In this document: piece by piece, positions 1 to 64,000 of the stretch
How the letters are laid out: each line of letters opens with the position of its first letter
Position numbering within the stretch: the first letter of the stretch is position 1
NCBI RefSeq assembly: GCF_001704635.1
Contig: NZ_MAXF01000041.1
Coordinates: 62,001 to 126,000 of the forward strand
DNA: 64,000 nucleotides
DNA from: Streptomyces sparsogenes
GTDB lineage: Bacteria; Actinomycetota; Actinomycetes; Streptomycetales; Streptomycetaceae
Reading direction: 5' to 3'
Notes under the pieces: generated by a model
What the model was told of the DNA's origin: nothing
Database searches by the model: none
What the model saw: the letters and a program-made list of their open reading frames with translations, nothing else
Made by a program: the position numbers and the translations under genes

Positions 1-64
1 GGGCTTGCGGCGGCTGCAGCTCATAGCTCGTGGGCTCGTCCGCCCGTCCCCCGTCGTTCTTCAT
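1..64 (-). CDS. 5' end of a gene cut by the window edge, possibly a second Ser/Thr kinase
   Basis: A minus-strand ATG at 64 opens a frame that runs without a stop to base 1 and gives about 21 residues (starts MKNDGGRADE). The piece is too short for a domain call. It lies 87 bp downstream of the kinase gene ending at 152, in the same direction, so both could be in one operon. A polar leader that ends in proline and glutamine would suit the region in front of another kinase domain, but this is a guess. An upstream ATG at 72 stops after three codons and cannot be the start. Confidence 0.4.
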   Translation of the reverse strand, partial: MKNDGGRADEPTSYELQPPQA

Positions 65-151
65 GGGTCCATGATTACCTGGTCCGGTACACGGCCCGCC
101 ACCGGCTCCGGGGCGGCGGGGACGCTCGTGACAAAGCCGTTGCGGTGCTGT

Positions 152-1951
152 TCAGTTCTGGTCGGCGGGCCGGGAGAAACTGTCGACAGCCCTGTCGAAG
201 TGCTGCTTTCCCTCGGATTTCTTCCCGACCGGCGCGGACACCCACACGTCGTACATCCTGCCCGCCTCGTCCCAGGTCAGGTCGTACGTCTGACGCGATC
301 CGCCGTCGTCGGCCGAGCCGTTCCAGATGAACGCCCACAGCGCGGCGGGCAGCCCGTCGCGCTGGGTCTCGATGACCTGGCCGCTGCGGTAGCCCGGGTA
401 GTCCTGCGGCCCCCTGGCGTCCGCCTCCCGGCTCAGCCGCAGCGGGCCCTTGGGGTCCTGCTCCTGGACGTGGATCCCGATCCGGAACTCCATGCCCGGC
501 GAGTTGTAGTAGACGCGCGGGCCCTTGACCACGCGGGAGTAGCCCTCGGGGACGGCGATCGAGAAGCCGAACGGGTCGTCGACCAGCTCGTAGCCGGCCG
601 GGACGGCGGACTTGGAGGGCGGGGCCGACGACTTGCCCGACGGCGAGGGCTTCGACGGCTTCTCGCCCGGGGTTTTCGAGGCGGTGGCCGTGGCGGTGGG
701 CTTGTCCCGGCTCCCGCCGTCGCTCGCGGTGTCGTCCCCGTCCCGGTCGAACGCCAGCGCCGCGATCCCGGCCCCGAGGCCGGCCAGCGTCACCACGGCG
801 ACGGCCGCCACCAGCGCGGTACGGCGACGCGGACCCCGGCCGCGCGGTGCGGGGGTGGCCAGGGTGGCGGGTGCGACGGGCGTGGCGGGGCCGACGGGCG
901 TGGCGGGGGTGGCCGCTCCCGGCGGAGCGGCCCCGCCCGCACCGGGCCCGCCCGGGCCGGCCCCGGCGGCGCCGCCCGGCCCGGCCCCATGCCCAGGACC
1001 CTGCCCCGGACCCCGCCCCGGCCCGTGCCCGCCCGGGCCGGGGCTGTCCGTGCCCCGCGCCTGCACGGCGGGCTGCGTCGGCGTGTACTCCAGGGGGATC
1101 TCGGGGGTGTCCCCCGGCTCCAGGCACCTCCGCAGCATCCGCGCCGCCTCGTCCCCGGTCAGCCGCAGGTCGGGATCGCGCCGCAGCAGCCCCTCGATCA
1201 CCGGCCCCAGCACCCCGGCGGCCTCGGGCGGCCGTATCTCGTCGAACACCACCGCGTGCAGCACCCCGCCCAACGAGTCGCGGCGGAACGGCGATTCGCC
1301 GCTGACCAGCGTGCACAGCAGCACACCCAGCGACCACAGGTCCGACTCCGGGCCCGTGCGGCGCCCCGACATCCGCTCGGGCGCGGTGTATTCGGGCGAG
1401 CCGACGAACGTCCCCGTCTCCGTGATCGTCGTACTGCCCGCCACCTGGGCGATCCCGAAGTCCGTCAGCACCACCCGCCCGGTGCCCGACTCCATCAGCA
1501 CATTGGCCGGCTTCAGATCCCGGTGCAGCACCCCGCGCGCATGCGCCACCTTCAACGCGTCCACCAGCGCGACCCCGATCCGCGCCGCCTCACGCGGCCC
1601 GACGGGCCCCTCGGCGGCCAGCCGGTCGGCGAGCGAGCAGCCGTCGACCAGCTCCATGACGATCCAGGGGCGGTCGTCCTCCTCCACCACGTCATGCAGG
1701 ACGATCACGTTCGGATGCTTGATCTGCGCCACCGTACGGGCCTCGCGCAGGGTGCGCTCGTGCTGCACCTGGACGTCCAGGGCCGACATCCCGTCAAGCC
1801 CCTCGTCGTGGTGCAGCTCCTTGACCGCCACATCCCGGCCCAGCAAGGTGTCCACGGCCCGCCACACCGTCCCCATGCCGCCGCGCCCCAGCCGTGACAC
1901 CAGCTGATAACGCCCGGCCAGGAGCCGGCCACTTCCCCCGAAGCTACCCAT
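152..1951 (-). CDS. transmembrane Ser/Thr protein kinase (PknB-like, no PASTA repeats)
   Basis: The product is a 599-residue receptor-type Hanks kinase. The kinase domain spans about residues 15-270: glycine-rich loop GRGGMG near 22-27, ATP-binding Lys44, catalytic loop HRDLKPAN at 143-150, DFG at 164-166 and a GTFVGSPEYTAPE activation/P+1 segment. A Pro/Gly/Ala-rich linker follows, then one membrane helix after an RRR cluster. The last 150 or so residues form an extracellular domain with no PASTA, PQQ or WD repeats. That domain is probably the sensor, but its ligand is unknown. The ATG at 1951 is preferred over the TTG at 1984 because it sits directly before the usual short N-terminal leader. 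All catalytic residues are present, so activity is expected. Substrates cannot be inferred. Confidence 0.93.
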   Translation of the reverse strand: MGSFGGSGRLLAGRYQLVSRLGRGGMGTVWRAVDTLLGRDVAVKELHHDEGLDGMSALDVQVQHERTLREARTVAQIKHPNVIVLHDVVEEDDRPWIVMELVDGCSLADRLAAEGPVGPREAARIGVALVDALKVAHARGVLHRDLKPANVLMESGTGRVVLTDFGIAQVAGSTTITETGTFVGSPEYTAPERMSGRRTGPESDLWSLGVLLCTLVSGESPFRRDSLGGVLHAVVFDEIRPPEAAGVLGPVIEGLLRRDPDLRLTGDEAARMLRRCLEPGDTPEIPLEYTPTQPAVQARGTDSPGPGGHGPGRGPGQGPGHGAGPGGAAGAGPGGPGAGGAAPPGAATPATPVGPATPVAPATLATPAPRGRGPRRRTALVAAVAVVTLAGLGAGIAALAFDRDGDDTASDGGSRDKPTATATASKTPGEKPSKPSPSGKSSAPPSKSAVPAGYELVDDPFGFSIAVPEGYSRVVKGPRVYYNSPGMEFRIGIHVQEQDPKGPLRLSREADARGPQDYPGYRSGQVIETQRDGLPAALWAFIWNGSADDGGSRQTYDLTWDEAGRMYDVWVSAPVGKKSEGKQHFDRAVDSFSRPADQN

Positions 1952-2027
1952 GGCCTCATCTTGCCTCACCCCAAGGGCGATCAATGGACGAGCCTGGCCG
2001 GGGGCCTCTCAACCAGCTGAGAACGAC

Positions 2028-2927
2028 TCAGCTCAGCAGTTCCGCGATCCGGTCATTGACCTGGATGACCCAGTCGGGATCGCCCAAGCGCCGCCCTCGC
2101 AAGGAAGCTGTCACGGCGCGAGCCTGGGCCCAGCGGCGGGCTCGGTCCGGATCAGTACCGGCGGCATTGGCGAAGATGGCGAGGCGATGCAGCAGAGCAG
2201 ACTTCAAGTCTGCTGCATCGAGCAGTTCTTCGTGGCGATTACGGAGCAGGGTGATGGCGTCGTAGGCCACATCGCCGACATACCCCTTCGGGTCGATGGC
2301 CAGCCAAGGTTCCCGTTCCGCACGCAGCACGTTGCCGTAGTGCAGGTCGCCGTGAACAAGTGTGTCCGGCTGCTCAGAACCCAGCTCCCGGAGGGTCAGG
2401 AGAGCGGCTTCGACCTCGCGCCGGTGCAAGGAGTCGGCTAGATGTGCGGCATCCTTTCGAAGATCTTCCTCCCATTGCCCCACCTGATCCCGCAGCCTGG
2501 GCAGACCGGTCGGGGCGGGAACGGCCAGACGATGTGCGAGTCGGCCGGCGATCGCGACAGCCTCGTCAACGTCGGCGACATCGGCCAGCGTGCCACGTCC
2601 GGCCCGTTCCAAGAGCATGGCGAAGCATGTGTCATCGCGCTCGTACAGTGCTACTGCCCCTCGCCCACCCCAGACGGCGAAGGCGTCCGGCTCATGGACA
2701 TTGCCGGGGTGCGGAAACGAGAGCTTCAGAACAGCCAATGATCCATCGCTGCAGCGTACGGGAACGACGATCCCGACCTGCCCATGCAATATCTCGCCTG
2801 TTGGTGTGCAATCCCAACGCTGAAGAAACTCATCGACCAGGCCGGGCAAAGCCGCTATCCAGTCACGGCCGCGGCCACCCTCCCGAGCTACTGTCCCTCG
2901 CGCAAAAGCCTCGGGTATCTGGAGCAC
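2028..2927 (-). CDS. aminoglycoside/hydroxyurea phosphotransferase-family kinase
   Basis: A 299-residue protein of the APH(6)/hydroxyurea phosphotransferase type. The catalytic loop reads HGDLHYGN (about residues 191-198) and the metal-binding segment reads LAIDPKG, both normal for this fold. The N-terminal lobe keeps the nucleotide-binding pattern, including a lysine in AVLKL. Family members phosphorylate streptomycin-like antibiotics or related small molecules in the cytoplasm. Actinomycete genomes carry many paralogues whose substrates are unknown, so resistance is not established here. The GTG start at 2927 gives a normal family length. It lies downstream of no obvious partner, and the kinase gene at 152-1951 follows it on the same strand after 76 bp. 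Confidence 0.85.
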   Translation of the reverse strand: MLQIPEAFARGTVAREGGRGRDWIAALPGLVDEFLQRWDCTPTGEILHGQVGIVVPVRCSDGSLAVLKLSFPHPGNVHEPDAFAVWGGRGAVALYERDDTCFAMLLERAGRGTLADVADVDEAVAIAGRLAHRLAVPAPTGLPRLRDQVGQWEEDLRKDAAHLADSLHRREVEAALLTLRELGSEQPDTLVHGDLHYGNVLRAEREPWLAIDPKGYVGDVAYDAITLLRNRHEELLDAADLKSALLHRLAIFANAAGTDPDRARRWAQARAVTASLRGRRLGDPDWVIQVNDRIAELLS

Positions 2928-3037
2928 CCCAACACCCTAGCGACTCAGGAACGCGCGTTCGGCTAGTCGGCCGGGAGGCGGCGGGGTCATGGAGACGGAG
3001 GGGCGTGACTGGGCGCCCTGACTGAGGGAGATCCGGG

Positions 3038-3253
3038 TCACGCCCCGGTTCCATTCGGCGAGGGAACAGCAGTTGGCGGCATAGATGTGGCGTAATCGAG
3101 GAAGGCGTGCCAGGCCGTGGCGGTGAAGCGGAGGCGGGGGCCGTCGGGGTTCTTGGAATCGCGGACGGCTATCCCCCGACCGAGTGCAGCACACTCGACG
3201 CACTCGCCACCCTGACTGCTGCTGTAGCTGGACTTACGCCACGCGGTGCCCAT
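3038..3253 (-). CDS. DUF397 domain protein (decayed triad)
   Basis: A 71-residue DUF397 protein. It has the family core: WRKSSYSS near the start, then a GGECVE-like motif and a VRDSKNPDGP segment. In Streptomyces these small proteins lie just downstream of XRE-DUF5753 regulators, and some pairs behave like toxin/antitoxin or developmental regulators. Here the upstream regulator overlaps this gene by 85 bp instead of the usual 4 bp, because the regulator has lost its stop codon. The C-terminus runs on past the usual DUF397 end (TSMPPTAVPSPNGTGA), so the 3' end may also have drifted. Confidence 0.75.
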   Translation of the reverse strand: MGTAWRKSSYSSSQGGECVECAALGRGIAVRDSKNPDGPRLRFTATAWHAFLDYATSMPPTAVPSPNGTGA

Positions 3254-3981
3254 AGCTCCTCCATGAGTGAGGCGATCAGCTCACACGAGTCCTCCGGCGA
3301 GAGCGCGGCGGCCCGCAGAAGATCGTAACGGAAGCACGCTTTCTTGAACTCGTCCGGATGTGCCAGCACTTGGGCGGTCCCCACGCCTTCGCTGTAGACC
3401 AAGTCCGCGCCCTCGTCCATGGCCAGGAGGGTGAAAGAGCCGTCCATCGATACTGGGATTCCCGCGCTGAACGGAAGGACTTGAACAACCATCTTGGGGT
3501 CGTACCGGTAGTCCAACAAGCGCTGAAGTTGGACGCACATCACTTCCCCACCGACCGGACGGCGACGAAGCGCGGCCTCATCGATCACTACCCAGACATC
3601 CGGCGCGCTTGCCCCTTGAAGAATGCTCTGGCGCTCCATCCGAGCCGCGAGGGCAGCATCCAAGTCCTCGTGGCGGCCCGGCGCGAGCATGGCGCGGGCG
3701 AAGTCTTCCGTCTGCACCAAGCCGTACAACGCCTGCGCCTGATACGTGCGGATCGCCGTAGCACCCGCCTCGAAGTCGACCATGTGACGGAACGCGTGCG
3801 GCAACACGAACCGGCTCACCAGCGGCCACATCCGCACGAAGAACCCACCCGTCCCGAACACGTCGTCGCAGCGCTCCGCGAACTCCAGCGTCGGATACCG
3901 CTTCGCCGCCTCGATGTAGCCGACAAGCGCGCCGGAGCAGTACAGCGCCTTGCCGAGGTCCTGCTGAGACATGCCCGCCAC
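3169..3981 (-). CDS. XRE-family HTH / DUF5753 regulator, N-terminally short and read through its normal stop
   Basis: A 270-residue protein with a partial HTH at the N-terminus (starts at GMSQQDLGKA) and a full DUF5753 domain (about residues 60-240, including VQTEDFARAML and the VVQVLPFSAG strand). Intact relatives, such as the gene at 33130-33984 in this window, have about 25 more residues forming helix 1 of the HTH. Here an in-frame TGA lies 15 codons upstream of the GTG, so that helix is gone. The family's normal end, ELIASLMEEL, is followed by TGG rather than TGA (bases 3250-3252). This adds 27 residues that read into the DUF397 gene. DNA binding is therefore doubtful, and I regard the gene as decaying. 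It is divergent from the broken ATPase gene at 3971-4261. Confidence 0.7.
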   Translation of the reverse strand: MAGMSQQDLGKALYCSGALVGYIEAAKRYPTLEFAERCDDVFGTGGFFVRMWPLVSRFVLPHAFRHMVDFEAGATAIRTYQAQALYGLVQTEDFARAMLAPGRHEDLDAALAARMERQSILQGASAPDVWVVIDEAALRRRPVGGEVMCVQLQRLLDYRYDPKMVVQVLPFSAGIPVSMDGSFTLLAMDEGADLVYSEGVGTAQVLAHPDEFKKACFRYDLLRAAALSPEDSCELIASLMEELWAPRGVSPATAAVRVASASSVLHSVGG

Positions 3982-4261
3982 AAATGATCCTGGACTTCAC
4001 ATCAGCCGCATGCCTCTCCCTCACGCGCCCAAAGCAGCGGGCACCGCCCGACGCCACGTCCGCGACGTCCTGGACACCTGGTGCGTGGACGACGAGCTGG
4101 CCGAATGCGTCGAGGTAGTGGCCAGCGAACTCGTGACAAATGCGGTGCGGCACGCTGGGCTTGCCCGATTGGCGATCGTGGCGGCGCTCAGCAAGGACTG
4201 GGGGCATCACGCCAGGCCGTTGCGAGGGAAGGTGGTCTGGGCTGAGTTCTCCGTGCCGTAA
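3971..4261 (+). pseudogene. ATP-binding anti-sigma-like (HATPase_c) gene with internal deletion
   Basis: This 96-codon frame keeps the start of an RsbW-like ATP-binding protein (PLPHAPKAAGTARRHVRDVL) and the N-box region (ASELVTNAVRHAG). It then jumps directly to the typical C-terminal end (VAALSKDWG, then GKVVWAEFSVP). The G1 and G2 boxes that hold ATP, present in the intact 141-residue relative at 32546-32971, are missing. About 50 codons have been lost in frame. The product could not bind nucleotide normally. The frame starts inside the divergent XRE gene (11-bp overlap), although the ATG at 4010 may be the ancestral start. The geometry (ATPase divergent from XRE-DUF397) is the same as in the intact triad. 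Confidence 0.65.
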
Positions 4262-4315
4262 CGCTCGCGGAAGTCCGCAGGCGACCAAGCGCGCCACTGC
4301 TTCGAGGGGGTACCC

Positions 4316-4840
4316 GTGGATCTTGGTTCAGTGATCGTTGCCGTGGCAGGTGTAGCCGGGACGCTAGGGGGGTCGCTCCTCACCCAGCGCGCCTCCGAAC
4401 GGGCAAAACGCCGGGAGATAGAACTGGTTCGCAGCCACGAAGAGCTTCGCGAGAACCTGCTCAGCCGACGCACCTGCTACGTCGAACTCAATCGGGACGC
4501 ACGCCAGTTCACCACGGCGCTCAACCGTCACCTGCATGTCATGCGAGAACGCGGTGTCGAGGAAGCGGACAGGGAGGCACTCGATGAAGCCAAGGGTGCT
4601 CACCGCGATCGGTACTCCGAAGCGCAGATGATCGCCCCGGACGAAGTGCTCGCGTGTGCGCGTGCGGTCAATCTGGCTCTGAACAGGGTCTATGGCCAGA
4701 TCAAACGTCTGGAGCGAGGAGAGCCTCAGGAAGGGGAAACCATGGCCACCGCGGCCCGGGCTCAAAGGGAGATCTGGGACCTGATCCGGGCCATGAGGAC
4801 CGCCATGCGCCGCGACCTCGGGGTGCCACCCCCAGAGTGA
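4316..4840 (+). CDS. hypothetical protein with N-terminal membrane helix and coiled coil
   Basis: I do not recognise the family. The 174-residue product starts with a hydrophobic segment (about residues 3-21, SVIVAVAGVAGTLGGSLL). A long charged helical region follows, rich in Arg and Glu (ERAKRREIELVRSHEELREN), so a membrane-anchored coiled coil facing the cytoplasm is likely. The GTG start at 4316 has a GAGGGGG ribosome-binding site in front. It follows the broken ATPase gene by 54 bp on the same strand. Similar small anchored helical proteins are common in Streptomyces accessory regions. No catalytic motif is visible. Confidence 0.7.
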   Translation: MDLGSVIVAVAGVAGTLGGSLLTQRASERAKRREIELVRSHEELRENLLSRRTCYVELNRDARQFTTALNRHLHVMRERGVEEADREALDEAKGAHRDRYSEAQMIAPDEVLACARAVNLALNRVYGQIKRLERGEPQEGETMATAARAQREIWDLIRAMRTAMRRDLGVPPPE

Positions 4841-4935
4841 CAAGGCTGGAACAGCAAGATGAGCACCCGACCGTGCCGCGCCCCGCGAACCGTACCTGCC
4901 AGAAGATGACAGGTACGGTCCCTACGGTCGGCCCC

Positions 4936-6123
4936 ATGAGCGAGTCACTCCCCCGTGTCACCCCCGCCCAGCGCCGCGCCCGCCTCGGGCGGCGGCATCT
5001 GCTCGCGCCCTCCGCGCGGGCGGCCGGCGTCGAGGAGGTGGCCGACGCGGTCGTCGGACTGCACGCGACCGATCCGGCCACCGTGTATCTGTCCGCGTGC
5101 GCGCGGCTGCGGGAGCCGGGGGCGGGGGAGGTGGAGCGGGCGCTGTACGAGGACGTGTCGCTGGTCAAGCTGTTGAGCATGCGGCGCACGATCTTCGCCG
5201 TGACGACGGAGCTCGCGCCGGTCGTCGGGTCCTCCACCGCGCGGGCGATCGCGGCCCGGGAGCGGGCCACGCTGCTGAAGCATCTGCGGGAGCGCGCCGA
5301 GGAGCACTGGGACGAGGCGCGGCTGGCCGAGGTGGAGAAGGCCGTGCTGGCGGCGGTGGCCGCGCGGGGGGAGGCGACGACCGCCGAGGTGGCCGAGGAC
5401 GTGCCCGCGCTGCGTGAGCGGATCGTGATGGCCCCCGGCAAGTCGTACGCGGCGCGGCAGACCGTCGGCAGCCGGCTGCTGCGGCTGCTCGCCTCCGACG
5501 GCCATCTGCGCCGCTGCCGCCCGCGCGGCTCGTGGACCAGCAGCCTCTACCCGTGGGCGCCGGCCCCGGCGCTCCCCGACCTGCCCGTCCGGGAGGCGAA
5601 GGCCGAGCTGGCCCGCCGCTGGCTGGCGGCGTACGGGCCCGCGACCGAGGCGGACCTGAAGTGGTGGGCGGGGTGGACCGCGACCGACACCCGGCGGGCG
5701 CTGGCCGACGTCGGGGCGGAGGGCGTGGCGCTGGAGGAGGGCATGGGGTACGTGGTGCCCGGGGACGTGCCCGGCGACGGCGGGCCGGCCGGGGAGGACG
5801 AGCCCTGGGCCGCGCTGCTGCCCGCCCTGGACCCGACCGCCATGGGCTGGCAGTCCCGCGGCTGGTACCTCGACCCGGACCATGTGAAGCCGCTCTTCGA
5901 CCGCAGCGGCAACATCGGCCCCACGGTGTGGTGGAACGGCCGCGTCGTCGGCGGCTGGGCCCAGCGGGCGGACGGCGAGGTGGTCTGGCGGGCGCTGACC
6001 GATGTGGGCCGGGAGGCGGCGGCCGCCGTGGCGGCGGAGGCGGCGCGGCTGAGCGGGTGGCTGGGGGAGGTCCGGGTCACGCCCCGGTTCCGTACGCCGC
6101 TGGAGCGGGAGTTGACCTCCTAG
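4936..6123 (+). CDS. winged-helix DNA-binding domain protein (HTH_42 family)
   Basis: A 395-residue member of the winged-helix HTH_42 (PF06224) family. Features seen are the TPAQRRARLGRRHLL opening, the VADAVVGLHATDPATVYLSA segment, and the LPALDPTAMGWQSRGWYLD plus GNIGPTVWWNGRVVGGW blocks near the C-terminus that mark this family. Some members act on DNA lesions (the AlkZ interstrand-crosslink glycosylases have this fold), while most are unstudied. AlkZ-type function would need its catalytic QxQ-like residues, which I cannot confirm, so no enzymatic role is claimed. The ATG at 4936 is chosen because homology begins there. The frame is open upstream but looks non-coding. Confidence 0.8.
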   Translation: MSESLPRVTPAQRRARLGRRHLLAPSARAAGVEEVADAVVGLHATDPATVYLSACARLREPGAGEVERALYEDVSLVKLLSMRRTIFAVTTELAPVVGSSTARAIAARERATLLKHLRERAEEHWDEARLAEVEKAVLAAVAARGEATTAEVAEDVPALRERIVMAPGKSYAARQTVGSRLLRLLASDGHLRRCRPRGSWTSSLYPWAPAPALPDLPVREAKAELARRWLAAYGPATEADLKWWAGWTATDTRRALADVGAEGVALEEGMGYVVPGDVPGDGGPAGEDEPWAALLPALDPTAMGWQSRGWYLDPDHVKPLFDRSGNIGPTVWWNGRVVGGWAQRADGEVVWRALTDVGREAAAAVAAEAARLSGWLGEVRVTPRFRTPLERELTS

Positions 6124-6184
6124 GCCAGGGGGTGTCTCCTGGGGGCAGCCTCAGGGGAGGGCGGGGGATTCCCCCAGCCCTCCG

Positions 6185-6202
6185 GTCCACCGATCGGTGG
6201 AC
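6185..6202. promoter_or_regulatory. 18-bp perfect palindrome upstream of MMPL operon
   Basis: GTCCACCGATCGGTGGAC is a perfect inverted repeat 59 bp before the MMPL start. Its size and position fit an operator for a dimeric repressor (TetR-like), possibly encoded outside the window. No regulator gene lies directly beside it. Function is inferred from symmetry and position only. Confidence 0.5.
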
Positions 6203-6261
6203 GGCAGGTTCAACCTGACGCCTCTGTCCGCCAACCGCCCTGGTCAACAAGGCTTTCGGGC

Positions 6262-8475
6262 ATGAATTCACTCACTGTGCGCGCCGCTCGCTGGAGCGCG
6301 CGGCATCCCTGGCGGGCGGTCGTCGGATGGCTTGTGTTCGTGGCGCTGTGCCTGGTCGTCGGCGGAGCCGTCGGCACCAACAGCGCCACGACGGCCGACT
6401 ACCGGGTCGGCGAGGCGGGCCGGGCGGAGGCCATGGCGGCCGAGGGGCATCTGGAGCGCCGCCCCACCGAGCAGGTGCTGATCTCCGCCCGCCCCGGCGG
6501 CGCCCTCGACGGCCAGGCCGGCAAGCGGGCCGCCGAGGCGGCCGCGCGGGACCTCACGGCGCGGATGAAGCAACTGCCCGAGGTCGCGGAGGTGGCCGCG
6601 CCGCTGTGGTCCGGCGACGGCCGGATCCTCATGGTCGAGGTGGCCGTCAAGGGTGAGGAGCTGGACGCGGACGCCAAGGTCGACGCGCTGGTCGCGCAGA
6701 CCGAGGCCGTGCAGAAGTCCCACCCCCGGCTGCTGCTCGAGGAGACCGGATCCCCCTCCACCAGCAAGGGGGTCGACCAGCAGCGCAATGACGACCTGGC
6801 GCTGTCCGAGAAGATCACGCTTCCGGTCACCCTGATCACGCTGCTGATCGCCTTCGGCTCGGTCGTCATGGCCACCGTGCCGCTGCTGCTCGCCCTGTCG
6901 TCGATCGCGGCGGCGATCGGTCTGTCGATGGTGGTCTCGCACGTGTCCCCCGACGTCGGGGTGGGCACCAACGTGATCCTGATGATCGGCCTCGCGGTCG
7001 GCGTCGACTACACCCTCTTCTACCTCAAGCGGGAGCGCGAGGAGCGGGCCCGCGCCGGCGGCCGGCTGAGCAGCGAGGCGCTGGTGGAGCTGGCGGCGGC
7101 CACCTCGGGCCGTGCGGTGGTGGTGTCGGGTCTCGCGGTCGTGGCCTCCACGGCGACGTTGTATCTGGCCTCCGACGTGATCTTCTCCTCGCTGGCCACC
7201 GGCACCATCGTGGTCGTCCTGGTCGCCGTGGCCAGCTCCCTGACCGCGCTGCCCGCGCTGCTGGTCGTGCTCGGGAAGCGGGCGGAGCGCAAGGCGCTGC
7301 GCCGGGCGGAGCGCGGCAAGCCGGCCCGGCGGACGCGCGGCGAGGGCGGTGGCCGGATCTGGGCGGCGCTGCTGCGTCCCGCCGCCCGGTACCCGCTCGC
7401 CACGCTCTGCGTCTCGGTGCTCACCCTGCTCGCGCTCGCCGTTCCGCTGGGCCAGCTGAAGATCACCGAGATGAGCCGGGACACCCACTCCCGCGCCATC
7501 CCCGCCATGCGGGTGTACGACCGACTCAACGACGCGTTCCCCGAGCGGAGGGTCACCCACGACGTGGTCGTACGCGCCGACGCCTCGCGCACCGAGGAGG
7601 TCACCGGGGCGCTGCGCAGGCTCGCCGGGCTGGCCGACCGCGATCCGCTGTTCGCCGACGGCTCGCGGATCGACACCTCGGCCGACCACCGGATCAGCGT
7701 CCTGCGGCTGAAGGTGCCGTACCTCGGCAACTCCCCCCAGGCCGGGGACTCCCTCGACCATCTGCGCCACGACTACCTGCCCGCCACCGTCGGCCGGATC
7801 GAGGGCGCGGAGTACGGCGTCAGCGGCGACGTCGCCCGCTACGCGGACTATCCCGCCCACCAGAACTCCAAACTGCCGCTGGTGATCGGGGCGTTGCTGC
7901 TGGTGACGTTCGTGATGACCGTGTACGCCTTCCGCTCCGTCGTGCTCGGCCTGGTCGGTGTCGTCCTGAACCTGCTGTCGGCCGCGGCCGCGCTCGGGCT
8001 GCTCGTGCTCGTCTTCCAGGGCAACTGGGCCGAGGGGCTGCTGGACTTCCACTCCACCGGCTCGATCGGATCGCGGGTCCCGCTCTTCCTCTTCGTGATC
8101 CTCTTCGGGCTCTCCATGGACTACCAGGTGTTCGTGGTCAGCCGGATCAGGGAGGCCGCGCTCGCCGGTGTCCCCACGCGGCAGGCGGTGCTGGACGGGC
8201 TCCGCACCTCGGCGAGCGTGGTCACCAGCGCCGCGGTCGTGATGACGACCGTCTTCGTGAGCTTCGTCTTCCTGCACATCATCGAGATGAAGCAGATCGG
8301 TTTCGTCCTGGCGGCGGCCGTGCTGCTCGACGCCTTCGTCGTCCGCGTCATGGTCCTGCCCGCGGCCCTGCTGCTGCTCGGCGAGGCCACCTGGTGGCCG
8401 TCGCGGCCGGGGCGGCGTCCCGCGGCCGTGCCGGACCAGGCGGCTCACGGGCAGCCGGTGGTCGACGTACGTTGA
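6262..8475 (+). CDS. MMPL/RND-family membrane transporter
   Basis: A 737-residue MMPL-family transporter of the inner membrane. It has the usual two-fold layout: TM1 near residues 17-38, a large extracellular loop, then a TM bundle at about 190-335, and the same again with TM7 near 378-398, a second loop and TMs at about 535-705. Loop-end motifs such as IGLAVGVDYTLFYLKREREER and FGLSMDYQVFVVSRIREA carry the family's buried Asp-Tyr pairs. Relatives export lipids, glycolipids or antibiotics using the proton gradient. The histidine kinase gene starts 5 bp after the stop, so transporter, kinase and regulator are one operon. The cargo is unknown. The start is the ATG at 6262. Confidence 0.93.
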   Translation: MNSLTVRAARWSARHPWRAVVGWLVFVALCLVVGGAVGTNSATTADYRVGEAGRAEAMAAEGHLERRPTEQVLISARPGGALDGQAGKRAAEAAARDLTARMKQLPEVAEVAAPLWSGDGRILMVEVAVKGEELDADAKVDALVAQTEAVQKSHPRLLLEETGSPSTSKGVDQQRNDDLALSEKITLPVTLITLLIAFGSVVMATVPLLLALSSIAAAIGLSMVVSHVSPDVGVGTNVILMIGLAVGVDYTLFYLKREREERARAGGRLSSEALVELAAATSGRAVVVSGLAVVASTATLYLASDVIFSSLATGTIVVVLVAVASSLTALPALLVVLGKRAERKALRRAERGKPARRTRGEGGGRIWAALLRPAARYPLATLCVSVLTLLALAVPLGQLKITEMSRDTHSRAIPAMRVYDRLNDAFPERRVTHDVVVRADASRTEEVTGALRRLAGLADRDPLFADGSRIDTSADHRISVLRLKVPYLGNSPQAGDSLDHLRHDYLPATVGRIEGAEYGVSGDVARYADYPAHQNSKLPLVIGALLLVTFVMTVYAFRSVVLGLVGVVLNLLSAAAALGLLVLVFQGNWAEGLLDFHSTGSIGSRVPLFLFVILFGLSMDYQVFVVSRIREAALAGVPTRQAVLDGLRTSASVVTSAAVVMTTVFVSFVFLHIIEMKQIGFVLAAAVLLDAFVVRVMVLPAALLLLGEATWWPSRPGRRPAAVPDQAAHGQPVVDVR

Positions 8476-8480
8476 TCGGT

Positions 8481-9716
8481 ATGACTGCTCTTGCCGGGCC
8501 CTCCGCCGACGCCTTCTGGGCCGCGTCGCTGCGCCGCTGGAACGCGGTGTGCTGGGTGCTGTTCGCCGCGATGGCCGTCGGGCTCGCCGCGATGGACCAG
8601 CCCGGCGGGAGCAGGTACGGGGCGCTGGCGCTGCTCGGCTGCGTGGTGCTGTGCTACGCGCTGCTGGACCGCTTCCCCGGCAACCCCGTCGTACGGCCGC
8701 ACGTCTATCTGTCCGTGCTGGTGCTCGCGCTCGGCGGGCTCGCGTATCTGCGCAGCAGCTACGCGGCGCTGTTCATGGTGACGCTGCCGCACTACTGGAT
8801 GTTCGGGCGGACCCCCAGGGCCTCCATGGGGTTCCTGGGGCTCGCCACCGCCGCGACGCTGGCGGGGAGCATTTCCCGGCAGGGCTGGTCCCTGGAGTTC
8901 TTCAGCGAGACCCTGGTGTCCACCCTGATCGTCGTGGCCGTGGGCGTCCTGATCGGCCTGTGGGCCCACTCGGTGGTCGCCCAGAGCGCCGAACGGGCCC
9001 GGCTGATCGTCGAGTTGGAACGGACCCAGGCCGAGCTGTCCGAGGCACACCAGCGGCAGGGCGCGGCGGACGAGCGGGAGCGGATGGCGCGAGACATCCA
9101 CGACACCCTCGCGCAGGGGTTCGCGTCGATCGTCGTGCTCGCGGAGGCGGCCCGGGCCCAGCTCGCCTCCGATCCGGCGCGCAGCGCCCAGCAGCTGCGC
9201 TCGATCGAGTCGACGGCCCGCGAGAACCTGGCCGAGGCGCGGGAGCTGGTGGGCTCGGCGCAACGGCGGCAGGACGGTGCGGCGGGCGGCTCGGTGGCGC
9301 GGACGCTGCGCCGCGTCCTGGACCGCTTCGCGGAGGACACCGGGCTCACGGTGGCCGCCGACCTGGCGGAGGTGGTGTGCGACCAGCAGACCCGGATCGC
9401 GCTGCTGCGCTGCACCCAGGAGTCCCTGGCCAACGTCCGCAAGCACGCGCGGGCGTCCACGGTCGGGGTGAACCTGACCCGCCGGCCGTACGGGGTGGAG
9501 CTGGAGGTCACCGACGACGGCACCGGTTTCGACCCGGAGGAGTCGGCAGGCTTCGGCCTCGACGGGATGCGGAAACGCCTGGCGGAGCTGGGCGGCCGGC
9601 TGACGGTCACCAGCTCGGTCGGCGACGGCACACGGATCCTGGCGATGATTCCTCTGGAGACTGCTGCGGAGATTCCTCCGGAGATTCCTCTGGAGACGAG
9701 CGAGGGGGCGGGATGA
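8481..9716 (+). CDS. sensor histidine kinase (DesK/NarL type)
   Basis: A 411-residue membrane kinase. Four or five hydrophobic segments lie between residues 22 and 165 with little outside the membrane, which suggests sensing of membrane or intramembrane signals. The HisKA_3 phospho-acceptor is His207 in DIHDTLAQG. The ATPase domain has an N box near Asn318 (LANVRKHA), then DDGTGF near 345-350 and a GFGLDGMRKR G2 box. The C-terminal tail holds a short imperfect repeat (IPLET / IPPE / IPLET) from duplicated DNA near 9650-9700. It shares ATGA with the regulator at 9713. It probably senses stress related to the MMPL transporter's substrate. Confidence 0.93.
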   Translation: MTALAGPSADAFWAASLRRWNAVCWVLFAAMAVGLAAMDQPGGSRYGALALLGCVVLCYALLDRFPGNPVVRPHVYLSVLVLALGGLAYLRSSYAALFMVTLPHYWMFGRTPRASMGFLGLATAATLAGSISRQGWSLEFFSETLVSTLIVVAVGVLIGLWAHSVVAQSAERARLIVELERTQAELSEAHQRQGAADERERMARDIHDTLAQGFASIVVLAEAARAQLASDPARSAQQLRSIESTARENLAEARELVGSAQRRQDGAAGGSVARTLRRVLDRFAEDTGLTVAADLAEVVCDQQTRIALLRCTQESLANVRKHARASTVGVNLTRRPYGVELEVTDDGTGFDPEESAGFGLDGMRKRLAELGGRLTVTSSVGDGTRILAMIPLETAAEIPPEIPLETSEGAG

Positions 9717-10351
9717 CCGGCGGACGAGTCCGGGTGGTCGTGGTGGACGACCACACCGTGATGCGGGCGGGCGTGGTCGCCCTGCTCGCCGGGGAGGACG
9801 GCATCGAGATCGTCGGGGAGGCGGGGGACGGCAGGGCGGCCCTGGAACTCGTCGAGCGGCACGACCCCGATGTCGCGCTCGTCGATCTGCGGATGCCGGT
9901 GCTCGACGGCGTGGGGGCGACCGCCGAGATCGTCGCCCGCCACCCGCGCACCCGGGTGCTGATCCTGACGACGTACGACACGGACCAGGACATCGAGCGG
10001 GGGGTGGAGGCCGGCGCCATCGGCTACCTCCTCAAGGACACCACCCGGGAACAGCTCGCCGACGCGATCCGCTCGGCGGCGCGCGGCGAGACCGTCCTCG
10101 CGCCCCGGGTGGCCGAGAAGCTGATCGCGCGCATGCGCCGCCCGGTGCAGGACCCGCTGACCGCCCGCGAGACCGACGTGCTCAACGCGGTGGCCGACGG
10201 CCTGACCAACGCGGAGATCGGCAAGCGCCTCGTCATCACGGAGGCCACGGTCAAGACCCATCTGCTGCGGCTGTTCGCGAAGCTCGACGTCAACGACCGG
10301 ACCAGGGCGGTGGTGGTGGCCATGGAGCGGGGCCTGCTGCGGCGGCCCTGA
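9713..10351 (+). CDS. NarL/LuxR-type response regulator
   Basis: A 212-residue regulator. The receiver domain has the acidic pair Asp12-Asp13, phospho-acceptor Asp58 (ALVDLRMP) and the switch Lys in YLLKDT. The C-terminal LuxR helix-turn-helix begins at LTARETDVLNAVADGLTNAEIGKRL. Its ATG overlaps the kinase stop (ATGA at 9713-9716), so the two are translationally coupled. It most likely receives phosphate from that kinase and controls the MMPL operon or related genes. Confidence 0.94.
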   Translation: MTGGRVRVVVVDDHTVMRAGVVALLAGEDGIEIVGEAGDGRAALELVERHDPDVALVDLRMPVLDGVGATAEIVARHPRTRVLILTTYDTDQDIERGVEAGAIGYLLKDTTREQLADAIRSAARGETVLAPRVAEKLIARMRRPVQDPLTARETDVLNAVADGLTNAEIGKRLVITEATVKTHLLRLFAKLDVNDRTRAVVVAMERGLLRRP

Positions 10352-10511
10352 TCCGCCGGACACTCCCGGGGGGGCAGACGGCCCCGGAGACAGGCGGCCC
10401 TGGAGGCAGACGGCCCTGAAAACAAGCAGCCCCGGAAACAGGGGAAAGGAAGCCGCCCCGCGGCGGGGGTCCACGGGGCGGCAGCTGGGGGGTGGCGGCG
10501 GTGCGGGCGGG
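10352..10511. terminator. convergent intergenic region with hairpin terminator (10452-10482) and short degenerate repeats
   Basis: Between the convergent regulator and protease genes. An 8-bp stem (GCCGCCCC at 10452-10459 with GGGGCGGC at 10475-10482) precedes a pyrimidine-rich TTCCTTTCC run when read on the minus strand, so it probably ends the protease transcript. Bases 10372-10440 hold three or four degenerate copies of a CAGACGGCCC(C/T)G unit of about 18 bp. Confidence 0.45.
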
Positions 10512-11876
10512 CTAGGCGGTGACCTTCCAGGTGCGGGAGTCGGTCAGCCGCTTGCGCAGGGCGGGGTCCTTGACCGCCGCGGTGTTGTCCGTGGCCGTGG
10601 CGGTGACGGTGTGCGCCCTGCCGTCGGCGGCCACGCCGAGGGAGGCCGGGGTGACCGACTTCTTGCCGCGCGCGGCGGTCACCTCCTTGCCGTCCACGGA
10701 CCACGTGACCGACGCGGAGGACGGGAGGGTGACCTTGATGGCCGCGTCGCGCTTCACCGCGGTGTCCGTGCCGGTCGGGCTGGAGAGCACCGTGGCGTGG
10801 CGGTAGAAGCCCGCGATCATCGCCTCGCGGCCGGGGAGGCTGAACTCCCGGCCGAGGGTGCGCATGATCGAGTTCTCGGTGGGGCGGTTGATGCCCTTGG
10901 GGTAGTAGCGGCCGCCCTCGAACGCCCCGACCTTGCCGCCGTCGGGCGAGGTCTGGCCGATCCAGCGGTACCACTTCTTCTGCTGGGAGGTCAGCTGGGC
11001 CGCCGTCAGCTTGGTGGCGTTGGACTCGCTGGGCTCGGCACCGGTGTAGGTGCCGTACTCGGCGTAGAAGTACTCGTCGGCCAGCTTGCCGAGGGAGTGG
11101 CCGGTCTCGTGCACGGCGACCTGGTCGGAGTCGGCGTTGTCGGAGGAGGCGGTGGCGATGCCGTCGTAGCCGACCTGGGAGGTGAGGGTGTAGCCCGCGC
11201 CGCCGTACTTGGTGGAGTTGGAGAGCACGACGACCAGATCGGCCTGCGGGGCCTTGGCGGCGTACGACTCGACCTTGTCGGTGTCGACGCACAGCAGCCG
11301 CTCGATCCCGTCGCACCAGAAGTACGACTTGAGCGCGGTGTCCCGGACGACGTCCTTGCCCGGGTCGCCGGAGACGCCGGACTGGTTGGACACCGCGTCC
11401 ACCGCCCAGACGTTGAACAGCTGCTTGTACGAGGCGTACGGCTCGACGGCGGAGATCTGCTCCCACTTGGACCGCACGTCGGCGTGGAAGTCCTCCTGCT
11501 GGGCGGCCGTGTAGCCGTCGCCCACGAACACCACGTCGAGCTTGTCGGCGACCGGGCCGGTCTGGACGACCGAGCTGACGTCGCCGTCGGCGGCGGCCTC
11601 GGACGCGGACAGGGCGCGGTGGGCGCGGGCCAGGCGGTCGGGGGTGGCGGCCGGCACCTCGGTGTGGCGGGGGTGGCCGCCGGGGCGGGTGAAGTACTCG
11701 ACCTCATGGGTGCGCTGGGCGGCGTGCGCCGAGCCGTCATGGGCCCCCGCGAGGCGGGTGGGGGGCGGCTCGGCCGGGGTGGCCGACGCCGTCGCCGCCA
11801 GGGCCGACGTCAGGACCAGGCCGCCGGCGACGGCCGCGGTGCGTATGGAGAAACGTCCGGGCAGACGTCTGCGCAC
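10512..11876 (-). CDS. secreted M64-family zinc metallopeptidase
   Basis: A 454-residue secreted protease of the M64 (IgA peptidase) family. The N-terminus is a signal peptide: basic RRRLPGR, a hydrophobic stretch at about 12-30 and an AxA-like site in ATASAT. The catalytic site is HETGH at 256-260, followed by SLGKLADEYFY, which matches the family's extended zinc motif. A conserved VVFVGDGYTA block lies near 115-123, and a beta-rich C-terminal domain of about 100 residues follows. Family members cleave host or environmental proteins outside the cell; the natural substrate in streptomycetes is unknown. The GTG at 11876 is chosen because it leaves a normal signal peptide. Upstream codons add an implausible leader. 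Confidence 0.9.
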   Translation of the reverse strand: MRRRLPGRFSIRTAAVAGGLVLTSALAATASATPAEPPPTRLAGAHDGSAHAAQRTHEVEYFTRPGGHPRHTEVPAATPDRLARAHRALSASEAAADGDVSSVVQTGPVADKLDVVFVGDGYTAAQQEDFHADVRSKWEQISAVEPYASYKQLFNVWAVDAVSNQSGVSGDPGKDVVRDTALKSYFWCDGIERLLCVDTDKVESYAAKAPQADLVVVLSNSTKYGGAGYTLTSQVGYDGIATASSDNADSDQVAVHETGHSLGKLADEYFYAEYGTYTGAEPSESNATKLTAAQLTSQQKKWYRWIGQTSPDGGKVGAFEGGRYYPKGINRPTENSIMRTLGREFSLPGREAMIAGFYRHATVLSSPTGTDTAVKRDAAIKVTLPSSASVTWSVDGKEVTAARGKKSVTPASLGVAADGRAHTVTATATDNTAAVKDPALRKRLTDSRTWKVTA

Positions 11877-12054
11877 GGTGGAGTACCCCCCGGAACTCGG
11901 CCTTATAAGCAGCCAGTTAAGCAGGATTAAGTCGCCGCTCAACCTAGGGGTTCCAGGCGCCGTTCGGCAATGGGAATTAGGGAAGTCTCTAGTCGGCGTC
12001 CGTGGTCGGCTGTCGTCACCGGTGTCGTGGTGGTTGCCGGGAAACCGTCCTGAC

Positions 12055-12145
12055 CAGGTGTTTCATGGTGTGTGGCAGGTGTTTCCCGGTGGGCGGCAGG
12101 TGTTTTCGCGGTGTCCGACACGTGGTTGGTGTCCGGCACGTGGTT
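12055..12145. repeat. phased short tandem repeats between S33 hydrolase and M64 protease
   Basis: CAGGTGTTT occurs at 12055, 12076 and 12097, exactly 21 bp apart. Two 18-bp units, GTGTCCGACACGTGGTTG and GTGTCCGGCACGTGGTTC, follow from about 12111 to the hydrolase stop. A minus-strand frame of 69 codons (11939-12148) reads through the array as a repetitive NHVPDT/NHVSDT and HRETPAT/HHETPGQ peptide. Its GTG overlaps the hydrolase stop as GTGA. Whether this is coding or a cluster of binding sites is open. Confidence 0.5.
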
Positions 12146-13527
12146 CACGAGGTTTCGTCGCGCGCCAGCCGCAGCAGCCGGTCCAGCACCCGGTAGCCGT
12201 CCACCCGCAGCGCGTCGTGTTCGTATTCGTCCGTCACCCAGGTGCGCAGGCCCCGGATGGCCCGGGCGGTGGCCAGCGAGTGCCCGGCGTCCACATACAG
12301 GTCGTCGTGGTAGATCGCGGCGGCCACCGGCACCGTGTTGCGCGCCAGCCGCTCCGCGTCGTAGAGCGGTCCCCAGCCGGTGCGGGCGGCCAGCAGTTCG
12401 GCGGTGTCGCGCAGCGGGCGCAGCGCCGCGTGGGTCCGGAGCATCCAGGGGTGGACCGTCTCACCCGTGAACAACACCGGCCGGTCCTCGGCGATCGCCC
12501 GCCCCGCGTCGAACTGCGGGAACGCGGCCCGCACCCGGTGCGCCGACCAGTCGGTGGCGCGGCCGTCCTGGGCGTAGATCGACTCGTGCAACAGCGTGTA
12601 GAGCGGGCTGTCGGCGCGGGACAGGACCGCGGCGACATGCTCCCGGAACGTGTCGTTCAGCCGGGGCCCGTCGGCGGTGGGCGTGAAGGCGTCCTCCAGG
12701 AGGTAATGCAGCCGGTGGGAGCCGTCGCAGGTGCCCAGCAGGATGCCGAGCTGCTGGAACGCCTCGACGGTCAGCACGGTCCCGTCCGGCAGCACCTCCT
12801 CGCGCTCGGCGAGATGGCGCGCGATGCGGCGGGCGGCGGCGACGTCCCCGGGGTAACGGTCGTAGTGCGCGAGCGACTTGCGCACCATCCGGGGGTAGGC
12901 GGCGCGATAGACGGCGTCGGCGTGGACATCGGACCCCAGCGCCGGCAGACCTCCGGCGATGAGCGCCGTGTCGAGCCCTTCGGGCGCGTACGAGAGGTAC
13001 GTCACGGCGCAGAAGCCGCCGAAGCTCTGGCCCAGCACGGTCCAGGGCCGGTCGCCGGCCAGCCGCCGCCGGATCAGCTCGCAGTCGCGGACGATGGCGT
13101 CGGCGCGGAAGTGCGCCAGGTACTCCGCCTGCTCGGCCGGGGTGCCGCGCAGCGGGAGGGTCTGGCGGTTGGCGGGGGTGGAGCGGCCGGTGCCGCGCTG
13201 GTCGAGGAGCAGCACCCGGTACTCCTCCAGGGCGCGGTCCAGCCAGCCGGAGCGGCCCACGGGGCGGTCGGCGCCGAAGCCCGGCCCGCCCTGGAGGTAG
13301 ACCAGCCAGGGCAGACCGTCGCGCCGCGCCTTCCCCGTCTTCTCCTCCCCCGCCTTCTCCGCTTTGTCGGTGGCGATCACCTCGCGGGCGTAAACGGTGA
13401 TCTGCTCGCCGTCGGGAGCCGTATGGTCGAGCGGTACGTCGAAGTGGTGGTCGGTGAGCAGGAGTCCCGGCTGACGTACGGTCGCCGCCTCGGGCCCGGT
13501 CGGCCCCTGATCCATCGTCTTCGACAT
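12145..13527 (-). CDS. alpha/beta hydrolase, prolyl aminopeptidase-like (S33 family)
   Basis: A 460-residue cytoplasmic alpha/beta hydrolase. The oxyanion region reads LVYLQGGPGFG (about 95-105), then LLLDQRGTGRS, and the nucleophile elbow is GQSFGG (about 189-194). The later acid and His are in the expected VLFTGETVHPW and DAGHSLATA contexts. This pattern is typical of S33 prolyl aminopeptidases and related esterases, which remove N-terminal proline or hydrolyse small esters. There is no signal peptide. The ATG at 13527 has GAGGATTGAAAG as ribosome-binding site. It is divergent from the XRE-TPR regulator 66 bp away, which may control it. Confidence 0.9.
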   Translation of the reverse strand: MSKTMDQGPTGPEAATVRQPGLLLTDHHFDVPLDHTAPDGEQITVYAREVIATDKAEKAGEEKTGKARRDGLPWLVYLQGGPGFGADRPVGRSGWLDRALEEYRVLLLDQRGTGRSTPANRQTLPLRGTPAEQAEYLAHFRADAIVRDCELIRRRLAGDRPWTVLGQSFGGFCAVTYLSYAPEGLDTALIAGGLPALGSDVHADAVYRAAYPRMVRKSLAHYDRYPGDVAAARRIARHLAEREEVLPDGTVLTVEAFQQLGILLGTCDGSHRLHYLLEDAFTPTADGPRLNDTFREHVAAVLSRADSPLYTLLHESIYAQDGRATDWSAHRVRAAFPQFDAGRAIAEDRPVLFTGETVHPWMLRTHAALRPLRDTAELLAARTGWGPLYDAERLARNTVPVAAAIYHDDLYVDAGHSLATARAIRGLRTWVTDEYEHDALRVDGYRVLDRLLRLARDETS

Positions 13528-13593
13528 CTTTCAATCCTCACGTAAATGGACTTAGCTCGGCAATTAAGTTAGCTCCGGGGAGAAGAGGGCACG
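13528..13593. promoter_or_regulatory. shared divergent promoter region with repeated TTAGCTC
   Basis: This 66-bp gap between the S33 hydrolase and the XRE-TPR gene is AT-rich for the window. It holds two direct copies of TTAGCTC (13552-13558 and 13569-13575, 17 bp apart) and a weak ACTTA...TAAGT symmetry. These would suit binding by the adjacent XRE regulator. Confidence 0.35.
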
Positions 13594-15093
13594 GTGGGCG
13601 AGAGAAGCGCCGGGGACGTACGGACGGCGGAGGGGGCCGCCGAGATCGGGCGCCGGGTGCTCCGGCTGCGCACCGAGCGGGGGTTCACCCAGCGTCAGCT
13701 GGCCGAGCCGGCGTATACCGCCGCGTATGTCTCCACCCTCGAGTCGGGCAAGGTGCGCCCCTCCGAGGCCGCGCTGCGCCATCTCGCCGAGCGCCTCGGC
13801 GTCAGCTACGAGGAGCTGACCACGGGCCGCGACCCGCGCGACGCGATCCGGCTGCGGGCCGGACTCACCGACGCCCGCAAGGCGCTGACCACCGGCGACG
13901 CGGAGGAAGCGGCCGGGCGCTTTCAGGAGCTGATGGCCGAGGCGGAGCTGCTCGGCCTCCGGGACGAGCGGGCCACCGCCCTGGTGGGGCTCGGCGACTG
14001 CGTCCTGGAGACCGGCGAACTGGCCGCCGCGCGCGCCCACTACGAGGCGGCGGAGCGGCTGCTGGCCGACGAGCCGCTGCCCCGGCGGGTCCCGGCGATC
14101 CGCGGCCGGGCCGTGGTCCACTTCCTGTCGGGCGAGCTGCGTTACTCCTGCTACCTCCTGGAGAACGCCATCGACGAGCTGAACGCCTCGGGGCTGCACG
14201 ATCCGAACGCCCTGCTGCTGCTCTACACCGCCGCCATCGCCCCGTACATGGACATGGGCGCCCACGCGCGCGCCGCGCGCTCCGCCGAGCTGGCGCTCGC
14301 GCTGGCCCCCAGCGTGGACGACCCGGGGCTGATCGCCCGGATGCACCGCGGCGTGGCCCGCACGCTCATCGCCGAGGGCCGCACCGCCGAGGCGGACGCC
14401 TCGCTGGCCAAGGCGCAGGAGCTGTACGAGCAGCTGCGGATCCACACCGACCTGGCGCACTGCCACTGGATGCGCGGCTACGTCCACGCGCAGGACGGCA
14501 ACCTGGAGCGGGCGGAGCGCGAACTGCGCATCGCCCGGGACATGCTGGCGTCCAAGCGGGCCGCGCTGTACACGGTGCAGGTGGAGGTGGAGCTCGCGGA
14601 CGTGCTGCGGCGGCGAGGGCGGACGGCGGAGGCGGAGGCCCTGCTGCTGCCGCTGCTGAGGAGGCCTCCGGCGGGCGGGGCGGACTCGGCGGGCGGGGCG
14701 GGCGAGTCCGCGGGGGATGAGGTGATCACCGAAGGAGGGATCACCGAAGGAGGGATCACCGAAGGGGAGATCGCCGAGGGTGGGATCGCCGGGCTCACCG
14801 CCGAGCACGGCGCGGTTCACGCGGGCGGGGCGCACCGGCTGCTCGGCCTGATCGCGGAGGAGCGCGGCGACGCGCGGACCGCCGAGGAGCACTACCGCGC
14901 GGCGCTGGCCCTGCTGGAGCGGACGGGCGCGGCCGGGGACCTGGCCGACCTGTGCCGGCTGCTGGGCGATCTGCTGCGGCGCGGCGGCCGGGTCGAGGCC
15001 GCGATGGACGCGTACCGCCGGGGTCTGGGCCACCGCGCGGCCCCCGGCACGACCACCCTGGGGCCCGCCCCGGCGGAGCCGCCGGGGGTGTGA
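13594..15093 (+). CDS. XRE-family HTH regulator with C-terminal TPR repeats
   Basis: A 499-residue regulator. Residues 15-75 form a clear XRE helix-turn-helix (IGRRVLRLRTERGFTQRQLA, then YVSTLESGKVRPSEAAL). About 90-490 is a chain of TPR-like helical pairs (for example GDAEEAAGRFQELMAEAELLGLRDERATALVGLG). This layout matches signal-peptide-responsive regulators and many uncharacterised Streptomyces regulators. A low-complexity insert near residue 378-402 comes from a 15-bp tandem repeat in the DNA and should vary between strains. The GTG at 13594 follows GGGGAGAAGAGGG. It likely governs itself and the divergent S33 hydrolase. Confidence 0.9.
   Translation: MGERSAGDVRTAEGAAEIGRRVLRLRTERGFTQRQLAEPAYTAAYVSTLESGKVRPSEAALRHLAERLGVSYEELTTGRDPRDAIRLRAGLTDARKALTTGDAEEAAGRFQELMAEAELLGLRDERATALVGLGDCVLETGELAAARAHYEAAERLLADEPLPRRVPAIRGRAVVHFLSGELRYSCYLLENAIDELNASGLHDPNALLLLYTAAIAPYMDMGAHARAARSAELALALAPSVDDPGLIARMHRGVARTLIAEGRTAEADASLAKAQELYEQLRIHTDLAHCHWMRGYVHAQDGNLERAERELRIARDMLASKRAALYTVQVEVELADVLRRRGRTAEAEALLLPLLRRPPAGGADSAGGAGESAGDEVITEGGITEGGITEGEIAEGGIAGLTAEHGAVHAGGAHRLLGLIAEERGDARTAEEHYRAALALLERTGAAGDLADLCRLLGDLLRRGGRVEAAMDAYRRGLGHRAAPGTTTLGPAPAEPPGV
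14724..14798 (+). repeat. 15-bp tandem repeat inside XRE-TPR gene
   Basis: Five 15-bp units start at 14724, 14739, 14754, 14769 and 14784. The first two are identical (GATCACCGAAGGAGG) and later ones diverge. They keep frame and encode ITEGG-like pentapeptides in a linker between TPR blocks. Confidence 0.85.
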
Positions 15094-15408
15094 GGCCGGC
15101 CGGGGCCGGGCGAGCCGGCCGCAGAAGGCGGCAGCAGACGGCGGCAGGCGGCAGCAGCAGGCAGGCGGCGAAAAGAAGAGGGCCGCCGCGTGTGGGGGCC
15201 GCGGCGGCCTGGGCCGCGGGTGACGCGGCGTGGGACCACTGTGCCCCGGGGCGGGCGGCCGGGAAATCAGCCTCTGGTCTCCCGGTCACCCCCGCCGACC
15301 GGCGGGGGTGTTCCCCCCAACGGGCGGAGGTCGCTACTCCACTTTGATCCGCCGATACGGCAGGCTGTCCGGGGAAATGAGCATGACAGCCGACGAGGGG
15401 AGCGGCCG
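15094..15408. terminator. intergenic region with two hairpins, terminator candidate at 15287-15310
   Basis: No gene is seen here. A 10-bp perfect stem lies at 15181-15209 (GGCCGCCGCG paired with CGCGGCGGCC). A second lies at 15287-15310, CACCCCCGCC with GGCGGGGGTG around a GACC loop, followed by TT. The second is the better terminator for the XRE-TPR gene. The promoter of the response-regulator operon must lie after it, in the more AT-rich 15330-15385 stretch. Confidence 0.4.
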
Positions 15409-16077
15409 GTGATCCGGGTGGCGGTGGTGGACGACGAGGCACTCGTACGGTCGGGGCTGCGGCTGATCCTGGGCACGGCCCCGGACATCGAGGTGGTCGC
15501 GGAGTGCTCCGGCGCCGAGGCGGTGGAGTCGGTGCGCGGGAGCGCGGCCGATGTGGTCCTCCTGGACATCCGGATGCCCGACGTGGACGGGCTGACCGTG
15601 CTCAGACGGCTGCTGGAGGCGGAGCGCCCGCCTACCGTCGCCATGCTGACCACCTTCGACGCGCAGGAGTACGTCACGGCCGCGCTGCGCGCGGGCGCGG
15701 CGGGCTTTCTGCTCAAGGACACCGATCCGGAGCAGCTGGTGGGCGCCGTACGGACGCTCGCGCAGGGCGGCAGCGTCCTGGACCCGGGCGTCACCCGGGC
15801 CGTGATCGGCGGCTATCTGGCGGCCGAGGCGGAGGCCACGGCCTCGGCGGCCGTCGAGGCGCTCACCCCGCGCGAGCGGGAGGTGCTGGCGCTGCTCGGG
15901 GAGGGGCTGGCCAATCCGCAGATCGCGGAGCGGATGGGGCTGGCGCCCAGCACCGTCAAGGACCATGTGCGGGCGCTGCTCGGGAAGTTGGGCGGGGTCA
16001 ACCGGGTGCAGGCGGCGATCGTGGCCGACCGCGCGGGGCTGCTGGCGGGCGGCCCCCGGGCGGGTGGGCCGCGATGA
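15409..16077 (+). CDS. NarL/LuxR-type response regulator
   Basis: A 222-residue regulator with receiver residues Asp8-Asp9, phospho-acceptor Asp53 (VVLLDIRMPDVDG), and a Lys in FLLKDTDPEQL. The LuxR HTH starts at LTPREREVLALLGEGLANPQIAERM. The GTG at 15409 is chosen because family homology starts with IRVAVVDDE; GAGGGG lies about 10 bases before it. It comes first in the operon, before its kinase, and shares ATGA with it. Confidence 0.93.
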   Translation: MIRVAVVDDEALVRSGLRLILGTAPDIEVVAECSGAEAVESVRGSAADVVLLDIRMPDVDGLTVLRRLLEAERPPTVAMLTTFDAQEYVTAALRAGAAGFLLKDTDPEQLVGAVRTLAQGGSVLDPGVTRAVIGGYLAAEAEATASAAVEALTPREREVLALLGEGLANPQIAERMGLAPSTVKDHVRALLGKLGGVNRVQAAIVADRAGLLAGGPRAGGPR

Positions 16078-17279
16078 GTGTCCGGGCGCCGCGCTGGGCG
16101 CCGCTGGTCGTTCCCGTGGCGCTCGCGGTGGCCGACGCGCTGCTGGTCAACGGCGTGACACCGGGCCTGGAGCTGAACGTGTCGCTGGTGGCCGCGGCCG
16201 CGCTGCTGCTGCGCCGGCGGCTGCCGCTGACCGTGTTCCTGGTCACGCTGCCGGGGATCCTCATCGGCTACGTCTGGTTCTCGCCGATGATCGCCCTGTA
16301 CACCGTGGCCGTGCGCCGCCCCGACCGCCGGCTGCTGGCGTTCTCGGCGCTGCTGCTGGCGATCGCGCACTTCGTGCCGTGGCCGGTCTCGGACTTCGAG
16401 CCGACCGCGTACCGGGAGAACACCCTGACCCTGATCGACGCGAGCGTGACCTCCGTCGGCCCCATCGCGCTGGGCCTGCTGGTGCGCACCCGCGGCGAAC
16501 TGGCCGCCCGCGTCGAGGAGCTGACGCGCAGCCGCCGCCACGCCGACGAGCTGCTGGCCCAGCAGGTGCTCAGCACCGAACGGGCCCGTCTCGCCCGGGA
16601 GATGCACGATGTCGTCGCCCACCAGGTCAGCCTCATCAGCCTCCAGGCCGGGGCGGTGCTGATCAGCGCGGAGGACGGCGGGGCCCGCGAGGGCGCCCGT
16701 ACGATCCGCGAGCTGTCGGTGCGCACGCTGGACGAACTGCGCCACATGGTGGGCGTGCTGCGCGCGGCGGGCGGGGACCTGGAGGAACTCACCCCGCAGC
16801 CCTGCCTGGCCGACCTGCCGCGCCTGATCGAACTGAGCGCGCTGGACGTCGACTACGAGGCCGACTACGGCGAGGGGGTGCTGGAGGGCCTGGGGCAGTC
16901 GGAGGCCGTCGAACGGGCGGTGTTCCGCATCGTGCAGGAGGCGCTGACCAATGTGCGCAAGCACGCGCCGGGGGCCCGGGTGCGGGTCCGGGTCAGCGAG
17001 GCCGTCGCGGCGGGCGAGGCCGACGCGGCGGGCGCGGGAAGCCCGGGAGACGCGGGAGAGGGCGTACGGGAGTTGCGCGTGGAGGTGCGCAACGGGGCGC
17101 CCGACGCCACGGCGGCAGCGCCCGAGCTGCCGGGCGGCGGCCACGGCCTGATCGGCCTGCGCGAGCGCGCCCAACTCCTCGGCGGCACCCTGGAGGCCCG
17201 CCCCCTCCCCGACGGCGGCTTCCTCGTCCGCGCGGCCCTCCCCGGAGCCACACCCGCGCCCCGGGCCGCCGAAGCCTAG
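16074..17279 (+). CDS. sensor histidine kinase (DesK/NarL type)
   Basis: A 401-residue kinase with four to five N-terminal membrane helices (about residues 10-138). The HisKA_3 acceptor is His178 in REMHDVVAHQVSLISL. The N box is in EALTNVRKHAPGARV. The ATPase end has GGGHGLIGLRERAQLLGG. An Ala/Gly-rich insert (about 320-335) interrupts the ATPase domain. The DGxG-like G1 box normally near this point is replaced by NGAPDATAAAPELPGGG, so the nucleotide site looks modified. It is coupled to the regulator gene by ATGA. Its stop shares a CTAG with the convergent WYL gene (17276-17279). Confidence 0.92.
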   Translation: MSVRAPRWAPLVVPVALAVADALLVNGVTPGLELNVSLVAAAALLLRRRLPLTVFLVTLPGILIGYVWFSPMIALYTVAVRRPDRRLLAFSALLLAIAHFVPWPVSDFEPTAYRENTLTLIDASVTSVGPIALGLLVRTRGELAARVEELTRSRRHADELLAQQVLSTERARLAREMHDVVAHQVSLISLQAGAVLISAEDGGAREGARTIRELSVRTLDELRHMVGVLRAAGGDLEELTPQPCLADLPRLIELSALDVDYEADYGEGVLEGLGQSEAVERAVFRIVQEALTNVRKHAPGARVRVRVSEAVAAGEADAAGAGSPGDAGEGVRELRVEVRNGAPDATAAAPELPGGGHGLIGLRERAQLLGGTLEARPLPDGGFLVRAALPGATPAPRAAEA

Positions 17280-18301
17280 GTGTACTGACGGGGACGTTGG
17301 TCGAGCAGCCCTGATCCGACACCCACCAGCCGATGCCGGATGTTCTGGAAGGCGTCGGCCAGTGCTGGTGGGCCGATGTCGTCGAGTGTGGTGTCGAAGG
17401 TGATGAGCAGGCCCGCGATGCCGGCCCAGGACCAGCCGCCGATGGTCAGCCGGCACCGACCGGAGTCGACGGCCTCCACGACGGACCCTCCGGGGGCCCA
17501 GCGAGCGACGACCTCGGCAGGCAGGGCGAGGGTGGCGGTACCGACGCACGGCCAGTGGCCGGGGGTGTCTCCCCGGTCGGGATTCTGGACGACAAGGCGG
17601 GTGAGGTCGTCGTGTGTGAGCGGCTGGGGTGTGAAGGCGGCTCCTGCGGGGGTTCGTGGGCGGACGCGGTCGACCCGGTAGGTGTGCCACGTGCGGTGGG
17701 CGTGGTCGCGGGCGATGAGGTACCAGCGCCCGGCCCAGACGACGAGGTGGTGTGGCTCGACCTCGAGGGGAGGCTGGAACTCGGGCTCGCCGGGGGCGGG
17801 GTCGTGGCCGTCGGGTGTGGTGTAGTCGAATCGCAGGACGTGGCGGGTGCGGATGGCCGACCCGACGGTTTGCAGGGTCGCCACGTCGATCGGCGGAGCG
17901 GAGAACTCCCAGTAGTTGCGCAGGCTCGTGACCTCGAAGGCCTCGCTGGCGGCCCGTAGGCGGGCGGGCATGACCTGGCGCAGGGTGGTCAGCGCGCGGG
18001 TGAGAGCGTCGTCGATGCCGGTGACGGCCGCAGGTGCGGTCTGCAGCGCGAGGGCGATGGCGACGGCCTGGTCGTCGTCGAGGACCAACGGCGGCAACTT
18101 CCCGCCCGCCCCGAGCCGGTAACCGCCGCCGGGGCCCTTGACCGCGTCGACGGGGTACCCGAGCTCGCGGAGGGTGTCGATGTCACGGCGCAGGGTCCGC
18201 GAGGAGACGTCGAGTCGATCGGCGAGTTCGGGCCCAGGCCATTCGATGCGCGCCTCGAGCAGGGACAGCAGGCGCAGGATCCGCGCAGACGTGTCAGCCA
18301 C
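17276..18301 (-). CDS. WYL-domain HTH transcriptional regulator
   Basis: A 341-residue regulator. A DeoR-type HTH lies at residues 5-55 (ARILRLLSLLEARIEWPGPELADRL, then SSRTLRRDIDTLRELGYPV). The WYL domain lies at about 145-225 (VLRFDYTTPDG; VVWAGRWYLIARDH), and a WCX-like C-terminal domain follows. WYL domains bind ligands such as nucleotides or oligonucleotides. The gene is divergent from a 14-TM efflux pump across a 61-bp gap that contains a near-ideal inverted repeat, so it very probably represses the pump and itself. The GTG start at 18301 is supported by domain position. Confidence 0.93.
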   Translation of the reverse strand: MADTSARILRLLSLLEARIEWPGPELADRLDVSSRTLRRDIDTLRELGYPVDAVKGPGGGYRLGAGGKLPPLVLDDDQAVAIALALQTAPAAVTGIDDALTRALTTLRQVMPARLRAASEAFEVTSLRNYWEFSAPPIDVATLQTVGSAIRTRHVLRFDYTTPDGHDPAPGEPEFQPPLEVEPHHLVVWAGRWYLIARDHAHRTWHTYRVDRVRPRTPAGAAFTPQPLTHDDLTRLVVQNPDRGDTPGHWPCVGTATLALPAEVVARWAPGGSVVEAVDSGRCRLTIGGWSWAGIAGLLITFDTTLDDIGPPALADAFQNIRHRLVGVGSGLLDQRPRQYT

Positions 18302-18311
18302 GAAAGAAGTC

Positions 18312-18352
18312 TGGCACCGGTAGCGGTCATCCGGTGGCCGCTACCGGTGCCA
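18312..18352. promoter_or_regulatory. operator: 15-bp inverted repeat between WYL regulator and efflux pump
   Basis: Arms TGGCACCGGTAGCGG (18312-18326) and its exact reverse complement (18338-18352) flank an 11-bp spacer. The element fills most of the shared promoter, ends 10 bp before the pump's ATG and begins 10 bp before the regulator's GTG. It is the likely binding site of the WYL regulator. Confidence 0.75.
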
Positions 18353-18362
18353 CGGTGCGGGC

Positions 18363-19865
18363 ATGGCTCACTCCTCCCGCACCCCCGCGCAGGAAGCACC
18401 AGTGGCCGGCCGCCGGTCGTCCCTCGCGCTGCTCATCATGCTGTTCGCCTCGTTCATGGACCTGCTCGACGTCACCATCGTCACGGTCGCCGCCCCGGAC
18501 ATCGCCACCGACCTGCACGCCTCCCAGTCGCAGTTGCAGTGGATGCTCGCGGCCTACACCCTCGCGCTGGGGTCCGGCCTGATCACGGGGGGACGAGTCG
18601 GCGACGACCACGGCCGCCGCAAGGTCTTCCTCGTCTCCCTGGCGTGCTTCGCAGTCGCGTCCGCCGCGTGCGCTCTGGCCCCCTCGGCCGGGGTCCTGAT
18701 CGCGGTCCGGGCGGTGCAGGGCTTGGCCGGGGGGTTCATGGTCCCGCAGGTCTTCGGCATCATCCGGTCGTCGTTCGAGCCGGCCGCGATGGCCAGGGCC
18801 TTCGGCGCGTACGGGGCCGTCCAGGGTCTGGCGTCGGTCGCCGGGCCGCTGCTGGGCGGAGCGCTCGTCGACACGGACCCGTGGGGCCTGGGGTGGCGCG
18901 CGATTTTCTGGATCAACGTCCCCGTCGCAGTCCTCGCCCTCGCGCTGGGTGTCCGGGTGCTTCCCGAGTCGCTCGCACCGGTGCGCGCCCGTCTGGACGT
19001 GGCCGGGGCCGTGCTGGTCGCGGTTGCGGTGCTCCTGGTGCTGCTGCCGCTGGTGCAGGGCCGGGACTGGGGGTGGCCGGCGTTCGGGTGGGCCCTGCTC
19101 GCGACCGGGCTGCTGCTCCTGGCAGTGTTCCTGGCCTACGAGCGGGCCCTGACCCGCCGGGGCGGTCAGCCCGTGCTGAACCCGGCCCTGCTGTCGATCC
19201 GGCCGTTCGCCGCGGGCCTGGTGGCGTCGGTGTTGTTCTTCGGCGGCCTGGCCTCGTTCTTCCTGGTCCTGTCGGTCTATCTGCAGGCCGGCACCGGCCG
19301 CTCCGCGTGGGACACCGGCCTGGTGATCCTGCCGTACGCGATCGGGTCGATGATCACCTCTGGTGCCGGGGTCGCCCTCGCGGCGCGGGCCGGCCGCGCC
19401 CTCGTCGTCACCGGCGCCCTGACCCTGGCCGCTTCCCAGGGGCTGCTGTGGTGGCTGGTCAGCGACGGCGCCACGGCCCCGGGCTACTGGCCGCTGGCCG
19501 GCGCCCTGTTCCTCGGTGGCCTCGGCCTGGGACTGGGTGCGCCGATCCTGGTCAACATCGTCCTGGCCGGTGTGCCCGGCCACCACGCCGGCGCCGCCGG
19601 CGGGGTCCTGTCGACGGTGAACCAGATCGGCGGCGCCGCCGGTGTCGCCGTCCTCGGCACCGTCTTCTTCAACGCCCTCATCCCGGCCGCCGGGACAGCG
19701 TCCGACGAACCAGCGCGGCTGTTCGGCCACGCCCTCGCTCAGGTGATGCCCTGGCAGGTCGCCGCCTACGTCCTCGCCGCCGTCGCGATGCTCGCCCTGC
19801 CCAAGACCGCCGCCACCCCGCCGGCAGTGACCGCACCGCCCGCCCGGACGAGGAGCACACGATGA
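18363..19865 (+). CDS. MFS multidrug efflux transporter (DHA2 / EmrB-QacA type, 14 TM)
   Basis: A 500-residue transporter with 14 predicted helices. The first helix carries the DHA2 signature LLIMLFASFMDLLDVTIV, followed by LQWMLAAYTLALGSGLITGG, the loop 2-3 motif GRVGDDHGRRKVFLVSL and the motif-C-like GPLLGGALVD in TM5. These pumps export drugs or secondary metabolites by proton antiport. The upstream inverted repeat and divergent WYL gene point to ligand-induced expression. It ends 44 bp before the convergent STAS gene. No biosynthetic genes are adjacent, so resistance to an outside compound is more likely than product export. Confidence 0.93.
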   Translation: MAHSSRTPAQEAPVAGRRSSLALLIMLFASFMDLLDVTIVTVAAPDIATDLHASQSQLQWMLAAYTLALGSGLITGGRVGDDHGRRKVFLVSLACFAVASAACALAPSAGVLIAVRAVQGLAGGFMVPQVFGIIRSSFEPAAMARAFGAYGAVQGLASVAGPLLGGALVDTDPWGLGWRAIFWINVPVAVLALALGVRVLPESLAPVRARLDVAGAVLVAVAVLLVLLPLVQGRDWGWPAFGWALLATGLLLLAVFLAYERALTRRGGQPVLNPALLSIRPFAAGLVASVLFFGGLASFFLVLSVYLQAGTGRSAWDTGLVILPYAIGSMITSGAGVALAARAGRALVVTGALTLAASQGLLWWLVSDGATAPGYWPLAGALFLGGLGLGLGAPILVNIVLAGVPGHHAGAAGGVLSTVNQIGGAAGVAVLGTVFFNALIPAAGTASDEPARLFGHALAQVMPWQVAAYVLAAVAMLALPKTAATPPAVTAPPARTRSTR

Positions 19866-19908
19866 ATGGTTCGCGCAGCGAGGCGCCACCAGGCCGGGTG
19901 GCCGCCGG

Positions 19909-20283
19909 CTAGGCGGTCAGCGGGTCCGCGGCGCTGTCGGTGGCGGCGGCCAGGTCGGGGTAGACCTCGAAGAGGCGGCGGACGCCGAGGGCGGCCAGGA
20001 CCCGGTGGACGTGGGAGCCGGGCGCGGCGCCCTGTGGGGGGAGGATCAGCCGGAGGCGTCCGGAGCAGGACCGCATGAGGCGGCGGGCCGCGATGAGCAC
20101 GCCGACGCCGCTGGAGTCGCAGAAGCGGACCTCTTGCAGGTCGAGCACCAGCCGGTGGCGGCCCTCGGCGACCGCGTCGTGCACGTGCTGCCGGACCGCG
20201 GGGGAGGTCACCAGGTCCATCTCTCCCGAGACCTGGAGAACGACCCACTCCCCCCGTCGGTCCTCCATCACCTTCAACGTCAC
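19909..20283 (-). CDS. STAS-domain anti-sigma factor antagonist
   Basis: A 124-residue SpoIIAA/BldG-like protein. The STAS fold is clear: VVLQVSGEMDLVTSPAV, then VLDLQEVRFCDSSGVGVLI. The phosphorylatable serine is Ser57 or Ser58 in DSSG. Such proteins release sigma factors by binding RsbW-type kinases when unphosphorylated. A sigma-like gene is divergent 286 bp away, but that one pairs with a zinc ZAS protein, so the STAS protein may act elsewhere. From memory, the same pair occurs in S. coelicolor (SCO4409/SCO4410). The GTG start at 20283 is the most likely. Confidence 0.9.
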   Translation of the reverse strand: MTLKVMEDRRGEWVVLQVSGEMDLVTSPAVRQHVHDAVAEGRHRLVLDLQEVRFCDSSGVGVLIAARRLMRSCSGRLRLILPPQGAAPGSHVHRVLAALGVRRLFEVYPDLAAATDSAADPLTA

Positions 20284-20569
20284 GCGCCCGAAGCCCTTCG
20301 CTCGCCCGCAAACCGGAATCGATTGTTCCCGGGCGGCTGCCCGCCCGGCGCCCCACCAAACACCCCCCGGCGGAAGCCGGAGATGACGACCTTATGTCGT
20401 GCGGAAGCGTTTCGTCGCGGGATTCCTGCGCAAAGTGACCGGCCCAATACCATCCGCAGCCCGGCCGCGCCGCACTTTGCCGCATGGGGGCGTGTTCTGC
20501 CAGCCCCCCGCACTACATTCGATAGGACGGTGACACCCGAACAACTCGAGCACGAGGGATGGGGGCCAC

Positions 20570-21193
20570 ATGGCGAACGACGCACCGCCCCGCTGGGACC
20601 GCAGGATGCAGCAACGCCTGGCGCGCGGAGAGGCCGCCGCGCTGGGCGAGTTGTACGACCGGTTCGCCTCCCTCGTCCACAATCTCGCCCATCGGGTCCT
20701 GGAGGACGAGGAGGCCGCCGACCGCGTCACCCGTGAAGTGTTCGGCTACGCCTGGGAGAACCCGGGCGCGTACGACCCCCAGCAGGGCTCGCTGCGCTCG
20801 TGGATCGCCACGCTGGCCCACCGCCAGGCGGTGCACCGGCTGCGGGAGGCCGAGGCGCGCGCCGCGGCCGACCCGGCCGGGGACGGCACCGCCGGGGAAG
20901 GCGCCGTAGCGGCGCGGGGCAGGCGTACGGCGGAGGACATCGAGGAGCGGATCCGCGAGGCCTCCGTGGCCGCCCGCGCCGACTACATCGTCACGTCCAT
21001 GCCCGCCCCGCTGCGCGCCGCGCTCGAGCTGGCCTACTTCGACCGCCGCGACTACCGGCAGACCGCGGCCGAACTCGGCGTGACGGAGGACGAGGCCAGG
21101 CGCCGGCTGCGGCTGGGGCTGCAACTGCTGTCCACGGCCCGCGCGCCGCTCCCCGAGGCCGGTCCGCCTCCCGGGTACGGGCGGGCCCTGTGA
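20570..21193 (+). CDS. ECF-like RNA polymerase sigma factor
   Basis: A 207-residue sigma-70-like protein. Region 2 lies at about 20-90 (ALGELYDRFASLVHNLAHRVLEDEEAADRVTREVFGYAWE; SLRSWIATLAHRQAVHRLRE), and region 4 at about 140-195 (MPAPLRAALELAYFDRRDYRQTAAELGVTEDEARRRLRLGL). The linker is Ala/Gly-rich. Length and layout are those of a group IV sigma factor. The downstream gene encodes a ZAS zinc domain and overlaps by GTGA, the standard arrangement for a sigma factor with its own anti-sigma factor. The ATG at 20570 follows GAGGGATGGGGGCCAC. Confidence 0.88.
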   Translation: MANDAPPRWDRRMQQRLARGEAAALGELYDRFASLVHNLAHRVLEDEEAADRVTREVFGYAWENPGAYDPQQGSLRSWIATLAHRQAVHRLREAEARAAADPAGDGTAGEGAVAARGRRTAEDIEERIREASVAARADYIVTSMPAPLRAALELAYFDRRDYRQTAAELGVTEDEARRRLRLGLQLLSTARAPLPEAGPPPGYGRAL

Positions 21194-22587
21194 GCAGACC
21201 CGATGACGGCACCGGCGGCACCGAGCCCGCCGAGGCGCCGCGCATACCCCCGCCGCGGCCGGCCGCCGAGGACAGCGGCCGCTGGCCCGCCCACTGGCAC
21301 CCCGCTCCCCCGGCGGACGGGGCGCCCCCGCCGCGCGGACCCCAGGAGCCACGCCGACCCCAGGAGCCACACGAGCAGCAGGAGCAGCAGGAGCCACAGG
21401 AGCATCAGGAGCCCGCTGCCGAAAGCCGTGGCCGGCTACCCGCCCCGCCTGTCCCGCCGGTCCCGCCACCCGCGCCCCAGCTCTCCCACGCGGTGCTGAA
21501 GTCGCTGCTGGGCGCCTGGGCCCTGGCGGCCTGCCCGCCCGAGGAGACCGCCGCCGTGGAGGCGCACCTCAACCACTGCAATCCCTGCGCCGACGAGGCC
21601 CTGCGGCTGCGTGAGGCGGTCGGCCTGCTCCACACCGAGCAGAGCCTCGACCTCGACCCGCTGCTGCGCTCCCGGGTGCTCGCGGGCTGCCTGGGCCGCC
21701 GCCCGGCCCGGATCCCGGTGCCCGACTGGGCGGGGGTGTACGACGCGGAGGCCGCCCGGCTGGACGCGCTGCTGCGCGACATGGGCGAGGCGGAGTGGCG
21801 GGCGCCGGTGCGGCTGCGGTGGTTCGACGGACGGCGGCAGGTGGGGCGGGACACCACCGTTGCCGGGGTGATCGGCCACCTGATGGTGGTCGACGGCATC
21901 CTCGCCGCCTCGCTCGGGCTGCCCGACCCGCTGGGCGCCGACGCCCCGGGCGACCCGGAGGCCCGTACCGAGGCGTACTGGCACGACGGCCCCGAGCTGA
22001 GCCCCGAGGCCGCGGCGGAGCCGGAGGCGGTGCGCGAGCCGTGGCGGGAGCAGGGCCACGCGCTGGTGCGCACGGTGTCCTTCGCCGGGCGCGGCGCCCG
22101 GATGCTCCCCGTGCCGTACGGGGGCTTCTCCCTGCCGCTGCGCGACTCGTTCGTCGACCGCGCCTTCGAGTGCTGGGTGCACGCCGGGGACATCGCGGAG
22201 GCGATCGACTACCCGTACGAGCCACCCGCCTCGGCCCACCTCAGACGGATGGTCGACCTGTACGCCCGGCTGCTGCCCGACGCGCTCGCGCAGCGCCGCC
22301 GGGCCGGGCTCGCGGGGCCGCCCCGGCGGCTGGGCACGGCGGGCGCGCCGGGCCGCACGCTCCATCTGGAGGTCGAGGGCAGCGGCCACTGGTACATCCC
22401 GCTGGACTCCCCCGCCGCGCTGCCCTCCGAGGCGGAGACGGTGGCCAGGATCGCCCTCGACCGCGAGGCCTTCTACCAGCTCGCGGCCGGTCATGTGCCG
22501 CCCGAGGAGGCGGCCGCGGGACAGATCGGCGACCCGGAGGCGATCCGCGACGTCCTCTTCGCGACGGCGTCCCTGTCGCGAATGTGA
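21190..22587 (+). CDS. ZAS anti-sigma domain fused to a mycothiol/maleylpyruvate isomerase-like (DinB) domain
   Basis: A 465-residue protein. Residues 1-95 are disordered (Pro/Gln/Glu-rich, with EQQEQQEPQEHQEP). A zinc anti-sigma domain follows, with His126-X3-Cys130-X2-Cys133 in the order typical of ZAS proteins. About residues 170-345 resemble the MDMPI/DinB four-helix bundle: DAEAARLDALLRDMGEAEW, then VAGVIGHLMVVDGILAASLG and CWVHAGDIAEAIDYPYE. A beta-rich C-terminal domain ends the protein. The GTG overlaps the sigma stop. ZAS proteins hold sigma factors until the zinc site is oxidised or a signal arrives; DinB-like MDMPI proteins bind metal and can use mycothiol. The fusion suggests thiol-linked sigma control, which is inference. 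Confidence 0.85.
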   Translation: MSRPDDGTGGTEPAEAPRIPPPRPAAEDSGRWPAHWHPAPPADGAPPPRGPQEPRRPQEPHEQQEQQEPQEHQEPAAESRGRLPAPPVPPVPPPAPQLSHAVLKSLLGAWALAACPPEETAAVEAHLNHCNPCADEALRLREAVGLLHTEQSLDLDPLLRSRVLAGCLGRRPARIPVPDWAGVYDAEAARLDALLRDMGEAEWRAPVRLRWFDGRRQVGRDTTVAGVIGHLMVVDGILAASLGLPDPLGADAPGDPEARTEAYWHDGPELSPEAAAEPEAVREPWREQGHALVRTVSFAGRGARMLPVPYGGFSLPLRDSFVDRAFECWVHAGDIAEAIDYPYEPPASAHLRRMVDLYARLLPDALAQRRRAGLAGPPRRLGTAGAPGRTLHLEVEGSGHWYIPLDSPAALPSEAETVARIALDREAFYQLAAGHVPPEEAAAGQIGDPEAIRDVLFATASLSRM

Positions 22588-22618
22588 GCGGCCGGGGGCG
22601 CCCCCGTCAGAGGGTTCC

Positions 22619-23491
22619 TCAGGCGAAGACGACCGTGCGGTGGCCGTTGAGGAGCACCCGCCGCTCGCTGTGCCACTTCACCGCCCGCGCCAGCGCCTGG
22701 CACTCCACGTCGCGCCCGACCGCCACCAGCTGCTCGGGGGTCAGCGCATGGCCGACCCGCTCGACCTCCTGCTCGATGATCGGCCCCTCGTCCAGGTCGG
22801 CCGTCACATAGTGGGCCGTGGCACCGATCAGCTTCACGCCCCGGGCGTGCGCCTGGTGGTACGGCTTGGCGCCCTTGAAGCTCGGGAGGAAGGAGTGGTG
22901 GATGTTGATGATGCGCCCCGCCAGCCGCTTGCACAGGTCGTCCGAGAGCACCTGCATGTAGCGGGCCAGGACCACCAGCTCGACCTTCTCCTCCTCCACC
23001 AGCTCCAGCAGCTCGGCCTCCGCCTGGCCCTTGGTGTCCTTCGTCACCGGGATGTGCCGGAACGGCACCCCGTACGAGCCCACCAGCTCCTCGAAGTCGG
23101 TGTGGTTGGAGACCACCGCCGCGATCTCCACGGGCAGCGCCCCGATCCGCGAGCGGAAGAGCAGGTCGTTCAGGCAGTGGCCGAACTTGCTGACCATCAG
23201 CACGACCCGCATCTTCTCCCCGGCCGGGTGGATCTGCCAGTCCATGTGGAAGGACTCGCCCACCGCCGCGAAGCTCGCCCGCAGGTCCTCCACCCGCACC
23301 GGCGAGACCGCGCGGAAGTGCACCCGCATGAAGAAGAGCCCCGTGTCCCGGTCCCCGAACTGCTGGCTGTCCTCGATGTTGCAGCCGGTCATGAAGAGGT
23401 AGCTGGACACGGCGTGCACGATGCCCTGCTTGTCGGGGCAGGACAGGGTGAGGACGTACTGGTCGGGGGCGGCGGAATGCGACTGGCTCAT
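22619..23491 (-). CDS. purU: formyltetrahydrofolate deformylase
   Basis: A 290-residue PurU. The N-terminal ACT domain (residues 9-90: YVLTLSCPDKQGIVHAVSSYLF) is followed by the formyltransferase-like catalytic domain. Active-site features are NIHHSFLPSFKGAKPYHQA (Asn-His) and the ATAHYVTADLDEGPII segment with the catalytic Asp. The enzyme releases formate from 10-formyl-THF in the cytoplasm and balances one-carbon pools. Length is normal. The ATG at 23491 is supported by homology. The conserved unknown gene upstream (23524-24042) is 32 bp away on the same strand and probably cotranscribed. Confidence 0.95.
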   Translation of the reverse strand: MSQSHSAAPDQYVLTLSCPDKQGIVHAVSSYLFMTGCNIEDSQQFGDRDTGLFFMRVHFRAVSPVRVEDLRASFAAVGESFHMDWQIHPAGEKMRVVLMVSKFGHCLNDLLFRSRIGALPVEIAAVVSNHTDFEELVGSYGVPFRHIPVTKDTKGQAEAELLELVEEEKVELVVLARYMQVLSDDLCKRLAGRIINIHHSFLPSFKGAKPYHQAHARGVKLIGATAHYVTADLDEGPIIEQEVERVGHALTPEQLVAVGRDVECQALARAVKWHSERRVLLNGHRTVVFA

Positions 23492-23523
23492 GACTCCATA
23501 GCGTCGCACACCCGGGAGGACCC

Positions 23524-24042
23524 CTAGACCGAGCGCGTCATGATCGCCAGCACTTCGAGGGTGTGCGGGGGCACGTCCGGGTCCTCGCCGTCGTTGGTCG
23601 CGAGCCGCACATGCGCCTCGCGCGCCGCCCGGACGGCCTCGGGCCAGGCGTGGTGCGCCAGATAGGCCGAGACCGGGGCGTCCGCGCCCACCTGGTGCAT
23701 GATCCGCAGCACCCTCAGGACCGCGACGTCGACGAGCGCCGCCTCCTGCGAGTCGCGGAAGATCGTGCCGACGTACTTCTCGGCCGACCAGTTGTCCAGC
23801 CAGGTGTCCTCCACCAGCCGGTACACGGCATCGGTGACGTCCCCGTATCCGTCCTGTCCCGCCAGCCAGCACTCCTGCTGGAAGACGGGGTCGGAAAGCA
23901 TGTGCAGCGCCGAGCGCACATTGCTGCGCCAGCGCCACCACGGCATGTCATTGACAGGCATGGCGCCCATGGTGGTCGAGCGACGGGCGCGACGGGAAGA
24001 CTTCTCCGAACCTTGCACAGGAATCGATCGTACGTTCCTCAC
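23524..24042 (-). CDS. conserved actinobacterial protein of unknown function next to purU
   Basis: A protein of up to 172 residues with no known motif. It is helical and rich in Trp and acidic residues (PWWRWRSNVRSALHML; VYRLVEDTWLDNWSAEKYVG). The GTG at 24042 gives a basic leader (SEKSSRRARRSTTMG). ATG codons at 23970, 23961 and 23946 are alternatives, and the strongly patterned part begins near the last. No membrane segment or signal peptide is seen. The link to purU suggests a housekeeping role, but none can be named. Confidence 0.75.
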   Translation of the reverse strand: MRNVRSIPVQGSEKSSRRARRSTTMGAMPVNDMPWWRWRSNVRSALHMLSDPVFQQECWLAGQDGYGDVTDAVYRLVEDTWLDNWSAEKYVGTIFRDSQEAALVDVAVLRVLRIMHQVGADAPVSAYLAHHAWPEAVRAAREAHVRLATNDGEDPDVPPHTLEVLAIMTRSV

Positions 24043-24141
24043 GGACGGACACGTACCGCCCCCCGTAATTCACCCTCCCGTCACTTTCCTGTCAATTGCG
24101 ATAGTCACCCCGTTACATACGGAACGCCACGCTCGCATGTC

Positions 24142-25455
24142 ATGACCGGATGGCGACGTTTCTCCCCTCGGCTCTCCCCGCGGCCGTGGCTGACGGCGAT
24201 GCTCTGCGCGGCCGTCGGGGCGGGGGCGCTGACCGGCTGCGGCACCCTCGGCGGGGCCGGGTCCGAGCCTCCGATCACCGTCATGACCTGGGCGCCCGAG
24301 GGCACCAAGGCGACCAACATGCCCGGCATGCCCGCCATGGCGCAGGCGTACGCCCGCTGGGTCAACGCCTCCGGCGGCATCCACGGCCGCAAGCTGAAGG
24401 TCATCACCTGCAACGAGCGCAACGACCCCTCCGAGGCCGCGCGCTGCGCCCGGCGGGCGGCCTCCGAGAAGGTCGTCGCGGTCGTCGGCTCGTACAGCCA
24501 GTACGGCCGCTACTTCATCTCCGCCCTGGAGGGCGCGGGCATCCCGTACATCGGCGGATACGGGCTGACCCAGGAGGAGTTCGACAGCCCCTACTCCTAC
24601 CCGGTCAACGGCGGCCAGGCCGCCCTGCTGGCCGGCAACGGCCGGCAGCTCGCCTCCGTCTGCCACCGCGTCGCCCTCGTCCGCCCCGACACCATCGCGG
24701 GCGACGCGTTCCCCGACCTCCTCGACGCGGGCCTGGCGGCCGGCGGGCGCCAGGCGGCCGAGGACGTCCGCGCCCCCGAGGACGCCGGGGACTACACCCG
24801 GCAGGCCGGCGCCGCCCTGAACCGGGTGGGCGCCGAGACCTCCCTCGGCGGCGCCGCGCAGGGCGCCGAGCTGTCCGGCTCCTGCGTGACCGCGGCGCTT
24901 GGGCAGCGCACCAGCACCTTCTTCGACTCCTTCCGGCGGCTCCAGGAGGACCACCCGAAGGTACGGATCGCCTCCGTGCTCGGCAGCGTCCGCCAGTCCC
25001 TCGTGGACAGCACCGGCGGCCGCGAGAGCCCGCTGGAGGGCGCGTACGCCACCGGCTGGTACCCGGCCGCGGACGATCCGCGCTGGGGGCCCATGAAGAA
25101 GGTCATCAAGCGGTACGCCTTCGACGACGACAACATCGACGCGGAGGACCCCGGCACCCAGACCACCTGGATCGCCTACACCGTGCTGCGCTCGGTCCTG
25201 AACGCCCTGGACGCCGACGACATCAGCGCCCGCACGGTCCGGCGTGCCCTGGACAACGGCCACGCGGCCGGCACGGGCGGCCTGACGCCGACCCTGCGCT
25301 GGGGCTTCAAGGACTCGCTGGCCATCCACGGCTATCCGCGCCTCGTCAACGCGGACGTGACCTACCAGGTGGTGCGGGACGGGCGGCTGGTCGCGGTCCG
25401 CGAGGGGTCCGTCAACGTCGCGGGGACCCTCCAGCGGTACGCCCCGAGGGGCTAG
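24142..25455 (+). CDS. lipoprotein, periplasmic-binding-protein type (branched-chain amino acid / ligand-sensing)
   Basis: A 437-residue exported lipoprotein. The signal sequence ends in the lipobox LTGC with Cys33 as the lipidated residue. The mature part follows the type I periplasmic-binding fold used by branched-chain amino acid ABC receptors: MAQAYARWVNASGGIHGRKL, then CNERNDPSEAARCARR and VVAVVGSYSQYGRYFI. No ABC permease or ATPase is adjacent, so it may be an orphan receptor or serve a distant transporter. It stands alone between the divergent 23524-24042 gene and a palindromic terminator. The ligand is unknown. Confidence 0.88.
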   Translation: MTGWRRFSPRLSPRPWLTAMLCAAVGAGALTGCGTLGGAGSEPPITVMTWAPEGTKATNMPGMPAMAQAYARWVNASGGIHGRKLKVITCNERNDPSEAARCARRAASEKVVAVVGSYSQYGRYFISALEGAGIPYIGGYGLTQEEFDSPYSYPVNGGQAALLAGNGRQLASVCHRVALVRPDTIAGDAFPDLLDAGLAAGGRQAAEDVRAPEDAGDYTRQAGAALNRVGAETSLGGAAQGAELSGSCVTAALGQRTSTFFDSFRRLQEDHPKVRIASVLGSVRQSLVDSTGGRESPLEGAYATGWYPAADDPRWGPMKKVIKRYAFDDDNIDAEDPGTQTTWIAYTVLRSVLNALDADDISARTVRRALDNGHAAGTGGLTPTLRWGFKDSLAIHGYPRLVNADVTYQVVRDGRLVAVREGSVNVAGTLQRYAPRG

Positions 25456-25485
25456 CGGCCGAAGCCCGGGTTCGCGGTGCGTTTC

Positions 25486-25547
25486 GCGGTGAGTATGGGA
25501 CAGCGACACGCCGAGGCGACGGCGTGTCGCTGTCCCATACTCACCGC
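25486..25547. repeat. palindromic repeat element, copy 1 (27-bp perfect arms; bidirectional terminator)
   Basis: Arms at 25486-25512 and 25521-25547 are perfect reverse complements around an 8-base loop (GAGGCGAC). The core is GTGAGTATGGGACAGCGACA. It lies 30 bp after the lipoprotein stop and 12 bp before the end of the convergent membrane-protein gene. A second copy lies at 46245-46306, in the same convergent setting. This suggests a dispersed terminator family. Confidence 0.85.
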
Positions 25548-25559
25548 AAAGCCACCGGA

Positions 25560-27398
25560 CTACAGGTCCGTCGCCTGGTGCGAGGTCAGGCCGTACTTCG
25601 TGGCGATCGGGTTCCACAGCTCGGCCGCCCTCTTCTTGGCCGTGGTCGCCTCGCCGCTCGCCCGCTCCGCCGCGCCCACCCGGGGCGTCGTGCGGGCCCT
25701 GCCCTTGTGGCAGCCCTTCTTGCCGCCGACCTGGTCGGCCCACGCCGCGTACTGGTTGTCGGCCGTGGCGGAGGACCGCCACGCCTTGGTCAGGGAGGAG
25801 GTCAACTCGGCGTGGTTGGGCAGCTTGTCGACGGAGATCTTGCCCAGCCGGGTGACGAGGTCGGTGCGCTGGCCGGCGGCGGTGCGCAGGTTGGTGGCGG
25901 CGGTGGACAGGTTCTTGCAGGACCTGATGTCCCCCACGGCCTTGATCACCGCCGCGCGGCTGTTGTTGCTGTCCGCGAGCAGCGCGTCGAGCGCCTTGGC
26001 CTGCGCCTCGACGGGGTCGGCCGCCTTGGTCGGCTCGTCGTCGGTCTTGGTGTCCGGCGTCTCGCTCTCCGAGGCCTTCGTGTCCTTCTTGTCGTCGTCG
26101 CCCCCCGCGCTGAGCGCCGCTCCGGCGGCGAGGCCGGCGAGGGCGCAGCCCGCGACGACGATGCCGATGAGGGCCGCGGGTGACATCTTCCGGCCGCCGC
26201 GCTTGCCCCGGCCCCCGCCGCCGTCGGCGGGGGCGGGCGCGGGCGGCTGCGGGCCCTGGTCGCCGAACTGCGGCAGCTGCTGCGTCGAGTCCGCCGGTTC
26301 GGCGGGCGCGCCGTCGGCACGGAACAGGCCGTCGAACTCCGACGGCGGGGGCCGGTCCCCCGGCATGCCGGGGCGGATCGCGTACGGGGCGGAGCCGGGC
26401 CGCGCCGGGCCGCCCTGCGGCTGCGGCGGCTGCCCGGCGGCCGGGATCGGCCCGGGCAGGACCTGCGTCTCCTCGGCGGCGCCGGGGGCGGGCTGACCTG
26501 AAGCGGGCTGGCCGGGGGCCGGCTGGGGGGCGCCGTGGCGGGGGCGGCCGGGGCGGACGGCCCGCAGCATCGTGGTGGACTCGTTGTCCGATTCGGGGCG
26601 CGACTGGGCGTGCGGCTGGGACTGGGACTGCGACTGCGGCTGCGCGGGCTGGTTCTCCGGCGGCAGCGGGGTGTTCGCGGCGGCTGGCTGGGCGTGGGCC
26701 GGCGGGGCGGTGTGGGCCGCGCCCTCGGGCGGCAGCGGCATCGCGCCGGGCATCTGCCCGGAAACGGGCGGTATGTACTGCGTCGGCTCGGAGTCGGCCG
26801 CGGGCGGCCCGGCGTAGCCGGACTGCGGCGGCAGCACTTGGGTCTGATCGGCGGGCCCGGCAGGCATGCCGGGTCCGGCGGCGCCGGCGAAGGGCTGCGC
26901 CTGTCTCTCCGGAGACTGCGGCTGCCCGTGCGGCGGCGGCTGCATGTGCGGCGGCTGGGCCTGCGCCTGCGGCTGGCCGTGCGCGGGCCAGCCCTGCTGG
27001 GCATACGGCTGCTGCCCCTGGGCGGGCAGCGGCGCGCCCTGCGGCCCGCCGTACGACGCGCCGGGGGGTTGCGGCGCGCCGGGGGGCGGGGTCTGCGGCG
27101 GCTGCTGCGGCCAGCCCTGCTGGGAGCCCGGCTGGGGGTGGGGCGCGCCTTCCGGCGGCAGCGGCTGGGCCAGCGGCGCGCCGGGCTGCCCGGCGCCCTG
27201 CGGCCCGCCTTGCGGAGCACCCTGCGGGCCCCACGGCTGCCCCCATGCCTGGCCGCCGGCCGGGGCCGCCTGGTGCTGGTCCTGGGCCCGCTGATCGCCC
27301 TGAGCGGGCAGCACGACACCCTCGCGCACGGGCTGCGAAGGCTGCGCGGGCGGGACCGCAGGCAGCTGCGGCTCGTTCCCCTGTCCGCTCTGCGTCAC
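25560..27398 (-). CDS. membrane protein with long Pro/Gln-rich cytoplasmic N-terminus
   Basis: A 612-residue protein. About residues 1-410 are disordered and extremely rich in Pro, Gln, Gly and Ala, with short recurring motifs such as LPPEGA, QVLPP and TQYIPPVSGQ. One membrane helix (about 417-440, AALIGIVVAGCALAGLAAGAAL) is followed by an acidic stalk (GGDDDKKDTKASESE). The outside domain of about 150 residues has two Cys (RSCKN; KKGCHKG) that may pair. The TQ-containing motifs in the N-terminus could be kinase targets. AAGGAGTCCCG precedes the GTG at 27398. No family is recognised; similar proteins appear in other Streptomyces genomes at this place. Confidence 0.8.
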   Translation of the reverse strand: MTQSGQGNEPQLPAVPPAQPSQPVREGVVLPAQGDQRAQDQHQAAPAGGQAWGQPWGPQGAPQGGPQGAGQPGAPLAQPLPPEGAPHPQPGSQQGWPQQPPQTPPPGAPQPPGASYGGPQGAPLPAQGQQPYAQQGWPAHGQPQAQAQPPHMQPPPHGQPQSPERQAQPFAGAAGPGMPAGPADQTQVLPPQSGYAGPPAADSEPTQYIPPVSGQMPGAMPLPPEGAAHTAPPAHAQPAAANTPLPPENQPAQPQSQSQSQPHAQSRPESDNESTTMLRAVRPGRPRHGAPQPAPGQPASGQPAPGAAEETQVLPGPIPAAGQPPQPQGGPARPGSAPYAIRPGMPGDRPPPSEFDGLFRADGAPAEPADSTQQLPQFGDQGPQPPAPAPADGGGGRGKRGGRKMSPAALIGIVVAGCALAGLAAGAALSAGGDDDKKDTKASESETPDTKTDDEPTKAADPVEAQAKALDALLADSNNSRAAVIKAVGDIRSCKNLSTAATNLRTAAGQRTDLVTRLGKISVDKLPNHAELTSSLTKAWRSSATADNQYAAWADQVGGKKGCHKGRARTTPRVGAAERASGEATTAKKRAAELWNPIATKYGLTSHQATDL

Positions 27399-27508
27399 CG
27401 GGACTCCTTGGCTATGCGAACTTACGGAATCAACGGCTCACGCTACCGGGTCCCCGGACGCGGCGGTGCCCGGTGGACCCGCGGGACGGAGAGACGCTGG
27501 TCACCGCG

Positions 27509-28900
27509 TCAGGCCGCCTGTACCTCCAGCCGCGCCCCGAATTCCCGCACCACCGGCTCGTCCCGATACGGCTCCAGCCGCTGCTGGAAGTCGTCCAGAT
27601 ACTCCACCCCCCGGTTGGAGCGCAGGGATCCGAGCAGCTCGACCGCCTGGGTGCCGGTGTGGCAGGCCTGTTCCACCTCGCGCTGCTGCACCAGCGACGT
27701 GGCCAGCAGCAACAGCCCGATCGCCCGCCGCCGCACCCGGCCCTCCGGGTGGCCCGCCAGGGCCTCCTCCGCGCGGCGCCTGGCGGGCTCGGCCTGGCCG
27801 AGGTCGCGGTGGCAGTGGGCCAACTCGTCGGCCAGGTAGGCGTGGTCGAAGTGGCGGATCCACACCGGCTCGTCGCCGGACTCCCCGCCGCTGCCCACCG
27901 CCCGCTCCATCGCGTCCAGCGCGCGGCCCGCCGCGACCTGGCAGGCGCGCCCGTCGCCCAGCAGGGCGTGGCCGCGGGCCTCGGCGGCCAGGAACAGCGA
28001 CTCGGCGCGCGGCGGCACCTGCCCGCGCGCGCCTTCCTGCGCGGCCTTCGCCAACTGGGCGATCTCCCGGGGGTTTCCGAGCTGGGCCGCGAGGTGGCTC
28101 ATGCTCGCGGCCAGCACATACCCGCCGTAACCCCGGTCCCCGGCGGCCTGGGCCAGCCGCAGCGCCTGGATGTAGTAGCGCTGGGCGAGCCCGGACTGGC
28201 CCGTGTCGACCGCCATGTAGCCGGCCAGCTCGGTCAGCCTGGCGACCGCGGCGAACAACTCGCGCCCCACCGACTCCCGGTAGGAGCCGGCCAGCAGCCC
28301 GGAGACCACGCTGTTCAGATAGTGGACGACGACGGGGCGCACATGCCCGCTCCCGTACCGGTGGTCCAGCTCGATGAGCGCGTCGGTGGTCGCCCGCACC
28401 GCCGCCACGTCGGACCTGCCGACCTTCGCCCCGGCCGTCCGCGCGACCTGCGTGTCCGTGCCGGTGATCAGCCAGTCGCGGCTGGGCTCCACCAGCGCCG
28501 AGGCGGCGACCGTCGAACCGCTCAGGAAGTCGCGGCGCCCGACGTCGCTCCGCCACAGCTCGCAGACCTGCTCTATCGCGCCGAGGACGGTGGGCGAGAA
28601 CTGAAGCCCCACCCCCGAGGCGAGGTTCTTGCCGTTGGCCATGCCGATCTCGTCGATCGTGACCGTACGGCCGAGCTTGCGGCCGAGCGCCTCGGCGATG
28701 ATGCCCGGGGCCCGGCCCCTCGGCTGCTGGCCGCGCAGCCAGCGGGCGACCGAGGTCTTGTCGTAGCGCAGATCGAGACCGTGCTCGGCGCCGCACATGT
28801 TGACCCTGCGCGCCAAGCCGGCGTTGGAGCACCCGGCTTCCTGAATAAGCGCCTGCAGCCTCTCGTTCGGCTGCCGCGCCACAAGCGGCCTAGCGGCCAT
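27509..28900 (-). CDS. NsdA-like helical-repeat regulatory protein
   Basis: A 463-residue regulator. The N-terminus (1-75) is HTH-like with RLQALIQEAGCSNAGLARRVN and YDKTSVARWLRGQQPRGRAP. The rest is a series of TPR-like helices (SGLAQRYYIQALRLAQAAGDR; EPARRRAEEALAGHPEGRVRRRA). The layout agrees with NsdA/NsdB-type proteins, which repress sporulation and antibiotic production in Streptomyces. Several paralogues exist per genome, so I do not assign a symbol. GGGGGT precedes the ATG at 28900. Downstream on the same strand is the Pro/Gln-rich membrane protein (110 bp gap). Confidence 0.82.
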   Translation of the reverse strand: MAARPLVARQPNERLQALIQEAGCSNAGLARRVNMCGAEHGLDLRYDKTSVARWLRGQQPRGRAPGIIAEALGRKLGRTVTIDEIGMANGKNLASGVGLQFSPTVLGAIEQVCELWRSDVGRRDFLSGSTVAASALVEPSRDWLITGTDTQVARTAGAKVGRSDVAAVRATTDALIELDHRYGSGHVRPVVVHYLNSVVSGLLAGSYRESVGRELFAAVARLTELAGYMAVDTGQSGLAQRYYIQALRLAQAAGDRGYGGYVLAASMSHLAAQLGNPREIAQLAKAAQEGARGQVPPRAESLFLAAEARGHALLGDGRACQVAAGRALDAMERAVGSGGESGDEPVWIRHFDHAYLADELAHCHRDLGQAEPARRRAEEALAGHPEGRVRRRAIGLLLLATSLVQQREVEQACHTGTQAVELLGSLRSNRGVEYLDDFQQRLEPYRDEPVVREFGARLEVQAA

Positions 28901-29289
28901 GGTTTACCCCCAGTGACTGCTGTGCGTTTACGGCGGATGCCGTCCCTGTTGATCACTGCCCCGCGAATAGCGCGGATACGCCAGACATGCGGGGAATGAA
29001 GGACTTGCCCGAATTGACCGCGATCGTACGCGTACGGCGCCGACAGGAGTCCAGGGCCGTGCCCTGGAGCACGGCACGGCCCACCGGACACTCGTACGCC
29101 CGTCACGCATGGTGGCTACCCGCTCACACAGCCGCGTCCCCGTGCGCGCCCCCGACCGTGCTCCCATGCGCCCCGCATGCCGATATTTTTAAGGCCCGTA
29201 TTTTTTACGGCCCGGTGCGCCTCCGGGCCGCCCCTCGGGGGGCGTAACCCCGGAACAGCGCGGAAGTTGTGCTGGTCGTGGACGAGACC
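28901..29289. other. divergent intergenic region with hairpin and AT-rich island
   Basis: No gene is seen. A 10-bp perfect hairpin lies at 29054-29082 (GGGCCGTGCC paired with GGCACGGCCC). Bases 29181-29210 are unusually AT-rich for this genome (ATATTTTTAA and TATTTTTTA) and include CCGTA-TTTTT-TACGG. It sits about 80-110 bp before the primase-like gene and may belong to its promoter. Confidence 0.45.
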
Positions 29290-29955
29290 ATGGACGTGAC
29301 AGACGACGTGACAGACGTGACAGGAGCACCACAGATCCCCCAGCAGCGCGGGGAGGGACTGCAGGACGCGGCGGTGCGCTACGCGGAGGAGCGGCACTGG
29401 GACGTGCTGCCCGGCGCCTGGCTCGAACCCGTGGCCGGCGTCGACCAGTGCAGCTGCGGCGCGGCGGACTGCCCCGCGCCCGGCGCCCATCCGACCCGCG
29501 CCGACTGGGCGGACCAGGCGACCGGCAGCCCCGTCGTGGCGCGCCGCATGTGGAGCGGCGCGCCGCGCGCCTCGATCCTGCTGCCGACCGGGCGCACCTT
29601 CGACGCGCTCGACGTGCCGGAGACGGCGGGCTGTCTGGCGCTGGCGCGCATGGAGCGCCTGGGGGTCGAGCTGGGCCCGGTCACCTCCACCCCGGGGCGC
29701 AGGATGCTCTTCTTCGTCCTGCCCGGCGCCGCAGCCAAGATCCCGCACCTGGTGCGGAACCAGGGCTGGTCGCCCGCCTCGATCGACCTCGTGGCGCACG
29801 GCGAGGGCGACTACGTGGTCGCGCCGCCCACCCGCGTGGGGCGGCACGGCGCGGTCCAGTGGGCGCGCCGGCCGACCGCCGCCAACCGCTGGCTGCCGGA
29901 CGCCGAGGAACTGGTCAGCGTCCTCGCCTACGCCTGCGGCCGCGACGGGCGCTGA
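29290..29955 (+). CDS. bifunctional DNA primase/polymerase N-terminal-domain protein (Prim-Pol)
   Basis: A 221-residue protein with the prim-pol fold: LQDAAVRYAEERHWDVLPGAWL, a CSCGAADCPAPGAHP cysteine cluster, and PATRVG-like VAPPTRVG near the end. Plasmid and phage prim-pol proteins have a helicase attached; this short chromosomal form has none. Conserved acidic pairs for catalysis are not obvious (ALDVPE is the closest), so activity is doubtful and a regulatory or remnant role is possible. The ATG at 29290 has GGACGAG in front; a GTG at 29269 is an alternative. The ABC operon begins 128 bp downstream. Confidence 0.75.
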   Translation: MDVTDDVTDVTGAPQIPQQRGEGLQDAAVRYAEERHWDVLPGAWLEPVAGVDQCSCGAADCPAPGAHPTRADWADQATGSPVVARRMWSGAPRASILLPTGRTFDALDVPETAGCLALARMERLGVELGPVTSTPGRRMLFFVLPGAAAKIPHLVRNQGWSPASIDLVAHGEGDYVVAPPTRVGRHGAVQWARRPTAANRWLPDAEELVSVLAYACGRDGR

Positions 29956-30083
29956 GGCGCCCTGCGGGTCGCCGAGGCGCGCCGCGGGCGCGGAGGCCCG
30001 CGCGGCGCGCGCCGGTCGCGCACGTATCGTGGATGCCCGACGGGGGCGTTGACCGGCCTCCGCATGCGCGAAAGGCGGGACCG

Positions 30084-30902
30084 GTGGAGAAGGAGCCAGG
30101 GGAGCACGAGACGTCGGCCGGACGCGCGGGCACGCCGCCCGCCGTGCTCATACGGGGGCTGTGGAAGCGGTACGGGGAGCAGGTGGCGGTCGCCGGGATC
30201 GATCTCGAGCTGCCCGCCGGGCGGTTCATCGGACTGGTCGGACCCAACGGGGCAGGCAAGACGACCACCCTGTCCATGGTGACCGGGCTGCTGCGCCCCG
30301 ACTCCGGCACGGTCGAGGTCGGCGGGCACGACGTATGGGGGGACCCGGTCGCGGTGAAGGCGCGGATCGGGGTGCTGCCCGAGGGGCTGCGGCTGTTCGA
30401 GCGGCTGTCGGGCCGCGAACTCCTCGACTACACCGGGCGACTGCGCGGCCTGGCCGCCGACGAGGTCGACAAGCGCGCCACGCAACTGCTGGACGTGCTG
30501 GACCTCGCGGGGTCGCAGCACAAGCTGGTCGTCGACTACTCGACCGGCATGCGGAAGAAGATCGGCCTGGCCGCCGCGCTGCTCCACAACCCGGAAGTCC
30601 TCTTCCTGGACGAGCCCTTCGAGGGCGTGGACCCGGTCTCCGCGCAGACCATCCGCGGCGTGCTGGAGCGCTACACCCGCTCCGGCGCCACCGTCGTCTT
30701 CTCCAGCCACGTCATGGAGCTGGTGGAGTCGCTGTGCGACTGGGTCGCGGTGCTCGCCGCCGGGCGGATCCGGGCCCAGGGCCCGCTGGCGGAGGTGCGG
30801 GGCGCGGCGCCCTCGCTTCAGGACGCCTTCCTGGAGCTGGTCGGCGCGAACGACCGCGCGGCCGGCCACGACCTCGACTGGCTGGGCGGCGGCGCCCGAT
30901 GA
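30084..30902 (+). CDS. ABC transporter ATP-binding subunit
   Basis: A 272-residue ATPase. Walker A is GPNGAGKTT (about 54-62), the signature is YSTGMRKKIGLAAAL, Walker B is VLFLDEPFEGVDP, and the switch His is in VVFSSHVMELVE. The signature is a variant (STGM rather than SGGQ), as in many exporter ATPases for drugs or ions. AAAGGCGGGA precedes the GTG at 30084. A longer start at 30033 (ATG) is possible. The stop overlaps the permease start (ATGA), so the two genes form one exporter of unknown cargo. Confidence 0.93.
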   Translation: MEKEPGEHETSAGRAGTPPAVLIRGLWKRYGEQVAVAGIDLELPAGRFIGLVGPNGAGKTTTLSMVTGLLRPDSGTVEVGGHDVWGDPVAVKARIGVLPEGLRLFERLSGRELLDYTGRLRGLAADEVDKRATQLLDVLDLAGSQHKLVVDYSTGMRKKIGLAAALLHNPEVLFLDEPFEGVDPVSAQTIRGVLERYTRSGATVVFSSHVMELVESLCDWVAVLAAGRIRAQGPLAEVRGAAPSLQDAFLELVGANDRAAGHDLDWLGGGAR

Positions 30903-32521
30903 CCGCCACCGGCTCCCTGACCGCCCCCGCCCCCCTGACCGCGCTGTTCGTCCGGCTCAAGCTGTCCCTGCTGCGCAACGGGCTGCGGCAGTCGGCGAAG
31001 CGGCGCGCCGCGTACATCGGCTCCGTCGTCTTCACCCTCCTCTTCGCGGCGCTCCAACTGCTCGGCCTGATCGCGCTGCGCGGCCACGACCATGCCGCCG
31101 CGCTGGTCACCGTCCTCGCCGCGGTCTTCGCCCTCGGCTGGGCCGTGATGCCGCTGTTCTTCCCCAGCGGCGACGAGACCCTCGACCCCACCCGGCTGGT
31201 GATGCTGCCGCTGCGGCCCCGGCCGCTGGTCCTCGCCCTGCTGGTGTCCTCCCTGATCGGCATCGGCCCGCTGTTCACCCTCACCCTCGCGGTGGGGTCG
31301 GTGATCGCCGTGGCCCACGGCGCGGCGGCCGCGGCGGCGGGCGTGCTGGCCGTGGTCCTGACGATGCTGCTGTGCGCGGCGCTGGCGCGCGCCGTCGCCA
31401 CCGCCAACACGCGGCTGCTCAGCAGCCGCCGGGGCCGCGATCTGGCGCTGCTCAGCGGCCTGTTCGTGGCGGTGGGCGCGCAGTTGCTCAACGTCGGTGT
31501 GGGGAAGCTGTCCGGCGAGAACGGGCTGGCCTCCCTGGAGCCGGTGGCCGACGTGCTGCGCTGGGTGCCGCCGGCGGCGGCCTTCGACGCCGTCCAGGGC
31601 GTCAGCGACGGCTCGTACGGGCCCGCGGCCGCCCAGTTCGCCCTGTCGGCGGCCGCGCTGGCCCTGCTGCTGTGGTGGTGGCAGCGCGGTCTCACCCACC
31701 TGATGACCTCGCCCGACTCCTCGACGATCCAGGCCGCCGAGCCCCGCCGCGAGCGCCCCGCGGGCGCCCGCCCGGCCCTCCACCGCCTGCTGCCCGACGA
31801 CCGCACCGGCACGGTCGTACTGCGCACGCTGCGCTACGCGTGGCGGGACCCGAAGACCAAGTCGGCGTGGGTGACCTCGCTGGCCGTCGGCCTGCTGGTG
31901 CCCTTCGTCACCACCGTCCAGGGCGGCGGGAGCGTCTACACCGCCTGCTGGGCCGCGGGGCTGCTGGGCATGCAGATGTACAACCAGTTCGGGCAGGACT
32001 CCTCGGCGTTCTGGATGGTCGCGCAGACCATTTCCTCCCCGCGCGACGCCTACCTGGAGCTGCGCGGCCGCGCGCTGGCCCTCGCGCTGGTGGGCGTCCC
32101 GTACGTCACGCTGGTGGTGCTCGGCTCGGCCGCGCTCATGGACGAGTGGGCGGCGGCCCCCGAGGCGCTCGGCCTCGCCCTGGCGCTGTTCGGCGCGCTC
32201 GTGGCGACCGGCGCCATGACCTCGGCCCTGTACCCGTACTCCATCCCGCAGGACAGCGGCTACAAGAACGTGGTCCCGGCCCAGGCGGGGCTCGCGTGGG
32301 CGGGCATCTTCGGCGGCATGCTCACCGGCGCGGCGCTGTGCGCGCCGCTGATCGGCGCGACGATCTGGATGCACACGGCGGGCGCGGACGACCGGCTGTG
32401 GCTGCTCCTCCCCCTGGGCGCGGCGTACGGCGCGGCGCTCGCCCTGGCCGGCCTCCGCCTGGCCGCCCCCCGGGTGGCGGCCCGGCTGCCGGAGATCCTG
32501 ACGGCGGTCACGAAGGGCTGA
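30899..32521 (+). CDS. ABC transporter permease
   Basis: A 540-residue integral membrane protein with about 12 helices, including AAYIGSVVFTLLFAALQLLG, ALVTVLAAVFALGWAVMPLF, AAAAGVLAVVLTMLLCAAL and LGLALALFGALVATGAMTSA. It is translationally coupled to the ATPase gene. Long exporter permeases of this kind occur with Walker subunits of the CcmA class in actinomycetes. The substrate cannot be told. The gene ends 25 bp before the convergent anti-sigma-like ATPase. Confidence 0.9.
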   Translation: MTATGSLTAPAPLTALFVRLKLSLLRNGLRQSAKRRAAYIGSVVFTLLFAALQLLGLIALRGHDHAAALVTVLAAVFALGWAVMPLFFPSGDETLDPTRLVMLPLRPRPLVLALLVSSLIGIGPLFTLTLAVGSVIAVAHGAAAAAAGVLAVVLTMLLCAALARAVATANTRLLSSRRGRDLALLSGLFVAVGAQLLNVGVGKLSGENGLASLEPVADVLRWVPPAAAFDAVQGVSDGSYGPAAAQFALSAAALALLLWWWQRGLTHLMTSPDSSTIQAAEPRRERPAGARPALHRLLPDDRTGTVVLRTLRYAWRDPKTKSAWVTSLAVGLLVPFVTTVQGGGSVYTACWAAGLLGMQMYNQFGQDSSAFWMVAQTISSPRDAYLELRGRALALALVGVPYVTLVVLGSAALMDEWAAAPEALGLALALFGALVATGAMTSALYPYSIPQDSGYKNVVPAQAGLAWAGIFGGMLTGAALCAPLIGATIWMHTAGADDRLWLLLPLGAAYGAALALAGLRLAAPRVAARLPEILTAVTKG

Positions 32522-32545
32522 CGCGCTGCCTGTCGGTCTCCCCCT

Positions 32546-32971
32546 TCACGCGCTGCCCGTGGCGAGCGAGAACCACACGCCCTTGCCCTCCGCCCCGCCG
32601 ATCCCCAGCGGGGCGCCGGGCGTCGTCCCCCACTTGTCCGCCAGCGCCTCGACGATCCGCAACCCCCGGCCGCCTTCGGCGTCGAGGCTGGGCGGGCGGA
32701 GGAGCGGTTCGGTCAGGTTGCCGTCGTAGACGGTGACGCAGACCTCGGCGGGCTCGACGGCGAGCCAGAGGACGGAGCCGTTGCCCGGCGCGTGGGCGTA
32801 GGCGTTGGCGGCGAGTTCGGCGGTGCACAGTGCCGCGGTGTCGACCGCGTCGTTGAGCTGTAAGCGACGGAGTACGGAGGTGACGAAGTCGCGAGCGATG
32901 CAGGGGGATGTCTCGAGGGGCGGGCAGTAGAGCGTGTACGAGTGGGGCCGGTGCGGCCTGGAGTTGCCCAT
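32546..32971 (-). CDS. ATP-binding anti-sigma-like protein (HATPase_c), part of an intact triad
   Basis: A 141-residue RsbW-like protein. N box: LCTAELAANAYAHAPGNG. G1: VTVYDGN. G2: EGGRGLRIVEALADKWG. The end, EGKGVWFSLA, is normal. It is divergent from the XRE-DUF5753 gene at 33130, the common Streptomyces arrangement of ATPase / XRE-DUF5753 / DUF397. The ATG at 32971 is preferred over an upstream ATG-type codon at 33070 because family homology starts after it. Such ATPases may bind a sigma factor or a DUF397/DUF5753 partner. Confidence 0.87.
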   Translation of the reverse strand: MGNSRPHRPHSYTLYCPPLETSPCIARDFVTSVLRRLQLNDAVDTAALCTAELAANAYAHAPGNGSVLWLAVEPAEVCVTVYDGNLTEPLLRPPSLDAEGGRGLRIVEALADKWGTTPGAPLGIGGAEGKGVWFSLATGSA

Positions 32972-33129
32972 GCGGTTGCTTCTCTCGTTGAGCGGTGCGT
33001 GAGCGGTACGCCACAGACGGTAGGGTTCAAGATGACTCCGGGGCAACCTTGAAGTCGAAACTGCCCCCAAACGAGGTAGACCGCCGTACGGCGGGACGCC
33101 ACACTCGTCACGAGCCAGGGAAGGACGTC

Positions 33130-33984
33130 ATGCCACCGAGGAGCACCCCAACTGCTCGACAGGAGCGCCTCGGCACCGAGTTGCGCAAGATGCGCGAGGC
33201 TGCGGCCATGACCGCCCGTGACGCCGCACGGCTGCTCGGGGTCGATCCGGCGAAGGTCAGCCACATCGAGTCGGGTCGTGTCGGCGTCAGCGAGGAGCGC
33301 GTACGTCGCCTGGCGGCCTTCTACTCGTGCGACGACACCGCACTTGTCGATGCGTTGTCCGCGATGACGTACGAGCAGCGCGGCGAGGGCTGGTGGGAGG
33401 CGTACCGAGGCGTGCTCCCCGCATCGATGCTCGACCTGGCCGAGATGGAGCACCACGCCACCTATCTGCACACGATCCAGATCACCCACGTGCCAGGCCT
33501 CTTCCAGACCCAGGACTACGCCCGCACGGTCTTCAGCTTCACCTTCCCCCGCCTCCCTCAGGCAGAAATGGAAGCACGGCTCGGCTTCCGGATGGAGCGC
33601 CAAAAGATCCTTCTGCGCGACGAACCCCAGCCGTTCGAAGCCGTCATTCACGAGGCCGCGCTGCGGATGCGATTCGGCGGCCGAAAGGTGGCCCGCGCAC
33701 AGCTCGAACATCTCCGAGAACTGTGCGAGCGACCGAACCTCACCCTGCGGGTGATTCCCTTTCGCGTGGAAGAGCCCATCGGCTCCGGCCACGCGATGTA
33801 CTACACAGGCGGCCCGGTTCCGCAGCTTGACACCGTGCAGATCGACACCGCCCCGGGCGTGAGCTTCCTGCACGCGGAGCCGCACCTCAGGAAATACCGC
33901 ACGCTCTTCGAGGCAGTGAAGGCAGCTTCCCTCAGCTGCGACGCATCGCGAGACCTCCTCGACTCGATCGTCCGAGAGCTATGA
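33130..33984 (+). CDS. XRE-family HTH / DUF5753 regulator (intact triad)
   Basis: A 284-residue regulator with a full HTH at about 12-65 (RLGTELRKMREAAAMTARDAA, then PAKVSHIESGRVGVSEERV). The DUF5753 domain lies at about 95-275 (HHATYLHTIQITHVPGLFQTQDYARTVF; LTLRVIPFRVEEP). AAGGACGTC precedes the ATG at 33130. The stop forms ATGA with the DUF397 gene, as expected. This copy serves as the intact reference for the decayed triad at 3038-4261. Confidence 0.93.
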   Translation: MPPRSTPTARQERLGTELRKMREAAAMTARDAARLLGVDPAKVSHIESGRVGVSEERVRRLAAFYSCDDTALVDALSAMTYEQRGEGWWEAYRGVLPASMLDLAEMEHHATYLHTIQITHVPGLFQTQDYARTVFSFTFPRLPQAEMEARLGFRMERQKILLRDEPQPFEAVIHEAALRMRFGGRKVARAQLEHLRELCERPNLTLRVIPFRVEEPIGSGHAMYYTGGPVPQLDTVQIDTAPGVSFLHAEPHLRKYRTLFEAVKAASLSCDASRDLLDSIVREL

Positions 33985-34193
33985 AAGGCACATTGATGAC
34001 CGCCCCACTCATCTGGCAGAAGTCCTCCTTCTCCCACGAGGAGGGTGAATGCGTGGAGCTGGCCACCGTCGACGGCGCGATACAACTCCGGGAGAGCGAC
34101 GACCCGAACGTCGTCGTCACGACAGCCCCCCACCCGCTCCGCACCCTCATACGCGGCATAAAGGCAGGCGAGTTCGACCACCTCGGCGCATAG
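33981..34193 (+). CDS. DUF397 domain protein (intact triad)
   Basis: A 70-residue DUF397 protein: WQKSSFSHEEGECVELA, then IQLRESDDPNVVVTTAP and a short tail LRTLIRGIKAGEFDHL. It is coupled to the XRE gene by ATGA. In known cases, the XRE-DUF5753 partner and DUF397 act as a pair in development or as a toxin-like/antidote-like unit. That function is not shown for this copy. Confidence 0.9.
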   Translation: MKGTLMTAPLIWQKSSFSHEEGECVELATVDGAIQLRESDDPNVVVTTAPHPLRTLIRGIKAGEFDHLGA

Positions 34194-34243
34194 CCGAAGC
34201 CCGGTCGGCGGGGCGCCGGCCGGGCGACGGGTGGTTCAGCGGA

Positions 34244-35617
34244 TCACCGGGTTTCGAGCAGGCCTGCCGCGAGGACGCTTTGGTAGTAGAGGCCGGCCGC
34301 CCGGCGGCACAGCGCGCGCTCGACGGCGGTGTGGTCGACGGGCCAGTCCCGGCTCTCGCAGATGGTGTTCAGGTCCTGGTGGAAGACACGGTCGATGCGG
34401 TCCTTGTCGGAGTCTCCGTTCACGCTGTTGTGGAAGGACTCCTTGCCCAGCAGGGCCTTGGAGTTGCGGTACCCGAAGTCGTGCCGGTAGCAGGCGAATG
34501 TGAAGTCGAAGCCGCCGATGGAGTCGGGGGCAGGCGCGTTGCACCCGTTTGTGGACCAGTCGAACTCGTAGGGGTCGGGCGTGCCGCTCTGGTGTTCGTA
34601 GAGGGCCGCGTACCAGGCGCGGCGGGCGTCCTCTCCCTCCTGCGTCAGGCTCTTGAGTCGGGCGAGCTTGTCGTCCGAGACCGCGGGGGCGGTCGGCGCG
34701 TGGAGGTCGGTCCACTGGTCGTCCGCCCCGGTGCCGCTGTACATCTGGACGGACCGGTGGTCGGAGGCGAGGCGGTAGAGGCGGTCGCCGCTGGTGGTGA
34801 AGGCGGCGGCGGGCCCGCCGACGCGGTTCCACTCCTCGGGCCGGCCGTTGTACTTGTAGAGGTCACCGGTGTCGGGGTTGGTGGCGTACAGGGTGTTGCT
34901 GCTGAAGATCTCGCCGGCGGGGCCGCCGACCTTGTTCCACTGGTTGTCCTCGGTGTTGTACTCGAAGACGCCGGAGCGGTCGGGGTCCAGTTTGTAGACG
35001 TTGTTGTCGGTGACGGCGAAGGCGGCGCCTGAGCTGCCGATGCCGGCCCACTGGCCGTCCGCGTACTTGTTGAGTTCGCCGGTGGCCGGGTCGGTGGCGT
35101 ACAGGGCGGCGGCGGGGCCGGTGTAGAGGTCCTTGGCGGGGCCGCCGACCTTGGTCCACGTGTCGCCCTGGCCGGTGTACTCCCACACACCGGTGCCGTC
35201 GGGGCCGATGCCGTACAGGTGCTCGCTGGTGGCGGCGAAGGCGGTGCCGGCGCCGCCGATGCGGGACCACTGGCCGGGCTCGCCGTTGTACTTGTTGAGG
35301 TCGCCTGTGGCCGGGTCGGTGGCGTAGACGGCGTCGGCGCTCGCGTAGAGGTCCTTCGCGGGGCCGCCCACCTTTTGCCAGTTGACCGTGTCGGAGGACC
35401 ACTCGTAGACCGCGGAGTTGTCTTCGGCCAGGGCATAGACGCTGTCCTCGGCCGAGACGATCTGGCCCATGGCGACAGGCTCGCCCGACACGGGCTGCTG
35501 CGGGTCGGCATACGCGGGGATGCCGGCGACGAGAGAGGCCGCGCCGAGCAGGAACAGAACCTTCTTGGCAGTGGACAGCCGCCGTGCTGTGGAGTGCGTC
35601 AGTCCGCGTATACGCAT
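34244..35617 (-). CDS. secreted phospholipase A2 fused to a seven-repeat tectonin-like propeller
   Basis: A 457-residue secreted protein. Residues 1-37 are a signal peptide ending AYA-DP. About 49-308 are seven repeats of 36-39 residues, each with a W..(V/I)GG.A-type turn. They alternate between a KDLYA/YATDPATGDLNKY form and a TAFA/YGIGPDGTGVWEY form. This suggests a tectonin-like beta-propeller that binds sugars or lipids. The C-terminal 350-450 part is a bacterial/fungal-type phospholipase A2: CYRHDFGYRN at 376-385 (His379 catalytic, Asp380 calcium) and the second catalytic Asp409 in DRIDRVFHQDL, as in the S. violaceoruber enzyme. A PLA2 releases fatty acid from the sn-2 position of membrane phospholipids. 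The fusion implies a targeted membrane-attacking or lipid-scavenging enzyme. Confidence 0.88.
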   Translation of the reverse strand: MRIRGLTHSTARRLSTAKKVLFLLGAASLVAGIPAYADPQQPVSGEPVAMGQIVSAEDSVYALAEDNSAVYEWSSDTVNWQKVGGPAKDLYASADAVYATDPATGDLNKYNGEPGQWSRIGGAGTAFAATSEHLYGIGPDGTGVWEYTGQGDTWTKVGGPAKDLYTGPAAALYATDPATGELNKYADGQWAGIGSSGAAFAVTDNNVYKLDPDRSGVFEYNTEDNQWNKVGGPAGEIFSSNTLYATNPDTGDLYKYNGRPEEWNRVGGPAAAFTTSGDRLYRLASDHRSVQMYSGTGADDQWTDLHAPTAPAVSDDKLARLKSLTQEGEDARRAWYAALYEHQSGTPDPYEFDWSTNGCNAPAPDSIGGFDFTFACYRHDFGYRNSKALLGKESFHNSVNGDSDKDRIDRVFHQDLNTICESRDWPVDHTAVERALCRRAAGLYYQSVLAAGLLETR

Positions 35618-35785
35618 GGGTAGAGTCCTTTCAGCGTTGATGTGATTCCGGGCACCGGTCCGTTCACGGGGATCCGGTGCATGACATCGACGCTGCGGGC
35701 CGGACTGTTTTCCATCAAGATCGTTCACCTTCGGTGCAGGTCGGCGGCGGACATCGGGGGATTGTCCGCGGACAAAGGGGGGTTC
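35618..35785. promoter_or_regulatory. shared divergent promoter region of PLA2 and HTH-lectin genes
   Basis: The 168-bp gap holds both promoters. CTGAAAGGACTCTACCC on the minus strand gives the PLA2 its ribosome-binding site (AAGGACTC). AAAGGGGGGTTC serves the lectin gene. No clear palindrome is seen. Confidence 0.45.
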
Positions 35786-37231
35786 ATGGGCAGGACTGGC
35801 CGGCCATTTGAAGGGCTGAGGGGCGAGTCGGAGCACATCAACGAGTTAGCGGGAATGCTGTGCCGGCTGACGGAAGGCCTGACGCTGCGCGAGCTCGCCG
35901 AGCGCTATCCGCAAGGCGGCGGAAAGACGTTGTGGGGGCAGTACCGCTCCGGCGAGCGGGCGGTGCCCGCCCACATCCTGCATGAGGTCATCAACCGCCA
36001 GGTACGCGACGCCCGCACCCGGCAGCAGCGGCACGAAGAGGCCAAACGCCTCTACGAACTGGTTGACCAGAAGCAGCCGCGGCAGGCCCCGGCATCGAAG
36101 CCACAGCAGGCCGTGGAGAAGGCCGTACAGGCGCGGCGGCAGGCCGAGACGGACCTGGCGGAAGCGGAAGAGCGCATCCGGAGCCTGGTCGAGGTCATCC
36201 ACCGGCTTGAGCGCGGAAAGACGCAGGACCCGACAGCGGACGGGGATGCCGGGGAGGAACTCCGCCAGGCCAGAGAGAGCCTGACGATCGCCGAAGAGGC
36301 CAAGTCCGACGCGTTACAGGCCCGGAATGCCGCCCTGGAGGACCAGGAGAAGTACCTCCACTCGAACGCAGGACCGCGCGCTCCCCAACAGGCGTCGTCC
36401 GGGGCGGACGGCCCACCGGCCGGAGGCGGCTCCCCGGCGACCGGCAGGACCGGCGACCGCCGGGACCGCTTCCGGCGCTGGCGCACCCCCGCCCAGTGGG
36501 GCGCGCTCGCGGCGCTGCTGGGCGGCATGTGGTTCGTCACCGACAGCCAGAACACCGCAACGTCAGGCGCGGCACCCACCACGTCCGCCACGCCGACGAT
36601 CACGACGCCCCACAGCCCGACGCCAGGGCCCTCGGCGCGGTCCTCCGATCCGTTCACGCGCCCGTCCGGCGGCACAAGGCGGCCCGCACCCACGGCGACC
36701 CCGTCGAAGCCGCAGACACCGTCGGCACCGTCGGCCACCCCATCGCCCGGCCAGAAGCCGCGCGCCCGCGCTGACGCACCGCCGCTGCCGAAGGGCCTGT
36801 TCCGCCTGACCAATGTCGACAGCCACTTGTGCCTGTCCGTGCCCCCGGAGAACACCATCCCATCGGCAGGCCTCATCCAGACCGGCTGTGGCGCGAGCAC
36901 CGAGCAGTTCTGGAAACTTACCGCGGAAGACGCCGGATCAGCCGGAACCACGTACTCGATCCGCAATCAGCACAGCGGTCTGTGCCTTTCGGTCGATGCG
37001 GCACGCAAGGAGAACGACGCCATCATCACGCAGTATCTGTGCGGTGACGACGAGCAAGATCTGTTCCCGGATCAGCTCTGGAGCTTCCGCTACGACACTT
37101 CCCGCCACGCATGGAAGCTGATCAGCCGTAACAGCGGCAAGTGCGTAGCCCTGCCCACTGCGAGCGGGGACGAGGAACAAGTGCTGCAAGAAGAGTGCGG
37201 CGGCGACAGCTGGACACTCTGGCGCACCTGA
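35786..37231 (+). CDS. single-pass membrane protein: putative HTH, coiled coil, TM helix, extracellular ricin-type lectin domain
   Basis: A 481-residue protein with no signal peptide. Residues 12-75 look helix-turn-helix-like (INELAGMLCRLTEGLTLREL, then GKTLWGQYRSGERAVP). About 78-190 are coiled coil. An RRDRFRRWR cluster precedes one TM helix at 235-252, giving an inside-to-outside orientation. A Thr/Pro stalk follows, and the last 135 residues form a ricin B-type beta-trefoil (GLFRLTNVDSHLCLSV; YSIRNQHSGLCLSVDA; WKLISRNSGKCVAL) with QxW-like ends. It resembles membrane-bound regulators that couple outside binding to DNA binding. It is divergent from the propeller-phospholipase, which may be its target. 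DNA binding is not proven. Confidence 0.78.
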   Translation: MGRTGRPFEGLRGESEHINELAGMLCRLTEGLTLRELAERYPQGGGKTLWGQYRSGERAVPAHILHEVINRQVRDARTRQQRHEEAKRLYELVDQKQPRQAPASKPQQAVEKAVQARRQAETDLAEAEERIRSLVEVIHRLERGKTQDPTADGDAGEELRQARESLTIAEEAKSDALQARNAALEDQEKYLHSNAGPRAPQQASSGADGPPAGGGSPATGRTGDRRDRFRRWRTPAQWGALAALLGGMWFVTDSQNTATSGAAPTTSATPTITTPHSPTPGPSARSSDPFTRPSGGTRRPAPTATPSKPQTPSAPSATPSPGQKPRARADAPPLPKGLFRLTNVDSHLCLSVPPENTIPSAGLIQTGCGASTEQFWKLTAEDAGSAGTTYSIRNQHSGLCLSVDAARKENDAIITQYLCGDDEQDLFPDQLWSFRYDTSRHAWKLISRNSGKCVALPTASGDEEQVLQEECGGDSWTLWRT

Positions 37232-37246
37232 GAGTTCGGGCCGTCG

Positions 37247-37600
37247 CTAGTCGAGGTACTTGCTGTAGACCCAGCCCTTCGTTCCGGCCGGAATTCCCGA
37301 ATGGCTCCGCTTCAGGAGCTTGCCGTACGACCAGCTCTTCCTGAAGTCCTTGAGGCCACCCGTCCGGCAGTAATAGCGGAAGGAATCCCCCCGGTAAAGC
37401 GTCCCGATCACGTGATAACGCTTTCCGGGGCCGGTCCGGAACGTCGCTCCACTGGTGCGGACCTTGAAATTGACGTCAGGTGAATCGAACCGGCATGCCG
37501 ACGACCCCACCGCGGACGCCGTCGGTGCCAGGGCCATCGAGCCACCCAGCAGCAGTGAAGCCGTCAACACGATGGCCGAGGCCCTGCGTTTAGCCTGCAC
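37247..37600 (-). CDS. secreted SH3-like domain protein
   Basis: A 117-residue exported protein. The signal peptide is RRASAIVLTASLLLGGSMALAPTASA. The rest is a bacterial SH3-like domain (VRTSGATFRTGPGKRYHVIGTLYRGDSF and GTKGWVYSKYL), with a Cys pair (SACRF; YYCRTG). Such domains bind cell wall or act as inhibitors. The GTG at 37600 follows AGGGGGTGGGATC. It is tail-to-tail with the lectin gene (15 bp gap). Confidence 0.82.
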   Translation of the reverse strand: MQAKRRASAIVLTASLLLGGSMALAPTASAVGSSACRFDSPDVNFKVRTSGATFRTGPGKRYHVIGTLYRGDSFRYYCRTGGLKDFRKSWSYGKLLKRSHSGIPAGTKGWVYSKYLD

Positions 37601-37772
37601 GCGATCCCACCCCCTGATCAGGAACGCTTCCGTTATCGCACCGAAGAGACTAGCACCGGGCATTCACGACGTGACGACCAGGAAACGCGCCAACAGCAAC
37701 TTTCCTAGTCGTGGGCCGCGTTGACGGGTCGGACGGAACCGCTCCGGCAAGTGGGCGCGTCATTACCTAGAG

Positions 37773-38420
37773 CTAGGGCTTGTTGAGGTAGGCCAGGACG
37801 GCCCGGACACGGCGATTGTTGTTGTCGTCGTCGGTGATGCCGAGTTTGCCGAAGATCGAGGTGGTGTATTTGCTGATGGCACTTTCGCTGAGGAAGAGCC
37901 GCTGGGCGATGGCCTGGTTGGACAGCCCCTCCGCCATGAGGCTGAGCACGGAGTGTTCGCGTTCTGTGAGCCGTTCCAGCCGTCGGTTCGAGGATCCGCT
38001 GGAGAGCAGCTTGGTGATGACGGCCGGGTCCATGGCGGTGCCGCCGGCGGCGACGCGTTCCAGGGCGTCGATGAACTGATCGGCGTCGAACACGCTCTCC
38101 TTGAGGAAGTAGCCGATGCCGCCGGCGTCGTCGGCCAGGAGTTCGCGGGCGTACAGCTGCTCCACGTACTGGGAGAGGATCAGGACCGGCAGTCCGGGAA
38201 CCTCGCGGCGGGCGGCGAGGGCCGCCCGCAGGCCCTCGTCCGACTGGGTCGGAGGCATCCGGACGTCGACGACGGCGACGTCCGGCCGCCACCTCAGCAG
38301 CGCGGCGAGCGTCTCGGGTCCGGTGGCGGCCGTCGCCACCACCTGGTGTCCGCATGCCTCGATGAGGCGGACCATGCCGTCGCGCAGGAGGTAGAGGTCT
38401 TCGGCTACAACGATGCGCAC
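37773..38420 (-). CDS. NarL/LuxR-type response regulator
   Basis: A 215-residue regulator. The receiver has Glu7-Asp8, acceptor Asp52 (VAVVDVRMPP), and the Lys of YFLKESVF. The LuxR HTH begins LTEREHSVLSLMAEGLSNQAIAQRL. The ATG at 38420 overlaps the 3' end of the kinase gene by 16 bp, so the pair is coupled. The tail DDDNNNRRVRAVLAYLN is normal for the group. Confidence 0.92.
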   Translation of the reverse strand: MRIVVAEDLYLLRDGMVRLIEACGHQVVATAATGPETLAALLRWRPDVAVVDVRMPPTQSDEGLRAALAARREVPGLPVLILSQYVEQLYARELLADDAGGIGYFLKESVFDADQFIDALERVAAGGTAMDPAVITKLLSSGSSNRRLERLTEREHSVLSLMAEGLSNQAIAQRLFLSESAISKYTTSIFGKLGITDDDNNNRRVRAVLAYLNKP

Positions 38421-39664
38421 GGCACCATCATCCTCGCGCGGGTCGGGCCCCCTGCCGGGCTGGTGATCTCCAGGGTGCCGTCGAAGACGGCGAGGCGGCG
38501 GCGCAGCCCCGCGAGTCCGCCACCCGCCCGCTCATCGGCCCCGCCCCGGCCGTTGTCCTCGACTTCGACGACGATGCCGGTGTCGTCCTGGGTGATGGCG
38601 ATCCGGCCCCGGGTCGCATGGGCGTGCTTGACCGCGTTGGTCAGCAGTTCGGCGATTCCGAAGTACAGGGCGGACTCGATCGGGGGCTCCAGGCGCGGCT
38701 GAACGTCGGCGCTGACGCTGGTTTCCAGCGGGCTGTCCATGGCCAGGGTGCGTACGGCGTCGACGAGCCCCCGGTCGTTCAGTACCGGCGGGTTGATGCC
38801 GTGGACCAGTTCGCGGAGCTCGGCCAGCGAGGTGGCGGCGCCGATCCGCGCCTCTCGCATCAGCGCCTTGGCCTGGTCGGGGTCGGTTTCCATCAGTTTC
38901 TCGGCGGTCGCGAGGGACAGCCCGAGCATGACCAGGCGCGCCTGCGCCCCATCGTGCAGGTCCCGTTCGATCCGGCGGATCTCGGCGGCTTGCGCGAGCG
39001 TGGTGTCGGCGCGCTGGGCCGTCAGCTCGTCCACCCGGTCGGCCAGCGCCATCGCCGACGACGGACGGAGAAGGCGTACGGCCACCGGCTCGACGGACCG
39101 CCAGGCGTACGGGGCGGTGCCGATGGCCACGAGCACGCCGACTACCCCGACCGCCCCGACCCGAGCGGACCCCGGTTGGCTGAAGCCGAGGACCGCCGCC
39201 ACGGCTCCGGCCGGCGGGATGGCCGCGATCACCCCGATGGTGATCGGCACGATCGCGGTGAACCGCAGATCACGCCAGGTGGCGGGATCGCTCCACCAGA
39301 GCCGCAAGCGCTGCTCCCGGCGGGCGTCCTCGCTGGTACGCGAGTAGGAGAAACCGTTCCACCAGTACCCGGTCGACATCTGGGTCACCGGGGTGGCCTC
39401 CCGGTATCCGGCGGGGATGCGGGTGCCCGTCCACTTCGCGACGAGGGAACGGACCATCCGGCAGACCGGGCGGGACAGGGCGGCGGTGCCGATACTCGCC
39501 CATACGAAGGGGCCTATCCACGACCACGGGTTTCCACCCCACCAGAACCACAGCGCCACGGCGGCCGCCCATACGACCGGGACCAGCATGGCGACCGCCA
39601 CCACGACGCACGCCCGCGCGAACCCCACGCACGCACTCGTCACCCACGACCCCAGCGGTTTCAT
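38405..39664 (-). CDS. sensor histidine kinase (NarL type)
   Basis: A 419-residue membrane kinase with four TM segments in two pairs (about 13-60 and 136-183) around a cytoplasmic or outside segment with a WW-rich motif (GYWWNGFSYSRTSEDARREQ). The acceptor is His237 in RIERDLHDGAQARLVMLGL. The N box is AELLTNAVKHAHATRG, the G1 is VEVEDNGRGGAD, and the G2 is GGLAGLRRRLAVF. AAGGAGAATC precedes the ATG at 39664. The signal is unknown. Confidence 0.92.
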   Translation of the reverse strand: MKPLGSWVTSACVGFARACVVVAVAMLVPVVWAAAVALWFWWGGNPWSWIGPFVWASIGTAALSRPVCRMVRSLVAKWTGTRIPAGYREATPVTQMSTGYWWNGFSYSRTSEDARREQRLRLWWSDPATWRDLRFTAIVPITIGVIAAIPPAGAVAAVLGFSQPGSARVGAVGVVGVLVAIGTAPYAWRSVEPVAVRLLRPSSAMALADRVDELTAQRADTTLAQAAEIRRIERDLHDGAQARLVMLGLSLATAEKLMETDPDQAKALMREARIGAATSLAELRELVHGINPPVLNDRGLVDAVRTLAMDSPLETSVSADVQPRLEPPIESALYFGIAELLTNAVKHAHATRGRIAITQDDTGIVVEVEDNGRGGADERAGGGLAGLRRRLAVFDGTLEITSPAGGPTRARMMVPCASL

Positions 39665-39933
39665 GATTCTCCTTGGTACTTCATGACCCAGTGACTCCAC
39701 TGTGCGCCCCGGGGAGTCCGGATCCGGCCGGGTCAGCGCAGAAGTAGGGCTGGACCCACCCCCCTGTGCGTCCAGGCGCATACCGCCCCGGCCCTGCGCT
39801 CCCTAGCGTCGAATCGACACCGGACAGCCCGAGGAAGCAGGAGCCATGGCAACTCCCAGCCGCACCACGGCCGCGACCGACCACATCACCCGCCCGGACA
39901 CCCTGCGGGCCTTCGCCACGGTGAGGACTCGTC

Positions 39934-40284
39934 ATGGCCTACGGCTCGTTCAGTGTCGCGGTCCTCGCCGTGGTCGTCGTCCGCTCGGTCATGGGCCGCG
40001 AGGTGACGTCGTTCATGTGGGGCCGCGCCGGCGGCATGTTCGCGAGCGCCGTCGTCGCGTACTGGCTGACCGTCGTCGCCTCACGGGGCGCACGCTGGGC
40101 CTATATACGCGTGCGCGTCATCGCCGTCGTCGTGCCGATCGCGATCGTCGCCATCGACTCCATCCCCGGCGCCCTCCCGTTGTGGTTCGTCGTCCCGCAG
40201 ATCGCGGGCGCCCTCGCCCTCGCGCCCGCCGCGTTCATCGTCAACCGGCCCGAGCTGCGCGCCGCCTTCCCCAAGGCGCGCTGA
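39934..40284 (+). CDS. small membrane protein, possibly 5'-truncated by a frameshift
   Basis: A 116-residue protein with four hydrophobic segments (SVAVLAVVVV; MFASAVVAYWLTVVA; VIAVVVPIAIVAI; WFVVPQIAGALALAPAAF). No family is named. An upstream ATG at 39846 with a strong GCAGGAG site opens a different frame (MATPSRTTAATDHITR) that loses sense near 39925. Dropping one base there would join it smoothly to this frame. The ATG at 39934 has its own GTGAGGA site. Either the gene is frameshifted or the short start is real. Confidence 0.6.
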   Translation: MAYGSFSVAVLAVVVVRSVMGREVTSFMWGRAGGMFASAVVAYWLTVVASRGARWAYIRVRVIAVVVPIAIVAIDSIPGALPLWFVVPQIAGALALAPAAFIVNRPELRAAFPKAR

Positions 40285-40288
40285 CCTC

Positions 40289-40951
40289 TCAGTGGCCGCC
40301 GCCCGTGAGCAGGCTGTCCAGTTCGGCCGCGAAGAGCTGGGCGGGGTCGAATCCCATTCCGTTGAAGTGGCCCGCGAGTTCCAGGGACAGGACGCCGTGC
40401 AGCCGGGTCCAGAAGGTCAGGGCGCCGTGGAGGGCCGCCGGCGGGGCGGGGTGGTCGTCGACCCATTGGCGGCCGAGGCCTTCGAGGTGTTCGGCGAAGG
40501 GGGGCGCGGGGTCGGCGGAGGGCCGCGCGGTCCAGGCGTCGAGCAGGGTGGCCATGTTCTCGGAGGCGATGGCGGTGATGTCGTCGGGCGCGTGATAGCC
40601 GGGGACGGGGGTGCCGTAGACGAGGAAGTACCGCTGGGGGTCGTCCAGGGCCCAGCCGCGCAGGGCGTGCGCCAGCGCGGCCACGTCGGCGCCGGACTCC
40701 TCGGATGCCGCGCGGAGGGTGTCGGCGAGGCTTCGGTACGCGTCCCGGATGAGCTCGGTGATCAGCTCGTCGCGGCTGGCGAAGTACCGGTAGAGGGCGG
40801 GTCCGCTCATGCCCATCCGCTTGGCGATCGCGTTGAGGGAGAGGGCTGAGGCCCCCGCCGTGGCGATCTGCTCCCACGCGCGCTCCTTGACCTCCGCGCG
40901 CACCTGGGCGCGGTAGCGCTCGCGCGGGGTTGCGCTGCTCGATTCCGCCAT
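40289..40951 (-). CDS. TetR-family transcriptional regulator
   Basis: A 220-residue TetR protein. The HTH lies at about 22-66 (AWEQIATAGASALSLNAIAKRMGMSGPALYRYFASRDEL). The C-terminal part is a TetR_C_13-like ligand domain (WTRLHGVLSLELAGHFNGMGFDP). It is divergent from a quinone-oxidoreductase-like gene with paired operators in the gap, so it most likely represses that enzyme and itself. The ATG at 40951 is chosen; a GTG at 40975 would add eight residues. Confidence 0.92.
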   Translation of the reverse strand: MAESSSATPRERYRAQVRAEVKERAWEQIATAGASALSLNAIAKRMGMSGPALYRYFASRDELITELIRDAYRSLADTLRAASEESGADVAALAHALRGWALDDPQRYFLVYGTPVPGYHAPDDITAIASENMATLLDAWTARPSADPAPPFAEHLEGLGRQWVDDHPAPPAALHGALTFWTRLHGVLSLELAGHFNGMGFDPAQLFAAELDSLLTGGGH

Positions 40952-41001
40952 GGTCCGCCTGCCACCCCTCTTCACCTGCGGGTCTACAGCTTCAAGATTT
41001 A

Positions 41002-41016
41002 GTTAGAAGCTATCAC
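41002..41016 (+). promoter_or_regulatory. TetR operator candidate 1
   Basis: GTTAGAAGCTATCAC matches the reverse complement of operator 2 at 12 of 15 positions. It lies 51 bp upstream of the regulator's start and near the centre of the divergent gap. Confidence 0.55.
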
Positions 41017-41046
41017 GAACCCTGTTGACGTCCGCCCCGCCGTCCA

Positions 41047-41061
41047 GTTATAACTTCTAAC
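41047..41061 (-). promoter_or_regulatory. TetR operator candidate 2
   Basis: GTTATAACTTCTAAC, reading GTTAGAAGTTATAAC on the minus strand, has GTTA...TAAC symmetry. It lies 45 bp before the oxidoreductase ATG, so a bound repressor would cover the promoter. Confidence 0.6.
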
Positions 41062-41106
41062 GAACGCGAGAACTTATAGACAGCGCGGAGCGCAGTGGAG
41101 GTCGTC

Positions 41107-42141
41107 ATGAACGCCGAAGGACTCGTCGAGGTCGTCCTGCCGGGCACGGTGGAGCCGGAAGGGCTTCAGGTCCGCTCGGGCGGGGCGGTCCCCTCTCCGG
41201 GACCGGGACAGGTCGTGATCAAGATGGAGGCGACCGGCGTCTCGTTCGCCGAGCAGCAGATGCGGCGCGGCCGCTACTACGACCAGCCGCCGTTCCCGTT
41301 CGTGCCGGGCTATGACCTGGTCGGCACGGTGGCGGCGACCGGGGAGGGCGTCGCGCCGGCGACGGCCGGGACCCGGGTGGCCGCGCTGGTGAAGGTCGGC
41401 GGGTGGGCCAGCCATGTGGTCGTCGACGCGGCGGACGTGGTCGAGGTCCCCGACGGGGTCGGCGCGGCGGAGGCGGAGACCCTGGTCATCAACGGGATCA
41501 CCGCCTGGCAGATGCTCCACCGCAAGGCACGCGTCCGCGCGGGGCAGACCGTCGTGGTGTACGGCGCCAACGGCGGCGTCGGCTCGGTCCTGGTCCAACT
41601 CGCCCACGCCGCCGGGGCGAAGGTGATCGGCACGGCGTCCACCCGCCACCACGCCGCCCTGCGGGAGCAGGGGGTCACCCCGGTCGACTACCGCGCCGGG
41701 GACGTCGCCGCGCGGATCCGCGAGCTCGCTCCCGGCGGGGTGGACGCCGTCTTCGACCACGTCGGCGGCCGGGGCATCGTCGACTCCTGGCGCCTCCTCG
41801 CGCCCGGCGGCACCCTCGTCTCGTACGGCAGCGCCTCCACCCGGGACGACCGGGGCTCCAAGCAGTGGCCCGTGCTCAAACTCCTCGGCCGCGTCTGGCT
41901 GTGGAACGCCCTGCCCAACCGCCGCCGCGCCTACTTCTACAACGCCTGGGCCGGGCGGTCCCTGGCCAAGAACCGCTTCCGGGCCCGGCTGCGCCACGAC
42001 CTCACCCAGGTCTTCGCCGCCTTCCAGCGCGGTGACATCACCGCCCGGATCGCCGCCCAACTGCCGCTCACCCGCGTCGCCGAGGCCGTGCGGCTGGCCG
42101 AATCCGGCACCGTCGCCGGCAAGGTCGTGCTGACCCCGTAG
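41107..42141 (+). CDS. zinc-independent MDR oxidoreductase (quinone reductase-like)
   Basis: A 344-residue medium-chain dehydrogenase/reductase. The N-terminal GroES-like part (GQVVIKMEATGVSFAEQQMRRGRY; FVPGYDLVGTVAATG) lacks the cysteines that bind zinc. The Rossmann part has VYGANGGVGSVLVQLAHAAGAKVIG. It is probably an NADPH-dependent reductase of quinones or enones, as in the QOR group. The ATG at 41107 follows GTGGAGG. It is controlled by the divergent TetR, which suggests induction by an electrophile or antibiotic-like compound. Confidence 0.9.
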   Translation: MNAEGLVEVVLPGTVEPEGLQVRSGGAVPSPGPGQVVIKMEATGVSFAEQQMRRGRYYDQPPFPFVPGYDLVGTVAATGEGVAPATAGTRVAALVKVGGWASHVVVDAADVVEVPDGVGAAEAETLVINGITAWQMLHRKARVRAGQTVVVYGANGGVGSVLVQLAHAAGAKVIGTASTRHHAALREQGVTPVDYRAGDVAARIRELAPGGVDAVFDHVGGRGIVDSWRLLAPGGTLVSYGSASTRDDRGSKQWPVLKLLGRVWLWNALPNRRRAYFYNAWAGRSLAKNRFRARLRHDLTQVFAAFQRGDITARIAAQLPLTRVAEAVRLAESGTVAGKVVLTP

Positions 42142-42275
42142 CACCCGGCGCCGCCCCTGCCCGCGCCACCGTCCCGAGCCGCGCCGCCGTCCCTGCCAGC
42201 GCCACCGTCCCGAACCGCGACCACGACGGCCTCACCCGCGACCTCACCCACCATGCCCTAACGAGAGGAACCACC

Positions 42276-42947
42276 ATGTTCGGCAGCCGCCGTTCGCACT
42301 CCCCCGCCCCGCAGCCCCGGCCCCGGGCCGGCGTACGCGCCGCCGCCCTCACCGTCCCGCTCGCCCTCGCCGGCGTCCTCGGGGCCGCCGCCCCGCCCGC
42401 CCAGGCCGACCCGCCCGCCCCCCACAGCCGTCCCGCGCAGTGCCGAGGAGAAGGCGTCGACCCCGACGCCCGGATTCGCTACCGGTCCGACACCGTGATC
42501 AACGCACCGCTGAGCACCGTCTTCTCGCTGCAGACCGACGTGGAGCGCTGGCCGTCCTGGCAGCCGCCCGTCCTCACCGCGGAGCGCCTGGACCCCGGCC
42601 CGCTGCGGAAGGGTTCGCGGTTCCGGTGGACCACCCCCGCGCCCGCCACCCCCTCGACCCCCGCCACCACCCTGAAGATCACCTCCACCGTCCGGCAGCT
42701 CCAGCGCGGCCACTGCGTGCTGTGGCGCGGGCCCGCGATCGGCGAGGGGCTGCGCATCGACGAGGGGGTCCACCTGTGGACCTTCACCAAGGTCAAAGGC
42801 GGCGTCCGGGTGCACACCGAGGAGACCTGGACCGGCGCCCAGGTCGAGGCCGACATCCCCACCGCGACCGCGGCACTCGGCGCGGGCCTCGACGCCTGGC
42901 TGCGCGACCTGAAGACCACCGCCGAGGCCCGCGCCCACGGGCGGTGA
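42276..42947 (+). CDS. exported SRPBCC-family protein
   Basis: A 223-residue protein with an N-terminal signal peptide (hydrophobic VRAAALTVPLALAGVLGAAA ending AQA-DP). An SRPBCC/polyketide cyclase-like fold follows: VINAPLSTVFSLQTDVERWPSWQPPV, then FRWTTP and LWTFTKVKGGVRVHTEETW. These folds bind hydrophobic ligands. Secretion is unusual for the family. GAGAGGAACCACC precedes the ATG. The gene shares direction with the oxidoreductase after a 134-bp gap containing two copies of GCGCCACCGTCCCGA. Both genes may act on the same compound. Confidence 0.85.
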   Translation: MFGSRRSHSPAPQPRPRAGVRAAALTVPLALAGVLGAAAPPAQADPPAPHSRPAQCRGEGVDPDARIRYRSDTVINAPLSTVFSLQTDVERWPSWQPPVLTAERLDPGPLRKGSRFRWTTPAPATPSTPATTLKITSTVRQLQRGHCVLWRGPAIGEGLRIDEGVHLWTFTKVKGGVRVHTEETWTGAQVEADIPTATAALGAGLDAWLRDLKTTAEARAHGR

Positions 42948-42952
42948 CCGGG

Positions 42953-43834
42953 CTACGCGGGCAACACCGAGGCCAGGAAGGGCTCCACGGCCCGGCGCCA
43001 GCCGTCCGGCTGGTCGTAGTGGACGAGATGGCCCGCGTCCGTCACCTCCGCGTACTCACCGCGGGGCAGGACACGGACCATCTCCTGCGCCTCCGCCCGG
43101 CCCAGTTCGCCGTCCAGGCCGCGCACCACGAGGGTGGGGCACTCGACGAGCGCGAGCTCTTCCCAATGGGCGTCATGCACCCAGGCCGCGCGGGCCTTGA
43201 GCATCTGGCGGCGGGAGAAGACCGGGCGCCAGCCGTCCGAGCGCTCGGTCATGACCTCGGCGAAGAACTCGCCCCTGGCCGGATTCGGCCGCTCCAGCCG
43301 CGGGTCGTCCTCGCCGAACCACTTGCGCACATCGGCGAGGGTGGCGAAGGGCAGCGGCCAGGAGGCGAACCACTCGGCCCACTCCGCCTGCGAGGCGGAG
43401 CCCAGGGCGGAGGCCCGCATATCGCAGATGACCAGCGCCCGGACCAGGTCGGGGCGGCGGGCGGCCAGCTGCCAGGCGGTGAGGGCGCCCATGGAGTGGC
43501 CGATGAGGGTGACGGGGGCCAGGCCCAGCTGCTCGACCGCGGCCTCGGCGTCGGCCACATACGTGGCGCGGTCGAACGGGCCGTCGGCGGGCTTCTCGCT
43601 GCGGCCGTGGCCCCGCTGGTCGAGGGCGACGGCCCGATGGCGGGTGGCCAGCCAGCGCGCGGTCCGCGCCCAGTGGGCCGCCCGGCCCATCAGGCCATGG
43701 AGCAGAAGCACTCCCGGCCCGGGCGGTGTCGGCTCGCCGCCGTCCGCCTTGGGCGGATCGGCGAACTCCCAGGCGGCGAGCCGCACGCCGCCGGCTCCCG
43801 TCACGTCGATGCGCCGCGCCATCTGTTCTGGCAC
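42953..43834 (-). CDS. alpha/beta hydrolase
   Basis: A 293-residue hydrolase. It has LLLHGLMGRAAHW (oxyanion HG), ALDQRGHGRS, the nucleophile elbow GHSMGA, and a late VTDAGHLVHYDQP with the catalytic His. Family members are esterases, haloperoxidases or epoxide hydrolases, and no substrate is implied. The GTG at 43834 is chosen because GGAGGAACGGAG precedes it; a TTG at 43855 is the longest start. It ends 5 bp from the convergent SRPBCC gene. Confidence 0.88.
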   Translation of the reverse strand: MPEQMARRIDVTGAGGVRLAAWEFADPPKADGGEPTPPGPGVLLLHGLMGRAAHWARTARWLATRHRAVALDQRGHGRSEKPADGPFDRATYVADAEAAVEQLGLAPVTLIGHSMGALTAWQLAARRPDLVRALVICDMRASALGSASQAEWAEWFASWPLPFATLADVRKWFGEDDPRLERPNPARGEFFAEVMTERSDGWRPVFSRRQMLKARAAWVHDAHWEELALVECPTLVVRGLDGELGRAEAQEMVRVLPRGEYAEVTDAGHLVHYDQPDGWRRAVEPFLASVLPA

Positions 43835-44524
43835 CTCCGTTCCTCCCTCGACCAACCGCAGGGTATCGAACCTTTATTCGAACACGCCGTCACGACCGGG
43901 CAACACCCCTCGTTCGAGTGACCGTGCCAGGGGGTTGATCGTCCGCACCGAGGGGAGACAGCTAGCGGGAGGCGGACTGCTCGGGGAAGGAAGTCCGCGG
44001 GGAGCGACCCTGAGAGCTCGGGGCTCCGGGTCGCCAGGGCCTCCGGCCGCACGGGCCGCGTCACAGCGGACCGTGCGGCCGGGGGCCCAGCGGGGGGACA
44101 TGGGGAAGCGGGGCCCCGGCGACTCAAGGCGCCGGGGCCCTCGCTGTCGTACGCCCGCTGGGCGACACCGCCCGTCAGGCACATGAGAGCCCCCTCCCCC
44201 CGGCCCGGGAGGGCAGCCGAGCAGACCTCGGATGCCCCGGCCCCAGGCCCCTGCACATCTCGGCGCAGCACACCTCGGCGCACGCACGCGCTCATGCCTC
44301 GTGCATATATGCCTACGCCTACGCGACAGAGTCGCACGGCGGCGGCCCGGCCGCTCGCTTTCCACCAACTCCGGCACCGGGAAAACCCGCCGGTAGCCGG
44401 TCACCGCAGGTCACGGCCGCCCCGCCGGCCGCACCGGCCGATTCGGTCAGCGTGTCGCCCGGATCACGCGGGCGCGGGGGGGTAGGAGGACGCTGAGGGG
44501 AGCGGGGCTTGAAGGGGGCGGGGG
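43835..44524. other. 690-bp non-coding region with a cluster of stable hairpins
   Basis: No convincing gene is present. Hairpins follow each other: 43972-43998 (GCGGACT/AGTCCGC), 44004-44034 (GCGACCC/GGGTCGC with an inner GAGC/GCTC), 44037-44088 (18 pairs with one G-T, loop of 16) and 44111-44140 (11 pairs, loop ACTCAAGG). The rest is GC-rich sequence with an ATATATG-rich patch near 44307. The cluster could be a small RNA, an attenuator ahead of the hydrolase gene, or terminators of the dmdR1 transcript. Confidence 0.6.
44111..44140. terminator. 11-bp perfect hairpin, terminator candidate
   Basis: GGGCCCCGGCG (44111-44121) pairs with CGCCGGGGCCC (44130-44140). It would end transcripts entering from the dmdR1 side, or an RNA made from this region. 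No T-run follows on either strand, as is usual for Streptomyces terminators. Confidence 0.45.
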
Positions 44525-45217
44525 TCAGCGCTTGGCTACGAACACGTGGGAGGCGATGTCCGGGTCCAGCTCGGCGGCCTCGCCGCTGCTGCCCACCAGC
44601 ACGCCGCCGGGCGACTCGGTCACGCTCACCACCGAGCCCGGCTGCACGCCCGCCCGGCGCAGCGTGTACATCAGCTGGGCGTCCGTCTGGATGGGCTCGC
44701 CGATCCGGCGCACGACCACCGTCTTGCCCTCCGTGCCCGGCTCCAGCTCGCGCAGGCTCACCATGCTGTCGTCCAGGAACGGGTCGGCCTCCGCCTTCTC
44801 GCCCAGCTCCTCCAGGCCCGGGATCGGGTTCCCGTACGGCGACTCGGTGGGGTGGCGCAGCAGCTCCAGCACCCGCCGCTCCACCGCCTCGCTCATCACG
44901 TGCTCCCAGCGGCAGGCCTCGGCGTGGACCTGCTCCCACTCCAGGCCGATCACATCGACCAGCAGACACTCGGCGAGCCGGTGCTTGCGCATCACGCGCG
45001 TCGCCAGGCGGCGGCCCTCTTCGGTGAGCTCCAGATGGCGGTCGCCCGCGACCTGCACCAGGCCGTCGCGCTCCATGCGCGCCACGGTCTGGCTGACCGT
45101 CGGGCCGCTCTGATCGAGCCGCTCCGCGATACGGGCGCGCATCGGGACGACACCCTCCTCCTCAAGCTCGAGGATGGTGCGGAGATACATCTCCGTCGTG
45201 TCGATGAGTCCGGACAT
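44525..45217 (-). CDS. dmdR1: iron-dependent transcriptional repressor, DtxR/IdeR family
   Basis: A 230-residue DtxR-type repressor, the length of S. coelicolor DmdR1. It has a winged HTH (residues 25-52), a dimerisation domain and an SH3-like C-terminal domain (about 150-230). All metal ligands of DtxR are at their usual numbers: Met10, Cys102, Glu105 and His106 in site 1, and His79, Glu83 and His98 in site 2. With Fe2+ it should bind iron boxes and repress siderophore genes. The ATG at 45217 is supported by MSGLIDTTEMYLRTI. It is divergent from the SIS gene. In S. coelicolor an antiparallel gene (adm) overlaps dmdR1, and an open antisense frame exists here too (44546-45340). Confidence 0.94.
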   Translation of the reverse strand: MSGLIDTTEMYLRTILELEEEGVVPMRARIAERLDQSGPTVSQTVARMERDGLVQVAGDRHLELTEEGRRLATRVMRKHRLAECLLVDVIGLEWEQVHAEACRWEHVMSEAVERRVLELLRHPTESPYGNPIPGLEELGEKAEADPFLDDSMVSLRELEPGTEGKTVVVRRIGEPIQTDAQLMYTLRRAGVQPGSVVSVTESPGGVLVGSSGEAAELDPDIASHVFVAKR

Positions 45218-45463
45218 GCGTGCCCCTCGAATGTGTCGTGCGGTGGCCCTGACCACAATTCTGACGCATCCCACCGACAATGGGGCCGAGTCAGGCGCCG
45301 CCGCCCCCATCGGTGCGACCCCGGGCCGATCCGGTGTTGACAGCCTCCCGGCCGACGGCCCAACGTGATCCGCGCCACGCGGCGACCGACCGGCGACCGG
45401 CCGGCGACCGCCGAGGACTGACAACCGACCGACGACCGACACCTACGGAAGGACCACTCGGGG

Positions 45464-46219
45464 ATGAGCGAGAGCAAGCTGGCCGGGCAGTACTTCGACG
45501 CCGCCATCGGCCTGCTGCGGCGGGTACGCGACGAGGAGGCCGAGGCCATCGGCGCGGCGGGGGCCCTGATCGCCGAGACCGTCGTCGCGGGCGGCCGCCT
45601 CTTCGCCTTCGGCGCCGGCCACTCCTCGCTGCCCGCCCAGGACGTCGTCTACCGCGCGGGCGGCCTGGCCCTGATGAACCTCCTCCCGGTGCCGGGGGTG
45701 GTCGGGGTCGACGTGGTGCCCGCCACGCTCGGCAGCGCCCTGGAGCGCGTGGACGGGCTCGCCGGAGCCGTCCTGGACAACAGCCCCGCGCGGGCGGGCG
45801 ACGTGCTGTTCGTCATCTCGCTGTCCGGGCGCAACGCGCTGCCCGTGGAGATGGCCATGCACGCGCGGGCCGCCGGCCTCAAGGTGATCGGCGTGACCTC
45901 CGTCGCGTACACCACCGCGACCACCTCGCGGCACCACTCCGGGGACTTCCTGAAGGACCACTGCGACCTGGTCCTCGACAGCAAGATCGCGGTCGGCGAC
46001 GCCGAGCTGACCGCCGACGGGGTCGGCGCGCCCTTCGGCCCCGCCTCGACGGTCGTGACCTCCGCGCTGATGCAGGCCGTGATGGCCACGGCGGCGGGCG
46101 AGCTGGCCGCGCGCGGCATCGACCCGCCGATGCTGCGCTCGGGCAATGTGGACGGCGGCCACGACTGGAACGGGCGGGTCATGGCCGCGTACGGCGACCG
46201 GATCTTCTACCGGCGCTGA
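45464..46219 (+). CDS. SIS-domain phosphosugar-binding protein
   Basis: A 251-residue SIS protein. Phosphosugar-binding features are LFAFGAGHSSLPAQD and LFVISLSGRNALPVEMA, followed by VIGVTSVAYTT. The end MLRSGNVDGGHDWNGRVMAAYGDRIFY is strongly patterned, as in the family next to dmdR1. It probably binds or isomerises an aminosugar phosphate. GGAAGGACCACTCGGGG precedes the ATG. It sits divergent from dmdR1 across 246 bp in which no clear iron box was found. Confidence 0.9.
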   Translation: MSESKLAGQYFDAAIGLLRRVRDEEAEAIGAAGALIAETVVAGGRLFAFGAGHSSLPAQDVVYRAGGLALMNLLPVPGVVGVDVVPATLGSALERVDGLAGAVLDNSPARAGDVLFVISLSGRNALPVEMAMHARAAGLKVIGVTSVAYTTATTSRHHSGDFLKDHCDLVLDSKIAVGDAELTADGVGAPFGPASTVVTSALMQAVMATAAGELAARGIDPPMLRSGNVDGGHDWNGRVMAAYGDRIFYRR

Positions 46220-46244
46220 TGCCCGTGATGTGCGGTGAGTGTTT

Positions 46245-46306
46245 GCGGTGAGTATCGGACAGCGACACGCCGACACCACGGCGTGTCGCTGTCTCATACT
46301 CACCGC
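46245..46306. repeat. palindromic repeat element, copy 2 (bidirectional terminator)
   Basis: Arms at 46245-46271 and 46280-46306 pair over 25 of 27 positions around an 8-base loop (GACACCAC). The arms match copy 1 (25486-25547) at nearly every position while the loop differs. It lies between the convergent SIS and PAS/GAF genes, 25 bp after one stop and 15 bp before the other. Confidence 0.85.
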
Positions 46307-46321
46307 GAATCGGACGCGCCG

Positions 46322-47827
46322 CTAGCCGAGCTGCTGGGCGAGGTCGAGGGCGGCCGCGACGCGGCCGGCGACGTCCTCGGCGTACGCGGCGTCCGCCCGG
46401 TCGAAGGGGCGGCGGCCGGAGCCGCGCAGGAAGGTGGCCACGCCCAGGGTGCGGCCCCGGCTGCGCAGCGGGGCGCACAGGGCGTGGAGCGTGCCGGCGG
46501 GCCACTTGCGGGCCGCCGCCCACGAGGTGGTGCCCGTCTCCTCCGCGCGGGTCGCGCTGACCCGCACCGGTCCGCAGCGCTCGGCCGCCTGGAGCGCCGG
46601 GTGACCCTCCCCGTAGGCCACCGGAATGCCTCCCGCGACGATCGCCGGGCACGGGCCGGGGGCCCCGCCCGGCGTCGCGGCCGCCCGCACCAGCCGGATC
46701 CGCTCCGCGCCGTCACCGGCACCGGCGGCCTGCGAAGCGGCCCCGAAACCGGTTCGCGGGCCGGCGCTCGGGGCTGCCTCCAGGACCAGGTCGATCAGGG
46801 CGTGGTCGGCGAAGCCCGCGAGCGCGAAGTCCAGATGGACGGTGGCCGCCTCGGCCGGGTCCTCGCACTCCGCCGCCGCCCGCGCCGCCCGCTGGAGCTG
46901 ATTGCCGCGGAAGCGCAGCCGCGAGCTGTCCAGCTCGTGCCGCTTCAGCTCCGTCACGTCCTGGAAGATCCACGCCACCCCGAGCGGCACCGGCTCCTCC
47001 GCCAGCGGCGACGCCAGCCTCAGGAAGCCGCTGCGCCAGCAGCGGCGCGCGGCGGTGCCCCCGTCGGGCCGGGCGCCGCCCTCGAGCCGGCCGTCGTCCT
47101 CGGCGCCGGCCCCGCCTCCGCCGCCCCGTAACCCCCTGAGGCCCTCGCCGGCCTCCCGCAGGCTCACCCACAGCTCCGTGGGCGCCGGTGGCGCGCCCTC
47201 CGCCAGGACGTGCTGGAGCGCGGTCTCCAGCTCCTCCACGCCCTGGTCGAGCAGGTCCCCCAGCGGGCGGCCCAGCGCCGCCGTACGGCTGGTGCGCAGC
47301 GCGCGGGCCGCGTTCTTGTTGACGGCCGCGGGGCGCAGATCGGCGTCGACCAGGACCACGCTCCACGAGGCGTCGGCCAGCAGCGCCTCGCTGAGCGCGA
47401 TGGCACGCTCCAGGTCGATCTGCGTGTGCACCTCGCTGAAGGCGCAGTACACCCCGCCGGGCCGCCCGTCCGCCCGCGGCACCGCCGAGGACTGGGTGCG
47501 CACCAGGACCCGCCCGCCGTCCTTGGTGAGCAGCGCGAACTCGTGCACATGGCGCCCCGGGGCGTCCATCGCCGCCATCAGCCGCGCCTCCACCTCGTGG
47601 GCGTCCGCCGCGCGCACCGCCCACCCGGCGAGGCCCTTGCGGCCGACGGCCTCGCGCGCCGACCAGCCGAGGATGCGCTCGGCCTCGCGGTTCCAGTGGG
47701 TGACGGTGCCGTCGGCGTCGAAGGCGCACAGGGCCGCGTCCATGCCGTCCAGCAGCGCGGCGAGCAGCCCCGAGTCGTCCCCCCGGTCGGACGCGGGCCG
47801 CGGCGGCCGGACCTCCGAAGCGCTCAC
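46322..47827 (-). CDS. PAS/PAS/GAF sensor protein without an output domain
   Basis: A 501-residue protein. PAS 1 lies at about 20-135 (LLDGMDAALCAFDADGTVTHWNREAERILGW), and PAS 2 at about 145-300 (VVLVDADLRPAAVNKNAARAL; WIFQDVTELKRHE) with a Gly-rich insert near 235-265. A GAF domain forms the C-terminus (about 320-500; LHALCAPLRSRGRTLGVATFL). Related proteins have a PP2C phosphatase (RsbU-type) at the end, which is missing here. It may act by protein contact. The GTG at 47827 follows AGGGGGGTGTCCC. Confidence 0.85.
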   Translation of the reverse strand: MSASEVRPPRPASDRGDDSGLLAALLDGMDAALCAFDADGTVTHWNREAERILGWSAREAVGRKGLAGWAVRAADAHEVEARLMAAMDAPGRHVHEFALLTKDGGRVLVRTQSSAVPRADGRPGGVYCAFSEVHTQIDLERAIALSEALLADASWSVVLVDADLRPAAVNKNAARALRTSRTAALGRPLGDLLDQGVEELETALQHVLAEGAPPAPTELWVSLREAGEGLRGLRGGGGGAGAEDDGRLEGGARPDGGTAARRCWRSGFLRLASPLAEEPVPLGVAWIFQDVTELKRHELDSSRLRFRGNQLQRAARAAAECEDPAEAATVHLDFALAGFADHALIDLVLEAAPSAGPRTGFGAASQAAGAGDGAERIRLVRAAATPGGAPGPCPAIVAGGIPVAYGEGHPALQAAERCGPVRVSATRAEETGTTSWAAARKWPAGTLHALCAPLRSRGRTLGVATFLRGSGRRPFDRADAAYAEDVAGRVAAALDLAQQLG

Positions 47828-48238
47828 GGGACACCCCCCTGGTGGGACCTGCTGGGCCTGTCCGACATTCAACTCGAACGTGACACGCGCCACACCGGAT
47901 TCCGCGAAATCGTTGCGCCCCGGAAATTCACTTGTGGCCCGGCGAGCCGCTTCTTAGGGTGTGGAGCACACGAGAAGGGAGGTGGTTCGGCAGATGTATC
48001 AAATCCGGACGCGTGAGGTGGCTGCGGGCTAGCAGTCCGTCGTCGCGCTCAGCGCATTCGCCGGACACGCGCATCGCAGGATGTGCGGCCGGCCAATCCC
48101 AAGCAGTCACCCGACCCGCGGGTCGCCGGTACGTCCGACCGGCCCCCTCGCGCCACGGCGCAGGGGTACAGACCCGCGGGTCGCCTGCGTTTCCGCCCCC
48201 TTCACTCCGGCGTTCACCTGTTCGTCAGGGGCGATCCG
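47828..48238. other. 411-bp intergenic region with two palindromes and a 12-codon leader-like ORF
   Basis: No ordinary gene is seen. Two copies of GACCCGCGGGTCGCC (48113-48127 and 48171-48185), each containing the palindrome GACCCGCGGGTC, lie 58 bp apart. On the plus strand an ATG at 47994 after GGGAGGT gives the 12-residue frame MYQIRTREVAAG (47994-48032). The palindromes could be operators for the PAS/GAF gene 290-340 bp away or a terminator of pdxH. Confidence 0.4.
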
Positions 48239-48955
48239 TCAGGGGCTCAGGCGCTCGATCCGCCAGCCCTCCCCGCCCGGGCCCGGCACATACCGCAGCC
48301 GGTCGTGCAGCCGGTTCTCCCGGCCCTGCCAGAACTCCACCGCGTCCGGCACCACGCGGAAGCCGCCCCACTCCGGCGGCACCGGCACCTGCTCCCCCGG
48401 CGGATAGCGGTCCACCAGCTCCCCGTACGCCCGGTCCAGCTCCTCCCGCGAGCCGACCACCGAGGACTGCGCGCTCGCCCACGCCCCCAGCTGCGACCCG
48501 TGCGGGCGGGTCCTGAAGTACGCGGCCGTCTCGTCCCGGCCGGTGCGCCGCGCCGTGCCCGTCACGATGACCTGGCGGGCGATCGGGTGCCAGGGGAAGA
48601 GCAGCGAGACGTACGGGTTCTCGGCCAGCTCACGGCCCTTGCGCGAGGTGTAGTTGGTGTAGAAGACGAAGCCACGCGTGTCGAAGCTCTTCATCAGCAC
48701 CGTGCGGGCGCTGGGGCGCCCGGCGGCGTCCGCCGTGGCGACCACCATCGCGTTGGGCTCGAACAGACCGCTCGCCACGGCCTGCTCGAACCACCGCGTG
48801 AACTGCTCGTACGGGTCCGCCGCGAGGTCGCGCTCGGTGATGCCCTCCGCGCGGTAGTGCTCGCGCATGGCGGCCGGGTCGTAGGTGCGCGCGGCCGGAC
48901 GCGCCGAGAATTGCGGGTCAACGTGAGGCACGCGCATATCTTGCAACATCAACAC
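48239..48955 (-). CDS. pdxH: pyridoxamine 5'-phosphate oxidase
   Basis: An enzyme of up to 238 residues with the PNPOx split-barrel fold: [42 protein letters not shown], and the C-terminal [15 protein letters not shown], which binds FMN and substrate. It makes pyridoxal 5'-phosphate in the cytoplasm using FMN and oxygen. All family motifs are present. The start is unsure: GTG at 48955, ATG at 48949 and ATG at 48937 are within seven codons, and none has a clear ribosome-binding site. The gene is divergent from the citrate synthase gene. Confidence 0.95.
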
Positions 48956-49330
48956 CGTGCCGCAGGTACTGCCCCGAACGAGCGATTCCTCCTCCCCCTC
49001 CCGGCCACGGCGTAACCCTTTCCGGGGTGGTGGGGGGTGTGCCGCTTCTCACGCTTCCCCGGGGGTACCTCAGAGACCAGACTGTGGCTGACCATATGCG
49101 CCCGTCGGGCCGGACGCGCCCGGCGCGGCCGGATGACACCCGCCCGTACGGGGCATCACCGGGGTGACCGGTACGGACCGCGAGCCGCGCACGCGACCGT
49201 GGAGCCGTCCCGGCGCCGCCGTCCCCGGCGACATCCCGGGGCACCCTGTACCGGGAGCCGTACGCACGCACCACCCGTTCCGCAGCACGGGCGCCCGCCC
49301 ACCGTCGACCACATCACGAGGAGCCGCCTG
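48956..49330. other. 375-bp divergent intergenic region, pdxH / citrate synthase
   Basis: No gene is seen. Minor symmetry such as ACCGGGGTGACCGGT lies near 49160. Both promoters must lie here. The citrate synthase ribosome-binding site is GAGGAG at about 49318. No riboswitch motif was recognised. Confidence 0.4.
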
Positions 49331-50431
49331 ATGTCCGACTTCGTACCCGGACTCGAAGGAGTCGTCGCGTTCGAGACGGAGATCGCCGAACCCGACAAGG
49401 CGGGCGGCGCGCTGCGCTACCGAGGCGTCGACATCGAGGACCTGGCGGGCCACGTCTCCTTCGGGAACGTGTGGGGCCTGCTGGTCGACGGCGCGTTCAA
49501 CCCCGGCCTGCCCGCCGCCGAGCCGTTCCCCATCCCGGTCCACTCCGGTGACATCCGCGTCGACGTGCAGTCCGCGCTGGCCATGCTGGCGCCCGTCTGG
49601 GGCCTCAAACCGCTCCTGGACATCGACGAGGCCCAGGCCCGCGAGGACCTGGCCCGCGCCGCCGTGATGGCGCTGTCGTACGTCGCCCAGTCGGCCCGCG
49701 GCCAGGGCCTGCCGATGGTCCCCCAGCGGGAGATCGACAAGGCGGAGACCATCGTGGAGCGCTTCATGCGGCGCTGGCGCGGTGAGCCCGACCCCAAGCA
49801 CGTCGCCGCCGTCGACGCCTACTGGACCTCGGCCGCCGAGCACGGCATGAACGCCTCCACCTTCACCGCCCGCGTCATCGCCTCCACCGGCGCCGACGTC
49901 GCCGCGGCCCTCTCCGGCGCGGTCGGCGCCATGTCGGGCCCGCTGCACGGCGGCGCGCCCTCCCGGGTGCTCCACATGATCGAGGAGATCGAGCGCACCG
50001 GCGACGCCACCTCCTACGTCAAGCAGGCCCTGGACCGCGGCGAGCGGCTGATGGGCTTCGGCCACCGCGTCTACCGGGCCGAGGACCCGCGCGCCCGCGT
50101 GCTGCGGCGCACCGCCAAGGAGCTGGGCGCGCCGCGCTTCGAGGTCGCCGAGGCGCTGGAGCGGGCCGCCCTGGACGAGCTGCACAACCGGCGGCCGGAC
50201 CGGGTGCTGGCCACCAACGTCGAGTTCTGGGCGGCCATCGTCCTGGACTTCGCGGAGGTCCCGGCGCACATGTTCACGTCCATGTTCACCTGTGCCCGCA
50301 CCGCCGGGTGGAGCGCGCACATCCTGGAGCAGAAGCGCACCGGCCGCCTGGTGCGCCCCTCCGCCCGCTACACCGGACCCGGCCCGCGCAGCCCGCACGA
50401 CATCGAGGGCTTCGGGGACATCTCCCGCTAG
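49331..50431 (+). CDS. citrate synthase (type 2-like, short form)
   Basis: A 366-residue citrate synthase. Catalytic-site blocks are GAMSGPLHGGAPSRVLHM (His), MGFGHRVYRAEDPRAR (His), and the C-terminal EFWAAIVLDFAEVP with the acid, plus the final GWSAHILEQ. It condenses acetyl-CoA with oxaloacetate. At this size it is the small, citrate-synthase-2/methylcitrate-like class, so use of propionyl-CoA is possible. The ATG at 49331 follows GAGGAG. The stop lies in a 22-bp tandem repeat shared with the convergent TetR gene. Confidence 0.92.
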   Translation: MSDFVPGLEGVVAFETEIAEPDKAGGALRYRGVDIEDLAGHVSFGNVWGLLVDGAFNPGLPAAEPFPIPVHSGDIRVDVQSALAMLAPVWGLKPLLDIDEAQAREDLARAAVMALSYVAQSARGQGLPMVPQREIDKAETIVERFMRRWRGEPDPKHVAAVDAYWTSAAEHGMNASTFTARVIASTGADVAAALSGAVGAMSGPLHGGAPSRVLHMIEEIERTGDATSYVKQALDRGERLMGFGHRVYRAEDPRARVLRRTAKELGAPRFEVAEALERAALDELHNRRPDRVLATNVEFWAAIVLDFAEVPAHMFTSMFTCARTAGWSAHILEQKRTGRLVRPSARYTGPGPRSPHDIEGFGDISR

Positions 50432-50495
50432 CCCGGCGCGCGCAGCACGTCAGCCGGGCGCGCGCAGCACGTCAGCTCGGCGCGCGCAGCACGTC
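50430..50495. repeat. three 22-bp tandem repeats at the convergent ends of citrate synthase and TetR genes
   Basis: Units at 50430-50451, 50452-50473 and 50474-50495 differ at one or two bases; each contains GGCGCGCGCAGCACGTC. The last unit encodes the C-terminus of the TetR protein (DVLRAPS). The two others look like duplications of that end beyond its stop. Confidence 0.85.
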
Positions 50496-51113
50496 GTCGA
50501 GGATCCGCGCCCACTGCGCCACCACCCGGTCGCGGCGGGCGCGGTCGTCGGTGAGCAGATTGGCGAGGCCGAGGCCGCGCGCCATGTCCAGGAAGCCCTG
50601 GACGGACTCCCGCACCCCCGGCACGCTCTCGTCGGCACCCAGGGCCTCCACGGCCATCCGGTGCGTCTCCCGGCCGATACGGGCCTCCAGGGCGGCCACG
50701 CGCGCGCCGAGCTGCTCCTCGTACGAGGCCACCACCCACAGCTGGAGCGCGGCCCGGAACAGCGGGCCGGTGTACAGCTCCACCAGGGCCTCGACCACCT
50801 CCGCGACCCGGCCCGGGCCCCCGGGCTCGCGCTGCTCCCGCCCCTCCCCCCGCTCGTGCGAGAGCAGCGCGCGCAGGGCCGCCGAGCGCTCCTCGGCGAC
50901 GTGCTGCACGGCGGCCGTGAACAGGTCCTCGCGGGTCGGGAAGTGGTGCTGGGCCGCGCCCCGCGACACCCCGGCCCGCTCGGCCACCACCGCCACCGTG
51001 GACCGGGCCCAGCCGTGCTCGGCCAGGCAGGCCACGGCGGCCTCCAGCAGCCGCTGCCGTGTCGCCCGGCTGCGGTCCTGCTTGGGGTCGCGCAGCGCGG
51101 CACGCGGGGTCAT
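50472..51113 (-). CDS. TetR-family regulator of the acid-catabolism operon
   Basis: A 213-residue TetR protein. The HTH lies at about 16-62 (ATRQRLLEAAVACLAEHGWARSTVAVVAERAGVSRGAAQHHFPTREDL). It is the last gene of the eight-gene operon, and its ATG overlaps the enoyl-CoA hydratase stop (ATGA). Regulators in such operons often respond to an acyl-CoA intermediate. No palindrome near the operon start (61391-61573) was recognised as its site. Its 3' end carries the 22-bp repeat. Confidence 0.92.
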   Translation of the reverse strand: MTPRAALRDPKQDRSRATRQRLLEAAVACLAEHGWARSTVAVVAERAGVSRGAAQHHFPTREDLFTAAVQHVAEERSAALRALLSHERGEGREQREPGGPGRVAEVVEALVELYTGPLFRAALQLWVVASYEEQLGARVAALEARIGRETHRMAVEALGADESVPGVRESVQGFLDMARGLGLANLLTDDRARRDRVVAQWARILDDVLRAPS

Positions 51114-51937
51114 CGCGCCTCCCCGCCGGGCGCCGTGCCGTCGGCCGGCGGCTCCGCCACCCACGCCGGGTCCCGCCGTTCCAGGAACGCCGCCATGCCC
51201 TCCCGGGCCTCGGCGGAGGCGAACAGCTCGGCCGACCGCTGTGCCAGCCGGTCCGTCTCCCGCTCGAAGGCCGCCAGCACCCCGGCCGTGACCAGCCGCT
51301 TGGACTCCGCGAGCCCCTGCGGCGACCCCCGCCGCAGCCCCTCGAGCACCGGCGCCAGCAGCGCGTCCACGTCCGCCCCCGGCTCGCCCAGAGTCACCAG
51401 GCCGATCCGCGCCGCCTCCGCCGCGTCGAACCGCTCCCCCGTCAGGTAGTAGCGGGCCGCCGCGCGCGGATCCAGGCGCGGCAGCAGCGGTATCGATATC
51501 ACCGCCGGGGCGAGGCCCAGCCGGGCCTCGGTGAACGCGAAGCTCGCGCCGCCGCCCGCCGCCGAGATGTCGCACGCGCCCAGCAGCCCCAGGCCGCCCG
51601 CCCGCACATGCCCGGTCACCCGGGCCACCACCGGCTTCGGCAGCTCCACCACCGCCCGCAACAGCGCGACCAGGTCCAGCGCCGCCGAGGCCGTCGGCGG
51701 CTCGCTCAGGTCCGCGCCCGCGCAGAACGTGGTGCCGGTGTGCGTCAGCAGCACCGCCCGCGTGGCCGGGTCCCGCCCGGCCGCCGCCAGCCCCTCGCGC
51801 ACCTCGGCGACCAGCCGCGCCGACAGGGCGTTGCGGTTGTGCGGCGAGTCCAGGGTGAGCGTGGTGACGCCGTGCGCGTACCCGCGCCGTACGAGAGCGT
51901 CTGTCCTGAGAGCGTCTGTCCCGCGAGCTTCTGTCAT
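51110..51937 (-). CDS. enoyl-CoA hydratase/isomerase family protein
   Basis: A 275-residue crotonase-fold enzyme: NRNALSARLVAEVREGL, FCAGADLSE (oxyanion hole), and PKPVVARVTGHVRAGGLGLLGACDI. The second catalytic acid, often Glu in this family, is not obvious in the DISAAGGGASFAFTEARLG stretch. It probably hydrates the enoyl-CoA made by the acyl-CoA dehydrogenase or the carboxylase product, as in leucine or terpenoid degradation. Both ends overlap neighbours by ATGA. Confidence 0.9.
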   Translation of the reverse strand: MTEARGTDALRTDALVRRGYAHGVTTLTLDSPHNRNALSARLVAEVREGLAAAGRDPATRAVLLTHTGTTFCAGADLSEPPTASAALDLVALLRAVVELPKPVVARVTGHVRAGGLGLLGACDISAAGGGASFAFTEARLGLAPAVISIPLLPRLDPRAAARYYLTGERFDAAEAARIGLVTLGEPGADVDALLAPVLEGLRRGSPQGLAESKRLVTAGVLAAFERETDRLAQRSAELFASAEAREGMAAFLERRDPAWVAEPPADGTAPGGEAR

Positions 51938-53520
51938 GAGGCCTTCGTGCTCCCTTCCCTCGCGCGCAGCTCGCGCCTGAGGATCTTGCCGGTGGCCGAG
52001 CGCGGCACCGCGTCGGTGAACTCCACCCGGCGCACCTTCTTGTACGGGGCCACCCGCCCGGCAACGTAATCGATCACCTCGTCCGCCGACAGCCCGGCCC
52101 CGGGCGTGAGCACCACATACGCCTTCGGGACCTCCTGGCCGTCCGCGTCCGCCACCCCCACCACCGCCGCGTCCGCGATCGCCTCGTGCCCCAGCAGCAC
52201 GGCCTCCAGCTCGGCGGGGGCCACCTGGTAGCCCTTGTACTTGATCAGCTCCTTGACCCGGTCCACCACATACAGCCAGCCCCCGGCGTCCACGTGGCCC
52301 ACGTCGCCGGTGCGCAGCCAGCCGTCCGCGTCGACCATCGCCTCCGACTCCGCCGCCCGCCCCAGATACCCCCGCATCACCTGCGGCCCCCGGATCAGAA
52401 TCTCTCCGTCCTCCCCCGCCCCCAGGTCCCGCCGCGCCCCCGCCGTCTCCACGACGCGCAGCTCGGTGTTCGGCAGAAGCTTGCCCACCGTCCCCGGCGG
52501 CACGTCCTCCGCGTGGCGCGGCACCACATGGCAGGCAGGCGACAGCTCCGTCATCCCGAACGCCTGAAGCACCCGGGGCACCCCCAGCCGCCGCGCGCAC
52601 GCCGCCGCCGGCTCGGCGTCCAGCGGCGCCGCCGCGCTCATCACGTACTCCAGCGACGACAGGTCGTACCCGGCCACCGCCGGATGCCTGGCGAGCGCCA
52701 GCACGATCGGCGGCGCCACGTACAGCGCGGTCACCCGGTGCTTCTCGATCGCCGCGAGAAACCGCTCCAGCTCGAAGCGCGGCAGCACGATCACCGTCGC
52801 CCCGTCCCGCAGCGGCGCGTTGACCAGCGCGGTCAAACCGTAAATGTGGAAAAACGGCAGCACCGCCAGAATCCGGTCCTCGGGCCCCGTCGGCACCAGC
52901 GGGCGCAGCTGCGCCAGATTCGTGGCCAGGCTGCGGTGGGTCAGCATCACGCCCTTCGGCGTCCCCGTCGTCCCCGACGAGTACGGCAGCGCCGCCAGGT
53001 CCTCCGCCGGGTCGATCTCCACCACCGGCTCGGGCCCCGCGCACTCCAGCATCTCCGGCACCGACCGGTGCCCCGGCGCGCCGTCGCACACGAACACCTC
53101 CCGCACCCCGCCCGCCCGCTCCCCGGCCCGCCGCGCCACGCCCAGCAGCGCCGAGGTGGTGACGATCCACTCCGCCTTCGCGTCCCGCAGCTGCTCCGCG
53201 AACTCCTCCGCCGTCGCCAGCGGATGCACCGGGGTCACCGCCGCGCCCGTACGGCTCACGCCATGGAACACCACCGGATACAGCACCGAGTTGGGGCTGT
53301 GCAGCGCCACCACGTCCCCCTTGCGCACCCCCGCCTCGGCGAGCGCCGCCGCGAGGCGGCGGGTGGCGCGGTCCAGCTCGGCGTAGCTGAGCACCGTGCC
53401 GTCCACCCCGTCCACCAGTGCGGGCCGGTCCCCGTACGCGGCGCTCGACCGGGCCAGCACGGCCTCGTGGATCGGCAGGTCCAAGGGCGGTACATCGGGG
53501 TATTCGCTGCGCCAGGCCAT
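51934..53520 (-). CDS. AMP-forming acyl-CoA ligase (4-coumarate-CoA ligase-like)
   Basis: A 528-residue ANL-family ligase. The ATP motif is LPYSSGTTGTPKGV (about 178-191). Further motifs are QAFGMTELSP, GWLRTGDVGHVD and YVVDRVKELIKYKGYQV, with the catalytic Lys near 512 in ATGKILRREL. It activates an aromatic, fatty or terpenoid acid as its CoA thioester. Together with the rest of the operon it supplies the starting acyl-CoA. The ATG at 53520 stands 46 bp after the acyl-CoA dehydrogenase gene. Confidence 0.92.
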   Translation of the reverse strand: MAWRSEYPDVPPLDLPIHEAVLARSSAAYGDRPALVDGVDGTVLSYAELDRATRRLAAALAEAGVRKGDVVALHSPNSVLYPVVFHGVSRTGAAVTPVHPLATAEEFAEQLRDAKAEWIVTTSALLGVARRAGERAGGVREVFVCDGAPGHRSVPEMLECAGPEPVVEIDPAEDLAALPYSSGTTGTPKGVMLTHRSLATNLAQLRPLVPTGPEDRILAVLPFFHIYGLTALVNAPLRDGATVIVLPRFELERFLAAIEKHRVTALYVAPPIVLALARHPAVAGYDLSSLEYVMSAAAPLDAEPAAACARRLGVPRVLQAFGMTELSPACHVVPRHAEDVPPGTVGKLLPNTELRVVETAGARRDLGAGEDGEILIRGPQVMRGYLGRAAESEAMVDADGWLRTGDVGHVDAGGWLYVVDRVKELIKYKGYQVAPAELEAVLLGHEAIADAAVVGVADADGQEVPKAYVVLTPGAGLSADEVIDYVAGRVAPYKKVRRVEFTDAVPRSATGKILRRELRAREGSTKAS

Positions 53521-53566
53521 CTCGGATCCCTCCGTCGGTCTTCGTCCCGTCCGATCCGGTCCGTAC

Positions 53567-54754
53567 TCAGTACGACTTGGGCAGCCCGAGCGTCTGGTGC
53601 GAGACGAAGTTGAGGATCATCTCCCGGCTGACCGGCGCGATCCGCGCCACCCGCGCGGCCGTGATCAGCTTCGCCAGCCCGTACTCCGCCGTCAGGCCGT
53701 TCCCGCCCAGCGTGTGCACCGCCTGGTCGACCGCCTTCACCGCCGCCTCCGCCGCCGCGTACTTCGCCATGTTCGCCGCCTCCCCCGCGCCCGCGTCGTC
53801 CCCCGCGTCGTAGAGGTGGGCCGCCTTGGCCATCATCAACCGCGCCAGCTCCAGTTCGATATGGGCCTGCGCGAGCGGATGCGCCACCGCCTGGTGCGCG
53901 CCGATCGGCTCCTGCCACACCTGCCGCACCCGCGCGTACTCCACGGCCTTCGCGAGCGCGTGCCGTCCCATCCCCAGCGCGAACGCCGCCGTCATGATCC
54001 GCTCCGGGTTGAGCCCCGCGAAGAGCTGGAGCAGCCCCGCGTCCTCGTCCCCCACCAGCGCCTCCGCCGGCAGCGCCACATCGTCCAGCACCACCTCGAA
54101 CTGCTTCTCCGCCGCCGCCAGCTCCATCGGGATGTGGCGGTACGAGAAGCCGGGCGTCCCGCGCTCCACGATGAACAGGCACGGTTTGAGCCGGCCCGTC
54201 CGCGCGTCCTCCGTGCGGCCCACGATCAGCGTGGCGTCCGAGATGTCCACCCCCGAGATGAACACCTTCCGGCCGGTCAGCAGCCAGCCACCGCCGGGGG
54301 CGCGGCGGGCCGTGGTGGTGATGCGGTGGGAGTTGGAGCCGGCGTCCGGCTCCGTGATGCCGAACGCCATCTTCCTGCTGCCGTCCGCGAGCCCCGGCAG
54401 CCAGGCGCGCTTCTGCTCGTCGGTGCCGAAGCGGGCGATCACCGTGCCGCAGATCGCGGGCGAGACCACCAGCATCAGCAGCGGGCAGCCGGCCGCGCCC
54501 AGCTCCTCCAGCACGATGGACAGCTCGGCGATGCCGCCGCCCCCGCCGCCGTACTCCTCGGGCAGGTTCACGCCGAGGTAGCCGAGCTTGCCGGCCTCGG
54601 CCCACAGCTCGTCGGTGGTTCCCCCGTCGCTGCCGTGGCGCTTGGCGAGGGCAGCCACGGCGGAGCGAAGGGCGGTGCGTTCGGGGCCGTCGATCAGGGG
54701 GCTGCTCGGGCTGGGCGGGTTGAGCGGGCTGGGCGGGCTGGTGTCGGGCTTCAT
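53567..54754 (-). CDS. acyl-CoA dehydrogenase
   Basis: A 395-residue FAD enzyme. The usual order of blocks is seen: LGYLGVNLPEEYGG, MAFGITEPDAGSNSHRITTTA, RQVWQEPIGAHQAVAHPLAQAHIEL and VHTLGGNGLTAEYGLAKLITAARV. It should introduce a 2,3-double bond in the acyl-CoA. The gene context (carboxylase, AtuA, hydratase) fits an isovaleryl-CoA or citronellyl-CoA dehydrogenase rather than straight-chain beta-oxidation. The start overlaps the carboxylase stop by ATGA. Confidence 0.92.
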   Translation of the reverse strand: MKPDTSPPSPLNPPSPSSPLIDGPERTALRSAVAALAKRHGSDGGTTDELWAEAGKLGYLGVNLPEEYGGGGGGIAELSIVLEELGAAGCPLLMLVVSPAICGTVIARFGTDEQKRAWLPGLADGSRKMAFGITEPDAGSNSHRITTTARRAPGGGWLLTGRKVFISGVDISDATLIVGRTEDARTGRLKPCLFIVERGTPGFSYRHIPMELAAAEKQFEVVLDDVALPAEALVGDEDAGLLQLFAGLNPERIMTAAFALGMGRHALAKAVEYARVRQVWQEPIGAHQAVAHPLAQAHIELELARLMMAKAAHLYDAGDDAGAGEAANMAKYAAAEAAVKAVDQAVHTLGGNGLTAEYGLAKLITAARVARIAPVSREMILNFVSHQTLGLPKSY

Positions 54755-56793
54755 GTGCGGCTCCTCCCGGGTGCGGTCTGCTGGTCGCTGTGCGCTGTAC
54801 GGGGCGGCGGGGGCGGGGCCGGGGCCTCCTCCGCCACCACCGCCAGCACCGCCCCGACCTCCACCTGCCGGCCCGGGGTGGCGTGCAGTGCGGAGAGCAC
54901 ACCGGCGGCGGGGGCCGTGACCCGGTGCTCCATCTTCATGGCCTCCAGCCACAGGATCGGCTGGCCCGCCTCGACCCGGTCGCCGACCGCCACCCCGGCG
55001 ACGCGGACCACCGTCCCCGGCATGGGGGCCAGCAGCGAGCCCGGTTCTGTACGGGCGGTGGGGTCGGGGAAGCGGGGCAGGGCGGTGAAGGCGTGGGCGC
55101 CGAGCGGTGAGTCGACGTGGGCATCGTCTCCGTAGACGGCGATGTCGAACGGGCGGCGTACGCCGTTTACTTCCAGCACCACGTGGTGGGGGCTCGCTTC
55201 GATCAGCCGGGTGTCCGGGTGGTCGTCGGCTATGAGGCCGTCGCGGGTGAGGCGGTAGCGGACCTCGTACTCGATGCCGTCCGGCTTCGAACGATAGGTC
55301 TTGAGCTGGGGCTGCGACGGTACGTTGCGCCATCCGCCGAGCCACCCGGCCACGGTCCCGGTACCGGTCCCGGTCCCGGCCGTGGGCCGCCGCGCCGCGT
55401 CGGCCAGGGCGGCGGCGAGGGCGGCCAGGGGGGCGGCGTGGTCGTCGGTGGCGGTGTGGTCGTCGGTGGCGGTGAGCTGCTCGAGGTGGCGTTCGAGGAA
55501 GCCGGTGTCCATGCGGGCGTCCTCGAACTCGGGGTGGCGCAGGGCCCGTACCAGCAGGTCCCGGTTGGTGACGGGCCCGTGCAACCGCGCCCGCTCCAGG
55601 GCGTGCGCGAGGCGGCGTACGGCCTCGGCGCGGGTGGGGGCCCAGGCGATGACCTTGGCGAGCATCGGGTCGTAGTGGACGGTGATCTCGTCGCCGTCGG
55701 CGAGGCCCGAGTCGACGCGCAGGCCCGGCCCCTCCGCCACGGCCAGCCGGTGCATCACCCCCGTCCCTGGCCGCCACCCGCGCGCCGGGTCCTCCGCGTA
55801 CAGCCGGGCCTCCACCGCGTGGCCGCTTGCCTCGGGCGGCCCGGCGGGCAGGGGTTCGCCCTCCGCGACCCGCAGTTGCAGCGCGACCAGGTCCAGCCCG
55901 TACACGCACTCCGTCACCGGGTGCTCCACCTGGAGCCGCGTGTTCATCTCCAGGAAGTAGGGCCGCCCGTCCCGCCCCACCAGGAACTCCACCGTCCCCG
56001 CCCCCCGGTAGCCGATCGCGCGGGCCGCGCCGGCCGCCGCCTCGTGGAGGGCGTCGCGCAGCCCGTCGGAGAGCCCGGGGGCCGGGGCCTCCTCGATGAC
56101 CTTCTGGTGGCGGCGCTGGAGGGAGCAGTCGCGGGTGCCGAGCGCCCACACCGTGCCGTGCGCGTCGGCGAGGATCTGCACCTCGACGTGGCGGGCGCCC
56201 TCGACGTACGGCTCCAGGAAGACCTCCGCGTCGCCGAAGGCGGACACCGCCTCCGCGCGGGCGGAGGTCAGCTCGGCGGGGAGGGCCGCGAGGTCGCGGA
56301 CCACGCGCATGCCGCGCCCGCCGCCGCCGGCCGCCGCCTTGACGAGGAGGGGGAGGTCACCGGGCGTGGCGCGCCCGGGGTCGAGCGGGGCGAGGAGGGG
56401 CACGCCGGCGGCGCGCATCAGGTCCTTGGCGCGGGTCTTGGAGGCCATGGCCTCGATCGCCTCGGGCGGCGGCCCGATCCAGGTGAGACCCGCGCCGATC
56501 ACCGCGCGGGCGAAGTCGGCGTTCTCGGAGAGGAAGCCGTAGCCGGGGTGGACGGCGTCGGCACCGGCCGCGAGGGCGGCTCGGACGAGGAGGTCGGCGC
56601 GCAGATAGGTGTCGGCGGGGGCGCTGCCGGGGAGCCGTACGGCCGCGTCGGCCTCGCGTACGTGGGGGGCGCCGGCGTCGGGGTCGGAGTGGACGGCGAC
56701 GGTGGCGATGCCCAGTTCGCGGCAGGTGCGGAAGATCCGGCGGGCGATCTCGGACCGGTTGGCGACGAGGAGGGATCGGATCACGGGTATCAC
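54751..56793 (-). CDS. acyl-CoA carboxylase alpha subunit (biotin carboxylase + BCCP)
   Basis: A 680-residue subunit. The biotin carboxylase domain lies at 1-445 (SLLVANRSEIARRIFRTCRELG; AAAGGGGRGMRVV for ATP; FLEMNTRLQVEHPVTE). A linker domain follows, and then BCCP at the end with the biotinylated Lys about 620 in EAMKMEH. It uses ATP and bicarbonate to load biotin and works with the beta subunit encoded upstream. The GTG at 56793 has GAGGAAACCC just before it, whereas the longer start at 56805 has no site. The tail after BCCP is Pro-rich. Confidence 0.93.
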   Translation of the reverse strand: MIPVIRSLLVANRSEIARRIFRTCRELGIATVAVHSDPDAGAPHVREADAAVRLPGSAPADTYLRADLLVRAALAAGADAVHPGYGFLSENADFARAVIGAGLTWIGPPPEAIEAMASKTRAKDLMRAAGVPLLAPLDPGRATPGDLPLLVKAAAGGGGRGMRVVRDLAALPAELTSARAEAVSAFGDAEVFLEPYVEGARHVEVQILADAHGTVWALGTRDCSLQRRHQKVIEEAPAPGLSDGLRDALHEAAAGAARAIGYRGAGTVEFLVGRDGRPYFLEMNTRLQVEHPVTECVYGLDLVALQLRVAEGEPLPAGPPEASGHAVEARLYAEDPARGWRPGTGVMHRLAVAEGPGLRVDSGLADGDEITVHYDPMLAKVIAWAPTRAEAVRRLAHALERARLHGPVTNRDLLVRALRHPEFEDARMDTGFLERHLEQLTATDDHTATDDHAAPLAALAAALADAARRPTAGTGTGTGTVAGWLGGWRNVPSQPQLKTYRSKPDGIEYEVRYRLTRDGLIADDHPDTRLIEASPHHVVLEVNGVRRPFDIAVYGDDAHVDSPLGAHAFTALPRFPDPTARTEPGSLLAPMPGTVVRVAGVAVGDRVEAGQPILWLEAMKMEHRVTAPAAGVLSALHATPGRQVEVGAVLAVVAEEAPAPPPPPRTAHSDQQTAPGRSRT

Positions 56794-56808
56794 GGGTTTC
56801 CTCACATC

Positions 56809-58407
56809 TCACATCCGGAAGACGCCGAACCCGCCGCGCGCGCCCTCGACGGGCGCGGTGTGGAGGGCGGACAGGCACAGGCCGAGGACGGTGCGGGTGT
56901 CGCGGGGGTCGATGACGCCGTCGTCGTACAGCCGCCCGGAGAGGAACAGCGGGAGCGATTCCGACTCGATCTGCTGCTCCACCATGGCGCGCAGGGCGGC
57001 GTCGGCGTCCTCGTCGTACGGCTGTCCCTTGGCGGCCGCCGACTGGCGGGCGACGATCGACAGGACGCCGGCGAGCTGCCCCGGCCCCATGACGGCGGAC
57101 TTGGCGCTGGGCCAGGCGAAGAGGAAGCGGGGGTCGTAGGCGCGGCCGCACATGCCGTAGTGGCCGGCTCCGTAGGAGGCGCCGATGAGGACGGAGAGGT
57201 GGGGGACGCGGGAGTTGGAGACCGCGTTGATCATCATGGCGCCGTGTTTGATGATCCCGCCCTGCTCGTACTCGCGGCCCACCATGTAGCCGGTGGTGTT
57301 GTGGAGGAACAGCAGCGGGATGTCGCGCTGGTTGGCGAGCTGGATGAACTGGGCGGCCTTCTGGGACTCGGCGGAGAAGAGGACGCCCTGGGCGTTGGCG
57401 AGGACGCCGATCGGATAGCCGTGGAGGGTGGCCCAGCCGGTGGCGAGGCTGGGCCCGTAGAGCGGCTTGAACTCGTCGAAGTCGGAGGCGTCGACGATGC
57501 GGGCGATGACCTCGCGGGGGTCGAAGGGGACCTTGAGGTCGCCGGGGACGATGCCGAGGAGTTCCTCGGGGTCGTGGGCGGGGGGTTCGGCGGGGCCCGG
57601 GTCAGGGTGGGCCTTGCGCCAGTTGAGGCGGGCGACGACGCGGCGCGCCTGCCGGATGGCGTCGCGCTCGTCGAGGGCGAGGTGGTCGGCGAGGCCGGAG
57701 GCGCGGGCGTGCATCTCGGCGCCGCCCAGGGATTCGTCGTCGCTCTCCTCGCCGGTGGCCATCTTGACCAGGGGCGGCCCGCCGAGGAACACCTTCGACC
57801 GCTCCTTGACCATGATCACGTGGTCGGACATCCCGGGGATGTACGCGCCTCCGGCCGTGGAGTTGCCGAAGACGACGGCGATGGTGGGGATGGAGGCGGC
57901 GGACAGGCGGGTCAGGTCGCGGAACATCGCGCCGCCGGGGATGAAGATCTCCTTCTGGCTGGGGAGGTCCGCGCCGCCGGACTCGACGAGGCTGATGACG
58001 GGGAGGCGGTTGGCGCGGGCGATCTCGTGGGCGCGCAGGCACTTCTTGAGGGTCCAGGGGTTGCTGGCCCCGCCGCGTACGGTCGGGTCGTTGGCGCTGA
58101 TCAGGCACTCGACGCCTTCGACGACGCCGATGCCGGTGACGACGGAGGCGCCGACCGGGTAGTCGCTGCCCCAGGCGGCGAGCGGGGACAGCTCGAGGAA
58201 CGGCGTGTCGGAGTCGAGGAGCAGTTCGACGCGCTCGCGGGCGAGGAGCTTGCCGCGCGCGCGGTGGCGGGCGACGTACTTCTCGCCGCCCCCGGCGAGC
58301 GCCTTGGCGTGCTCGGTGTCGAGTTCGGCGAGCTTGGCGAGCATGGCCTCGCGGTTCGCCGCGTACTCGGCGCCGTTGGGGTCGAGGGCGGAGGCAAGCC
58401 GGGTCAC
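56809..58407 (-). CDS. acyl-CoA carboxylase beta subunit (carboxyltransferase)
   Basis: A 532-residue carboxyltransferase: ELSPLAAWGSDYPVGASVV, SLVESGGADLPSQKEIF, GNSTAGGAYIPGMSDHVIM, FLHNTTGYMVGREYEQGG and SYGAGHYGMCGRAYDPRFLF. These are the features of methylcrotonyl-/geranyl-CoA-type carboxylases rather than propionyl-CoA ones. It transfers carboxyl from biotin to the acyl-CoA. The GTG at 58407 forms GTGA with the AtuA-like stop. The alpha subunit gene follows. Confidence 0.93.
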   Translation of the reverse strand: MTRLASALDPNGAEYAANREAMLAKLAELDTEHAKALAGGGEKYVARHRARGKLLARERVELLLDSDTPFLELSPLAAWGSDYPVGASVVTGIGVVEGVECLISANDPTVRGGASNPWTLKKCLRAHEIARANRLPVISLVESGGADLPSQKEIFIPGGAMFRDLTRLSAASIPTIAVVFGNSTAGGAYIPGMSDHVIMVKERSKVFLGGPPLVKMATGEESDDESLGGAEMHARASGLADHLALDERDAIRQARRVVARLNWRKAHPDPGPAEPPAHDPEELLGIVPGDLKVPFDPREVIARIVDASDFDEFKPLYGPSLATGWATLHGYPIGVLANAQGVLFSAESQKAAQFIQLANQRDIPLLFLHNTTGYMVGREYEQGGIIKHGAMMINAVSNSRVPHLSVLIGASYGAGHYGMCGRAYDPRFLFAWPSAKSAVMGPGQLAGVLSIVARQSAAAKGQPYDEDADAALRAMVEQQIESESLPLFLSGRLYDDGVIDPRDTRTVLGLCLSALHTAPVEGARGGFGVFRM

Positions 58408-60152
58408 AGAAGGTCCTCCGGGATGTCGAGGTGGCGCGAGCGCAGCCACTCGCCGACGGCCTTGGCCTGCGGGTCGAAGCGGGCCTGGGCGGCGACGCCC
58501 TCGCCGAGGAGTCCGTCGACGACGAAGTTGAGGGCGCGCAGGGCGGGGAGGGCGTGGCGGGTGACGGGGAGGTCTTTGGTCTCGGGGAGCAGCGCGCGGA
58601 AGCGGTCGCGGGTGAGGGTGTGGGCCAGCCAGCGCCAGGCGTCGTCGGTGCGGGCCCAGACGCCGACGTTCGCGGCCCCGCCCTTGTCGCCGCTGCGGGC
58701 CCCGGCGACCAGGCCGAGCGGGGCCCGCCGGGTGCGCCGGGTGCGGCCGGGCGGGAGCGGGGGCGGCAGGGGCGGTTCGGGGACGGGGGCGAGGGGGGCG
58801 GTGGTGGCGGGCGGGGGGACGGGGGTGCGGGTTCCGTCGTGCAGCACGGCGGTGTGCGGGACATCGGCGGCGGGGACGTACGCGGCCTCGAAGACCCCGT
58901 ACGGGGAGCCCTTGCCGGGCGGGGCGGTGACATGGAAGCCGGGGTATCCGGCCAGCGCCAGCTCCACGGCGGCGCCGCTGACGGCCCGGCCGACCTTCTC
59001 CGGGTCCGGGTCGCGGACGGTGAGGCGGAGCAGGGCGCTCGCGGCCTCCTGGGTGTCGGCGTCCGGGTGGTCGGTGCGGGCCAGCGTCCAGCGCACCTCG
59101 GCGGGGCGGCGCCCCGCGAGGGCCGCCTCCATCTGCTCGCGGACGAGCGCGGCCTTGGGGTGGATGTCGAGGCCGGTGAGCACGAAGACGACCTCGTTGC
59201 GCCAGCCGCCGAGCCGGGTCAGACCGACCTTCAGCGACGGCGGGGGCGGCTCGCCCTTCACCCCGTGGACCCGGACCCGGTCGGGGCCGTCCTGGGTGAG
59301 CCGTACGGTGTCGAGCCGGGCGGTGACATCGGGCCCGGCGTAGCGGGCGCCGGCCGTCTCGTAGAGGAGCTGCGCGGTGACGGTTCCGACGGTCACCGCG
59401 CCGCCGGTGCCCGGGTGTTTGGTGATCACGCAGGACCCGTCGGCGTGGATCTCGGCGAGCGGGAAGCCGGGGCGGCGCGTGTCGTGCTCGGTGAAGAACG
59501 CGTAGTTGCCGCCGGTCGCCTGCGCCCCGCACTCCAGGATGTGCCCGGCCACCACCGCCCCCGCGAGCGCGTCCCAGTCGTCCGCCCGCCACCCGAAGTG
59601 CGCGGCGGCGGGCCCGGTCACGAGCGCGGCGTCGGTGACCCGCCCGGTGACGACGACGTCGGCGCCGGCCCGGAGGCACTCGGCGATCCCGGCGCCGCCG
59701 AGGTAGGCGTTGGCGGTGAGGGTGTGGCCCGGCCAGTCGCGGGAGGAGCGGAGGTCGTCCCCGGTGACATGGGCGACGCGGGGCGCGAGGCCGTGCTCAC
59801 CGGCGGCCGTACGTATCGCCTCGGCGAGCCCGCCCGGATTGAGCCCGCCCGCGTTGCTGACGATCCGCACCCCGCGCTCCAGGGCCAGGGCGAGGGTCTC
59901 GTCGAGCTGGCGCGCGAAGGTGGCGGCGTATCCGCGCGCGGGGTCCTTCTGCCGCTCCCGGCCGAGGATGAGCATGGTCAGCTCGGCCAGGTAGTCCCCG
60001 GTCAGCACGTCGAGCGGGCCGCCGGTGAGCATCTCGCGCATGGCGTCGAAGCGGTCGCCGTAGAAGCCGGAGCAGTTGCCGACGCGGAGGGGCGGCGGGG
60101 TCGGCAGGGCCGGCGGGGTCGGCGGGGCTGGCGGGGCCGGCGGGGGCGTCAT
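58404..60152 (-). CDS. AtuA-like protein (DUF1446 family)
   Basis: A 582-residue protein of the AtuA/DUF1446 family: [53 protein letters not shown] and [18 protein letters not shown] second domain at the C-terminal end has [20 protein letters not shown]. AtuA is needed for acyclic terpene use in Pseudomonas, but its reaction is not known. Here it leads the carboxylase pair. The first 22 residues are Pro-rich ([11 protein letters not shown]). The start overlaps the previous gene's stop by ATGA. Confidence 0.9.
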
Positions 60153-61390
60153 GCGGGCCCCCCGGCGGCCGGGCCCGGGCCCTCGCCGGGGCGGCCCGGG
60201 CCCTCGCCGGGGTGGCCCGGGCTGCCCCCGGCGGCGCCCCCGGCGCTGCCTGCGGCGCCCCGGGGTGCCGCCTGACCAGGGTCGCGCTCGGCGGGGCCCG
60301 CCCGGCCCGGGTCACTGCCCTCGGCGGGAGCCGAGTCGCGGCCCCCGGCCCGGCCCGAATCGCGACCCCCGGCACCCCCGGCGGCCTCGGCAGCCCCGGC
60401 GGCCCCGGCGGCCTCGGCAGCCCCGGCGGCCCCGGCGGCCCCGGCGGCCCCGGCGGCCCCGGCGGCCCCGGCACCCCCGGCACCCCCGGCACCCCCGGCA
60501 CCCCCGGCACCCCCGGCGGCGCCTCGCCCGGAGGGCGCAGGCGCCGCGGGCGAGGCGCCTGCGGCGCGCCCGGCGGCGCCGGGCAGGTCGGGGCGGGTGG
60601 GCCGCCCGCCGCCCGGGGCGCGGCCCTTGCCGGGTGGGCCCGCGAAGGCCTGGGCGATGTCCAGCCAGCGGTCCGCGTCCGGGCCTTCGGCCCGCACCGC
60701 CAGATCCGCACGATGCGCCCGCTGGGTGACCAGCAGGCAGAAGTCCAGCGCGGGCCCGGTCACCCGCTGGGGCGCGTCCTCGGGGCCGTACGTCCACAGG
60801 TCGCCGTCCGGGGCGCGGAGTTCGACCCGGAACTCCTCGGCGGGCGGCTCGAGTCCCCGCACCGCGTACGCGAAGCCCCGCGCCCGCACGCCGATCCGCG
60901 CCACGTGGCGCAGCCGGGCGGTGGGGGGCCGGCGCACGCCGAGGGCGTCGGCGATGTCCTGGCCGTGGGCCCAGGTCTCCATCAGCCGGGCGGTGGCCAT
61001 GGAGGCCACGCTCATCGACGGCCCGTACCACGGCAGCCGCGCCCCGGCCGGCTGCGCCGCCAGCACCCGCCGCAGCCGCCGGCGCCCCTCGCGCCAGCGC
61101 CGCAGCAGCTCGTCCGGCGGCCGGGCCGCGCCGAGTTGGGCGGCCTCGTCCACGAACCTGTCGGGCTCGGCGGCGGCCTTGCGCACCTCGGCCGCGAACC
61201 CCGCCGGGTCCGTGGCCGCCTGCGCCGCCCGCTCGTCGGTCCACGCGAGATGGGCGATCTGGTGCGCGACGGTCCAGCCCTCGGCGGGTGTCGGCGTGGC
61301 CCAGTCCTCCTCCGCGAGCCCGGCCACCAGGCCGTCCAACTCCTCGCCCTCGGCGAGCAGATCGCCGAGCACGGCGTCGGTATCGGACAC
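60149..61390 (-). CDS. DinB-like TIGR03084-family protein with long Gly/Ala repeat tail
   Basis: A 413-residue protein, first gene of the operon. Residues 1-265 match the TIGR03084/MDMPI-like family: [31 protein letters not shown] and [20 protein letters not shown], with His residues that would bind metal. The family normally ends near 265 (the [14 protein letters not shown] stretch). Here about 145 extra residues follow, made of GGA/GAA triplets and Pro/Gly/Ala-rich sequence, from a 9-bp tandem repeat. The GTG at 61390 is chosen over a longer start. Its role in the pathway is unknown; metal- or mycothiol-dependent isomerisation is a possibility. Confidence 0.87.
60366..60520. repeat. 9-bp tandem repeat coding a (Gly-Gly-Ala / Gly-Ala-Ala)n tail
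   Basis: About 17 units of CCCCCGGCA, GGCCCCGGC and close variants run through 60366-60520 and keep the frame of the gene at 60149-61390. It is expected to vary in length between strains. Confidence 0.85.
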
Positions 61391-61573
61391 GCTGCGCTCC
61401 CGTCGTATGGGGTCCCTGACGTGCGTCCTGGGAAGGGAGGGTGGCAGCGCGGCAAGAAACAATCAAGCGCGCTTGCATGATTTGGCCGTAACCGGCCGGG
61501 GACACCTCCGGCCGGGGACGCCCCCGGCCAGGGACGTCCACGGCCAGGGGCGTCTGTCGGGGGCGGTCGTCGC

Positions 61574-63004
61574 TCAGTCGGAGCCGCTGCCGGTCAGGGA
61601 GGGTTCGCCGGTCTGGGCGGCGGCCACCACCCTGCCGCCCGTGCCGCGCGCCCGAACGGCCAGCAGGGCGATCAGCAGGGTCGGGGCCAGCAGCAGCCCG
61701 AAGGCGGCGCCGTAACCGGCCGTCGCGGACGCGCCGCCCGCCACGCAGGTGTTGAGCACGGCGAAGGAGAGGGCCAGCACCACAACCTGGCCGAGGTTCT
61801 GGCTTGTCTGCATCGCTCCGCTGGTGTGGCCCAGGCGGCCGGAGGGGCTGTGAGAGAGCGACAGCACGGTCAGGGACGGGGCGAGCAGCCCCATGCCGAC
61901 GGCCGCGACGGGCATGGAGGACGCGGCGACGAGATACGGGCCCCGGGCGAGCGTCCCGGCCACGGCGAGCCCGACCGCCACCGCCATCACCAGCGCGCCG
62001 ACGGCGACCAGCAGGTGACGGGGCAGGTTCTCCAGCCGCCCCTGGACCCATGAGGCGCCCGCCCACACCACGGCGGCGGCGGTGAACGCCAGGCCGATCA
62101 CCACGGCGGGCGCGCGCCGCTCGGCGATCAGCATGAGGGGCACCAGCGCCTCGATCGTGAAGTACGTGCCCGACGACAGGGCGCGCAGCAGCACGGTCGC
62201 CGGCAGACCCCGGGCAGCACGCCAGGTGCCCACGGGCAGCAGACGCGGCGCGAAGACCGCGAGGAGGCCGAGCCCGGCGGCGGCGAACAGCAGATGGCGG
62301 ACGTCCCAGCCCGACACCCCGTACTGCCCCAGCGCCGCCCCCAGGCTCACCACCGCCGCGACCAGCAGCGGCGGGCGCGACGGGTGGTCGTCCGCCGGCG
62401 CGGCCTCCGGTCCCGCCAGGGCGGGGCCGCGCAGTACGACCACCAGCGCCAGCGCGGGCAACAGCGTCAGCCCGGCCAGGCCGAAGAACACCGCCCGCCA
62501 CGACCACCACTCGGACACCAGCCCGGCCAGCGGCGGGCCCGCCAGCGACGGGATGATCCAGCAGGAACTCATCAGCGCGAGCGCGCGCGGCCGCAGCCGT
62601 TCCGGATACGCCTGCCCGATCGCGGCGTTGACCGACACCGCGACCATCCCGGCCGCCAGCCCGTCCAGGAGGCGCCCGGCCGCGAGCTGCCAGACGGAGA
62701 CGCTGCCGCCCGAGACCACCAGGGTGACCACCGTGAGCACCACCCCCGCCGCCAGCGGCCTGCGCGCCCCCGCCCGGTCCGCCCAGTGCCCGCCCAGCAC
62801 CCCGCCCAGCAGACTCGCCGTCACAAAACACCCCGCCACCACGGGGAACAGCCCCACCCCATCCAGCTCCCGAGCCGCCGTCGGCAGCGTCGGCACCACG
62901 GCGAGCGCGGCGAATCCGGTCAGGAACATCACCGCGGCGAAGCTTGCGGTGGCGGCGGCGTATGTCCGGGAGAAAAGCCCCGGCACCTTCGAGCCTTCGG
63001 TCAC
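61574..63004 (-). CDS. MFS transporter, 12 TM
   Basis: A 476-residue major facilitator with about 12 to 14 helices: AAATASFAAVMFLTGFAALA (TM1), LLGGVLGGHWADRAGARRPL with the loop 2-3 motif, and SCWIIPSLAGPPLAGLV (TM5). This is a drug or metabolite exporter of the DHA type. The GTG at 63004 is chosen because homology starts at VTEGSKVPGLFSRTYAAA; there is no ribosome-binding site in front, so a leaderless message is possible. It is divergent from a broken LysR gene that may once have controlled it. Confidence 0.88.
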   Translation of the reverse strand: MTEGSKVPGLFSRTYAAATASFAAVMFLTGFAALAVVPTLPTAARELDGVGLFPVVAGCFVTASLLGGVLGGHWADRAGARRPLAAGVVLTVVTLVVSGGSVSVWQLAAGRLLDGLAAGMVAVSVNAAIGQAYPERLRPRALALMSSCWIIPSLAGPPLAGLVSEWWSWRAVFFGLAGLTLLPALALVVVLRGPALAGPEAAPADDHPSRPPLLVAAVVSLGAALGQYGVSGWDVRHLLFAAAGLGLLAVFAPRLLPVGTWRAARGLPATVLLRALSSGTYFTIEALVPLMLIAERRAPAVVIGLAFTAAAVVWAGASWVQGRLENLPRHLLVAVGALVMAVAVGLAVAGTLARGPYLVAASSMPVAAVGMGLLAPSLTVLSLSHSPSGRLGHTSGAMQTSQNLGQVVVLALSFAVLNTCVAGGASATAGYGAAFGLLLAPTLLIALLAVRARGTGGRVVAAAQTGEPSLTGSGSD

Positions 63005-63378
63005 GAGCGCGCAAGCTAATTGGTCCACACCAAGGTCGGCCACTGGTTTTCGTCCGGCATACTCGGGGCGGCTGACACACTCGGGGCGGCGGGCCGACGG
63101 AGAGGGGGATCGGTGGGCAAAGACCGAGAAGGCGAAACGAGGCCGTGGCGGGGAGGGCGATGGTGAACCCGTCGAAGAAGCAACTGATGCAAGCGGTCGC
63201 GACACACGCCCCGCATCTGCTCTCCAAGGCCCGCTGACCGGGCGGCAGCATCATCGCCCAGGCGGCGGGGCGCGGATCGTGGCGGGCATGAGCCCGCCGG
63301 GGCTACGGCCACTTCTTCTCGATACGTTCCTCATAAACCGCGTAGATAGCGGCTTCACCTCGGGCGACGGCGCGCTAA
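63005..63378. other. 374-bp region without a recognisable gene
   Basis: The region lies between the MFS start and the LysR remnant. A plus-strand frame at 63162-63237 (MVNPSKKQLMQ...) resembles nothing convincing. It may be eroded coding DNA from the missing front half of the LysR gene. A short AT-rich stretch at 63005-63030 (CAAGCTAATTGG) is a promoter candidate for the MFS gene. Confidence 0.4.
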
Positions 63379-63636
63379 ATGGACCTGCGGCGGCTGCCCG
63401 CCGGGTATGTGGAGGATGTGCTGCGCCTCGTCGCCGAGGGCGAGCTGGCGCATCTGACGTTCGCCTCGCTGCTGGACGCCTACGACCGGCCGGGCGTGGT
63501 GGTCGCCCCGCTGACCGGGCTGCCGCCGATGGCGGTGCGCGCGGTGTGGGCGGCGGGTCCGCAGGAGGGGCCGGCCGCGGCCTTCGCGGACCACACGGCT
63601 GTGTACGCGGCCTGGCTCGGCGACCCGGCGGGGTAG
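63379..63636 (+). pseudogene. LysR-type regulator remnant (C-terminal substrate-binding part)
   Basis: An 85-codon frame whose product resembles the end of LysR substrate-binding domains: AGYVEDVLRLVAEGELAHLTFASLL, then DRPGVVVAPLTGLPPMAVRAVWAA. The HTH and the first half of the effector domain are absent. A 25-codon frame further on (63700-63777) is unrelated. I regard it as a leftover of a regulator that was divergent from the MFS gene. Confidence 0.55.
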
Positions 63637-63855
63637 AGGTCCGGACAGACGACTTCCGCGCCGTCCGGCCCGCCGGCCTCCCTGCCCCGCCCCCCGTAAA
63701 TGATCTTTGCGCCCGATCTGCTGGTGGGCTACCTGCGGCAGTTCTTCCGGGGGCTGCGGGAGCCGCGGGAGGGCTGAGCCCGCGGGAGACTGAGCCCGCT
63801 GGAGGGCTGAGCCCGCGGGCGGCCTGGGCTCGCGGGCGGGGGCAGCGCGGGGCCG

Positions 63856-64000
63856 TCAGTCCGCCTTCGGCCGGGCGCGCCGGGCGTACGCGCGGGCGGC
63901 GCGGGCCCGGTCGCCGCAGCGGGTGGAGCACCACTGGCGGCGGCCGTGGCGCAGCAGGTAGCGGTTGCAGGGGGTGGAGCCGCAGGCGGTGAGGCGGTCC
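63856..64000 (-). CDS. CGNR zinc-finger protein, 3' end only
   Basis: The frame enters from beyond the window end and stops at 63856-63858 (TGA). The 48 visible residues match the CGNR zinc-finger: CGSTPCNRYLLRHGRRQWCS followed by TRCGDRARAARAYARR, i.e. C-x4-C and C-x3-C ligands. These proteins usually carry an ABATE domain at the N-terminus and act as putative stress-related regulators. Confidence 0.8.
   Translation of the reverse strand, partial: DRLTACGSTPCNRYLLRHGRRQWCSTRCGDRARAARAYARRARPKAD

What the first reader, a model, noticed from the sequence alone, without database searches (positions are those of the whole stretch)
34244..37231. Propeller-armed phospholipase A2 with a divergent membrane lectin/HTH gene: a possible new secreted-lipase and sensor unit
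Two unusual proteins are encoded head to head. One is a secreted phospholipase A2 with intact His379/Asp409 and a seven-repeat propeller in front. The other is a single-pass membrane protein with a putative DNA-binding N-terminus and a ricin-type trefoil outside. Both carry carbohydrate- or lipid-binding type modules and share a 168-bp promoter gap. A model is that the trefoil binds a surface glycan and the cytoplasmic part switches on the lipase, which the propeller targets to membranes. The family functions are known; the joint role is inference.
Basis: partly seen in the sequence, partly recalled or inferred. Interest (0 to 1): 0.72.

Follow-up and report, generated by a model that had tools for sequence, protein, structure and literature searches.

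The report
Secreted toxin with head-to-head membrane regulator
A soil bacterium carries a secreted, probably sugar-guided fat-cutting toxin back to back with a membrane protein that probably senses sugars outside the cell and controls the toxin gene; the same pairing, with different toxins, recurs on plasmids of related bacteria.

Summary
The two genes are real and belong together. 34244-35617 (-) encodes a secreted seven-bladed propeller joined to a phospholipase A2 (H379/D409 intact). 35786-37231 (+) encodes an XRE-like helix-turn-helix domain, a weak transmembrane stretch and a ricin-type trefoil. In PLSDB, 21 of 21 records with this propeller also carry the HTH-type gene within 2.2 kb. There the propeller carries exchangeable toxins (PLA2, NucA/NucB, endonuclease, PT-HINT plus RNase A), so the lipase is one member of a polymorphic-toxin family. 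Twelve of 17 such plasmid loci examined add a secreted NlpC/P60-like protein, usually with a lectin; in four plasmids the regulator's and this protein's trefoils are 98.5-100% identical in DNA, so sensor and weapon may share a ligand. GGACAA/TTGTCC precedes 32 of 46 HTH-type genes against 29 of 372 controls; TTGTCCGCGGACAA occurs once in the genome, 10 bp before this gene. The pair sits on a 10.4-kb chromosomal island. Shown: linkage, modularity, fold, cis-element. Inferred: DNA binding, sensing, toxicity. The propeller looks like a lectin, not a membrane anchor. The window lacks the third gene, a recognised immunity gene and matching lectins.

The parts
34244..35617 (-). propeller-phospholipase A2 gene (P0002, 457 aa)
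35507..35617 (-). Sec-type signal peptide, residues 1-37 (by eye: VLFLLGAASLVAGI, AYA/DP)
   Evidence: sequence
34700..35470 (-). seven-bladed tectonin-like propeller, residues 50-306
34268..34588 (-). phospholipase A2 (Tox-PLA2) domain, residues 344-450, H379 and D409
35618..35785 (.). 168-bp divergent intergenic region
35736..35742 (+). GCAGGTC box; the hexamer GCAGGT/ACCTGC lies upstream of 20 of 46 relatives' genes against 45 of 372 controls
35749..35754 (+). imperfect half-site GGACAT where several relatives have GGACAA
   Evidence: by eye
35762..35775 (.). palindrome TTGTCCGCGGACAA, the only exact match of TTGTCCNNGGACAA in the genome; candidate operator
35786..37231 (+). HTH - transmembrane - ricin-trefoil gene (P0001, 481 aa)
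35786..36076 (+). XRE-like N-domain, residues 1-97, five helices
36485..36541 (+). probable single transmembrane helix, residues 234-252 (weak in this member)
36791..37225 (+). ricin-type beta-trefoil, residues 336-480, expected outside the cell
32522..42952 (.). about 10.4-kb chromosomal island between genes that are neighbours in five of seven relatives

Best explanation
A lectin-guided, secreted polymorphic toxin and its own membrane-tethered regulator. The propeller (probably a glycan-binding lectin) delivers a PLA2 that breaks phospholipids of a competitor's membrane. The divergent gene makes a one-component regulator: a cytoplasmic XRE-type domain that binds GGACAA/TTGTCC sites in the shared promoter region, one membrane pass, and an outer lectin that reads a surface or released glycan. 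Ligand binding changes the regulator's grip on DNA and sets expression of the toxin (and, in relatives, of a lectin-bearing, probably wall-cutting protein that would open the way to the membrane). Shown: linkage, exchangeable toxins, exchangeable outer domains, HTH fold of a model, enriched cis-element, shared lectin sequence in some loci. Inferred: DNA binding, direction of regulation, ligand, toxicity, target.
For: Linkage: 21 of 21 propeller plasmid records also hold an N-domain gene within 2.2 kb, 15 divergent; in the other six a secreted RICIN gene is the divergent partner. Toxin swap on one propeller scaffold: PLA2, NucA/NucB, Endonuclea_NS_2, PT-HINT+RNAse_A_bac. SMI1/KNR4 genes directly downstream of two nuclease members and as third gene after a PLA2 member. 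Propeller and N-domain lie in one open frame elsewhere (G094). Fold. Cis-element: 32 of 46 against 29 of 372 (Fisher 2e-20; motif picked by eye first, so the test is after the fact); by partner class 9 of 10 with a secreted lectin/toxin partner, 17 of 20 with a small membrane peptide, 6 of 16 with neither. Palindrome once in the genome, 10 bp before the start codon. Regulator and hydrolase-like trefoils 98.5-100% identical in DNA in four plasmids. Tox-PLA2 is a described polymorphic-toxin domain (PMC3482391, passages).
Against: No binding or expression data. The exact palindrome is not exclusive to N-domain genes: 199 genomes hold 113 sites by my sum of the table (reversed control 37), some in arrays beside ParA/ParB-like pairs, and only 2 of 31 examined site loci (one of them the window's own) have an N-domain gene. 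In this locus sensor (trefoil) and toxin (propeller) carry different lectins, and the third gene was not found in the genome. No immunity gene was recognised beside the window's PLA2. 25 of 64 N-domain loci have neither kind of divergent partner recognised within 3.5 kb; 14 of 35 N-domain plasmid records have no propeller match. The transmembrane stretch here is marginal. Foldseek E-values of the HTH model are weak, 0.28 at best.
Confidence: 0.55

Rival explanations
1. Foraging unit: the lipase is a digestive exoenzyme for phospholipids of dead cells or plant or fungal matter, and the lectin protein is a substrate sensor that switches it on. No antagonism is involved.
For: PLA2-type matches are common in the genus (93 of 150 genomes match P0002, most of them in the PLA2 part only). 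No immunity gene was recognised beside the window's PLA2.
Against: The same propeller scaffold carries nucleases, one RNase behind a PT-HINT, with SMI1/KNR4 genes beside some. The genus's other PLA2 matches lack the propeller in the matched stretch.
Confidence: 0.17
2. The HTH protein is not a transcription factor: its N-domain binds another protein (as RodZ binds MreB) and the outer trefoil is a surface-bound decoy or immunity factor that captures the secreted weapon or masks its ligand.
For: RodZ's HTH domain is among the fold matches (2wus, Z 7.7, rmsd 2.1, 73 aligned). A near-identical lectin on weapon and membrane protein would also suit competition for one ligand.
Against: The N-domain occurs with many unrelated outer parts, including solute-binding-like (by eye), DUF3558, PQQ propeller and multi-TM types, and a cis-element is enriched upstream of the genes.
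Confidence: 0.14
3. The GGACAA/TTGTCC element is a binding site of a plasmid ParB/KorB-type protein, which silences these plasmid-borne genes; the N-domain protein does not bind it.
For: TTGTCCGCGGACAA lies inside or beside ParA/ParB-like pairs in other genomes, in arrays in some. Some pairs lie next to parA/parB on plasmids.
Against: In the window's genome the palindrome occurs once, at the N-domain gene, on an apparently chromosomal island. Many family sites are spaced half-sites rather than exact palindromes (by eye).
Confidence: 0.09
4. Lectin identity between regulator and hydrolase-like protein is only neutral gene conversion between neighbouring inverted copies, with no shared ligand under selection (this rival concerns the lectin argument alone).
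For: The copies are head to head and close, which favours conversion. Other loci carry different folds on the two proteins. In L127 and L050, which are near-copies of each other, orthologues (96.3 and 92.5%) are closer than the two copies within a locus (85.8 and 82.8%).
Against: In L127 and L050 the copies within a locus are still closer (82.8-85.8%) than to the other plasmid group (70.9-77.9%).
Confidence: 0.3

Closest known systems
Tox-PLA2 polymorphic toxins (Zhang et al. 2012, PMC3482391; passages seen)
   Same: PLA2 domain with the CxxHxxxYxN motif as exchangeable C-terminal toxin
   Different: Here behind a tectonin-like propeller in a secreted protein, with a divergent lectin-bearing HTH membrane protein; 'tectonin' has 0 occurrences in the held part of that paper
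Umbrella (Umb) toxins of Streptomyces (PMC13274773; abstract, passages, one section seen)
   Same: Lectins (beta-propeller, ricin-B) aim polymorphic toxins at other Streptomyces; a teichuronic-acid-like glycan is a receptor
   Different: Lectin and toxin are one polypeptide here; no trypsin-like domain was found on the window toxin; a membrane regulator and often a hydrolase-like protein accompany it
XRE/Cro-C1 regulators (BldD, ClgR, controller proteins)
   Same: Five-helix HTH fold of the model
   Different: No Pfam HTH match; probably membrane-tethered with an outer lectin
ToxR/CadC-type transmembrane one-component regulators (recalled)
   Same: Cytoplasmic DNA-binding domain, one membrane pass, outer sensor
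   Different: XRE-like rather than winged HTH; outer part is a lectin; paired with a toxin
RodZ (make-up recalled)
   Same: XRE-like HTH plus one membrane pass
   Different: No RodZ/HTH_25 Pfam match; outer lectin; a cis-element upstream
Secreted Streptomyces PLA2 (PDB 1faz/1kp4; source organism recalled)
   Same: Catalytic domain
   Different: The PDB chain is 122 residues, the catalytic domain alone; no propeller

Membership tests
Prokaryotic phospholipase A2 (PF09056) / Tox-PLA2 | Profile match above cut-off, CxxHxxxYxN motif and the second catalytic residue Asp | tested here: met
   74.2 bits against 29.4; CYRHDFGYRN at 376, D409; motif as given in PMC3482391
Prokaryotic phospholipase A2 (PF09056) / Tox-PLA2 | Lipase activity | not testable with these tools
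   needs an assay
Polymorphic toxin system | One delivery scaffold with exchangeable C-terminal toxin domains | tested here: met
Polymorphic toxin system | Immunity gene next to the toxin | tested here: inconclusive
   SMI1/KNR4 annotated next to two nuclease relatives and as third gene after one PLA2 relative; none recognised beside the window PLA2
Tectonin domain (PF19193) | Profile score above cut-off | tested here: not met
   window protein 21.7 bits against 30
Tectonin-like beta-propeller fold | Propeller of four-stranded blades; nearest solved fold tectonin | tested here: met
   28 strands; 5fsb best Foldseek match; four related toxins score 76-88 bits against PF19193
XRE/Cro-C1 helix-turn-helix | Pfam HTH profile match | tested here: not met
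   0 families at E up to 10
XRE/Cro-C1 helix-turn-helix | Five-helix fold | tested here: met
   BldD prob 0.99, E 0.28; C.EcoT38I Z 9.1, rmsd 3.8, 81 aligned
XRE/Cro-C1 helix-turn-helix | Sequence-specific DNA binding | not testable with these tools
   only an enriched cis-element was found
Ricin-type beta-trefoil lectin (PF14200/PF00652) | Profile match above cut-off | tested here: met
   77.8 against 25.6 and 51.4 against 29 bits
Transmembrane one-component regulator | Membrane pass between HTH and outer domain | tested here: inconclusive
   weak in the window protein, 0.95; above 1.6 in 14 of 17 members with a secreted partner
Umbrella toxin | UmbA trypsin-like domain plus lectin; ALF-type spokes of UmbC | tested here: not met
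   Pfam scan of P0002 and P0001 shows neither; UmbA make-up, ALF spokes recalled
RodZ | HTH_25 / RodZ profiles | tested here: not met
   0 families; only a fold match
NlpC/P60 (third component in relatives) | Profile match above cut-off | tested here: not met
   13.5 and 14.3 bits against 23 in 2 of 4 scanned at E up to 10; none in 3 others at E up to 0.01
NlpC/P60 (third component in relatives) | Conserved Cys in DCSGF and a conserved His | tested here: met
   invariant in 10 of 10; three of four weak PDB matches are NlpC/P60-type, E 0.22-0.33

The most novel reading that the evidence does not exclude
A new kind of contact-triggered bacterial weapon: a membrane-tethered XRE regulator displays the same type of lectin as the secreted weapon it controls (kept near-identical in some plasmids, probably by gene conversion), so that the glycan that aims the weapon also turns on its production. 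The regulator family is modular, pairing one DNA-binding head and one operator type with many outer sensors and with either a toxin or a tiny membrane peptide as divergent partner.
Probability: 0.35. Interest if true: 0.87.

Novelty: new variant of a known kind. Interest (0 to 1): 0.72.

Why it matters
How Streptomyces decide when to deploy protein weapons is, as far as I know, largely open. Here the sensor, the cis-element, the aiming lectin and the toxin sit in one small module, so 'the weapon's own lectin is the trigger' becomes directly testable by gel shift, reporter and glycan binding. It also defines a family of HTH membrane proteins (annotated 'hypothetical' or 'RICIN domain-containing') that can point to linked toxins.

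Tried and rejected
Chance neighbourhood: rejected; 21 of 21 plasmid records, though these are not independent: four near-copies were examined (L125, L180-L182) and other records look like near-copies by score. Common in Streptomyces genomes: rejected; no match spanning propeller and PLA2 in the other 149 genomes; a genome-contig scan with P0002 confirmed no relative, but its patterns are narrow. Membrane targeting by the propeller: no support found. Exact palindrome as a specific marker of N-domain genes: rejected genus-wide. Known defence system: no PADLOC match at E up to 0.1 for P0001 or P0002. NCBIfam: none for either. Rfam: no match within 34244-37231. Consensus sigma-70 promoters and terminators: none, uninformative in Streptomyces. 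Within-locus matching of lectins does not hold in the window, L049, L051, L052 (different folds) or L054 (no lectin on the partner), and for propellers it is not clear: the sensor of L129 is as close to hydrolase propellers of L053 and L049 (56-57%) as to its own (57%). The VIA-align list also holds enzymes with an XRE-like domain (MPnS, HppE), so the fold alone does not show DNA binding. Papers: combined searches and one for the hexamers (59 papers, 15 listed, none opened) showed no description of this pair in the listings; the library lacks most subscription journals.
Full report
WHAT IS THERE. Gene 1, 34244-35617 (-), 457 aa, starts with a Sec-type signal (by eye), continues with a propeller and ends with a prokaryotic phospholipase A2 (PF09056, 74.2 bits against a cut-off of 29.4, residues 344-450; PDB 1faz E 5.2e-18). 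H379 and D409 are in place. A single-sequence AlphaFold model gives 28 strands in residues 50-306, which is seven blades of four, pLDDT mostly about 80-88; the lipase part is poorly modelled without an alignment. The nearest solved fold is tectonin 2 from Laccaria, although the Pfam tectonin score is below its cut-off (21.7 against 30). Gene 2, 35786-37231 (+), 481 aa, has a conserved N-domain, a coiled-coil-like stretch (by eye; weak Alanine_zipper match, E 0.17), a marginal transmembrane segment at 234-252, a Pro/Thr/Ser-rich linker and a ricin-type trefoil. The ATG at 35786 is supported by the M-G/A-R-x-G-R start shared by close relatives.

THE N-DOMAIN. It matches no Pfam family. A model from eight sequences (pLDDT 82) has five helices at 16-28, 34-40, 47-55, 62-72 and 76-96. 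Foldseek ranks DNA-binding domains of BldD, Aca2 and ClgR first (E 0.28 and weaker). VIA-align gives C.EcoT38I Z 9.1 (rmsd 3.8, 81 aligned); the list also holds RodZ (Z 7.7) and enzymes with XRE-like domains. So an XRE-type fold is well supported and DNA binding is probable but not shown. A profile of the domain finds 33 strong places (E < 1e-20) in 24 of 392 Streptomyces genomes; some of these seeded the profile, and only about 13 candidates per genome were scored, so this is a rough figure. In a phylum sample of 296 genomes all 7 with a match (E <= 1e-5) were of the window's genus, 1 of 198 genera. Relatives also occur in Kitasatospora and Actinokineospora. Weaker matches are widespread in the genus (269 of 392 genomes at E <= 1e-5); three that I fetched (L122-L124) are a short protein with one membrane segment, and the one scanned (L122) is HTH_31 - DUF2690.

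MODULAR OUTER DOMAINS. The same N-domain is followed by a trefoil, a tectonin-like propeller, a PQQ propeller, DUF3558, a deaminase plus SUKH-4, solute-binding-like (by eye) or multi-transmembrane parts. In G094 the N-domain and the propeller type of gene 1 lie in one 589-residue open frame, a fusion that links the two genes of the window.

THE PAIR RECURS. In 150 Streptomyces genomes, 93 match gene 1, most of them through the PLA2 part only, and no genome other than the window's shows a match that spans propeller and PLA2. In 72,556 plasmid records, 21 hold the propeller and 35 hold the N-domain; all 21 propeller records are among the 35, with the two best matches at most 2.2 kb apart. In 15 of 21 the propeller match is divergent from the N-domain gene, in 4 it is on the same strand downstream, in 2 convergent; in those last six the divergent partner is a secreted RICIN-domain protein. 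The records are not all independent. Fourteen of the 35 N-domain records have no propeller match.

POLYMORPHIC TOXINS. Fifteen records hold a gene-1 relative over at least 80% of its length. In others the propeller carries NucA/NucB DNase, DNA/RNA non-specific endonuclease, or PT-HINT plus RNAse_A_bac; one has no recognised C-terminal domain (L052). SMI1/KNR4-type genes directly follow two nuclease members and one is the third gene after a PLA2 member. Tox-PLA2 is a listed polymorphic-toxin domain with the motif CxxHxxxYxN (PMC3482391, passages read). The window's lipase is therefore best read as the PLA2 member of a propeller-borne toxin family. No immunity gene was recognised beside it.

A THIRD GENE. 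I examined 17 of the 21 propeller plasmid loci; 12 of them (L049-L054, L125, L127, L129, L180-L182), and the contig L137, carry a secreted protein with a shared N-terminal part of about 190 residues. In the ten aligned, DCSGF and a His are invariant (L180-L182 by their 99.5-99.8% DNA identity to L125). Three of four weak PDB matches are NlpC/P60-type wall hydrolases (E 0.22-0.33); Pfam NLPC_P60 appears below its cut-off in 2 of 4 scanned and not in 3 others at E up to 0.01. In nine of the ten a propeller or trefoil follows; L054 has none. It would open the wall for the toxin (inference). None was found in the window's genome, a search without a positive control. Like L045-L048 and L126, the window has the two-gene form.

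SENSOR AND WEAPON CAN SHARE A LECTIN. In L125, L180, L181 and L182 the regulator's trefoil and the divergent hydrolase-like protein's trefoil are 98.5, 99.5, 99.8 and 100% identical over 402 bp, and about 500 bp are homologous at 97.6-99.4%. In L180, L181 and L182 this exceeds the identity to the other three plasmids (99.3% at most); in L125 it does not. In L127 and L050, near-copies of each other, the two trefoils are 85.8 and 82.8% identical, above the 70.9-77.9% to the other plasmid group, but below the identity of orthologues between the two (96.3 and 92.5%). This points to repeated homogenisation. It is not universal: L049, L051, L052, L054 and the window carry different folds or no lectin on the partner, and the propeller-type loci show no clear excess within a locus.

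CIS-ELEMENT. In 46 non-redundant 150-bp upstream regions of N-domain genes (56 before an 80% identity cut; places with E above 1e-15, second-domain matches and the window's duplicate L089 were dropped beforehand), GGACAA/TTGTCC occurs in 32, at least twice in 22. In 372 upstream regions of other genes in the loci (redundancy not removed) the figures are 29 and 5 (Fisher 2e-20 for both, shuffles mean 3.1 and maximum 9 of 46). I had noticed the motif by eye first, so these tests are after the fact; in the unguided hexamer count GGACAA was the most frequent. By partner class: 9 of 10 with a secreted lectin/toxin partner, 17 of 20 with a small membrane peptide, 6 of 16 with neither. So the element goes with having a divergent partner. 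In the window, TTGTCCGCGGACAA at 35762-35775 is the only match of TTGTCCNNGGACAA in the genome (reversed control 0). Against a simple reading, across 199 genomes the pattern has 113 copies in 44 genomes (my sum), reversed control 37; some form arrays or lie inside or beside ParA/ParB-like genes (L152 and L162 tested as pairs, L171 for ParA alone), and only 2 of 31 site loci examined, the window's own among them, have an N-domain gene. A plasmid ParB could be the true binder; the window's genome has no such array.

ORIGIN. In five of seven relatives the gene left of the island (30899-32521) directly neighbours the one right of it (42953-43822). One relative lacks the right-hand gene; one carries a different stretch of about 11 kb there. 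The pair thus lies on a probably acquired island of about 10.4 kb at a variable site, on what looks like chromosome: genes to its right have counterparts in the same order on large contigs of relatives.

MECHANISM. I think it most likely (0.55) that the regulator binds the divergent promoter and that its outer lectin reports a glycan, so that the lectin-guided toxin is made when a target is near. Direction of control, ligand and target are inferred. Umbrella toxins give the precedent that Streptomyces lectins aim polymorphic toxins at glycans of other Streptomyces (PMC13274773; abstract, passages and one section read).

NOVELTY. Each part belongs to a known kind; the combination was not found in the listings of the searches named under Tried and rejected. 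I rate it a new variant of a known kind; the matched-lectin trigger, if shown, would be more than that.

Noticed in passing
L092 6533-6706; also L103, L112, L128, L131, L133, L109, L113, L132: N-domain genes without a toxin partner often have a tiny divergent ORF for a hydrophobic peptide (47-68 aa in the nine read), in three sequence types: 22 of 64 loci. Two of them were scanned against NCBIfam without a match.
   Followed up: partly
L162, L169, L152, L171: Copies of TTGTCCGCGGACAA, spaced 69 bp in L162 and 78 bp in L169, inside or beside gene pairs; the pairs of L152 and L162 are ParA/ParB-like and the first gene of L171 is ParA-like: a probable parS-type site of Streptomyces plasmids.
   Followed up: partly
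L092 6859-8997: One N-domain protein carries an XOO_2897-type deaminase and a SUKH-4 immunity-type domain in the same chain.
   Followed up: no
window 32522-42952: Probable island at a variable site between an ABC-type permease and a hydrolase-like gene; one relative (L177) has a different stretch of about 11 kb there.
   Followed up: partly
window 32546-33984: A small gene that looks like an ATP-binding regulator (by eye) and a DUF5753 HTH gene, a whiJ-like set (recalled), beside the pair inside the island.
   Followed up: no
window 47968-48189: Rfam match to the actinobacterial sRNA Ms_IGR-5, 93.5 bits.
   Followed up: no
L003 1336-2682: A secreted protein with the same propeller type behind what looks by eye like an M23 peptidase domain.
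   Followed up: no
window 37247-37663: Small, probably secreted SH3_3 protein convergent with the regulator gene; unknown whether it belongs to the unit.
   Followed up: no
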